From Chrysophaeum taylorii (taxonomy: Eukaryota > Sar > Pelagophyceae > Pelagomonadales > Pelagomonadaceae), in contig JAQMWT010000633.1 of NCBI GenBank assembly GCA_029834535.1, forward strand, positions 1 to 40,944: 40,944 nucleotides of DNA. The letters are read 5' to 3'. Below the pieces are notes generated by a model, which was not told where the DNA came from, did no database searches, and was given only the letters and a program-made list of their open reading frames with translations. Both the position numbers and the translations under genes were made by a program. Below are positions 1-40,944 of the stretch, in pieces; position 1 is the first letter of the stretch; every line of letters begins with the position of its first letter.

Positions 1-696
1 GGAACACTGCATAAAAACGACGAACGAAGCATTGGGGGGGGTGACGTGAGCGCCGTCCATGGACTTGAGGAGCAAAGCTTTGTGGGTCACTGAAGTGTTG
101 CCCTTGTTCCTTCTTGGGGGTCGTGTTTGAGCCTTGAGTTGGGGGGGAAGCAGCGGTGAGTCACTAGCGTCGACGGCAAAGGGGGGTTTTTGGTGTGCGC
201 GCCGTTCGTAGCTTGCTTTGTCCGGATCATGTCGCGGAAGGTCTTGAATGTCCTTGTTCCATGGATGGATGCTTGTTGCTGCAATGGTGGTCAACATCTT
301 TTTGTAGTTATGGTTTCGTTTGGCATCTTGGTTTTGTGTTGGTCAGAACGTCAGAGAGCGAAACTCGACTGGTAAATCCTGGACTGCTTGGTACTCTCAC
401 TGTACGGGGGATTGTCCCAATTCCCTCGAGAACAGTAATTTTCAAGAAACTGTGTGTTACCCTCAGCAGAGTGAGAGCTTTGGTAGTCTGCCCTCGCTCT
501 AAACAACGGCGGGGTGAGACAGCACCGAGTGTGAATACCAGCGTTTTTCTCCTGAATTAAAAAAGTGTGCTAGAAGTAAAGAGCGAACCCTCGGATAAGG
601 GGGTACTAACTCACCTAACCCTACAAGCAAATTTCTATCCTCCTAGTATCCTACCTCCACGACAGAGTTTGTCTTTTTGTTGTGTTTTTGTCTGGC
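1..696. other. Unassigned flank, no gene recognised
   Basis: No family is recognised. On the minus strand a frame is open from about 305 to the window start (about 98 codons, no convincing start, Pro/Lys-rich). It could be the end of a transposon ORF or chance. The stretch has several G homopolymers of 6-8 bases. Confidence 0.3.
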
Positions 697-1954
697 TGTC
701 CCTCGATTTCTGGTTAAAGGATCAGTTGGCTGCTGAGAGCCAGACGTGAGCCTTACAAGATCCGTCTACGCGACCCGCAGCCGTATTTCCACGACCCCGG
801 CGGCTCTTTTCCAGCGCGCCTTCTCTCGCCCCGTCGAACGATGTTGTCTATGCTGACACGTGCGCCATAGACCTCGGCTTTTTTTCCCGGAGACGAGCGT
901 CGGAGTTCTTTTTTTTTTTCGGCCGACTAGGTGGGTCGGAAGACGACGGCCTCGCTCTCAAGAGTCGAGTTTTTGAACTCCCTGACACCCAACGGCATGC
1001 TGACTTTTGATCGCGAGCTCAAGTCTTCGCAAACCGTCGTAACCCTCAAAGTCTTCGCAACCTCGACCCCGTCCGCACGGCCACTGCAACGGTACCAGAT
1101 AACATGATCGAATCGGTGTCGTTTGTCACCGAGGCTCCTCCAGCCTGTATCCCTTAAGGCCCCGCCGACCGCCAAAAACGATCCACCACGAGGCCAGAAA
1201 AGCGTCTCCATACGCCCCGCGAGGTCGGCATCCTCTTGGCGAGCCCGTCTTCTGCACGTCCATCTCTACGTGCTCTCGTCTCTGTCTCGGCAACCCCGAT
1301 GGATATCCCCTCTTTCTTGGTCGACGGAGATCCTCGCTACCTCCACTCACGTGCTGCGCAAATAACTGATTATCAAAATCAAGGCCCCCTCCCAGCGTCT
1401 TACAGACGCCGCTAAAACGACTATAGGTTAAATCTTTTTCTTACTGGGACTGGGGGGACCCAGGTTGAACTTGTCCCTGGGGTTTAGGGGGGGGTGGGGC
1501 TATTTGGGAGGACTAGGTGAACTTATTGACCAGGTGAAAAACTTACTTGAAGACCAAGTGTGAACTTACTGGGTGCTTTTAATGGCTGGGAGAAGAAAGG
1601 TAGAGGGGAAGAGGGAGGAGGTTGGAGAATGAGTAAAACTCAAAGGTTTGGGCGGCGTCTGCGGGGGGGGCTCAACGAAAAAGCAGCTTTCTTTTTTTGA
1701 GGGGGATGGCGGTGGTGGAGGCAGCTACGGGACTCGAAAAAAAATAAAAAAAGTGAAGAGGATTGCTGGGAGTGGGGTGATTGTGGGGTGAGCACGGAGT
1801 GGGCTTACGACGGGCCCGGAATTTACTGGGGTTGAACTGGGTTGACTAGTGAACTTTTTTACCTGGGGGGGACCTGTGAACTTAACTGGGTTTTTTTAGA
1901 GGGGGGAGGGGGGGAGGGGGATTTTTAATAGTGAAACTTACGGCCTGCACTTGT
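697..1954 (+). mobile_element. Helitron-derived repeat, copy 1 (eroded)
   Basis: First and most decayed of four related copies (others at 3324, 6858 and 37443 reversed). It starts at the shared TGTCCCTCGATTT segment and ends at the shared GGCCTGCACTTGT. The central part aligns by eye with the helicase fragment that is clearer in the other copies (the segment around GAACTCCCTGACA..CCAACGGCATGCTGACTTTGAT at 976-1010, then the GAGGCTCCTCCA segment). The 3' part (about 1435-1954) is a worn array of the AGGTGAACTTACTGG unit with an embedded unique block (AAAGGTT..GCGGCG..GAGTGGGCTTACG). Many differences are single-base gains or losses in G or T runs. No intact frame remains. Confidence 0.7.
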
Positions 1955-2255
1955 TAACTCACTAGTAAAAACTTTCCTCCTTTCGAGGTGGATTGGTCCG
2001 AGACGGCGCATTTAAAACCACCCACGCGGCCAGTTAGGGCTGACGTCACCGTCTCCGGGTTGACGGCGACATCCTTCTCTCAGCGCAAAACAAAAATGGG
2101 AAAAAAAAAAAGAGGAAGTTCTGCCTGCTGCTGCCTCGACGCCTGGCTGGTATGATGAGAAATACAATTTCTTAACCCGTTCTTAGGAAAAAAACGTATT
2201 ATTACAAACCCTAGGTTCAAGGGGTACACGTCATCTGCCGTCGTCCCCATCACAG
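1955..2255. other. Intergenic, upstream of the Mpv17-like gene
   Basis: About 300 bases without a gene. It contains an A11 run near 2101 and must hold the promoter of the plus-strand gene at 2256. No TATA-like or other clear element is seen. Confidence 0.3.
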
Positions 2256-2825
2256 ATGCGTCGTCTCTTGGTGCCGCTCCTTCTCGCTGCGGCGAGGACC
2301 GCCGCACTCCGTGGACTGGCCCGGTCGACGACGTTTCAGGGTGGGGCCTTGTTCGGCGCGAGCGACATCGCCGCGCAGCACTATCAGGGCGTCGCCCGCG
2401 ACCTCAGCCGAACAATCTCCGCGAGCGCCTTTGGTGCGATATGGGTCGGTACCGTTGGCGCCTCGTGGTATCGATGGATCGACAGGGCCGTACCCAAAGG
2501 CCGCGGCGCCATTCTCACCAAGGTCACTGCCACATGGCTAGCCCTCGGCGTATTCGGTAACGGCGTGAACATGTGTTACAGACGCCTCGCCAAAACGGGA
2601 GATCTTGGCGAAGCCCTCCACTACACGCAGCATCACATTGTCGATGTCATCAAGGCCGACGCCCAGATCTGGCCCGTCTTCGACCTTCTCTGTTTTTACG
2701 GTCATCCCTCAGCCTTTAAGACCGTACTCGGCTATTTGCCTCTCCTTGTGTTGGAACACCTACGTCTCGCTCAAATCACACGAATCCTAGCCCCGTCCTC
2801 TTTATCCGCTTATCTCCACGACTAG
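2256..2825 (+). CDS. Mpv17/PMP22 family membrane protein
   Basis: 189 aa, a usual length for the family (about 170-200). The N-terminus is hydrophobic (MRRLLVPLLLAAARTAAL), possibly a targeting segment. It is followed by a region with the family pattern G-A-S-D-I-A-A-Q-H (usual form: GD..aQ), then G..WYRWIDR, and a C-terminal block beginning IKADAQIWPVFDLLCFY, which corresponds to the Mpv17 W-P-x-x-(Q/D)-x-x-N-F block with Asn replaced by Cys. Members are four-helix proteins of inner mitochondrial, peroxisomal or plastid membranes, thought to act as channels or in metabolite homeostasis. The start is the first ATG of an uninterrupted frame; no intron is needed. Divergence at the C-terminal motif lowers certainty on the family. 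Confidence 0.65.
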   Translation: MRRLLVPLLLAAARTAALRGLARSTTFQGGALFGASDIAAQHYQGVARDLSRTISASAFGAIWVGTVGASWYRWIDRAVPKGRGAILTKVTATWLALGVFGNGVNMCYRRLAKTGDLGEALHYTQHHIVDVIKADAQIWPVFDLLCFYGHPSAFKTVLGYLPLLVLEHLRLAQITRILAPSSLSAYLHD

Positions 2826-3081
2826 TGCATAGCATTCACGACGACCACTCCACTCGACTCGACTGCCTGTTTATACACAAATAATTAAAAGTCGGGAGTT
2901 ATAATAGATAGCGACATATGGTTGTCTCTTTGCGACTTCGTGGGCCGTTCGTTCTCATGCGGGCAATGAATGTATTAAAAATGTGCACCTTTCGCGACCC
3001 GAGATAATATGTCGCCCCGCTCGGATCTAGCTGTAGCTATGGCGACGACCTGTTTTGGATGCATTGTTATTATTTGTTTTA

Positions 3082-3091
3082 TTTTTTTTGT

Positions 3092-3171
<80 letters not shown>
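3082..3171. repeat. Uninterrupted poly-T tract (about 90 bases)
   Basis: A pure T run downstream of the Mpv17-like gene. Read on the minus strand it is poly-A. It could be the tail of a retroposed sequence, but no target duplication or upstream element was found. It could also be slippage or an assembly artefact. Confidence 0.8.
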
Positions 3172-3173
<2 letters not shown>

Positions 3174-3323
3174 GCGTCCGGCGTCCGCGCCACGACAGAC
3201 CATTAACTGCTGTGTGTGCCCGCCCCTGGAATGTCTAGAAGACGACGACAACAACAAGTTATTCTATATTCTTAACTACTAATCGACAGATCCTAACTAC
3301 TAATCGACAGATGTTTGTCTGTC
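3172..3323. repeat. Short direct repeat and TGTC-rich flank of Helitron copy 2
   Basis: The 17-base segment CTAACTACTAATCGACAG occurs in near-identical form at about 3272-3290 and 3292-3310. It is followed by ATGTTTGTCTGTCTG. The same TGTC-type microsatellite recurs on the far side of copy 2 (4519-4551), which suggests insertion into or next to a (TGTC)n tract. Confidence 0.5.
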
Positions 3324-4519
3324 TGTTTGTCCCTCGAAGGGTAAGGATCAGGTAGGCCCGAGAGTAAGGATCAGGTAGGCGCGAGGCCAGACAGTGATCC
3401 TCCACGCCGTCTACGGCGACCTCAGACTATTTCCACGAGCCGCGGCGGCTCTTTCATCAGCGCGCCATTCTCACGCCCCGGCGAACGTGTTGTCGCTGCT
3501 GACAACGCCGCGGCAATGTGACCGCGGCTTTTTTTTTTTCATTTTTTTTTCTTTTTTTTTTTTTTTTTTTTTTTTTCCCCCTCTTTTTTTTTTTTTTTTT
3601 TTTTTCTTTTTTCTTTTTTTTGTTTTTTTTTTGGTTTTTGTTTTTTTTTTTTTTTTTTTTTTTCTCCCGGAGAAACGGAGGCGTCGGAAGTTTCTTTTCG
3701 GCTGACTAGGCTGGGTCGGAAGACGACGCCTCTTCTTTTAATACAGTAGAGTTTTCACAACTCCCTGACAAACCAACGGGATGCTGACTTTGAGCGGCGA
3801 GCTTAAGGTCTTCGAAACCCTCGACCCGTCGCACACGGCCACTGCAACGGTAACCAGATACATGATCGATCGTGTCGTTGTCACCGAGGCTCCTCCACCT
3901 GTGTACCTCAAGCCCCACCGACGCCAAACGATCAACAAGAGCCAGAGGGCAGACGCCCCGCAAGGTCGGCGTCCTCTTACCAAACCCGTCTTCTGCCACT
4001 CCAGCTCTACGTGGCTCTCTGTCGATCGGCAACCCGAGGATACGCTCTTCTGAGTTCGACGATTCCGCCCTACCCCACACGTGCTGCGCAATAACTAAAA
4101 TATAAGCCCTCCCGGCGTCTACACGCGCACTGTAGGTGAGCTTACTGGGCCAGGTGAACTTACTGAGGTTTGAGATGGGATTAGCTAGCTGAACTTAGTG
4201 ACCAGGTGAACTTACTGGGATCAGGTGAACTTACTGGGGGTTTAAGAGTAAACTCAAAGGTTAGCGGCGTGTGCGGATCAAAGCGCCTTAGATTGGCGGA
4301 GGCGAGAGCGACGAGCTCGAAGGAGTGGGTGTGAGCTAGGTGAACTTACTGACCAGGTGAACTTATATGAAACTTACTGGACCAGGTGAACTTACTGGGG
4401 TTAGAGATTTGGACTAGGTGAACTTACTGACCAGGTGAACTTACATGAAACTTACTGGATTAGGTGAACTTACTGGGGTTAGAGATTGGGACTAGGTGAA
4501 CTTACTGGCCTGCACTTGT
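3324..4519 (+). mobile_element. Helitron-derived repeat, copy 2
   Basis: It begins TGTTTGTCCCTCGA and ends GGCCTGCACTTGT, like copies 3 and 4. Read across frames it shows the C-terminal helicase part of a Helitron Rep/helicase: a VYGDL start near 3404, AILTP-type residues, then a TINKSQ segment near 3930 and KPVFCH near 3985. These match the Helitron pattern MTINKSQGQTL..VGVYL..PVFSHGQLYVALSR. The frame is broken by many indels. Inside it (about 3532-3664) a short T run present in the other copies has grown to about 130 bases of nearly pure T. The 3' third (4130-4519) is the AGGTGAACTTACTGG array. Confidence 0.75.
4130..4519 (+). repeat. AGGTGAACTTACTGG minisatellite (Helitron copy 2)
   Basis: About a dozen variants of AGGTGAACTTACTGG(GACC), partly arranged in a higher-order unit with GGGTTAGAGATTGGGACT. 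A non-repeat block (about 4251-4330, ACTCAAAGGTTAGCGGCGTGTGCGG and onward) splits the array and is shared with the other copies. Confidence 0.85.
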
Positions 4520-4553
4520 GTTTGTCTGTCTGTCTGTCTGTTTGTTTGTCTTT

Positions 4554-4557
4554 AAAT
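4554..4557. other. Target site duplication AAAT, left
   Basis: The four bases AAAT directly precede the left LTR and recur directly after the right LTR at 6496-6499. This fits the 4-6 bp duplication made by retroviral-type integrases. Confidence 0.7.
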
Positions 4558-4893
4558 TGTGGCGGCAACTCCCGCCTCCTAAGGCTTACCCCTCTTCTAG
4601 GCCCCCCCCTTATCAGGGGCACCCTACTCCGTTCCGATGATGTCAGAGTTTTCTCTGACATCATCTTCCTTTTCCGTGACATGTGTCACCCTGATTTCTG
4701 ATTTCGATTATCCTTGATCATAAAGCACCAGCCGATCCTCAAGTTGAGAGGACCAGGCGCAGGAGTTGTTTGTGGTCGCGTGGCGGGAGAACGGCCATCC
4801 TCGTCCAGTGATCCCACCAAGGGCACGGACGCGATCGGCGAGCCAGGATTCGAAGGCACGCCAGGTAGCCCCTAAAATTCTCCTTACGCCACA
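4558..4893 (+). repeat. 5' LTR of a Ty3/Gypsy-type element
   Basis: 336 bp starting TGTGGCGGCAACTC and ending CTTACGCCACA (TG...CA termini). It is repeated almost unchanged at 6162-6495. The few differences seen are small indels in homopolymers and single substitutions, so insertion is recent relative to the Helitron copies. It contains an inverted pair GATGATGTCAGAG/CTCTGACATCATC that could form a hairpin in the LTR transcript. Confidence 0.9.
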
Positions 4894-5411
4894 GGTGGTG
4901 GAGGAGTCATTCTGGATGTTTTGAACGATAAGACCGCTGAGTCTGTCCTCGAGTCTTTTGTCATTAACATTCTCCTCAAGGGCTACTTGCCCCAGATGAT
5001 TCGTACCGACAACGGTAAAGAGTTCGTGAACAAGTTGATGCGCAAGTTTTGCCATCTCTTTAACACACGATACCAAGCTACGATTCCCTATCATGCCCAG
5101 TCGAACCCGGCTGAGCGTGTCAACCGATTTATCAAGGCCTTCCTCCGTGCTTGCCTTCAAGGCCGGAACATCACGGATTGGCCTGACTTTGCTCATTATA
5201 TTGCGTTTTGCTACAACCGCAAGTTTATTCCAGGCACGCAGATTTCTCCCTTTATGCTGCGCCTGAACCGTCAGCCGATGCTACCGACTGACTACACGCT
5301 CATGGATTTTGATACACGATTATTGCCGAAGACTCGCTCTGATGCAGTCGCCGAGACTCGCGAACGATTGAAATTGATACAAAGCTCGTCCGCGAGGCTC
5401 GTGATAAAGCT
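4894..5411 (+). pseudogene. Integrase catalytic core fragment
   Basis: The frame is open from the LTR edge and the conserved part is about 165 aa. It shows IRTDNGKEFVN (second catalytic Asp of the D,D-35-E core), YHAQSNPAERVNRFIKAFLR (catalytic Glu region in the normal Gypsy form HPQ..G..ERvNR) and the downstream WPDF...FCYN block. The zinc-binding HHCC domain and the first catalytic Asp are missing, so it cannot be an active integrase. A frameshift near 5375-5390 separates it from the C-terminal part; the next frame carries the expected continuation REARDKALKKQ. Confidence 0.85.
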
Positions 5412-6122
5412 TTGAAGAAACAGCGATTGGCTTACAATGCTGATCATGTTGATGTTGAATACAAGGAAGGATCGCACGTTTTGCTCTACATCCCTTTCCT
5501 TCAGAACAAACTTCGACCGGAATGGCGAGGGCCGTTTATTATCAAGGAACGCCTCTCCCCGGTCACCTATAGGATTGAGTCTCTCGACTCTCCGCCCGAA
5601 GAACGACGTGTTCATGTAAGTCAGATCACGCCGGTGATGGTACCTCCGATCGTTGATCAAACCATCCGCAAACCCGAAGAAACCTTCCGTGATGATTATC
5701 AGCACGGTAAGTTTGTTGTTTTCCGGATTCCTGACCGGAAGCGCTCTGATTGGCGCAAGAAGATTTATGTTGCCGAAGTTTACGAGCCTTACGATTACCA
5801 AAATGATCGTGTCGCTCTACATTTCTATTCCGATTTGGGTCCGAATGATGATGTCGCTTATTTCAAGCCGACCTCTCACCTTTCGCACCGCAAGCTCAAG
5901 CCCGAATTCAAGGACGTTGAAGGTCGAAGTTTCACCGACAAGTCCCGAATTTCCTCCAACACAACTCCTTGTGTCACGGATTTCGCTCCGCACGAGATTG
6001 ACGTGTTGGTCCCCAAGTTTACTTTACGCAGTGGTCGAGTTCCTGAACCGATCATCACCCGCGTTTACCAGAAGATTCGTTCACGAGATGCTCGTAAGGC
6101 GAAGCCGCGCTCCTCGCGCTAG
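5412..6122 (+). pseudogene. Integrase C-terminal domain (GPY/F module and tail)
   Basis: 236-aa open frame continuing the integrase after the frameshift. KLRPEWRGPFIIKERLSPVTYRI is the GPY/F-type module of Gypsy integrases: linker, a PxWxGPF-like stretch, then V-T-Y-x-I. It is followed by a basic and aromatic region (SDWRKKIYVAEVYEPYDY, then VALHFYSDLG) that resembles a small beta-barrel or chromo-like fold. In Gypsy elements such tails often guide chromatin targeting; the fold assignment here is inference. It ends about 40 bases before the 3' LTR. Confidence 0.75.
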
Positions 6123-6161
6123 CACCTCGCTGGGGCAGCTCGAATTCTTACCAGGGAGTCC

Positions 6162-6495
6162 TGTGGCGGCAACTCCCGTCTCCTAGGCTTACCCCTCTTC
6201 TAGGCCCCCCCTTATCAGGGGCACCCTACTCCGTTCCGATGATGTCAGAGTTTTTCTCTGACATCATCTTCCTTTCCGTGACATGTGTCACCCTGATTTC
6301 TGATTTCGATTATCCTTGATCATAAAGCAACAGCCGATCCTCAAGTTGAGAGGACCAGGCGCAGGAGTTGTTTGTGGTCGCGTGGCGGGAGAACGGCCAT
6401 CCTCGTCCAGTGATCCCACCAAGGGCACGGACGCGATCGGCGAGCCAGGATTCGAAGGCACGCCAGGTAGCCCCTAAAATTCTCCTTACGCCACA
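6162..6495 (+). repeat. 3' LTR of the Ty3/Gypsy-type element
   Basis: 334 bp, TGTGGCGG...ACGCCACA, nearly identical to the LTR at 4558-4893. The preceding CCAGGGAGTCC is only a weak polypurine tract candidate. AAAT follows at 6496-6499. Confidence 0.9.
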
Positions 6496-6499
6496 AAAT

Positions 6500-6857
6500 G
6501 TCGACTGCTAAGAGGGGGGGGTGTGTGTGGGGAGCATGAAGGATGTGGGTGGGTTTGTGGGGTATGAGGGATGTGCCTGACGGGCGGAGATAAGTACGCG
6601 GGACCTAGTCGGGGTCATCGCCGAGGCGTGGGGCAGGCGAAGAGAGGACGGGCCCCGCCCGTAGGTCGTACGCATGCTGCCGCCGGACGTATGTGCGACG
6701 AAGGGTGACGTCCTGCTGGGATCGGGCGGCCTGGGCGGGGTTCCCCGAGGCGGCGACATGGGTGAGGGCGGTGAGGGCATAGCGAGCCCGGCCTAATGCG
6801 TTGGCGATCCCCCACTCACGGTAGATGCGGCGAGTTTGGGCCGCCTTTGCCTCTGTG
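6500..6857 (-). pseudogene. Remnant of an unidentified ORF between LTR element and Helitron copy 3
   Basis: On the minus strand a frame from about 6857 to 6600 reads KAAQTRRIYREWGIANALGR and then an Ala-rich stretch ending LGDDPD before a stop. It has coding-like composition (Arg/Ala-rich) but no recognised family, and its upstream part is cut off by Helitron copy 3. The adjoining 6496-6590 (TGTCGACTGCTAAGAGG..GGGGAGCATGAAGGATG) has a second copy split between 8762-8794 and 9101-9163. Confidence 0.35.
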
Positions 6858-7855
6858 TGTTTGTCCCTCGATTTAGGGTAAGGATCAGGTAGGCGCGAGA
6901 GTAAGGATCAGGTAGGCGCGCGAGCCACAGACAGTGATCCTCCAAGCCGTCTACGGCGACCTCGCAGACTATTTCCACGACCCGCGGCGGCTCTTTCAGC
7001 GCGCCATTCTCACGCCCCGTCGAAACGATGTTGTCGATGCTGACAACGCGCGCATGACCGCGGCCTTTTTCCCGGAGACGAGGCGTTGGAGTTCTTTTCG
7101 GCTGACTAGGCTGGGTCGGAAGACGACGCCTCGCTCTTTACAGTCGAGTTTTGAACTCCCTGACAACCAACGGCATGCTGACTTTGATCGCGAGCTTAAA
7201 GTCTTCGCAACCTCGACCCGTCGCACGGCCACTGCAACGGTACCAGATACATGATCGATCGTGTCGTTGTCACCGAGGCTCCTCCAACCTGTATCCCGTA
7301 AGGCCCGCCGACGCCAAACGATCACCAAGAGCCAGGGCCAGACGCCCCGCGAGGTCGGCGTCCTCTTGGCGAAGCCCGTCTTCTGCCACGTCCAGCTCTA
7401 CGTGGCTCTCTGTCGATCGGCAACCCCGAGGATATCCTCTTCTAAGTCGACGACTCCACCCTACCCCACGCGTGCTGCGCAATACCGATAAGCCCCCTCC
7501 CGGCGTCTACACGCGCACTGTAGGTGAACTTACTGGGTCCAGGTGAACTTACTGGAGTTTGAGATTGGGACTAGGTGAACTTAGTGACCAGGTGAACTTA
7601 CTGGGACCAAGTGAACTTACTAGGGTTTTTAGAGTGAACGCAAAGGCTAGCGGCGTGTACGGATCAAAGCAGCTTAGATTGGCGGAGGTGAGAGCGACGA
7701 GCTCGAAGGAGAGTGGGGTGAGTGGGTGTGAGCACGAGTGGGCTTACGCCGAACTTACTGGGGTTAGAGATTGGGACTAGGTGAACTTACTGGGACCAGG
7801 TGAACTTACTAGGGTTAGAGATTGGGACTAGGTGAACTTACTTGCCTGCACTTGT
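6858..7855 (+). mobile_element. Helitron-derived repeat, copy 3 (cleanest)
   Basis: TGTTTGTCCCTCGATTTAGG to GCCTGCACTTGT, 998 bp. Near 6934 a frame reads VILQAVYGDLADYFHDPRRL and then FQRAILTPRRNDVVDADNAR, the Helitron helicase block before motif V/VI. Further on, in another frame, RRRQTITKSQGQTPREVGVL and LAKPVFCHVQLYVALCRSA (about 7308-7420) match the helicase motif VI region (INKSQGQT..VGv.L..PVFsHGQLYVA.SR). Nothing of the Rep domain or N-terminal helicase is present. The same internal breaks recur in copy 4, so this truncated form was itself multiplied. Classical 5'-TC and CTRR-3' ends are not obvious. Confidence 0.8.
7520..7855 (+). repeat. AGGTGAACTTACTGG minisatellite (Helitron copy 3)
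   Basis: Seven to nine variants of the unit, with the same embedded unique block as the other copies (GCTAGCGGCGTGTACGGATC to GAGTGGGCTTACGCC). It ends with TTGCCTGCACTTGT. Confidence 0.85.
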
Positions 7856-7914
7856 TCTTTTTCTACCCCCCTCGAATCAAACTCAAATCAAGAAATGATT
7901 TTGTCCGTTAAATA

Positions 7915-8508
7915 ATGTTGGACGATGATCAGCTCCAGCAGTTATACGCTTGGGTGGACGAGATACCATTGTCGAGGCCGAAGCGGAATATCGCGCGGGA
8001 CTTTGCCGACGGCGTCCTCGCCGCCGAAGTCGTGGCGCACGCGCTTCCAAAACTTGTGGACCTTCATAATTACCCCGCGGCGAACTCGATGAGACAGAAG
8101 CTCTACAATTGGGACACGCTCAACGTCCGCGTGCTGCGAAAAATCAACGCGGCCATAACGCGCGCGGAGATCGAGGGAATCTGCCAGTGCCAGCCCGGCG
8201 CGATCGAAAAATTTTTGCACGGCTTGAGACTCAAACTTGATCGACACAAACGCGATCCTCCGCCTCCGCCGCCCGCGCACGCCAAGTCGACCCCCCCCGA
8301 CAGGCAACCGCGGACTTCCTACACGAGGGGTCGCGAGGCCCTCCAACAGGAGGTCGACCAAGAGTTGTTGATCGAGAAAGAACAGGAGATCCACGAACTT
8401 CGGGAGACTATTGATATCTTAGAGCAAAAGGTCGCCAAGCTCGAGCAGCTCGTTCGACTCAAGGATGCCAAGATCCAGAAACTCCGCGAGGCCGCAGGAA
8501 GGCCATAA
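7915..8508 (+). CDS. SPEF1/CLAMP-like calponin-homology protein
   Basis: 197 aa. Residues 1-110 are a divergent calponin homology domain with the hallmark opening LYAWVDEIPLSRPKRNIARD, then F-x-D-G-V-L-x-A-E-V-V and PKLVDLHNYPAANS, which is diagnostic of sperm flagellar protein 1 (SPEF1, CLAMP). A proline-rich linker (about 119-135) precedes a coiled coil (about 145-190, repeated E/L/K heptads). SPEF1 bundles and stabilises microtubules and locates to the central pair of motile cilia. It implies that the organism builds a flagellum at some stage. The start is the first ATG; no intron. It lies 60 bases after Helitron copy 3, so that insertion may touch its promoter. Confidence 0.93.
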   Translation: MLDDDQLQQLYAWVDEIPLSRPKRNIARDFADGVLAAEVVAHALPKLVDLHNYPAANSMRQKLYNWDTLNVRVLRKINAAITRAEIEGICQCQPGAIEKFLHGLRLKLDRHKRDPPPPPPAHAKSTPPDRQPRTSYTRGREALQQEVDQELLIEKEQEIHELRETIDILEQKVAKLEQLVRLKDAKIQKLREAAGRP

Positions 8509-9225
8509 GTCCAGGGGCGACGCTAGTAGTATATTGTCGTTTATATCCGCGGGGAAAGTATATGATGAGTGTGGACTTTTTTTTTGCCCGAGATGAAGGA
8601 AGGAAGAACTTGGTTTCGCTTCTTGTTGATGGCGACTTACGCGAGACGGAGAAGCTTCGACAAACTACCATCTCCCGGGAGGAGAGGAGGAATTTCTTTC
8701 GTTTGCGAGCTCTGTCGTCGTCGTCACTCACTCAATTCAATTCAATGGGCCTTGTTGTCTTTAAATGTCGACTGCTAAGAGGGGTGTGTGTGGGTAGGGT
8801 CGGATAAGAAAGTTCGTACGAGCCGTTAACTATGTTTCAGTTTGTACTAAGACATACTCAACGGATCGCTGAGCTATGTTCATTTGTACTCAAGCAGTAT
8901 GTGCCGCCACGCCGCGAGATCGTCGCGATGGAACTAGTCCCCATAGTGAAGTCGGCATCCTTTCGTCCCCTCACGCAAAAAAAGGAAAAAGCCCACGCGT
9001 TGTAGGACCCGTCGTTGCGGCGCGGGCTAGTCTCGTTTTCTTATCCGACCCTATACATTATACCGGAAATCTACATTTTCGTTTGCACACCTTAATATCC
9101 TTAGTGTGGGGAGCATGAAGGATGTGGGTGGGTAGGAGGGATGTGCCTGACGGTCGGATTCATAAAGGGTTTAGGGTTGCTGAAAAAAATAAGTTTCCTC
9201 GTCCTAAACCCGTTGATATCAGGTG
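8509..9225. other. Intergenic region holding a TIR element
   Basis: No gene is seen. 8752-8794 and 9101-9163 are the two halves of a sequence also present next to the LTR element at 6496-6590. Between them lie the TIR element at 8797-9051 and 49 further bases (9054-9102) absent from the other copy. Confidence 0.5.
8797..9051. mobile_element. 255-bp MITE-like element with 15-bp TIRs
   Basis: The left end GGGTCGGATAAGAAA (8797-8811) and right end TTTCTTATCCGACCC (9037-9051) are perfect inverted repeats, with weaker pairing continuing inward. Both sides are flanked by TA (8795-8796, 9052-9053), the duplication typical of Tc1/mariner-type elements. It encodes nothing. A related locus without the element exists at 6496-6590. 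Confidence 0.8.
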
Positions 9226-9693
9226 ATGGGTCTGATCGATGCTTCGTACGCGACACCCGGGCTCCGAAGCCTAGCGTCGTCGATATTGGGGTCCGAGGAG
9301 AAGGAGGAGGAGGAGTGGACGGACGCCTTGGAGGAGGCGGCGCAGCGCGTTGTTTGTCCCGAGGGATGTCCTCCTCCTCCTCCGAACCAGTGCGATTCTC
9401 GCATGCACTTCGACACGACCAAGTGCCGCTGGGAGGGCGTGGCCGTCGATTTGACGGGGTTCGGCGAGGACGAGCCCCCGCCGAAAAAAGAAAAGCCACG
9501 CCGGCGGCGGATATCGAACGCGCTACGGGCTCATTTCCAAGACTCGGAACGCCGCCACGAGAGAGAGATGGCCGACTTTCTGGGGGAGGCCTCGCCCCAA
9601 GTGCTGCTCCAAGACGACCACCACACCGACGTCAACCAGTGGCTCAGGCACCACCGCAAGCCCGTCCTCCAGCCCCCCTCCCTCTCGTCATAA
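9226..9693 (+). CDS. Hypothetical protein with FDxxKxxWEG motif
   Basis: 155 aa from the ATG at 9226. It has an acidic N-terminus (EEKEEEEW), a central RMHFDTTKCRWEGVAVDLTG, a basic KK/RRRR stretch and a His-rich C-terminus. The FD-x-x-K-x-x-W-E-G motif recalls a short motif seen in Byr4/Bfa1-like spindle pole proteins, but that likeness rests on few residues and is not a functional call. The stop lies 16 bases before the start of the next gene in the same direction. Confidence 0.55.
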   Translation: MGLIDASYATPGLRSLASSILGSEEKEEEEWTDALEEAAQRVVCPEGCPPPPPNQCDSRMHFDTTKCRWEGVAVDLTGFGEDEPPPKKEKPRRRRISNALRAHFQDSERRHEREMADFLGEASPQVLLQDDHHTDVNQWLRHHRKPVLQPPSLSS

Positions 9694-9709
9694 TAACGTA
9701 CATAAAATA

Positions 9710-10879
9710 ATGTTTCTTCTTCTACCACTCGTTGTTGCCGCCGCCGCCGCCGCTTATGCGGTGCCCGACCCTAATGTCGCGCGCATCGTGGACGAGGTGG
9801 CCGCGCAGTTCGTCGCGGCCAAGGGACGCGGGATGGAGGGCCACGAGTCGCCGGCCCTCAAGCAGGCTGCGAGGGCATACAAAGCGCGGGTCTCTTCGCT
9901 GCCGATGCCTTGGACACGACGCGACGACGCGTTCGCCGAACCCTTGATCCCGAACATTGTACACTGGGCCTGGCGGTCGGGGGATGCAGACTGGACCCTC
10001 GCGTTGTCGGTTGTTATGGCCAAGGTCGTGCAAAATCCGGCGAAACTCTTGTTGCACTCTGGCCCCGCGAGACAGACTTACGCGTCGCCGTCGACCGAGG
10101 CGGGGGTCGAGGCGCTCCGGTGCATCGAGGCAGCGGGCGCCGAGGAGGTCCGGCACGAAACGGACCCATCGCCCGAAGGAACGCACCCGTGGGCGGAAGT
10201 TCTTGGGAGAAAAAACAAGCTTTCGAAACAGACCTTCGCTCACGTGTCCGACGTCATGCGGCTCTTTACGATTGTCCAGTATGGCGGAATTTACCTCGAT
10301 CGCGACGCATTTCTCCACCGAAGCGTCGATTCCTACAGGTTCCGGTACCCGGCGGTCCTCGGCTTGGATCCAGAGACGTTCGAGGGCGACCGCGACGTCA
10401 ACTTCGGTTCCTTTATGGCCGCGAAGAACTCGACCTTTTTTAGATTGCTCTGGGACGGCATGGGCGACCCCGGTTACCGGAACTTGTCGTACTGCGTCAC
10501 CTGGGGCGGCTGGGCCCACGACTCCTGCCGCAAGAGTTATGCCCTCGCGATAAAGCGACCCGACCTCGTCCACGTCGACGAGGGCTTGTACCAGTTCCCT
10601 TTTCCCGGAAAGTCGGCGGCGCGCGGCGGCGGCGGCGCAGGCAAAACGCCGCCGGCCCTCCTGGCCAAGGCAAGGACCCACGAGATCCTCCACATGTCTG
10701 GCTTCGAATGGCACTCCCTACGCACGGCCCAACTCCGCGCGGAACCCTCCATCTTCGGCACTATCATCTGGCCCAACGTGCTTGCGAACAAAGACTCCCA
10801 CCCCGCCCTCCAGCCGTGCTTGGCGTGGCTCGAGGCCAAACTCCGCGAACGCGGTTATCTCGGCAGAGGTCCTCCGTAG
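9710..10879 (+). CDS. Secretory-pathway glycosyltransferase, GT32-like
   Basis: 389 aa. A hydrophobic signal or anchor (MFLLLPLVVAAAAAAYA) is followed by a stem and a GT-A sugar-transferase domain: IPNIVHWAWR (about 80-89), the acceptor-side core SDVMRLFTIVQYGGIYLDRD with its DxD-type metal site, then WGGWAHDS and a C-terminal HILHMSGFEWHS-like block. This is the pattern of the DXD sugar-binding (Gly_transf_sug) family, which includes alpha-1,4-galactosyltransferase and Och1-type enzymes. It likely transfers a sugar onto glycans or lipids in the Golgi. The exact substrate cannot be read from the sequence. One uninterrupted frame. Confidence 0.85.
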   Translation: MFLLLPLVVAAAAAAYAVPDPNVARIVDEVAAQFVAAKGRGMEGHESPALKQAARAYKARVSSLPMPWTRRDDAFAEPLIPNIVHWAWRSGDADWTLALSVVMAKVVQNPAKLLLHSGPARQTYASPSTEAGVEALRCIEAAGAEEVRHETDPSPEGTHPWAEVLGRKNKLSKQTFAHVSDVMRLFTIVQYGGIYLDRDAFLHRSVDSYRFRYPAVLGLDPETFEGDRDVNFGSFMAAKNSTFFRLLWDGMGDPGYRNLSYCVTWGGWAHDSCRKSYALAIKRPDLVHVDEGLYQFPFPGKSAARGGGGAGKTPPALLAKARTHEILHMSGFEWHSLRTAQLRAEPSIFGTIIWPNVLANKDSHPALQPCLAWLEAKLRERGYLGRGPP

Positions 10880-10917
10880 TAGTAGTAGGTAGTAGTAGTA
10901 GTAGTAGTAGTAGTACT
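10874..10917 (+). repeat. (TAG)n microsatellite after the GT32 gene
   Basis: About 14 TAG units, one imperfect, beginning with the stop codon of the glycosyltransferase. It supplies redundant in-frame stops. Confidence 0.9.
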
Positions 10918-11136
10918 CTATCCCCCCCCCGACTACGGCGGCGGCATCGCATCGCATCGCATCCGTCCGGAGACTAACAAAGGGGAGAGCTGCTTTTCCT
11001 TGTTTCGAGCGAGAGAGAGCCTTTTTTTTTGTGCACAGAGTCAGTCGGTCCGTCATTCATTACCTACGGCTGGATTTGTAACGGATCTTTTTTGAAGGAT
11101 CCTATTCATTCACGTTGGTTTTTTTCGAATCCATCA

Positions 11137-12537
11137 ATGTCGTTGTTGCCTATCATCGTCGTGGCAGGCGCCGCCGCCGTGTTTAAGGGTCGGTTCGAGC
11201 GATTGGACACGTTGCCGTGTGGCGCCAGGCGGACGTTCCGGGAGGCCGGGAAATTCGAGGCGCGGCGGCAATTGTTCGGTCTTCACTTATGGTACGACCT
11301 CGACTGCGAAGTCAACGGCTCGGAACCCGAACCGCCCGCGATTCTCGCGGGGGACCCATTGCTCGCCGAACAGACGTCGTACAAGTCTATAAGAGCCCCG
11401 CGCGCGTGGCGCGTCGCTCGGGGCGAGGAGGTGGTCGTCCAAATCGTCGACACTGGCATCGACGACGGCCACGAAGACTTAAGAAGTTCGCTGTGGACGA
11501 ATCCCGGCGAAATTCCTGGGAACAACATCGACGACGACAAAAACGGGTACGTCGACGACGTCCACGGATACAACTTCGCCGACGACAGCCCCTCTTTGTT
11601 GGGGGGCGGGCTGTTGAGCCGCAGGTCGCACGGAAGTCACGTCGCCGGCACCGTCGGTGCCACGTGGAACAACTCCAAGGGAGGCCGTGGCGTGAGCGCC
11701 GCAAGACTCATGATAGCCACGACCTTTGGGAATCACCGGATTGGGGGGTTTGCGGAAGCTATAGCGTACGCCGCGGAGAACGGGGCGCGCATCTCTTCGA
11801 ACTCGTGGAGCTATCGCGGAACTTTTCCGGGGGACGTCAAGGCTGCGCTAGACTATTTCGAAGAGAGCGGTGGAATCGCCGTCTTTGCGGCGGGAAACGA
11901 CGACACAGACCTCCCGGTGTATCCGGCGGCCTACGCGCGGGTTGTGGCCGTGGGAGCGACCGACGATTCGGGCGTTCGGTACTACGAGCGACCAGGACTA
12001 GCCTCGAATTTTGGTCCCTGGGTGAATTTGACAGCTCCTGGGGTCAACATCTTTTCAACCCAGCTCCACAACGGCTATGGCCGTGACTCGGGCACCTCGA
12101 TGGCGTGTCCCCACGTCGCTGGCGCGATCGCGCTGGCCGCGGGGACGGGCGCCTCGAACGACAAGATATTCCACTGTCTCCATGCGATGCCGCGATTGGA
12201 CGCGGCCTTTTTGGTCGACTGCGTCCGCCCCACCCATCCCGCAGCTATCCGGGGCATCCCCTGGATGGTCTCTCCCGGCGACGAGGAACGACCTCCGCTC
12301 TCCTATCGCGTCGACCGGGCCGGAGTCCGATGTTGCTCCGAGATTGGGGGTATCTCCCTCTGCGACTACGACTTCCAGGCCGTCCCCTTCGCCACCGCCG
12401 AGCAGTGGTGTGCCCAATCCAACCTCGCCCTCTGCACGATCGACCAGCTCCTCGTCGCCCAGCCTCGCGGTACCGGCTGCAGAGGTGACCACATGTCCAT
12501 CTGGGCCGCCGCCGCCGACGACGACGACGATTTGTGA
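11137..12537 (+). CDS. Secreted subtilisin-like serine protease (S8) with C-terminal Cys-rich domain
   Basis: 466 aa from the ATG at 11137, chosen because it starts a signal peptide (MSLLPIIVVAGAAAV); an in-frame upstream ATG at 11029 would add 36 hydrophilic residues. The catalytic domain shows all S8 landmarks: Asp in VDTGIDDGHED, His in SHGSHVAGTVG, oxyanion Asn in FAAGNDDTD, Ser in GTSMACPHVAGA. After it a separate module has VRCCSE, C-x-A-x-S-N-L-A-L-C-T and GTGCRGDHMSIW. This recalls cysteine-rich extracellular modules common in algal secreted proteins; the family name is unknown to me. It ends in a poly-Asp tail. Likely an extracellular or vacuolar endopeptidase. Confidence 0.92.
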   Translation: MSLLPIIVVAGAAAVFKGRFERLDTLPCGARRTFREAGKFEARRQLFGLHLWYDLDCEVNGSEPEPPAILAGDPLLAEQTSYKSIRAPRAWRVARGEEVVVQIVDTGIDDGHEDLRSSLWTNPGEIPGNNIDDDKNGYVDDVHGYNFADDSPSLLGGGLLSRRSHGSHVAGTVGATWNNSKGGRGVSAARLMIATTFGNHRIGGFAEAIAYAAENGARISSNSWSYRGTFPGDVKAALDYFEESGGIAVFAAGNDDTDLPVYPAAYARVVAVGATDDSGVRYYERPGLASNFGPWVNLTAPGVNIFSTQLHNGYGRDSGTSMACPHVAGAIALAAGTGASNDKIFHCLHAMPRLDAAFLVDCVRPTHPAAIRGIPWMVSPGDEERPPLSYRVDRAGVRCCSEIGGISLCDYDFQAVPFATAEQWCAQSNLALCTIDQLLVAQPRGTGCRGDHMSIWAAAADDDDDL

Positions 12538-13246
12538 GGAGGAATTTTGCCGCTCATTTTTTAGCCATGTGCTGCTGCTGCTGCTGCGGAAGGAGTACTC
12601 CGGCGACGAGAGACGACGACCTCGCCTTCCGGACGCGGCGTGAAGCTTCCGAGCTTTTTTTGCACACTTCGGCTCTCGCTCAAATGGCCACGTTTGCTTG
12701 AATGTGCAGAGCATTTAGAGCAAGCAGTGGTAAGTCAGTCACCTGGGAATCCATCCCGGTCTCATCATGAACTTCAGTGGAAGTGTATTTAATTCGGGGA
12801 ATAATGAAAAGGTATGTTCCCTATATATCCTCAGAACACGACAGGCGGCATCTAGAACTACACGAGAAAGGTTAAGTGTATAGTGATACATACATCGGGA
12901 CGTTCTAGACCATAATGATGAGCGTAGGCGGCTACACAAATCAGAGGACTATTTGATTGTGTAGAAAGGAAGAAGAAGGGTAAGGGAGAGATCACGTTCT
13001 CAACGGACGGCGGATAAGGGTAAGAGGCAGCAGCAGATTTCTCTGTACCCCATCGAGATGTCTTAAGCGCAAGGTGCGACTATAGAGCATCTCTTGAGAA
13101 AGATGATGATGAAGAAAGGAAAAAAAATGGAAAGAAAGGAGCATACAGTCTTGATGGTCGCAGAGGTCACATAAGAAGCATCAAGAGTATAGCAGCAGCA
13201 GGTATAAGAGTATAGCAGCAGCAGCACCAGCAGGGTGTCTTAAGGC
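12538..13246. other. Gene-free stretch, probable 3' end of the large retroelement
   Basis: 12541-12700 is GC-rich 3' flank of the subtilase gene with a (TGC)6 run. From about 12700 the base composition falls to that of the retroelement. CAG-type triplet runs occur near 13190-13230 (TATAGCAGCAGCAG twice). No LTR could be paired with sequence at the other end of the element, and the exact boundary is not visible. Confidence 0.4.
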
Positions 13247-14104
13247 TTAGGACTTGGACTTGGTGGAGCTGAGAGTCGACTTGACGCTTTTGAAAAGAGC
13301 ATTACGAAACACAGGTACGACAGACAGTGTGTTAAGGCTATCTGAGGTGGTGGACATCGTTACTGGTTCGAGAGTATCGGTATCGTCTTCGTCAGCTTCT
13401 GCTGTTGTCAGGTGGTGAACACCAATAGCAGAATGGTGTGGTACCATACGAAACGTGAGTGCAAGCAAAGCATTCAGTATGGATGGCACTAGTGAGTCAA
13501 GTTATAGGGTGTCCAGTTGGTTTTCCGAGAAGTTGGACTCAGCGAACGGATCCGAGAAGATAGAAGGGTCTTCTTCCGATTCACATGTGAAGGGAGTGCT
13601 TCGAATACACGAGAGCAACTTATCACGCAGAAGATGGAGGTGATCGTCCGGGGAGGAATGGTTGGCGGCATATTGGTCATGAGCTGTAAGAGTTAAGCGA
13701 GACAGCAGCTCTGTGATCTTGTACAGAGTTATGAGCAACACGTGTGCATTGGCTGTAGGAGGAAAGAGCCGGTTCTCCAGGGAGGTAATTGAAGCAATGG
13801 CAGCCTGCAGATCTGTACGCAGAGATAGATTCTCAGCGCTGAGGGTGTTGACCTTGCGAGTATGTAGGCGAAGAGTTTCCTGGAGTTGCTCGACTTGTCG
13901 ACGCGAGGCATCGACATCATCAGGCGAGGCAGAAGGAGCATGGTGTGTCGATGGCGAAGGTATTTCCAGAGTAGGTTCTGATGTGGAGAGTGAGTAGTTT
14001 AACGGCGTTTCGGTCAACACATGCAGTGCAAGTAGGGGGTATTTCGCATTTAGAAAGTGCAGAAAGTCTTGATGTTCTGCCGGAGTATAGGTGGGGCCGA
14101 ACAT
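13247..14104 (-). pseudogene. Retroelement 3' extra ORF, distal part (coiled coil)
   Basis: 200-aa frame (14104 to 13502), then a TAA and a further in-frame open stretch to 13247. Residues 31-37 carry the repeated peptide TETPLNY. Behind it lies a Ser/Pro-rich stretch and a coiled coil (QVEQLQETLRLHTRKVNTLS and following heptads). No enzyme family is recognised. The ATG overlaps the stop of the preceding ORF as TAATG, and this overlap contains a 5-bp tandem duplication (TAATG twice). Without one copy the two ORFs would be one frame, so the split is probably secondary. Confidence 0.6.
13996..14015 (-). other. Repeated LNY motif, copy 1
   Basis: Plus-strand 20-mer AGTTTAACGGCGTTTCGGTC. On the minus strand it is read in the ORF frame as T-E-T-P-L-N-Y. 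It lies between the proximal and distal parts of the extra ORF. Confidence 0.8.
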
Positions 14105-15243
14105 TACATTACATCCAGGAGTGTTGGCGGCTTTGTATCATCGGAGGATGATACGTAGTCGTCAAGATGTTGTGCCCACGATTGGGCAACAGTATTACTC
14201 ACATGATGGTATTTGGAGGGCTTGAACATAGCCTGAGCTTTACGAGCCTGTGATCGCACGAGAGTTACAAGAAAGTTAAGATGCTCCAAGTTCATCTGAG
14301 TAATAAACCGAAGATCCAGTGCGAATGGCAGTTGAGTGGTGGAGTCTGTGGCTGCATCGGTTACCGATAAAACTAAATGAGCAAGTAACGGATGTTGCGT
14401 TAGACTGCTAGTCAAGAGAGTATGTAGCTCCTTTGGCAAATGATAGGTGCGTATGATTGTTGCGCGTATATGACCAGCTGAGCACCCATCACAGGAGGAT
14501 TGGAAGGAAGTAGCATTGCGGGCACATACGATAGGTTGTATAGGCACCTGATCGGTGTTGCGACAAGCGCAGCAAATGTTTATGGTGATAGTTGAGATGG
14601 GGATGTGACCATTCTTCTTATGGTCGTCTGTGTTGAGGTGACTCAGCACTTCAGTGGGGAGTTCACGAGGTGCTTGTGACTTCGAATTATATGTGGTGGA
14701 GGCAAGGAATGTAGGTTGTCCCAAATCGTTGAGGCATTGCGCACAGTAGGATGACAGAATGAAACGTTCACGTTTGGGGCCTCTGTAGCAGCCAATAGAA
14801 GCAATAGCAGGAGCAGCTTCCCAAAATGTAGTAATGGGTAGGCGCATGGATATGAATGTTGTTAGTTCCACAAACAGTGAAAAGTCAGCAGACTGGTAGA
14901 TCGAGTTGAGTGCCGTAGAGATTTCCGCTCGCATAAAAGAAGAGAGAAAGGGAGTGGCAGGGATACGGAAGTTCTCAGAGAGAGAGATTCCTCGTTCAAA
15001 CAGGGAAAAATCCATGTTGAGGCCATCCTGGAGTGTTAGGGATTGTTGTAAAATATGTTCAGCTGGTGTCGGTGAGACAGCAGCAGCCTGGGAGGTAGCA
15101 GGAGTAACAGTGGTTATGGGTTGTCGCTTTTGAGACAACTTGGGAGAAGGCTCGGCCGTGGAAAGCGAGCGTGGAATTGTCCTTCGAACGACTGGAGAGA
15201 TGCCACGGCCACGGGAGTGCCAAGAAAAAGACATGAGCGACAC
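14104..15243 (-). CDS. Retroelement 3' extra ORF, proximal part (Cys-rich)
   Basis: 379-aa intact frame downstream of RNase H, where ordinary Copia elements have no gene. It opens with a basic Arg/Ser stretch and has a middle region with CxxC-type pairs (YCAQC, CCAC, CDGC) that could bind zinc. The C-terminus is helical. There is no match to a known env, chromodomain or helicase family and no clear membrane segment. Its frame is undamaged while the pol frames around it are broken, either by chance or because it decayed later. It ends LLDVM-stop at the TAATG overlap with the next ORF. Role unknown. Confidence 0.6.
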   Translation of the reverse strand: MSLMSFSWHSRGRGISPVVRRTIPRSLSTAEPSPKLSQKRQPITTVTPATSQAAAVSPTPAEHILQQSLTLQDGLNMDFSLFERGISLSENFRIPATPFLSSFMRAEISTALNSIYQSADFSLFVELTTFISMRLPITTFWEAAPAIASIGCYRGPKRERFILSSYCAQCLNDLGQPTFLASTTYNSKSQAPRELPTEVLSHLNTDDHKKNGHIPISTITINICCACRNTDQVPIQPIVCARNATSFQSSCDGCSAGHIRATIIRTYHLPKELHTLLTSSLTQHPLLAHLVLSVTDAATDSTTQLPFALDLRFITQMNLEHLNFLVTLVRSQARKAQAMFKPSKYHHVSNTVAQSWAQHLDDYVSSSDDTKPPTLLDVM

Positions 15244-15305
15244 TCACACGACACGTACAAAAAAAAAAATGTGGCAAAAGAAGGTAGGGCCAGGGGTAGT
15301 TTGCT

Positions 15306-15325
15306 AGTTTAACGACGTTGCGGTC
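15306..15325 (-). other. Repeated LNY motif, copy 2
   Basis: AGTTTAACGACGTTGCGGTC on the plus strand. On the minus strand the corresponding frame reads T-A-T-S-L-N then a stop where the other copies have Tyr. It follows the RNase H frame and precedes the extra ORF. Confidence 0.75.
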
Positions 15326-15342
15326 ACTAGGGTTAGGCATCT

Positions 15343-15660
15343 TCAATCCTGTAAAGGATTGTCGTCAGAGGCATGATGCATACCGAGTAGAGAGCGAAAG
15401 GTGGAGAACTCAGCAGCAAGTGGTTTTGTAAAACCACCCGCCACGTTTAGCTTGCCGGGAACATGATGGACTCGTATTTTCTGAAGCGATATGTACTCAC
15501 GAATTTTAAACCATCTGGTCGACAGTGCCTTGGATCGAGAGGACCCATCTGGGTTATTAGAGGTGTGAACAGCGGCAGCATTGTCAGACAAGAGAGGTAG
15601 GCTTCTGATGAAGCGCATATCGTCAGCAATTGGGTTGTCATTGTCATCGAAGACATAGGA
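15343..15660 (-). pseudogene. Copia RNase H, C-terminal part
   Basis: The frame contains LLSDNAAAVHTSNNPDGSSR, the Copia RNase H pattern (sDNqaai.l..np....r.KHI), then WFKIREYISLQKIRVHHVPG and FTKPLAAEFSTFRSLLGMH, the usual end of a Copia polyprotein. The connection domain and the N-terminal half of RNase H (the YSDADWAG and SSTEAEY blocks) are missing between this and the RT end near 15660, so a large piece has been deleted. Confidence 0.75.
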
Positions 15661-16980
15661 TATTTAAGCGGGGTCAGTTGCTGCAAGACTGGGTGATCAG
15701 CGAAGAGTTCATCCAGCTTGGCTTGCACTTCCAGAGAAATGGAACCGTCAGATGTGCGACACACACGCATGCCTAGGAGGGTATGGACAGGTTCAAACTG
15801 CTCTACAGCATAGCGTTTGTGGAGGGCATCCTGTAACTCGGTACGAAGAGGGTCATCATTGGACACAATAACAATATCGTCTACAGACTGACTGCATACG
15901 ACGAACTTAGCATGTGCGGATACTCGAGCATATAGGCAAGAGTCCGAATGCAGGCGTTTGTAGCCAAGGCTACGGAAGAAGCCGTCTATCTCTTTGTTCC
16001 AAAGATGGTGATTGCCGAAGTCCATAAAGTGACTTCAGCAGTTTCGGTAGACGTCGGCCCTTGTACTTAGCGTCATCGGGGTCGATAAGCTTGATGCCGT
16101 CTGGTAACTGAACATAGACGTTGGCATCAATGTCAGACTGAACGAAGGCGTTCGGGACGTCTGCATGGTAGACAGGCAATTGCTTGTATGCTGCAATAGC
16201 TAGTAGTACCCGGATTGCGGTCATGGTGGCCATGGGGCTGAAGGTGCCAAAGAAATCGGCGCCAAGAGATGCTAGGAAGCCACGTAGCACGAGGCGAGCC
16301 TTGTGCTTGACGTATTTGCCTGCAGAGTCTGTTTTAATCTTCAGCACCATCTTGCTGTCAATAGGACGAGAGACACCGTCGGGTAAGGAAAGTTTGAAGC
16401 AGCCAAAGCGGATAATGTCGTGGAGTTCCTTGGCGATGGCCTTGAGGTAGGCGTGCCTGTTTTCAGGCGACAAACCGTGGAGGCACTTGAATTTATATTC
16501 GTCAATGGAAACGTCAGCTTCTTGGACCTTATATTCGTCAGGACCAACAATGGCTGGTGAATTATAGTTTAGCGACGTTGCGGTCGAAGCAGTGTGCGCA
16601 ACTTCGAGATAAGCGGAAACATAGTCAGTAGGAGTAGTAGGGGCAGATTCCAGTTGAATATGGATAGTAGGGTCGGTGTGTAAGACCTGGGTGATAAACT
16701 CTGTAGAGACCAGAAGGTATTCCTCCAAGTCAGCCAGAGATGCAGAAGTAGCGCCAAACTCGGAGGAGTTGTGATCAATAAAGCTGGTCGGCGCCAGGTA
16801 CGTAAGTGCATATTGTAAGGAAGAAGTGCCAAAGGCAGCAGCGTGTTCAGTGAACGCAGATAAAAGGGGCTGAGGAATGGGGCACGCAGGTGAACCATCA
16901 GCAGTTAAAGGTTGCAGCTGGGATGCTGGATGCGCACTTGGCGTGGGCGAAGTAACCATCGACGTGCGGGTAGCGGGCAA
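15661..16980 (-). pseudogene. Copia reverse transcriptase (frameshifted)
   Basis: First frame (16980 to about 16020): SKMVLKIKTDSAGKYVKHKA then RLVLRGFLASLGADFFGTFS and YHADVPNAFVQSDIDANVYV, the classic RVT_2 blocks (K-x-K-x-D-x-G..KARLV.rGf...D...tFsP and D-V-x-N-A-F). KSLYGLRQSP follows. Second frame (16025 to 15661): FFRSLGYKRLHSDSCLYARV, then QSVDDIVIVSND where active Copia RTs have YVDDI, and LLGMRV. The Tyr-to-Ser change at the catalytic box and the frameshift near 16025 argue for loss of function. The repeated peptide TATSLNY lies upstream of the RT blocks at 16566. Confidence 0.88.
16566..16585 (-). other. Repeated LNY motif, copy 3
   Basis: AGTTTAGCGACGTTGCGGTC on the plus strand. 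In frame on the minus strand it gives T-A-T-S-L-N-Y, between the integrase C-terminus and the RT core. Confidence 0.8.
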
Positions 16981-18832
16981 GTAAGTCAGTGCGCAACGGG
17001 AGAAGAAGACGAGCTAACAACGCATGTTCCCCCTCTGAGCAGATAGCAGACCAGAGGATACCACCATTGAGATGAAGGGCGGAGAGGGCGGGAGACTTGA
17101 ACGTAAGAAAGTGGTGGCGAAGATCCCAGCGGAAATCGGCGAGTTTGCCACCAGCGGCTTTGTAAGCACCAATAGTAGACGCTTGTAACCGGGCTTGGAT
17201 AGTTTTCATAGAAGTGGCCTTGCGTGTTTTGGGCTGTTTGGATCCTGGGACAAGAGTGAGGTCATCTTGTGAAAAAGGTCTTCGTAAGAAGGAAGCAAGG
17301 GCGGCGGTGACATAGAGCCAGAATCGTCGGCGAGAGTGTCAGAAGAGGGAGGAGAGGCAGGAGCAGGGGACGAAGAAGGAGCTGAAGGAGGTGGGGAGTG
17401 ACCCCTCTGAGGATGAGGAGTCCTTGTTCCCCTCTGAATGACATGGTCTTGGATAGCGGCGTGGGGTGTGAGCGAGAAAGACGCGGGAGGAGCGTGAGGC
17501 GGAGGAGCAAGTTCAGGATCAGGAGTAGGATGATGCAGCATGTAGAGGAATTGCAGCTTGGACGAAACACGAATTTGTCCGTTTTCAGGGTTGAGGACGA
17601 CGTCAGCGAGATGGTCGACGCGTGGGGAGACGAGCGGGTTTTGCGCGTTGGCGCAACAGAGATATAAATATTTGCGGCGGCACGGTTCCCACTTGTGGTG
17701 TTCATGGGGCTCCAATAGAAGGTAACATTCAGCGCCAAAAATCTTGAGCATATTGGGGAGTGTTGAGTTGGTTGTAGAGTAGCTGTTGCGGACTCAGGAT
17801 AGCATGATGAATGCGCTCGAGCGTGGCGTTCGGGAGAAGGTTGTAGCTTTGAACGGTGTGTATCACCGCCCACGGAAACATGATGGCTGGTTCCACGATC
17901 TTGGCGCCACGATAGTGAGCATTAAGGAGAGAACGAAGGCGAGTTGAGGAGGCGGAGGCGATGAAACCGATGGCGGACTCAACTTCAAAGTTAAAGTGCT
18001 GCATGTACTGCGGGAAGGCGATAAGTTGAATGCCCCTATCGATGCGGCACGGGGAGGTAGTGTGCTGGCTAAAGTAGGGCTTGAAGGCATCGGAGTAGAG
18101 GGTGCGCATGTGCACGTTGAGTTGTGTACGACAAAAGTCATACACAAAATCCAGAGCCTGAGTGAACTCCGTGGCGTTGGTGGTGCGTGTAAAGTACACC
18201 AAGAGAAATTTGGAGATGAGTTCCTTGAAGACGATGATATGTGTGAAGCCTCCCCATTCGGATGGGATGGTCACATAGCCGCCGTCGCACGCCCAGACTT
18301 CGCCGGCATTGTGAGTTTGCTCAAAAGAAGGCTTGGTCGCATTGAAATGCTTGTGCGGGTGGCGCTTGTTGTGTGCGATGCAGTCGGTGCATAAGTCGCG
18401 ATATGGTATGTCAGAAGCAGAGAATCCAGAGCGAGCAAGTACGTTGGGGGGATTGGCAGCGACGTTGTCGGGGCAGTGATGCACTCGGTGGAAGCGATTG
18501 GCACGTTCTTTGGCATTGAGATATTCGGTGGACCCGTGTGCGAGGGACTTACGAGGAATGGAATGAGCGGGAATATGCCGTTTGCGCCGAACATCGAACT
18601 TGAGTTCGGTGTCTAAGGCAGGGGAAGGCGGTACGTCGTCATCCTGGTGCGCAGCAGGGTCACTTGAAGGTGCATCCTCATCATCACGAGTAACGAGAGT
18701 ATCTTCGTAGGACGAAGATATATAGTTTAACGACATTTCGGTCAAGCAGTTGCTGGAAATAGACATCATAAAAGCTTGTGCCAAAGACAAGGTATCTGTG
18801 CTGCACGTGGTGGAAGCTTGATCAACGGTCAT
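16898..18832 (-). pseudogene. Copia integrase with C-terminal extension
   Basis: From 18832: N-terminal linker with the repeated peptide TEMSLNY (residues 34-40), a zinc-binding stretch (FHRVHHCPDN ... LCTDC), then the catalytic core with Asp in VWACDGGYVT, Asp in LYSDAFKPYF about 66 residues later and Glu in FNFEVESAIGF about 36 residues after that, fitting D,D-35-E. After a frameshift near 17750 the usual Copia block LKIFGAECYLLLEPHEHHKW follows, then a Ser/Pro-rich spacer. Further small frames (17209 to 16898) continue toward RT. A 363-bp insertion separates the core ORF from the upstream frame. Confidence 0.85.
18724..18743 (-). other. Repeated LNY motif, copy 4
   Basis: AGTTTAACGACATTTCGGTC on the plus strand. 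In frame on the minus strand it gives T-E-M-S-L-N-Y, between methyltransferase and integrase zinc finger. Confidence 0.8.
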
Positions 18833-18844
18833 GAAATTGGATAC

Positions 18845-19207
18845 TAACTAACTAACTAACTTCAGACCTCTCCCGAGCATGGGAGCCAGGCCGGACCGAC
18901 AGGAGCCAGTCCGGAATCACGGGCCTGTAGACGAGGGGCGCCGAAAGGTGGGTCGGCGGAGAGTGATCATCAAGCTTGTCGCCATGCGACGAGGAGACCG
19001 CGATGTGACTGACAACCAACTCGTCGATAACCTTCCGTCTGCGCCCCCCGGCCATACCCCGTCCCACTGCGAACGTTCCGGCTGCCAACCGGCCCGCCCG
19101 GGAGGCGAATAGGTGCCAACCTGCGCCGGGAGGGCGGATGCCCTCGCAAGGCTCAGGATTCATGAGGCACCGTCCTCCATCGCAACCACGCGGTCGGCGA
19201 TCAGGGT
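18845..19207 (-). mobile_element. 363-bp SINE/LINE-like insertion inside the retroelement
   Basis: A GC-rich block foreign to the surrounding element, flanked by the 10-bp direct repeat AATTGGATAC (18835-18844 and 19208-19217). On the minus strand it ends in (GTTA)4, a short tandem tail as found at the 3' end of several non-LTR families. The minus-strand frame of the host element continues in phase across the site if the insert and one target copy are ignored, so it interrupted an existing frame. No tRNA-type A/B boxes are clear, so a 5'-truncated LINE tail is as likely as a SINE. Confidence 0.8.
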
Positions 19208-19239
19208 AATTGGATACATAGGATTTCTTAGTCACGGCA

Positions 19240-20859
19240 GCAGTATGTTGGAAGGTAGGGTCCAACATAAGGGATTTAATATCGGCAACGAGGAGCGAGA
19301 GGTGCTTGTACAGAGTACTGTACGTGCCGGCAGGCAGAGCATTGCTGAGCATGTCACAGCAAAGGTCATGGCGCAGAGACAGGAGGAAGGATTCCTGTTG
19401 TTTGGTGTGGTTGTTCGCACGAATCAACTCCGGTCGAGTGGGGTAGCGTAATTTCCCGATGCGGGGGTCGAGTAAGATTATATTGGCGTACCCTCGGACG
19501 GTGGGCAATGGAGCATGCACGGAGTGGATTTTAGAGCCGAGTTTGCGGTCACTTCCACGAAGGTATCCTATATAGCGACTATCAGATAAGTGGTGGTCTT
19601 CCAGAGCAAAATGAGAGTCCTTGTAGTCGAAAGAGTTGGCGGTGGCCTTGTAGGTAAGGCAGCAGGCATCACAAGAGAGCATATGGACAAGAGCTTTTGT
19701 ATGGCGGTGCCATAGGTGGCAGCGGAACCAACTTGGGGAAGTGCTTGGACTATCCACAAGTAACCCATGAACGGCTCCAAATATATGGACCTGTCGCGGT
19801 CGCGGGGAATGTCGGAAGCAGTGAACGTGTACGTGCATCCAAACGCGTCAATAGAAGCATGATATTTGGTGGTGGCGTTCTCTATGGTGAGGTTGCCGTC
19901 AGAGTGGTGGCCACCAGGTTGCATTGGGTAGTGGCTCCATAGAGGAGCGTTTAAAGCACAGCTGATGATAAGTACACTCGGATTGAACAGAGTGAGTACG
20001 TTGCTCGTGAGCCTGTTGTGAGTGAAGGCGAAGCAGTAACATATTGAGGGATTCAAGGTCAGCCATAGTAAGCTGAACAGAACCTGTGCGAGAGTAAGGT
20101 GCAAACGTTTTAGGAACGGGGATATATGGAGGATCGGAGAACACCCGGATCCAGTCTTTGGATACGTGTTTAGGTAGCCAAAGGCGCTTGGAAATAGCTT
20201 GTAGATCATCCACAATCTTTAGGAAATGGATGGAGGATTGGCCACGACAATATTTTAATTAGTCCAGTAGAATACCTGCGTGCGATGCATATCCATCTTT
20301 CTCTAGATTAGTAGTCGCCACGGAGGTAGGTCGGGAGCCTATCAACAACATCGACACAGTAATCAAGCGTTGCATGGATAAGATTGGCCACTGTGATGTG
20401 GTCTTGATGACAGTACTTATGTGGAGGCGTCATCTCCGCCAGTAGTACCAAGGGCTGGAGTAACTTGATGACAGACAACATGCTGTCGAAAAGAGAATCG
20501 TCCAGCAGGCTGTGTAAGTCTTCTGTCTTATGCTGTTTTAGTAAATTCCTGTTTGTGCAAGGAGGGGTGATCTCAATTATATCACAATAGAATGTGCGCC
20601 TTTCCTCTGGTGAGATTAGGTGAAGATGGTTAATAAAGGCGGGGAGAGATTCAAATAATAATACAGTAGGGAAACGGTGGCGTAACATACGAACAAGCGT
20701 ATCATCAGACTCAACAACAACTTTTACATTGATATTTAAGCCTAAGTCACTAGTGGCTTGAGACAGGAACGCCGGAGTTGACAAACCAGAACAAAGTAAC
20801 ATGACAGAAGGTTTGCGGAGATTGGACTCTTGTGAGAGAAACACTGGGCGTGAAAGTAG
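19240..20859 (-). pseudogene. C5-cytosine DNA methyltransferase domain
   Basis: Conserved motifs appear in order on the minus strand. Motif I-like VMLLCSGLSTPAF (about 20800-20770), II-like VVVESDD, IV DIIEITPPCT with the catalytic Cys codon at 20557-20559, VI-like LVLLAEMTPP (about 20415-20445). VIII follows: a TAA at 20308-20310 is directly followed by SRERWICIA, the QxRxRxxxIG signature with a stop at its Gln. Then a TRD-like region in shifted frames. Finally PLPTVRGYANIILLDPRIGK, LRYPTRPELIRA (IX) and DMLSNALPAGTYSTLYKHL (X, usual form Q-x-G-N-A-x-P). It lies in the same frame as the protease, separated by one TGA (20860-20862). Spacing fits a full-size DNMT; it is now inactive. Confidence 0.85.
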
Positions 20860-22174
20860 TCAAGTTAATGGCTGCGTATTTTGCTGAACAAACTTGTTCT
20901 GTTTCCGAAGATTGAGAACCAAAGGGCGAATCCACGGGCGATCTGGTAAAACTCTTTGGAGTAGATAGTTGTAGTATGCCAGTAGATCCCTGTTTTCATG
21001 GTATCGCTTGAGGGGAAATGCGAGGGAACGAAGTTCGAGTTGCTTGTCGCGAGCGATGTTGTAAGTGAGACAAGGGAGAGCAGGTAAATTAGCTGCTATG
21101 TAGTGTATGGGGATACGTACATCTTTGTCTATGCGGCTCGTGACAGCGCTGAGCTTTGGCTCAGCTCGATCATTGAACACAGTGGTCAGGTTCGTCTGGT
21201 TCCACTCGAGCATGCTCAGAATAGCGAGATGTCGGTCATGCACTGGTTGAAGACATAAAGCGAATCTTAACATAGCCAACTTTTGGATGATCTGTTAGGG
21301 GAACAACAATGTTACGTGTTAACATCATGTGTGAGGCACGTTGTTGTCCTGTAGCCGTTTGAATAACAATCGGCGCATATTTGGAGTCCAGTGGAATTAT
21401 ATGATTGGGTATTGCAAAATCGTAAGTGGACATCAATGAGATGGTAGCACAAGAGTCAAAATATAGAAAAGAACAATGTGGAGGGACACTGTTTACCTTC
21501 ATGTAGTTGGTGAGGAAGGCGTTTTCCGAATGTGGGCAAGTAGTGGAGAGGCTGGCTGTGAAGAAGTTCTCCAGCAATAACAGATTCGTTGGAATAATAA
21601 TCGGTTGAACCGGTGGTGATGGTTCGTCAGCCTCATCAGCCATGCCGTGCTTTTCATCAAATGACGATAGCGAAGTATGATCGGCATCCCTTTTGGTTTC
21701 GGCTTGTGATGTTAGGTTGAGGGCAGATTGGACCTGTGAAGATAGCGAGGACAATAACGCAGGTGGTAAAGCCGAGATGGCGGAAGCGGTAAAGAGGTTC
21801 GGCACGATGTTGGAAGGATTACCCTGTGTGTTTGTAGTAGGAGGAGTTGCCTTTGGGGTGGGAGCAGTAACAACAGTATGGTGTTGTGGCTCCACGTAGT
21901 TTAACGACTTTTCGGTCGAGGATAGATGAACGTCTACATCATAAATGATGTCTTCTGCAAACATGAGCTGTTCGTTTAGACGAAGTAAACTACTGTTGTC
22001 CTCAGTAGATGTCGTTGACAGAATGTCAGCTGATTGTAATAGAGTCTCAAATAACTTGTTGATATTCTGTTGTAGCTGAGCCGTGGTATCATTATCTGTC
22101 AAATGCATCGTAAGTTCACTACACTGTTCTCGCAGGGTGTTTAAGGTGTGATTTGTTCGATCTAATAATTTCAT
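20860..22174 (-). pseudogene. Gag-pol linker and retropepsin
   Basis: The 312-aa frame from 22174 begins with a coiled coil, then the repeated peptide TEKSLNY (about residues 87-93), a Pro/Thr/Ser-rich spacer, and a retropepsin-like domain: FLYFDSCATISLMS is the catalytic D-S/T-G region in altered form (Asp codon near 21455-21457), followed by QTATGQQRASHMMLTRNIVV. A frameshift near 21250 moves the frame to RFALCLQPVHDRHLAILSML, the expected closing part (..dLLLG...L). This second frame runs to a TGA at 20860-20862 and continues in phase into the methyltransferase. Confidence 0.75.
21898..21917 (-). other. Repeated LNY motif, copy 5
   Basis: AGTTTAACGACTTTTCGGTC on the plus strand. In frame on the minus strand it gives T-E-K-S-L-N-Y, between the Gag-like coiled coil and the protease. 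Confidence 0.8.
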
Positions 22175-22207
22175 GTTAGACCGAGAGGACCTGTCAAAAA
22201 TGCGGGT

Positions 22208-23580
22208 TTAAATTGGACGGTCATGGGACTGTCCAGCAGTTTTCTTGGTGACGTAGGAATCACCAGAACGATAATACGATAAATCGTTGCGAGAGAAAGG
22301 CTGGCGAGCATCATTAGAGTTACGCAAGCGTCTAGCATTAAACGCGGAAGATGTACCAGGTTGAGACGAAGAATGGATGAAGGCGAGTGTGTTAGCAGTT
22401 TGAGTCAGACTTTTGTCTGCTGAATCCAGAGTATTTGTAAGTAGTAACTTTGGCTTTGGTTGAGATGATAAACCTTCGACGTAGGGTTGCCAAGAAACGG
22501 GGCGTTCTAAGCGTCTTTTGTTCGACCCATCTGATACTACATTGTATAGGTCTAATGCGTATTCTAAAATGTAGCTAGGGTTGGTAGGGTGACACAATCG
22601 TTCAGCTTCTGGCACAGGCCGAGATGAAGATCGGGTTTCATACATATAACACCAATCTACCCAACCACGATCGTAACGATTGTTGCTGGTATTATCGGCA
22701 TAATCCTGATGTATCTCTTCATAGATTTTTCTACAAAGAGTGCCAAAGTCGAATTGAAGGTCAGTCTCTTCCTGGTTAAGTTGGTAAGAGATTTGTCTGA
22801 ATGCTAGGGCAGCTTCGATAAATACATGGACATACCAGTTAGGATTATAAACAACAGAGTTATAAAAAAATTGCTGTTTCAAATAAGACACATCAGTAGT
22901 CGTAACAGACTCGTAGTGACTAAAGGCGATGAGCATAATAAATAGCTCGAGAGCCTTGTTGGGCAAATAACTTTTGTTGTATATACCTCATTGATGGTGG
23001 GCCAGGCCGCAAGTGCTGTGGTTTTCCAACACTTTCAAGATTGAAGTAAGTATGCAAGGATGTAGCATACGTGTTCTGATAAGTGTGCCAGTCAGCAGCA
23101 GTTAACGAAAACATAGTAACAGGGGCACGAACACGGGTGTCGAAAGCTAGTGCCTTCGGGTGCGAGCGATTTAAGATTCGTTCCTCTTCTAAGAAACGGG
23201 CGTTGATTTCAGGACGTAATGCCTCGACTTACTTCATAGTCGTAACAGACAGTAGCTAGCTGAGCTACTTCTGCATCAGGTAAGTGGGGGAAAGCTTCGT
23301 TGGTGAAATGCCATTCCTGATACTCAGGGGGCAATTCATCACCAGCTAAACGGAGATAATCAGCAGCCCTATCGGTCTTCCATTAATAATTAAACGCGAT
23401 CGAGAATTTGATTCCGTTTGATCATCTCGGAGTCCTTGCATGACCGAGTATATGCTTCGTACGAGAGTCGTACTCGAGGAAAGCATCGGCATGACACTGG
23501 GCCGTAACAATTGCTTAATAATGTGCTTGATTGTTTGCAAGGATACCTTGCGAGTCCAGGAACTCGAAGACCTGCCTCCC
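22208..23580 (-). pseudogene. Gag remnant
   Basis: Minus-strand frames from about 23580: VFEFLDSQGILANNQAHY, a stop, then DAFLEYDSRTKHILGHARTP, LRLAGDELPPEYQEWHFTNE, TMFSLTAADWHTYQNTYATS and an intact 252-aa frame (22966 to 22208) rich in Tyr, Asn and Gln, ending in an Arg/Ser/Asn tail. No CCHC knuckle is seen. The last frame ends with a TAA at 22208-22210 and continues in phase for 11 codons to the next ATG, so Gag and Pol share a frame. No enzyme similarity; the call rests on position and composition. Confidence 0.6.
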
Positions 23581-23595
23581 CTTTTTTTTTTTTTG
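23581..23595. repeat. T14 run at the retroelement edge
   Basis: A T homopolymer at 23582-23595. It marks the point where recognisable Gag coding stops, 46 bases before the ATG of the SLC25 gene. Confidence 0.7.
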
Positions 23596-23640
23596 TCTAA
23601 ATATATGGTTAAACCCCCCTTTCAAAAAAACAACGGAAGG

Positions 23641-24534
23641 ATGATGGCTCATCACGAGCTGTCCGACGCGACGATAACGAGCATATCAGGAACCGTGGCT
23701 GGACTGATGGCGACGTTCGCAAAGCAGCCGATTCAGCGCGTCAAGTGGATTCGGCAGACCTCGCCCGTCGAGCAGCCGTACAGCGTCATATTTCGCGAAA
23801 CCCTTCAGAGGTATGGGTGGCGGGGTTTTTTTGGTGGATCCCTCGCCGCGATTTGCCGAAACGTGCCGCACTCGGTGATCGTGTACTCGCTGTACCCGCA
23901 CTGCGCCCAGCTCGCGCGCGAGGAGACCTTTGGGACGCGGTTCGCGGCCGGGTACGTCACGTTGATCCTGTCGACGATGGCGACTCATCCGCTCGACACG
24001 CTCCGCGTGCGACTGTCGGTTCATCCGGACACGATGATAAACTCGGCGACTCGCATCTACAAGACCGACGGGATACGCGGGTTTTACTCGGGATTTGCGG
24101 CCACCTTGATTGGAGCCGGGCCGAGAGGTGCGATCGGATTCGCTATTTTTGAGACGGGAAAGCCGATCGCCCACGACCTGCTTCCAGACCAGCCCGCGTT
24201 CGCCAAGTTTTTGTGCGGTTACCTCGCCGGCCTCGTGGCCGAGAGCCTCGTCTACCCCCTCGACACCGTCCGACGACGACAGCAGGCCCTCGGTCCCTCC
24301 CATCCGATCGGGCGGCTCTCGGCTTTGGTCGCCATCGTGCGCATCGCCCAGGCCGAGGGGGTGAGCGGCCTCTTCAAGGGTATTGCCCTCAACCTCGTCA
24401 AAAATCCCGCGGGAACGGCAGTTTCCTTTGCGGTCAACGACATCGTCAAGGAGGCCCTCGGCTACGAGGGAGGGCAGCACCAGCCGCCATCCCGCACCAC
24501 CACCACCACCACCAAACCTTCATTCTTTGGTTAG
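23641..24534 (+). CDS. Mitochondrial carrier family (SLC25) transporter
   Basis: 297 aa from the ATG at 23641; another in-frame ATG at 23605 would add 12 residues. Three tandem repeats of about 95 aa each carry the carrier signature: PIQRVKWIRQ (about 27-36), PLDTLRVRL (about 118-126) and PLDTVRRRQQ (about 207-216), each P-x-(D/Q)-x-x-(K/R), with following G-(F/I)-x-G segments (RGFFGGSLAA, RGFYSGFAAT, SGLFKGIALN). The first repeat has Gln in place of the acidic residue of the matrix salt-bridge network. Overall resemblance is to CoA/adenine-nucleotide type carriers, but the substrate is not certain. It would sit in the inner mitochondrial membrane. Its TAG stop overlaps the stop codon of the converging gene. 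Confidence 0.9.
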   Translation: MMAHHELSDATITSISGTVAGLMATFAKQPIQRVKWIRQTSPVEQPYSVIFRETLQRYGWRGFFGGSLAAICRNVPHSVIVYSLYPHCAQLAREETFGTRFAAGYVTLILSTMATHPLDTLRVRLSVHPDTMINSATRIYKTDGIRGFYSGFAATLIGAGPRGAIGFAIFETGKPIAHDLLPDQPAFAKFLCGYLAGLVAESLVYPLDTVRRRQQALGPSHPIGRLSALVAIVRIAQAEGVSGLFKGIALNLVKNPAGTAVSFAVNDIVKEALGYEGGQHQPPSRTTTTTTKPSFFG

Positions 24535-24856
24535 AGTAAACCGATGTCTTCGGCTGCCGACTCCGGGTCGCGGGAGGCGCGGCGGTCGAGCATCGTAGGT
24601 ATGAAACGGCCGCGGCCCTTGCAGTTTTCGCACACGTGGACGCCCCCCGTGCACATGTGGCACCCTTCCCCGAGGCAATACGCGCACATCAGGCTCCCCG
24701 TGCCCTCGCAGTAGGGGCACTCCTTGCTCTTGACAATCTTGATCTTCTTGAACTCGATCGCCACCATGGATCCCAGCACGCCCACGGTCCCGCCGGCGAC
24801 CGCGCTCGCGAGTTCGTCCGTGGTCTCGAACAGAGGTCGCCGCACCAGGACGCCCC

Positions 24857-24903
<47 letters not shown>

Positions 24904-24947
24904 CGTGGTGGCGTCAAACCGAGGGCCATCAACGCCAAGATCATCAT
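24531..24947 (-). CDS. ORANGE/BSD2-like zinc-finger protein, plastid-targeted
   Basis: 138 aa. A hydrophobic leader (MMILALMALGL) is followed by a tract of 14 His encoded by (CAT)n, a short hydrophobic segment (LASAVAGGTVGVLGSMVAI) and four CxxC-type zinc ligands: CPYCEGTGSLMCAYCLGEGC then CTGGVHVCENCKGRGRF. This is the DnaJ-type zinc finger of plastid proteins such as ORANGE and BSD2, which assist folding of phytoene synthase, Rubisco or photosystem subunits. There is no J domain. With a leader and one likely membrane helix, ORANGE-like is the better guess. The final TAA (24531-24533) overlaps the TAG of the SLC25 gene. Confidence 0.75.
24859..24900 (-). repeat. (CAT)14 repeat encoding His14
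   Basis: A perfect trinucleotide run read in frame on the minus strand as 14 histidines in the ORANGE-like protein. It sits between leader and folded part, where a length change would do little harm. Confidence 0.9.
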
Positions 24948-25038
24948 AATAATACTACTAACTAATAGCAGGGTTATTATTATTGTTGTTATTTAGTTGA
25001 AGAAGAAGGAAGTGAAGACTCAAGTGAGTTCGTGCCTA

Positions 25039-26226
25039 CTAGAGAAAGTCGGCGGAGAAGAGGAAGTGGAACCTGGTGACGAGGTCTGCGGGGTGGGCTT
25101 TAACGAGGGCGGCATAGTTGATTTCGAGTCTGAGGAGGGCCTGGGGGGCGAGGCAGACGCCGAGGCCGAAGGTCGCGCGGGGGTTTGCGATCGCTGTCCC
25201 GGGGTCGTCGGCGAGTCCACCGAGGGTAAGGAAGGCATGGCCCCGGAGGACGTCCTGGGATTTTGGGGCGAGGGGGAGCGAGAGCATCGCGAGGAGCGAG
25301 TAGGAGAGCGTGCCGCCATGGGCAGAGGCCTTCGAACGGGGCCCGACGCCAGCGCGATCAAAGCCGCGGAAAGAGGGGGCGCCGAGGTAGAAGCGATCGG
25401 GCCGAAAGTGGGCGCCCTCGTCGAAGAGGACGCCCCCGCGCACCCCGAAAGACAGGACCGCGGGCAAAATAGGGACGTGGCGCTGGAAGGCCGCCTCGAG
25501 CTTGACGAAGGACGCCCCCAGAAGCCCAGCGACCTCGACGCTGGCGTCGAAGAGCGAACCCCGGAGCGGAGCCGCGCGGGGCTCCCTCGTGTCCAGCCGC
25601 TTCGCGAACTTTGCCGACAGCTTGAGCGAGGTCTCGTCCTCGGACCGTTCGGCGAGCTCGAGGGTCAGGCCGTCGAGGGGTGTCGTGGCAACGACGCGGC
25701 AAGCGCGAGTCTTCACTTTCGAGGTCGCCGGAGCCCACGGCGCTGCCGCGTCGCCGTCCTGCAACTCGATCGCCGCGTCGACCGGTGTCCCTCCAATCCG
25801 TTGGCGCCGGACGCTCGCGAGCATGTCCTTCGAGGGCCGGGACCGGCTGAAGGCCACCCGACAGATCTCGGCGTGGCCTAAAATTCCTCTTAACCAACCG
25901 CTAGCCTCGAAAGAAACGTCATCCGACGTCGACGCCCCTATCTTCAGGGCGCCGACCTGCTTCTCCTTGATGGTCACCGCGATGCGCGCGCCGCCGCCGG
26001 CGTTCCGTCCGACCGACGCCTGAACATCCTCGAACACCTCGAAGGACCTCAGCGCCACCACGGCCTGCTCGAGCCGCGACACGATGTCCCCCAGCGTCTC
26101 CGCGCGCCGCACGAACCGCAGCTCGTCGTCGACGACGTACGGCAGCGTCCGCCAGAGACCGGTCACGTCGACGCTCACCACGCGCAAAGGCTCGGACAGG
26201 ACGGCCTCCGACAACAACAGCGACAT
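25039..26226 (-). CDS. SAM50/Omp85 family outer-membrane assembly protein
   Basis: 395 aa from the ATG at 26226 (MSLLLSEAVL); the frame is open further upstream but without coding character. Residues 20-100 look like one POTRA domain (VDVTGLWRTLPYVVDDEL ... VFEDVQASVG). The rest is a 16-strand beta-barrel type sequence ending in an aromatic beta-signal (VTRFHFLFSADFL). Near residue 300 RFYLGAPSFRGFDRAGVGPR is the Omp85 family motif (RF.LGG..slRGF...GiGP). One POTRA and this length fit SAM50/Tob55, which inserts beta-barrel proteins into the mitochondrial outer membrane. A plastid Oep80/Toc75 homologue would normally have more POTRAs. Confidence 0.88.
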   Translation of the reverse strand: MSLLLSEAVLSEPLRVVSVDVTGLWRTLPYVVDDELRFVRRAETLGDIVSRLEQAVVALRSFEVFEDVQASVGRNAGGGARIAVTIKEKQVGALKIGASTSDDVSFEASGWLRGILGHAEICRVAFSRSRPSKDMLASVRRQRIGGTPVDAAIELQDGDAAAPWAPATSKVKTRACRVVATTPLDGLTLELAERSEDETSLKLSAKFAKRLDTREPRAAPLRGSLFDASVEVAGLLGASFVKLEAAFQRHVPILPAVLSFGVRGGVLFDEGAHFRPDRFYLGAPSFRGFDRAGVGPRSKASAHGGTLSYSLLAMLSLPLAPKSQDVLRGHAFLTLGGLADDPGTAIANPRATFGLGVCLAPQALLRLEINYAALVKAHPADLVTRFHFLFSADFL

Positions 26227-26696
26227 GACGTCACTAGGGTTTTTTTTTGGGAATGGGGTGTTTTTTTGCAGACAGATAGATAGATGATGTCGCCGGATTT
26301 GCATTATGATACGCAAAACCGAACCCGCTCTAATCTTTGTTTGTTTGTTTCTTTGTTTGTTTGTTTGTTTGTTTGTTTGTTTGTTTGTTTGTTTGTTTGT
26401 TTGTTTGTTTGTTTGTTTGCGCTCTCACGCGTGCGCCGCGGCCGCCGACAATTGCGTGCGTGGTCGTCGATTGCCGCGCAGGATTAACAACAACTAACTT
26501 TTGGGACTACTACTACTGTGCTACGTGTCGTCGTCGTCGTCGTCGTCGTCGTTAACTTTTGGGACTACTTTCCCTCCTGAGAACTATTTAAAAAAGGAGC
26601 GTCCTCCGGCAGCCGTCGTCGTCTCTCACGGATACGACCGCCTATAGCGCTAGCGCACCTCAACACGCACGAGGATTGCGTATGAGCCTTGACTAC
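26227..26696. repeat. Intergenic with (GTTT)n and (TCG)n microsatellites
   Basis: About 26337-26420 is a long (TTTG)n array with one imperfection. 26527-26551 is (TCG)8 or so. TTAACTTTTGGGACTACT occurs twice (26496-26513, 26552-26569), flanking the triplet run. No gene is seen before the tRNA. Confidence 0.8.
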
Positions 26697-26776
26697 GTAG
26701 CGATGGCCGAGTGGTCTAAGGCGCCAGTTTTAGGCACTGGTCTTAATGGGCGTGGGTTCGAACCCCACTCGCTGCA
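26697..26776 (+). tRNA. tRNA-Leu (anticodon UAG)
   Basis: 80 nt that fold as a class II tRNA. Acceptor GTAGCGA pairs with TCGCTGC (one G-U), discriminator A. The D region is TGGCCGAGTGGTCTAAGGC, typical of tRNA-Leu. The anticodon stem CCAGT/ACTGG holds the loop TTTAGGC, giving anticodon UAG. A long variable arm and T arm GTGGG-TTCGAAC-CCCAC follow. No intron; CCA is not encoded. It reads CUA codons and is nuclear-type. Confidence 0.95.
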
Positions 26777-26988
26777 TGCATCCTAGTATTCAATCAGGTG
26801 GGGCTTTATCGTACTTTGGCGCTATTTTTGTGCCGCCGCGGGGACCCAGTCCTGTTTTAGACGTTATCCCCCTATTGGTACCGTCTTTTTTCCAAACACA
26901 GATACCGGAACATTAATAACGGATCTGTAGTCCCGTTAACTGGTGTTCCTGGTGTTCCGACCTCCCGTCTCGCGGTTGTTGTGCTCCT
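26777..26988. other. Short intergenic after tRNA-Leu
   Basis: No gene is seen. A T6 run near 26885 is too distant to be a certain pol III terminator. Nothing else is recognised. Confidence 0.3.
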
Positions 26989-27624
26989 CTATTTTCCTAA
27001 TCGTTGTCCAGCGGAAGGAGCTGCCTCTTTCTTCTCCTCCTCCTCGAGGATCATCGCGTCGTCGGCAGCGAGCCGCTCCGGACAGTATAAGGACATCCAC
27101 TGGCGGGCGACGGGGTCGAGGCCGATGGGGGTGTACGCATACTGCCATCCAATTATGGCCAGATGCACGACCGCGAGTCGAAAATAGGCCGTAAAAGTCG
27201 GTGCGACGTAGTGCCACCGGCACGCAAGATCTTGGAACCAGACGCCAACGTCGTCGATGCCGACCTGCGAGGGTCTCGGACTAAGCGTATCCACACAGAA
27301 GATCTTCGAGAAGAGAAATCCGAAAAGTATCTATCGTCACAGACCTACCCGTCCGGCGTCGGTGTGCTCGAAGCACATCCGATCGTCAACAGAATGGATG
27401 TCGTCGAGACGTTTGAACGAAAGCCGGCCAACGGTCAGCTGTTCCCGAAGTTGAACACTCCAGGAAAGTTCGAGCCCGTCAAATTCGACGTAGAAGGCCA
27501 AGAGGTCCTCCGGCAGCGCACCACCTTTCCTCTTTTTTCCCTGGCGCGCCTCGAATCGCACCTCGCCGAGCTTGGCGAGATAGTCGAGAAGAGCGAACGA
27601 CACCTCATTAAATCGACCCTCCAT
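26989..27624 (-). CDS. TPGS2-like tubulin polyglutamylase complex subunit
   Basis: Two exons on the minus strand, 27349-27624 and 26989-27303, joined across a 45-bp GT-AG intron (27304-27348, donor GTAGGT, phase 0); 196 aa. The first exon has LPEDLLAFYVEFDGLELSW, the SMI1/KNR4 (SUKH) pattern LP.DL..FY...dG..l.W, followed by VGRLSFKRLDDI. The second has WHYVAPTFTAYFRLAVVHLA, IIGWQYAYTPIGLDPVARQW, matching the end of TPGS2 (YFRl...HLG...WQ.a.T..G..p...qW). TPGS2 is part of the TTLL1 polyglutamylase complex acting on ciliary tubulin. The start of this gene and that of the next lie 43 bp apart, divergently. Confidence 0.75.
27304..27348 (-). other. 45-bp spliceosomal intron in the TPGS2-like gene
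   Basis: On the minus strand GTAGGTCTG ... TCTCTTCTCGAAG, phase 0. It contains in-frame stops; removal joins two open, family-conserved frames. Confidence 0.75.
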
Positions 27625-27667
27625 AGGGTTAGTGATGTTTAATAAGGGGTTACCGAAACAAAAAAAG

Positions 27668-28173
27668 ATGTTTTGCTTCTTCTTTTTGCCGCTCGGCTTT
27701 TCTTTGGCCGCGTCGCTCCGAGGCATTGCCGATGCCCCGTCGGGGACCTACAAGGGCGACAAAACCATCTCGGGCGTCAAGTTCAAGGTGGAAATGAAAT
27801 TTTCGGCCAACGAGAACGCCCCTCGTATGAAGGTATTTTTTTTTGGATGACGTCCCTTCTTTCAGGCACCGGCACCCTCGACATCGAGATCAAAAATCCC
27901 TTCGATGTCGAGTGCAAGACGGAGCCCTATACGCTCGACTCTGACGACCATATTCAGCTCGACGACTACGACGACGACGACGACTGCGTTTACGGCGGCT
28001 TGAACGCGGTCGGTGCCGAACTCGACTACATCAAGTACGACGACGACGACGACAAGGTCACCATCAAGGTCAAGGACGGCCCCATCTACCTCAAGGTCGA
28101 CCTAGACCATGATGACGACGATTACCAACACGACATCATCCCTGGCGCTTCTCTCGACGCTCGTCAAGCCTAG
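27668..28173 (+). CDS. Secreted Asp-rich hypothetical protein
   Basis: Two exons, 27668-27824 and 27866-28173, with a 41-bp intron (27825-27865, donor GTATGA, acceptor CTTTCAG, phase 1); 154 aa. A signal peptide (MFCFFFLPLGFSLAASLRG) precedes a beta-rich region (SGTYKGDKTISGVKFKVEMK, then TGTLDIEIKNPFDVECKTEP) and three Asp runs (YDDDDD, KYDDDDDK, DHDDDDY). Asp-rich secreted proteins often bind calcium or mineral surfaces, but no family is recognised. The splice choice is set by the frame: the nearby alternative GT at 27833 would put exon 2 out of the coding frame. Confidence 0.65.
27825..27865 (+). other. 41-bp intron in the Asp-rich protein gene
   Basis: GTATGAAGG ... CCCTTCTTTCAG, with a pyrimidine tract directly before AG. 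Among the shortest introns in the window. Confidence 0.7.
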
Positions 28174-28354
28174 GTCGGAACCACTAAAGACGACGCCGAC
28201 CTCTCTCTCTTGGCGCTCTTCCAGCCCACGTCCTCCTCCGCACGCCCTCTTCTGCGGCACTGCGAATCATGCGTGCCATCGCACTGAGTACGTGCTCGTC
28301 CTATCCCATCCCCCTAGAGGAGGAGTGCCACCCCCAGCTCGACGCGACACACAA

Positions 28355-28813
28355 TTAGGGCGGCGTACTCGGCTTCTGGTCCTTGTCTTCCTGAAGCTCG
28401 GCAAAGATCATAGGGTCCCGACGCGCAAGTTGCTCGACGACGAATTCCGCCGTTTCCTGATCGAGAATGGTGATGAGGGCAGAACCCCCCGGCCCCGTGG
28501 CGACCTTGTAAATTTCCTCGGCACGCTTGATGTCCATGCCGTCGATCAAGTCCATCAGGGCCTTGCACACGTGGGTCTGGTCGTACTCTTCGTCGCCCAG
28601 AAGAAAAACTTTGAACATGGGCATATCCTCGAGCTCTTCCATCGTCTTCCTCTCGGGTTTTGCCACTGCCACCTTTTTCTTCGTCTCCGGCTTAACTTCG
28701 ACCTTCTGTCGCGTCTTTGTCTGAGTCTCTGGCGCGGCACTCATCGTCACCCGCCGCACGGGGAGCCTCACGCTCGGAGACAACGCCACAGCGCACACCA
28801 CCAGCAAAAACAT
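28355..28813 (-). CDS. ClpS-like protein, probably plastid-targeted
   Basis: 152 aa from the ATG at 28813. The N-terminus is a signal or transit type (MFLLVVCAVALSPSVRLPVR) and is followed by a Lys/Thr/Glu linker. From about residue 64 it reads MFKVFLLGDEEYDQTHVCKA, with later residues ALITILDQETAEFVVEQLAR. This fits the ClpS fold (y-V-x-L-x-N-D-x..tp..V...L, then A-E-x-x-x-x-x-L), the adaptor that hands N-degron substrates to the Clp protease. The ND box is changed to GDE, so substrate recognition may differ and the family call is moderate. It converges with the Asp-rich gene. Confidence 0.55.
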   Translation of the reverse strand: MFLLVVCAVALSPSVRLPVRRVTMSAAPETQTKTRQKVEVKPETKKKVAVAKPERKTMEELEDMPMFKVFLLGDEEYDQTHVCKALMDLIDGMDIKRAEEIYKVATGPGGSALITILDQETAEFVVEQLARRDPMIFAELQEDKDQKPSTPP

Positions 28814-29556
28814 CGCCGAACCGGAACCCTCGTTCAAAGGTATGGAGGTTTAGTGTGAGATGTCGGCTTCTGTGTGTTTGGCTTTATTTTAGTAGATGGC
28901 TCGTCGTCCTGTTCATACGATGGCGACCGCAACTTGAAGATCGGATATTCAAGATGAATGATGTACTCATTACGAAGAAGAAGAGAAGACACAGCGTGTC
29001 GTTTTCGTTTCTCGACACGCGAATGAGTCTCACGACGTCAAGTCTTATCAAGCACTTTGGGTAAAAAGACCGACCACGGAGCCGAGACGACGTAATACTT
29101 TTCGTCGCCAAGCCTGGAATTATGTGGACCTCTCCGCCGCTGCTGTACTTGGACGTCTGCCGTACTCACACAATTCCTCAAGGGCTCAATCAACACTGAT
29201 GAATGACTCTGCGGACAAAGTGGGAGCGACTTGTTGATTTGGGTGCGCTTCCAACACATCTTCTTCTTCTTCGAACTGCAAATCTCATGCTAGTCTTTCA
29301 ACAAATCATAGTCGTGCTTGACCGTCGTCTTTGAAAATCGTCCACAATCCTCCGCCCTGGAAACACTATTGTCGACACATGTCTTGCCGGCAAGCGACTT
29401 TCGGAATGAATAATAACGATGTTCAGCGGTCGGTCGGTCGGTCGGTCGGTCGAAAAAAGAAGAAGCTCGTTCGAAAAGACGGGGGTTTGAATAAGATCTC
29501 CAAGAATACCACCACCACCACCACCACCACCAACACCGCCAGAAGATCAAGCAAGA
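28814..29556. other. Gene-free stretch with (GGTC)n and (CCA)n repeats
   Basis: No convincing coding frame. 29430-29452 is (GGTC)n; 29510-29535 is (CCA)n. The segment 28960-29260 has mixed composition and short frames on both strands without recognisable domains. It may hold untranslated regions or a non-coding RNA, but nothing supports either. Confidence 0.4.
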
Positions 29557-31422
29557 TTAGTGCGAGAGAGCGGCGTCCGCTGCGTCGACGATGGCGTCGA
29601 TCTGCGCTGGCGAAAAAGCGGAATAGTTAAAGAACAAGGGCGGGTAGGAGTCGATGTACAAAAACTGGAGTCGGAGCCCGAGGGCTTTGGCGGCGTGGAG
29701 GAAGTAATCGTCGGAGGACGATGGAACGCCCACGGCATCCCTGGCGGGGAGCACCAAAATAGGTGTCCCTTTCGCGCAATGGACAAAGTTCGCGAGACCC
29801 GCGCCGTGGGGTCCGAGGACCAACGCTGCCCGCGACCAGTCCCGCGCCGCGCGTTCGACGTCGGGGGTGACACCGCCGCGCCACGTCTTGACCTCGTAGT
29901 GGCCTCGAAACTTATCTTCGAGCGCCCGGACGATCGCATCTTCGGAGACTACGTGCCTTTTGTCGCAGTCGGCGCGCGAATACCAAAGGACGAAGGACGT
30001 CGATTCGGTCGTAGCGGGAAAGGCTCGCTTCAGAAACGCGGCCTGGAGACGCAACAACGGGGCCGGCACGTAATGGAGCCGAAAAATCGAGTCGTGATAT
30101 CGTCGATACGACGACGACGACGACGACGACGGAGTCCATCGAGCAGCAGCCGGCGTCGGCCAGTCGATTAAAAAAGCGCGGTCGAAACGAAAGGCGCGGC
30201 CCTTTTTGTGCTCGTACCCCTTGAGGCGGTTGGTCGCGTTGAGCGCGCGGAGGGTTTTGTGACCTCGCATCAGGAGCGCACCTATTGTAGGGCCTAAGGT
30301 CATCGGAAAGACTACGACGGCTGCGGCTAAGGACGTTCGGGTATCGGCGGGGAGCCCGGGCGGCGGCATCGCGTTTCGGTCGAAGATTCTCGACAACAAT
30401 ACGCACAATTTCGTGACGGTTTCAGTCTGATGGTGCCAGAACATCTTGTGTCCCTCGCGCATATCGAACAACAATATTGCCGGGGGGGCGCGTTCTGCGC
30501 GATACTCGGAAGGCACGCCCCAATCGGACGGCAGCGCGCCGGAACAAGAATGCTCGCCCGCGAAGATAACGTTCCCTCGCCAGAGGGCCGCGCCGTCCTC
30601 GCCGCTCAGGTGAGCGTCGGGAATCTCGACCAGTCGCACCCGGACATCGGCGGTCGTCAGGGGGTGCACCCGCCACGACGTCGGAGGAAACCAGCCTTCT
30701 TGGATCCGCCAAGAAATAGCTTTTTGTTCCGAACTATTCTCCGGAAGCAGCGAGAGGCGCGCCGACGTCGCGAACCAATCCGAGGCCGAGGGCCAGTCCC
30801 TGCGGAGGGCCCTGGCCCACGCGACGTAGGCCGCCGCTTCCTGCTGGACACTTCTCGCCGCGGTCGACGATTTGGCCAGCAACGGCGACAGCACCCTCTC
30901 GGCTTCGTCGAGGTCGTCCTCGAGCAGCAACAAGTACCCAAGCCGTGCGCGCACGACATCCCCGCCTCTTCCGGCCGTCGTCGTCGCGGCGACGCCCTGC
31001 CGCATCCACGCGATGGCAGCTTTTCGTCGCCCGAGCGACTTGTGGAGGAGTTCGTGCAGGTTCTCGTACACCTTGTCCGCGCACTCCGAGAAACCCTCGT
31101 CGAGCGCGACGTCGCAACTCCGAGCCCCGGCTTCGAACCGCCGCAAGGCGCGCTCGTAGTCCCCGAGCTTGAACGCGGCCCATCCGACGTTGTTGTACAG
31201 CTGCGATTCGGCGGCCACGTTTAACAACAACGAGTTTCGCCGCATTCGCTCAAGAGCGTGCTCGTAGAACTCCGACGCCTCGCGCCACCGCTGGCTCTGG
31301 AGCGCGCGCTCCCCGGCGCTCAGCGTCCCCCGGATCTCCTCGAAGATGCTGCTGGTTTCGGCGGCGGCAAGAGCAGAAGCGGCGAGAGAGATGATGATGA
31401 TGATGATGAGGAAGAAGAACAT
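29557..31422 (-). CDS. GT61-family glycosyltransferase with N-terminal TPR region
   Basis: 621 aa. A signal anchor (MFFFLIIIIIISLAASALAAA) is followed by TPR-like helices (about 25-240: LYNNVGWAAFKLGDYERALR, then ARALRRDWPSASDWFATSAR). A C-terminal DUF563/GT61 domain (about 330-610) has LHYVPAP, LWYSRADCDKRHVVSEDAIV (usual R-x-x-x-R-x-I-x-N-E) and LVLGPHGAGLANFVHCAKGT, the GT61 hallmark gpHGAGltN. GT61 enzymes are Golgi xylosyl-, arabinosyl- or O-GlcNAc-type transferases. The TPR fusion may recruit protein partners. It is divergent from the kinesin gene with 124 bp between starts. Confidence 0.88.
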   Translation of the reverse strand: MFFFLIIIIIISLAASALAAAETSSIFEEIRGTLSAGERALQSQRWREASEFYEHALERMRRNSLLLNVAAESQLYNNVGWAAFKLGDYERALRRFEAGARSCDVALDEGFSECADKVYENLHELLHKSLGRRKAAIAWMRQGVAATTTAGRGGDVVRARLGYLLLLEDDLDEAERVLSPLLAKSSTAARSVQQEAAAYVAWARALRRDWPSASDWFATSARLSLLPENSSEQKAISWRIQEGWFPPTSWRVHPLTTADVRVRLVEIPDAHLSGEDGAALWRGNVIFAGEHSCSGALPSDWGVPSEYRAERAPPAILLFDMREGHKMFWHHQTETVTKLCVLLSRIFDRNAMPPPGLPADTRTSLAAAVVVFPMTLGPTIGALLMRGHKTLRALNATNRLKGYEHKKGRAFRFDRAFLIDWPTPAAARWTPSSSSSSSYRRYHDSIFRLHYVPAPLLRLQAAFLKRAFPATTESTSFVLWYSRADCDKRHVVSEDAIVRALEDKFRGHYEVKTWRGGVTPDVERAARDWSRAALVLGPHGAGLANFVHCAKGTPILVLPARDAVGVPSSSDDYFLHAAKALGLRLQFLYIDSYPPLFFNYSAFSPAQIDAIVDAADAALSH

Positions 31423-31546
31423 CGCAAGGGTTTGTTTGGTTGGCTGCTGCCATTATTATTATTAGTTATTATTTAAGTCTTTATAAATGTTTACTGATTA
31501 TTTAAGTCTCTCTTATAGAAGAGACCATTAACGACGACGAGAAGTG

Positions 31547-34500
31547 ATGTCATCGATCAAGGTCGCGCTGCGCGCCCGGCCCTGGACGTTGGATGACCGG
31601 CTCGGGATCGATATGCAGCAGGTCGGGGAGGAGCAGGGGACCATAAGCCTGCTGAACAGCGACTACTCGACGAAGTTTTTCTCCTTTTCGTACAGTTGGT
31701 GGACCGCGTTCAACTGGCAGCACCACTGCGCCAAGGCCGACCAGGAGGTGTGCGAGAACATGAAGGTGACGAGTCAGGACGACGTGTACGCGACGGTCGG
31801 GCAGAAAATCAAGGCCGACCTCTACGACGGAAACGCGGTGGTCCTGTTCGCGTACGGGTTGTCGGGTTCCGGGAAGACGTACACCGTTTTTGGAATGGAC
31901 GACATAAAGAACAAAAATAGCTGGTTCTACCACGCGAGGCCCGACTCGAACTGGGGGGTGTTTCCGCGGCTCGCGTACGAGATTTTCCAGGACCGGAAGG
32001 ATGGATGGAAGATCTCGATGAAGTACTTCCAGAACGTGGTCGACGTCGTCAGAGACCTCATGAGCTCGCAGGGCACGGAGAAAATCTACAAGGAGGGGAT
32101 GAAGAAGGACGCGGACGGGTTCATGGACATCGAGTGGTGCCAGTCTGCCGTCTTGAACTCGTGGGACGATCTGAGGAACACATTTTTGGCCGCGAACGCG
32201 CGCAAGGCGATCGCGCCGACGCAGTTCAACCACCAGTCGACGCGCGGCCACTGCATCATGACGATCGAAGTGTTGATGCCCGACGAGAAAGACCCGACGA
32301 TGAAGAAACGGGGTCGGGTGTACGTGTGCGATCTGGCGGGCACCGAGCCGGCGGGCGACATATACTACGCCGTATACGAGGCTCGAGTGATGCCCGACGG
32401 ATCCGTCGAGCAGGCTCTGGTCGGACCACACCAGAACCAGGGAAAAACAAAGGAACTCCAGGATCAGGGGAAGAAGATCAACTTGTCCTTGTCCGAAATG
32501 GCCCAGTTTTTCATGAAGATGGCCGAGGCCTACAAGGCGAAGAAGTTGAAGCCGGGCGTGTCGATTCCCGGGTGCAACACGTACTTTCTATGCAAGTATT
32601 TGAAGGACACGATGCTCAATGCCAAGACGTATTTGTTTTGCGCGATCAGACCCGAGGTGACGTACCTGAAGTACACGTTTGCGACGCTGGGGTTTGCGAA
32701 GAACGCGAGCGTCGTTCAGTTGTCTCCGAAGAAAGCGACGACCGCCAAGTCTCCCGCCGAGCGAAAGTTGATGGCCGAACTCGAAAAGTACAAGCAGATG
32801 GTCGAAGAGCTCCAGAAGGGGAGCACCCAGGGCGGGGAAGAAGTCGCGCGGTTGCAGGAGATGCTCGCCAAGCAACAACAAGAGCTGCAGCGCGTCGTGA
32901 ACGAGGAGGAAGATCCGTCGTCGTCGTCGTCGTCGTCTTCGGGTTTCCGCTCGGCCAAGGCCGAGCAGGACAAGAAGCGAAAACAGTACCAGGCGCGCGG
33001 CATCACGTTGTACGAGGAAGTCGATTTCAAAACCTTTGCACATCCCTACTTGGTCAACATCGACGAGGACGAGTTCCGGACCAAGCGGTTCGTCTACGCG
33101 CTAGAGCCAAACGGGACGACCACTTTCGGCCCGGACGGCGACGTGCGGCCGCCCTCTTTCAGCGTCAAACGATCGCACTGCAAGGTGGAAACAACAACAA
33201 CAACAACCGAGGAGACCACTACCACAATGGTGGGCGGGGAAGGGACGACCTACGTGGCTGGGAAGCTCGTCGCCAAAGACGAGAGAGTCGGTCTCGCGCA
33301 CGGCGACTGGGTCGTCATGGGAAAGGAGATGTTGCAGTTCTGCAGCCGCGGCGAGCCGCCGCCTTTCCAGAGCGACGATGCCGCCGAAGCAATGTTCGTC
33401 GAGATCAACGCGTGCTTGACGCGCGCGATGCAACAGCAACAGTATCCCGGAGGGGGGCAGAACGACGAGCTCGCCAGGCGGATCAAGGAGCTGGAAGCTC
33501 AAAATTCCCAACTTCAAGCTCGTAATAATAATAATACTTCCTCATCGCCCTCAGACAACGACGACGACGCCGCCGCCCCTGGCACCACCACCACCACCAC
33601 CACCACCACCACCAAGAACAACAACAAGACGTCGTTCGACGAGGCGGAGGTGATGAACGTGATCTCCTTGATCAAAGAAGTCAAGGAGATTTGCGAGCAG
33701 TTCGATCGGCCGATGTTGGACTTCGAACCCGTGTTGGCTCGGTCCGATCGTACCGAGGGGGGGCAGGGCAAGACGTTTATCAAGGTGACCGACGCGAAAA
33801 CCGAACAGGTATCCCTCATAAGCGACGCCGACTTCGCGATGAAGTACTCGATGCTCAAGGACGCGCGGTTGACGTTGTTGATGTCGTTCGAAGCGAACGA
33901 GGAGCACCAAGTCTCGGACATCCATGACCCCGTCTCCCTTTTTTTTTCGGACATGTTTCACATTTGCTCGGGAAGACACTTCTGCGAATATCTCGCCTAC
34001 AATTTCGAAACCGAAGCCGAAGACAAGGACGTGACTCTGGTCGCGTCGACCTCCCCATACCACAATTCGGGGATTTTGAACATCGACTGGCAGCCCGTGG
34101 GCGAAGCGGTCGAAGTGGAGGCGCCCGAGGCGATGCTCGGGAAGCCGTGGACCTTCAAGCTGCGCATCATAAACGCGGCCCTAAAAATACGCGCTCGCCA
34201 GTCCTACGTCTCGTACCTCTTTCCCAACGAATCGGGCGAGCTCGAAAAGTTCATCACGGATACGTGCGAGGTCGAGACGATGACGCCCAGTTTCGACTAC
34301 GAGAAGGACCACCACATCCAATCGGTGACGCAGGCATTTCTGGACTTTGTCGCCGGCAAGAACGGCATGGACTTTGATATCTGGGCATCGCCGACCTACC
34401 GCCTTCCCCCCACCAAAATCACCACGGCCAACGAGGTCGTGGCCAAGGCCTTCAAGCAACAGGTCGTCAAGTCCGGCATCGAGCTCGAGGTCGAGACGCT

Positions 34501-34648
34501 CACTAAACAAAACAAAGACCTCGAATCACAACTCGAGCGTGCTATAAAAGAGATCGCCGAGGCGACCAGCGAGGAAGCCTCCAAGGTCAAGCTCCGCCTC
34601 GCCAAGGCCATTTCCACCGACGCGCACCTCAATAATAATAATAAGTAG
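31547..34648 (+). CDS. Kinesin-3-like motor with FHA domain, divergent switch I
   Basis: 1033 aa from the ATG at 31547. Motor (about 1-400): P-loop AYGLSGSGKTYTVFG (102-116), switch I NHQSTRGHC (228-236; canonical NxxSSRSH), switch II VCDLAGTEP (260-268; canonical DLAGSE). A coiled coil at about 405-460 is followed by KTFAHPYLVNIDEDE and RSHCKVE, an FHA domain as in kinesin-3, with a Thr-rich insert. A second coiled coil, poly-Thr/Asn tracts and a C-terminal region of unknown fold follow, ending in a third coiled coil. It probably moves cargo along microtubules, or in the flagellum. Altered switch residues leave ATPase rate uncertain. The low-complexity runs (Ser, Thr, Asn) come from triplet repeats. 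Confidence 0.9.
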   Translation: MSSIKVALRARPWTLDDRLGIDMQQVGEEQGTISLLNSDYSTKFFSFSYSWWTAFNWQHHCAKADQEVCENMKVTSQDDVYATVGQKIKADLYDGNAVVLFAYGLSGSGKTYTVFGMDDIKNKNSWFYHARPDSNWGVFPRLAYEIFQDRKDGWKISMKYFQNVVDVVRDLMSSQGTEKIYKEGMKKDADGFMDIEWCQSAVLNSWDDLRNTFLAANARKAIAPTQFNHQSTRGHCIMTIEVLMPDEKDPTMKKRGRVYVCDLAGTEPAGDIYYAVYEARVMPDGSVEQALVGPHQNQGKTKELQDQGKKINLSLSEMAQFFMKMAEAYKAKKLKPGVSIPGCNTYFLCKYLKDTMLNAKTYLFCAIRPEVTYLKYTFATLGFAKNASVVQLSPKKATTAKSPAERKLMAELEKYKQMVEELQKGSTQGGEEVARLQEMLAKQQQELQRVVNEEEDPSSSSSSSSGFRSAKAEQDKKRKQYQARGITLYEEVDFKTFAHPYLVNIDEDEFRTKRFVYALEPNGTTTFGPDGDVRPPSFSVKRSHCKVETTTTTTEETTTTMVGGEGTTYVAGKLVAKDERVGLAHGDWVVMGKEMLQFCSRGEPPPFQSDDAAEAMFVEINACLTRAMQQQQYPGGGQNDELARRIKELEAQNSQLQARNNNNTSSSPSDNDDDAAAPGTTTTTTTTTTKNNNKTSFDEAEVMNVISLIKEVKEICEQFDRPMLDFEPVLARSDRTEGGQGKTFIKVTDAKTEQVSLISDADFAMKYSMLKDARLTLLMSFEANEEHQVSDIHDPVSLFFSDMFHICSGRHFCEYLAYNFETEAEDKDVTLVASTSPYHNSGILNIDWQPVGEAVEVEAPEAMLGKPWTFKLRIINAALKIRARQSYVSYLFPNESGELEKFITDTCEVETMTPSFDYEKDHHIQSVTQAFLDFVAGKNGMDFDIWASPTYRLPPTKITTANEVVAKAFKQQVVKSGIELEVETLTKQNKDLESQLERAIKEIAEATSEEASKVKLRLAKAISTDAHLNNNNK

Positions 34649-34763
34649 AACTAAGGACGTCCGTCCGTCGTTTTATATCTTTGACGTCATCGCTTTTTAC
34701 CAAAGTTGTTGTCGGTGATATGGGGAACTCCTTAGACTGCGGTGCGTTTGCGAGAACGAAGAA

Positions 34764-35211
34764 ATGGCCCGAAGAAAAGTCGGCGCAGGACTGAGCGACT
34801 GCGGGAGTCCCGAGGCGGACGAGAGCCAGGACTACGCGAAACCGATCGAATACTCGGACGCGCGAGAGCCCAAGGCCGCGCCGTGAGTTCGTGTCGCGTC
34901 GTTGTTCGACGACGACGAGTCGCAGGCCTCCGAAGAAGATACTCTCCTCCCTCGAAGTCCACAGGCATCTCAAAGAGTACTACGAGGCTTGGAAAAACGG
35001 TGAGAATCTTCTTCGTCTCCTTTTCCTTCCCAGTCATGATGATGATGCTTGCTTACACTTAGGCACGATCCAGCCAAAACAGCTCGAGATGTTACAGAAA
35101 ATGCCGGTCGACCCAGCAACCGGTTTGCTTTGGTGGCAATGGGTCGAACGCCACAGCGGAATCTGCGAGCACCAGCCTCCTCGCGAGAAACCCGCCTTCC
35201 TCGCCTCCTAA
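34764..35211 (+). CDS. Small hypothetical protein, three exons
   Basis: Exons 34764-34882, 34926-34999 and 35063-35211 give 113 aa. Introns are 43 bp (GTGAGT...TCGCAG) and 63 bp (GTGAGA...CACTTAG). A nearer AG at 35032-35033 would give an immediate stop, so the later acceptor is chosen. The protein is basic and Pro-rich at the N-terminus, with a conserved-looking core HRHLKEYYEAWKN then LEMLQKMPVDPATGLLWWQW. No family recognised. The gene follows the kinesin by 115 bases on the same strand. Confidence 0.6.
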
Positions 35212-35349
35212 GACGCGACGCCTCCACCAAGACCTTAATTAATCGAGTCGACCCCCCCCCCACCCTACTCCTCCTCCTAATATGTTACTTACCCCGCCAC
35301 AGCCAGCTGTGTTGAGGTTGGCTTCTCGTTGAAAGGAACAACTAACTCA

Positions 35350-35760
35350 ATGTTGTTGTTGTTGTGGCTCCTCGTTCCCGTCCTTGGCTTCCAGGCGCCG
35401 CCGCCGCCGCTTCTTGCGGTCGGGCGACGCGTCGTCCTGCGCGCCGAGCCCGAGGTCCCCGATTCCGACCCCGCCGGCAGCTTCCGGTACGACAACTCGG
35501 ACTCGATCTCGCCCCTCGAGAAACGCAAGGCGCTCCAGGACACGGCGAACTGGTGTCTCGACCGGTGCATCAAGCTCGGCCACTGCGAAGTCTTCGAAGA
35601 CCTCAACAAGATGACCACGGCGCAGGTTCAGGACTTTTGCAGGGCCTGCGTGATTTCGGGCGAATCGACGCAGGACGAGTGCGACGTCTCGATGATGTTC
35701 GCGCCCGACGCCCCCTGGGCCGGAAAAATGCCCGACGATGTCGAACTCCAAATGAAGTGA
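35350..35760 (+). CDS. Plastid-targeted hypothetical protein with conserved Cys
   Basis: 136 aa from the ATG at 35350. A signal peptide MLLLLWLLVPVLG is followed directly by FQAPPPP, an ASAFAP-like junction with Phe at +1 as used for import into plastids of secondary red origin. The mature part has WCLDRCIKLGHCEVFED and FCRACVISGESTQDECD, giving six Cys in C-x3-C and C-x2-C type pairs that could form disulfides or bind a metal. The function is not recognised. It is good evidence for the plastid type of this organism. Confidence 0.75.
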   Translation: MLLLLWLLVPVLGFQAPPPPLLAVGRRVVLRAEPEVPDSDPAGSFRYDNSDSISPLEKRKALQDTANWCLDRCIKLGHCEVFEDLNKMTTAQVQDFCRACVISGESTQDECDVSMMFAPDAPWAGKMPDDVELQMK

Positions 35761-35830
35761 TTTCTACTACTATAAATTCCTCGCTGTCTTAAACTCTCCT
35801 CGATACAATAAGCAGGCAGGTTTTAGCTTG

Positions 35831-36646
35831 TTAGGGCGCCGCGGGCGGTGCTCCTGCCTCCGCAGGGCTGGGCGTGTCGTCGAAGTCGATGGAAATGTGG
35901 GGGAGATCCTCGAGACTGGGTCCGGAGGAGAAGATGACGTCGGCGGCGTCCGTATCCTCCACAGACCTTGGAAATAGATCGGCGGGACCGTGGCGATTAT
36001 CGGCGAAGTGACCGCCCTTCCTCTTGGCGCGCTTCTTGAGGAAGCGTAAAATCCCAAACAGACGTCGTTTCGGCGGCGCCGACTCTTCTTCGGCAACGAT
36101 CTCCGGAATCTCGGCTTCGCTGAGTTGCGCGGGAAGGCTTCGAGGACTTTCCTCCTCGAGCAAGCGAAGGTTCGCCGCCGCGATGCTCGGGACCAGGCCG
36201 CCATCGCTCAGCCGCACGCAGTACTCGGGCCCTTCCGCTCCGCGAACGATAGACATCACGGTCGCGGGATACGTAATGCGCTCCCCGCGTATGCTGAACG
36301 CGACCTCGACCTTCGACCCCAATTTGAACGGCGTCGCGATAGGCGCTCTGATCGGAGCCGTCACAACCTCCCGCAAAAACCCCTCCGCGCTCTCGTCCTC
36401 GGAATCCTCGGATGCCGCCGCCGCCGCCTCCGGCGCTTCTGTCGCCGGCGGTTCACCCTCCTCCGACAAGTTGGTGGAGTTCGACGCCGCCGCTTCCGCG
36501 AGGTCACCCTCCTCGGTGAACGACTTGGCCAACACCGACTCGGGCGGCGTCACGCGCGGCTCCTCCTCCTTTTCCTTGTCGGCGTTGTCCGAGGCCCGCT
36601 CGACATCCACCGTGGCGGCGTCGTCCCCCCATAAAAATGACAACAT
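35831..36646 (-). CDS. Acidic hypothetical protein with Tudor/agenet-like segment
   Basis: 271 aa from the ATG at 36646. The first 90 residues are acidic and Ala/Glu-rich (low complexity). Residues about 103-160 (FKLGSKVEVAFSIRGERITY then PATVMSIVRG and YCVRLSDGGLV) look like a small SH3/Tudor-type barrel: G-x-x-V-x-x...Y-x-A-x-V...Y-x-V-x-(Y/L)-D-G. A basic stretch (PPKRRLFGILRFLKKRAKRK) follows. Such a combination could be chromatin or RNA related, but this is inference. No targeting signal is obvious. Confidence 0.6.
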   Translation of the reverse strand: MLSFLWGDDAATVDVERASDNADKEKEEEPRVTPPESVLAKSFTEEGDLAEAAASNSTNLSEEGEPPATEAPEAAAAASEDSEDESAEGFLREVVTAPIRAPIATPFKLGSKVEVAFSIRGERITYPATVMSIVRGAEGPEYCVRLSDGGLVPSIAAANLRLLEEESPRSLPAQLSEAEIPEIVAEEESAPPKRRLFGILRFLKKRAKRKGGHFADNRHGPADLFPRSVEDTDAADVIFSSGPSLEDLPHISIDFDDTPSPAEAGAPPAAP

Positions 36647-37442
36647 CAAATCACACGCGCTCTGCTACTATGGGCATCAGATCGGCGCAGCCTGACCCGC
36701 AGCGGTCCGTTCAGACAACAAAGTGGCAAAAAGTGCCGCGAAATAAAAATTTCTTCCTGGATCGACTCAACCTACTATACCGTTATACCTTACGATGACG
36801 ACGCTGGTGGTGCCTTCTTTACTACACCGGCACACAATAATAATCTGGAACATATTTTTCCAGAACAATAATCCAAAGGATAAGTAAGTCCTCCCGCACT
36901 ACTACTACGGTCTTCTTCCTTCCTTTCCATCTTCCTTCCTTCCTTCCTTCCGAGGGAGGCGCTTCCAGGGCGCCATTGCGGAGCTGTCGACGACAGTGGG
37001 GTGGGTGTTTTTCCAGTCGCAGTCGCGCAACGTGCGTGAAGAAAGCATCTTTGAGGACAACCATACAGCCGCACGACGAGCCCTCAATTCATCCTCATCA
37101 CGTATATTTTCTCGTGCTCTTGTTGAGATTATTTTTTTAAACTCGATCTTGACACGCCGCGATCTAAGAAAAGAAAGAAAGAAAGTTCGCGCACACTTTA
37201 AGAGGCCTGACCGCATTCGCTGCTCGTCGCTGGTATCCGGACCCGCTCGGTCCACATCATTGTCCGCCGCATCTGGGACTGTTCGCATCATGACTCTGCA
37301 GCCCGCCGTCGGACGTCCGTGCTTGACGTCTAAGTCTGCGTCTCTCCGCGTCCAGGGTGCCTGCCACACTCGCACTACATGTCATGTCAAATCAAATCAA
37401 ATCAAATCAAATCAAATCGACGCCGCTCTCTCTTCATGAAAA
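36647..37442. other. Gene-free stretch with simple repeats
   Basis: It contains (TTCC)n near 36919-36948, (AAAG)n near 37165-37182 and (ATCAA)n at 37383-37420. Frames of 147-156 codons exist on both strands between 36905 and 37439, but they overlap each other antisense, lack domain features and are rich in Arg/Ser. I do not call a gene. Confidence 0.45.
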
Positions 37443-38596
37443 ACAAGTGCAGGCCAGTAAGTTCACCTAGTCCCAATCTCTAACCCCAGTAAGTTCACCT
37501 GGTCCCAGTAAGTTCACCTAGTCCCAATCTCTAACCTCAGTAAATTCGGCATAAACCCACTCGTGCTCACATCCACTCACCCCACTCCCATCTGAACTCG
37601 TCGCTCTCACCCCCGCCAATCTAAGCTGCTTTGATCCGCACACGCCGCTAACCTTTGAGTTTACTCTAAAAACCCCAGTAAGTTCACTTGGTCCCAGTAA
37701 GTTCGCCTGGTCACTAAGTTCACCTAGTCCCAATCTCCAATCCCAGCAAGTTCACCTGGTTCCAGTAAGTTCACCTGGCCCCAGTAAGTTCACCTACAGT
37801 GCGCGTGTAGGCGCCGGGAGGGGGCTTGAGTTTGAGTTGTCAAAAAACTCCAGTAAGCTCACCTGGTCTCAGTAAGCTCACCTGGTCACTCAGTTCACCT
37901 AGTCCCAATGTCTAGACCCAGTAAGTTCACGTGGTCCCAGTAAGTTCACCTACAGTGCGCGCGTAGACGCTGGGAGGGGGCTTATCGGTATTGCGGGGCA
38001 CGTGTGGAGTCGGGTGGAGTCGTCGACCCAGATGAGTATATCCTCGGGGTTGCCGATCGACAGAGAGCCACGTCGAGCTGGACGTGGCAGAAGACGGGCT
38101 TCGCCAAGAGGACGCCGACCTCGCGGGGCGTCCGGCCCTGGCTCTTGGTGATCGTTTGGCGTCGGCGGGCCTTAAGGGATACAGATTGGAGGAGCCTCGG
38201 TGACAACGACACGATCGATCATGTATCTGGTACCGTTGCAGTGGCCGTGCGACGGGTCGAGGTTGCGAAGACTTTAAGCTCGCGATCAAAGTCAGCATGC
38301 CGTTGGTTGTCAGGGAGTTGAAAACTCTACTGTAAAGAGCGAGGCGTCGTCTTCCGACCCAGCCTAGTCAACCGAAAAGAACTCCGACGCCTCGTCTCCG
38401 GGAAAAAAAGGCCGCGGTCATTCATGCGCGCGTTGTCAGCATCGACAACATCGTTTCGACGGGGCGTGAGAATGGCGCGCTGAAAGAGCCGCCGCGGCTC
38501 GTGGAAATAGTCTGCGAGGTCGCCGTAGACGGTTTGGAGGATCACTGTCTGGCTCTCGCGCCTACCTGATCCTTACCCTAAATCGAGGGACAAACA
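37443..38596 (-). mobile_element. Helitron-derived repeat, copy 4 (inverted)
   Basis: The reverse complement of this segment runs from TGTTTGTCCCTCGATTTAGG to GGCCTGCACTTGT and follows copy 3 closely throughout, sharing its helicase fragment (VYGDLADYFHEPRRLFQRAI, then RRRQTITKSQGRTPREVGVL). It differs by an internal duplication: the AGGTGAACTTACTGG array together with the CCCTCCCGGCGTCTACACGCG-like segment occurs twice (37793-37830 and 37945-37985). The right edge abuts the reverse-transcriptase fragment at 38597. Confidence 0.8.
37450..37960 (-). repeat. CCAGTAAGTTCACCT minisatellite (Helitron copy 4)
   Basis: About 15 units of the same repeat as in the other copies, seen here in reverse complement. 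In this direction each unit contains GTAAGT, the consensus of a 5' splice site. Confidence 0.85.
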
Positions 38597-40944
38597 TCCT
38601 GCTCGCAAGGAGGACCTTCACACTTTCCCCAACCACCCGCAAGGGCTCGCCACACTCTCGGTCGCCCTGCGTGAAACTTACCGCACGCTCCGGCCGAAGG
38701 CTGGTGTGGGCCCCGACCAGTGCCGCAATGAATTCCTCTCCGTTTTCGCCCAGCCCTTCCCGAGCAACGTCAAGGCACGCTCGGCGATGGACAAAATCGA
38801 CAACCTTGAGACCTTGTTCGTTCGTGGAGCTCTTCCTGACTGGTATTACTTCATCACCACCACGGTAACCCTCATTCCGTTGGTAAAACGACGCGCCGCT
38901 GACGCTAACCAAGCACCTGACGTTCGACCTATCGGCATTGGCACCGTCCGCCGCCGTGCCACTGGACGGTGCCTTGTGCGTAGCCTCCACTCCGAGCTCT
39001 CTGAGGCACTGTACCCGATCAACGTTGCCGTCGGGGTCAAGGGCGGCCCCTCGCGCCTCGTCTTTGGCGTCCGCACCCACGCGGAGCAGTACCCCGACCA
39101 GGTCATCATCAAGCTGGACAAACGCAACGCCTTCAACGAGCTCAAGCGCCGGACCGTCGTGGACAAACTCGCAAACCACGCCAACGCTAAGCTGCGTGCC
39201 TTTGGCCACTTTATGTTCAAGCAATTGCGGCCGGCATCCTGGGTGGCCCTCCACGGCCCCACCGGCCTCGATCGCGCCCCCTTCGACTCTCAAGAAGGCG
39301 GCCAGCAAGGCGACCCCACCTATCCACCGGCGTACTGTCTGGCAACGCATGACGCCGCTCAGGCCCTTGACACCCGCTTACGTTCATGTGCCGGCTACGC
39401 CCGATTTGGCATGGACGACGAGGTTGTCGACGCCCTCCTGCAGTACGCCCGCGACATCCAAGCTAGCGGCGAGGAGCTCCGCCTCGACAAGTGCGAGGCG
39501 TTCTGTCCGGCACTTGGCATGGGGCTTCTCGACCACCCCGATGTTCACGACCACGTCCAAGTTGCGCCTGACGGCACGCGTACTCTTGCTGGTATCCCCG
39601 TTGTCGCCGACGGCCTCGTAATCTACGGTGTGCCCATCGGCTCCCCCGGCCACGCCGGAGATGCCTATGTCGAAGCTACCTTGCAACGCGAGGTTGACGC
39701 TCAGGTGAGCTACATGAGCCGTATTCGCACCAAGCTCCAGAACGTCTCCCTCCACTGCATGTACTCGTTGGGCCGCTACTGCATCGCCCCGCGCATGGAC
39801 TACATCGCGCAACACTGCTACCCCACCAATGCCTTGAGCGCGCTCCGCCGCTTCGACGTTGCCGCCCTCAGCTTCGTCGCCACAGCACTTGGCGCAGATC
39901 CGCGTCAGGTTTTTGACTCCAACGGCATCGTCCTCCAACGCCTCCGTCTTCCTGCTCGAAGTGGGGGTGGCGGCATTCGCTCCTGCGCCGACCTCAGCCC
40001 CGCCGCCTTTGTTGGCACGGCGGCCCAGGCCCTCCCACACCTCGTCGACCTTCGCGATCCTACGGGTGCCTTGGAGGTCCCTGGCTACCTCCCCCGCCTC
40101 GCCTCGGTCCTGGGTGCCACTTCTTTTCGCACAGGTAACGAGTTGCACCGTTGGCACCACCTCCTCGCATCCGGTTGCCGCCTGGGGCGGGCACTCGAGA
40201 CTGCGTGGGACGGACTTCGGGCTGATCTCCCTACCACGCTGGCTTCCCACGGCGGCGCTGTTTCCGGCGACCCCGCCAACGTTCATCTCGTCGACGGTCC
40301 TCTCTCCCACGAATTCGTCTCCATGGGCGTCCTCGTCGACCCCACCATCTCGACACCCGTGCTCATACCCCAACTCCAGCGTGCTCTAACCTCCCAGCGC
40401 GAGACAGCTCGGGCCACTGCACTCCAGCGCCTTGCGGCCACCCTTCCCATCACCGAAGCACTTCGAGTAGCGGCGTCCTCATGGGATCGCTTCTCGACCA
40501 CGTTCATCAGCTCGTGGCCCAGCTCTGGCCTTCAAATCCCCAACCGCTGCTGGGCTGAGATGTGTGCCCAGTACTTTGGCTACCCCTCTCCAGCTTGTTT
40601 GGGCCTCGTGGGCACTCGCATTCTGGGCACTGACGTCGTTCTCGACGCTCACGGCAAGGTGCTTCTCACGCAGGCCAACCTTGTCAACCGCGGAGGAGCG
40701 CGGACCACCTGGCATGACGGCCAGCTCGACTGCGTCCACGGCAGCGTCAAAGAGGCCGGCATCCCAGCCCTGTCCGAGGTTTTCGGCATCTTTGCTGACG
40801 TCGTCGCCCCTACCATTCGCACGCGCCTCTACGGCCGGTACCGAGGCAATCTCGCCCGACGTCAAGTCGTCCCAGACATCCTCACCACGCTCGACAACAA
40901 GGAGCAACCCTACGACATCAAAACCCTCGCTTGGGGTTCGTTGT
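38597..40944 (+). CDS. Non-LTR-type reverse transcriptase, partial at both ends
   Basis: One frame is open from the Helitron edge to the window end (about 780 codons, no stop; first in-frame ATG 38787). RT landmarks: APDVRPIGIGTVRRRATGRC, VAVGVKGGPSRLVFGVRTH, VIIKLDKRNAFNELKRR (catalytic D.kNAFN), GGQQGDPTYPPAYCLATHDA. The active-site box reads RFGMDDEVVDALLQYARD, where the DD is followed abruptly by the alpha-helix, so a few residues may be deleted. A long C-terminal region ends VVPDILTTLDNKEQPYDIKT: PD followed by DIK, which fits a PD-(D/E)xK nuclease as in R2/CRE/NeSL-type elements. There are no N-terminal domains, so it is 5' truncated or interrupted by Helitron copy 4. Confidence 0.85.

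Follow-up and report, generated by a model that had tools for sequence, protein, structure and literature searches.

A C5 cytosine methyltransferase-like domain in the Pol region of Copia retrotransposons of the pelagophyte alga Chrysophaeum taylorii

DNA methyltransferases (DNMTs) are normally used by cells to silence retrotransposons, yet a stretch of the Chrysophaeum taylorii genome appears to contain such an enzyme carried by a retrotransposon, raising the question of whether the domain is a genuine part of the element and what role it might have there. The stretch (hereafter the window) is 40,944 nucleotides long (contig JAQMWT010000633.1 of assembly GCA_029834535.1) and corresponds to C633:1-40944 in the genome searched, which comprised 697 contigs and 70,800,356 bases. 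The published genome paper reports 702 contigs and 71 Mbp (PMC10366177), and a word search of its main text returned no words starting with ‘transpos’ or ‘repeat’. A protein encoded on contig C634 of this genome matches CTAYLR_008533 of C. taylorii with 100% identity along its length. The host belongs to the Pelagophyceae (Stramenopiles, Ochrophyta), in agreement with an original prediction, made from the sequence of the window, of a stramenopile-like host.

The window carries a damaged retrotransposon on the minus strand, extending from ~23.5 kb to ~12.7 kb, with components in the order gag-protease, DNMT-like domain, integrase, reverse transcriptase (RT), and an extra ORF. The gag-protease region (20863..22987, in several frames, delimited by ORFs and motif reading) includes a retropepsin-like FDSCAT motif (21443-21460); no protease or gag families were matched in this region at E ≤ 1 in Pfam, and the fetched relatives likewise had no Pfam protease match. 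This is followed by a C5 cytosine methyltransferase-like domain (19250..20859), interrupted in the window copy, and an integrase (17729..18844; rve match at 17729-18847, Pfam E = 4.8e-4, under the curated cut-off) with the motif GEVWACDGG (18278-18304, motif reading). The RT is split between two frames (RVT_2, 15447..17013; Pfam E = 3.6e-25 and 1.6e-9), the Pol ORF ends within 15343..15663 (ORF list), where the RNase H region is assigned by position only, and the 3’ part of the element (12705..15340) contains the extra ORF (14104-15243). The RVT_2 matches identify the element as a Copia (Pseudoviridae) retrotransposon, and the integrase lies upstream of the RT, as in Copia; this assignment and the placement of the DNMT-like domain between the protease-like motif and the integrase are in line with the original prediction. 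No pair of long terminal repeats (LTRs) occurs inside the window copy, the terminal repeat of which is probably incomplete, and a terminal stretch common to two relatives (L038 and L039) suggests that the repeats have been lost from it. One LTR candidate, a 226-bp repeat in L039, was discarded since it falls inside the start of ORF1.

The named motifs of C5 methyltransferases include I, IV (PC), VI (Glu), VIII (QxRxR), IX, and X, and the original prediction had read these six in order. All were recovered on the minus strand of the window, together with motif II, flanked by the FDSCAT motif and the integrase: motif I (LLCSGLS, 20779-20799), motif II (VVVESDD, 20701-20721, by motif reading), motif IV (TPPCTNRN, 20545-20568, with the codon for the putative catalytic Cys at 20557-20559), a motif VI-like AEMTPPH containing the Glu (20419-20439), motif VIII (SRERWICIA, 20281-20307), motif IX (LRYPTRPELIRA, 19416-19451), and motif X (SNALPAGTY, 19320-19346). 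Nine of nine aligned relatives share LLCSG.STPAF at motif I, PCTNRN at motif IV, EMTPPH at motif VI, Q.RERWI at motif VIII, and NA.PAGTY at motif X, and motif IX aligns to IRYATLNEIAKF of a more distant family (family 2, see below), in which motif VI reads ENVPP. The DNMT pieces of the window have no Pfam matches, PF00145 included (E up to 1), and evidence beyond chance for the window domain comes from its relatives within the same genome and not from the pieces themselves.

Several features of the window copy represent damage specific to it. An in-frame stop inside the DNMT domain (20308..20310, minus strand) occupies a position that is Gln in the nine aligned relatives, and, compared to relatives, a 170-bp stretch is absent at 19917/19918, between motifs VIII and IX, and ~640 bp are absent at 15648, between the RT and RNase H. 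A 363-bp SINE-like insertion (18845..19207, minus strand), with a tail of AGTT repeats and a target duplication of 10 bp (GTATCCAATT), is also specific to this copy, and 309 bp of it recur at L039:6602-6909 with 97% identity. A spliced intron was considered for the 170-bp difference and rejected, as the relatives are in frame across it and its ends are not GT-AG. The protease, motifs I-VIII, and motifs IX-X of the window copy fall in frames 1, 0, and 2, respectively, and a predicted common frame for protease and DNMT thus does not hold for this copy, though it does for the better-preserved L039, in which one frame, in phase with the DNMT ORF, contains both the protease motif and the ORF1 end.

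The domain is highly repeated in the genome. A 183-residue N-terminal DNMT piece used as a query returned at least 150 matches, including the window copy, with 77-100% identity (family 1a; 150 of 887 candidates were scored, making the count a lower bound), and a related family (family 1b), with a domain identity of 47-48% to family 1a, has at least 131 matches. Intact copies of the domain, for which the original prediction had proposed a search, are present in the same genome, with motifs I-X contained in one open frame at six distinct places among those fetched (L010, L037, L039, L042, L043, and L044; a seventh entry, L017, is the same place as L043). At L037, a single frame of 1691 aa contains the DNMT motifs, rve (E = 0.0076, under the curated cut-off), SH3_retrovirus (E = 5.6e-4), and RVT_2 (E = 7.7e-42), with rve (residues 784-866) preceding RVT_2 (residues 1431-1651). 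In the nine aligned family-1 domains (1a and 1b), the key residues of the motifs (PC, the motif VI Glu, Q.R.R, and NA.P) are invariant and ~350 aa separate motifs VIII and IX, while in a wider core set motif IV is invariant at P, C, T, and R, and motif VI at E, in 13 of 13. Some diverged or damaged copies (L062, L063, and L067) depart at motifs IV, VI, or VIII. Exact matches to a codon-level pattern for PCTNRN number 431 genome-wide, compared to none for the reversed pattern, and synonymous codons vary among the sites listed.

The association with Copia RTs extends beyond the intact copies. Of the 150 RVT_2 matches with the best scores, 84 have a listed DNMT match on the same strand, 1.5-8 kb upstream, in a pairing that drew on the DNMT matches listed and in which family 2 was represented by 5 of its at least 147 matches. 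Five further RVT_2 places carry DNMT traces when checked by eye, including a family 1b remnant at C344:73999 and the motif IV pattern upstream at C2, C54:98148, C76, and C109 (the pattern sites listed reach contig C114). Some of the other 61 places may be DNMT-free; intact relatives of that kind are what the original prediction had named as counting against it.

In the window copy, an in-frame TGA followed by CTA (20860..20862, minus strand) separates the gag-protease ORF from the DNMT-Pol ORF. A TGA precedes the DNMT at all 25 distinct family-1a places with a recognised downstream peptide (30 entries, five of which repeat a place), where the next codon is CTA (22), CTG (1), ATA (1), or ATG (1), and L042 adds UGA-AUA; family 1b has TGA-CGC at 10 of 10 distinct places. 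Because the codon is kept at all of these places and the frames upstream and downstream of it agree in L039 and L044, the TGA is part of the element and not damage. The one TGA noted in the original prediction is conserved in the family, and the stop that does represent damage is the copy-specific one at 20308-20310. A strict UGA-CUA readthrough motif was dropped as a candidate, given CUG, AUA, and AUG in family 1a and CGC in family 1b, and RNA folds after the UGA, compared by eye and without shuffles, had no structure common to the two families. In family 2, the two ORFs instead overlap, ORF2 being in the -1 frame, and the junction reads TGATG in L046 and L048. A Copia element with a comparable arrangement is Tca2. 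In Candida albicans, Tca2 has an in-frame UGA between gag and pol, and the junction alone directed no readthrough in S. cerevisiae (PMC2194720). It is similar to family 1 in having a UGA in frame ahead of pol, and differs in that no DNMT is mentioned in the available sections of that paper.

A third Copia family, family 2, provides the link to recognised DNMTs. It has at least 147 matches in the genome, and in L048 the DNMT, integrase, and RT are encoded in one 1952-aa frame (PF00145 E = 1.1e-7, with rve between DNMT and RT at E = 0.0061), while in L047 the DNMT (PF00145 E = 5e-7) and RVT_2 share one 1868-aa frame. Scanning the genome with PF00145 identified at least 57 places (123 of 474 candidates were scored), of which 55 of those listed sit on family-2 matches (within 600 bp); the remaining two are one DNMT2-like place, named by its relatives, and one that we take to be DNMT5-like from its SCVDYSSLN motif. 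The best family-2 match (E = 1.1e-10, genome-wide scoring) is over the curated cut-off, and the NCBIfam dcm model matches three of three family-2 domains (best E = 2.5e-8, under the curated cut-off). Family 2 retains PCQ and ENVPP in three of three domains, and its motif IV codon pattern occurs at 86 sites, compared to 3 for the reversed pattern, though part of the 86 may derive from another repeat. PF00145 had been proposed as the decisive profile for the window domain, and the outcome is divided: the window has no match and only two of nine family-1 domains match at all (L039, E = 0.0089, under the cut-off, and L057, E = 0.08), while family 2 is matched with the E-values above.

Whether family 1 is homologous to known DNMTs depends on its relationship to family 2, which was assessed in several ways. 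In Smith-Waterman alignments, six family-1 domains scored 70-85 against L048. In five of the six tests, none of 1000 shuffles scored as high, and in the remaining test one of 1000 did; raw scores, without shuffles, were 70-76 against L047 and, against L046, 74-78 for family 1a and 56-59 for family 1b. Three single BLASTP comparisons between the families gave E = 9e-4, 0.002, and 0.002 over motifs IX-X, and one of the three also aligned a second block, motifs IV-VIII, in register. Scored with a family-2 HMM, the nine family-1 domains reached 3.2-10.3 bits, with seven (5.6-10.3) above every shuffle (best of 500, 5.2 bits; 299 reported) and two (4.3 and 3.2) not, while the best non-DNMT control reached 0.7 bits (105 control stretches, 62 reported; four stretches from family-2 loci, at 80-557 bits, were taken as real family-2 DNMT and excluded). 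In the reverse direction, a family-1 HMM scored family 2 at 10.0, 8.4, and 3.5 bits, compared to 5.0 for the best shuffle. The aligned blocks are collinear across motifs II-VIII and IX-X, pairing PC with PC, E..PP with E..PP, RERW with KTRY, and NALP with NAVP (family 1 and family 2, respectively). Identity between the families is 24% for the DNMT, 28% for the integrase, and 35-40% for the RT, a gradient that would fit descent of the whole Pol from a common ancestor.

Other comparisons of family 1 gave no support or were set aside. A DNMT2 profile did not score family 1 above shuffles (best, 3.3; best shuffle, 8.5), scores against the host DNMT5-like sequence were at shuffle level, and hhalign of the two family profiles was not significant (probability 1.6%, P = 0.032); for the I-VIII core alone, 31 of 150 shuffles reached the hhalign score and the reversed profile scored higher. 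A family-1 core HMM run against a DNMT set gave a mean of 0.90, compared to -1.68 for shuffles, and was not relied on (117 scored, with the DNMT2s mutually related). AlphaFold gave no usable model for the whole domain (pLDDT 32) or the core (pLDDT 41), and Foldseek listed no C5 methyltransferase among 50 PDB matches, none of which reached E ≤ 0.001; the fourth of the PDB matches listed was a tetrapyrrole methylase (E = 0.069). Database searches found no relative at E ≤ 0.001 among 7984 candidates scored for family 1 and 7995 for family 2, and scans of viral contigs gave 0 confirmed cases. On the alignment evidence, family 1 is best described as a distant homologue of the family-2 DNMT, its identity is well supported through family 2, and the window-type domain is almost certainly a DNMT-family enzyme inside a Copia element.

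The DNMT domain is under purifying selection. Calculated over all pairs (NG86), dN/dS was 0.096 for motifs I-VIII of family 1a (23 sequences, 253 pairs), 0.191 for motifs I-X of family 1a (6 sequences), 0.066 for motifs I-VIII of family 1b (9 sequences), and 0.136 for motifs I-VIII of family 2 (9 sequences). Corresponding values were 0.089 for the protease end (13 sequences), 0.149 for the RT (4 sequences), and an unexplained 0.418 for the family-1a integrase (6 sequences). The copies used had open frames and were selected for their similarity to a query, which biases the ratios down, and the comparison with the RT and protease consequently weighs more than the dN/dS value itself. The three families, the selection on the domain, and the host together support the central claim of the original prediction, a cytosine methyltransferase built into the Pol of a stramenopile Copia element.

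If self-methylation at CpG were strong and lasting, an excess of CG transitions between copies would be expected. No such excess was found among 24 family-1a copies (CG, 0.0199; CA, 0.0165; CC, 0.0216; CT, 0.0268) or 10 family-1b copies (CG, 0.0364; CA, 0.0361; CC, 0.0281; CT, 0.0450), and any methylation by the domain may lie in other sequence contexts, on RNA, in short-lived marks, or in young copies. The CpG observed/expected ratio is 0.82-1.02 in element stretches and higher, 1.15-1.32, in the flanks of the window, a compositional difference that was discounted as evidence because other repeats also vary (0.98-1.23) and the mutation test gave no support to CpG deamination.

Based on these observations, a history and a mechanism can be proposed. 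An ancestral Copia element in the C. taylorii lineage would have captured a C5 cytosine methyltransferase gene, set between protease and integrase, and then split into at least three families in which the domain was kept. In family 1, Gag-protease would be produced first, with a fraction of ribosomes passing the UGA, by readthrough or, in a few copies, by reinitiation, to produce DNMT-integrase-RT-RNase H; in family 2, ORF2 would start at the UGAUG stop-start overlap or through a shift into the -1 frame. Freed by the protease within the particle, the DNMT could methylate cytosines in newly made cDNA, before integration or as it takes place, such that copies arrive already marked. Expression, stop bypass, packaging, catalysis, target, and benefit are steps that we infer. 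Because the domain sits in Pol, the element cDNA in the particle would be its likeliest substrate, and self-methylation, for which the copies gave no CpG-deamination footprint, is likewise inferred. Methylation of cDNA as the role of the domain is put, tentatively, at slightly short of an even chance, while the explanation as a whole, in which a DNMT inside Copia and the cDNA role are weighed together, is considered probable.

Four alternatives to this explanation were weighed. That the domain belongs to a host gene which a retrotransposon happens to interrupt or adjoin would draw on the disrupted frames of the window copy and nothing else; it is refuted by the repeated arrangement, with at least 149 other family-1a matches and single frames that hold the domain together with an RT, such as L037, and its probability is negligible. 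It is very improbable that the family-1 domain is a Copia-specific domain that resembles a DNMT by chance, leaving family 2 as the only DNMT. The weak profile statistics, including the DNMT2 and DNMT5 tests, and the failed structure predictions are what such a domain would give, but the links to family 2 from Smith-Waterman, HMM, and BLASTP comparisons fall in collinear blocks, and the two domains share the same position in Pol with all motifs in order. Most DNMTs have ENV at motif VI, and the EMTPP of family 1 lacks the usual Asn, which, along with the very low similarity to known DNMTs and the absence of a CpG footprint, could indicate a catalytically dead relic retained in Pol for DNA binding or as a structural element. 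Against this, PC, the motif VI Glu, Q.R.R, and NA.P are invariant in nine of nine domains despite 47% identity between families 1a and 1b, the 431 sites retain PCTNRN with varied synonymous codons, and family 2 keeps both PCQ and ENVPP, and loss of catalysis is therefore judged unlikely.

The strongest competitor, though still on the unlikely side, is a true DNMT whose useful target is not cDNA, acting instead on RNA (element RNA or the tRNA primer) or on the host genome in trans. Copies without a CpG mutation footprint would be expected under this alternative, RNA methylation has been raised for SymbioLINE-Dnmt (PMC5890265), and just two of the PF00145 places found (at least 57), one DNMT2-like and one DNMT5-like, do not belong to family 2. 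Conversely, the location inside Pol beside the integrase favours action on cDNA within the particle, and the long region between motifs VIII and IX fits a target-recognition domain. Methylation of cDNA by a Pol-borne DNMT continues to be the preferred role. A broader scenario draws on the 55 of the 57 PF00145 places found that belong to family 2 and on the hundreds of divergent family-1 copies outside PF00145. In it, an old, distinct DNMT-Copia lineage dominates the methyltransferase repertoire of this pelagophyte genome and, through a UGA-controlled Pol with the DNMT first, might supply host de novo cytosine methylation as well as mark its own cDNA; this is speculative and rather doubtful.

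DNMT-bearing retrotransposons have been described previously, and what appears to be new here is the Copia superfamily, the stramenopile host lineage, and the position in Pol. The original prediction had named earlier cases from dinoflagellates and a charophyte, which agrees with reports of DIRS, LINE, and Gypsy carriers (PMC5890265). In yeast, the SymbioDIRS-Dnmt3 domains that were tested have de novo CG methylation activity (de Mendoza et al. 2018; PMC5890265). SymbioDIRS-Dnmt3 resembles the C. taylorii elements in having a DNMT in the Pol polyprotein, multiple copies, and purifying selection, and differs in its superfamily (DIRS), tyrosine recombinase, dinoflagellate host, and DNMT3 class. 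KnitGypsy-Dnmt3 also has a DNMT in the Pol of an LTR retrotransposon, but is a Gypsy element of DNMT3 class in a charophyte, as opposed to Copia in a pelagophyte, and SymbioLINE-Dnmt is likewise an orphan DNMT lineage borne by a retrotransposon, in this case a LINE with the DNMT in an ORF upstream of the RT ORF and without integrase or protease (PMC5890265). According to the same source, Copia elements of Symbiodinium are without any DNMT domain. A later paper places DNMT3 in ‘LTR Copia and DIRS’ of streptophytes and dinoflagellates, citing the 2018 paper (PMC12344493); that sentence names a Copia carrier and no stramenopile, while the relevant sections of the cited work name Gypsy, DIRS, and LINE (PMC5890265). 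In stramenopiles, the available sections of a DNMT survey name no retrotransposon-borne enzyme (PMC9998398), and Ectocarpus has a DNA transposon with a methyltransferase for which the predicted product is N4-methylcytosine or N6-methyladenine (PMC12477816). Full-text literature searches returned no report of a DNMT in a stramenopile Copia element, and priority is not certain, with Iyer et al. 2011 cited on RT-linked DNMTs (PMC5890265).

Three features of the elements described in 2018, a DNMT in the coding region, multiple copies, and purifying selection, are also found here, and the C. taylorii families would extend the range of DNMT-bearing retrotransposons by a third host lineage, the stramenopiles, and a fourth element type, Copia. 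Capture by accident seems unlikely, as three divergent families and hundreds of copies have kept the domain in this further host and element type. Because family 1 is nearly invisible to PF00145, surveys based on this profile would undercount such elements.

In family 2, the third Copia family and one that matches PF00145, the -1-frame ORF2 overlaps ORF1, and the junction carries a stop-start TGATG (loci L046, 2330-2405, and L048, 3097-3133), whereas in family 1 an in-frame TGA separates the gag-protease ORF from the DNMT-Pol ORF. The two related Copia lineages therefore seem to pass the gag stop differently. Amongst the copies of family 1a, to which the window element belongs, the stop is followed by CTA in most, with TGA-ATG or TGA-ATA occurring in rare copies (L044, 2283; L020; L042).

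A codon-pattern scan for motif IV, the catalytic-Cys motif, located sites spelled CCTTGTACCAACCGAAAT on four contigs (C4:82689, C17:101504, C23:50771, and C30:33393), none of them among the listed matches to 1a or its sister family 1b; these sites perhaps represent an additional DNMT-Copia subfamily.

Downstream of the Pol ORF, family 1 possesses an extra ORF (window 14104-15243, minus strand; L043:913-1710), and a Pfam search of the window's piece returned no match. At L050, related sequence (4927-6036) immediately precedes, on the upstream side, what remains of a 1b DNMT; the pair apparently arose by nesting or recombination.

Within the window element, the DNMT is separated from the integrase by a 363-bp SINE-like insertion (18845-19207, minus strand) with an AGTT-repeat tail and a 10-bp target duplication, GTATCCAATT; the family-1a place L039 (6602-6909) matches 309 bp of it at 97% identity. 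An open frame resembling a mitochondrial carrier protein by eye (23422-24534, plus strand) adjoins the element's 5' end, and a tRNA-Leu gene occupies 26697-26776 (plus strand). Near a family-2 copy, L045 carries a Gypsy-like integrase fragment (7875-8999, minus strand; rve, E = 0.001; Integrase_p58_C, 0.017). A separate dispersed repeat family, ~79-95% alike, occurs in both orientations in the window (660-1361, 3269-4432, 6496-7860, and 37440-38596) and also in L043, L044, and L047.
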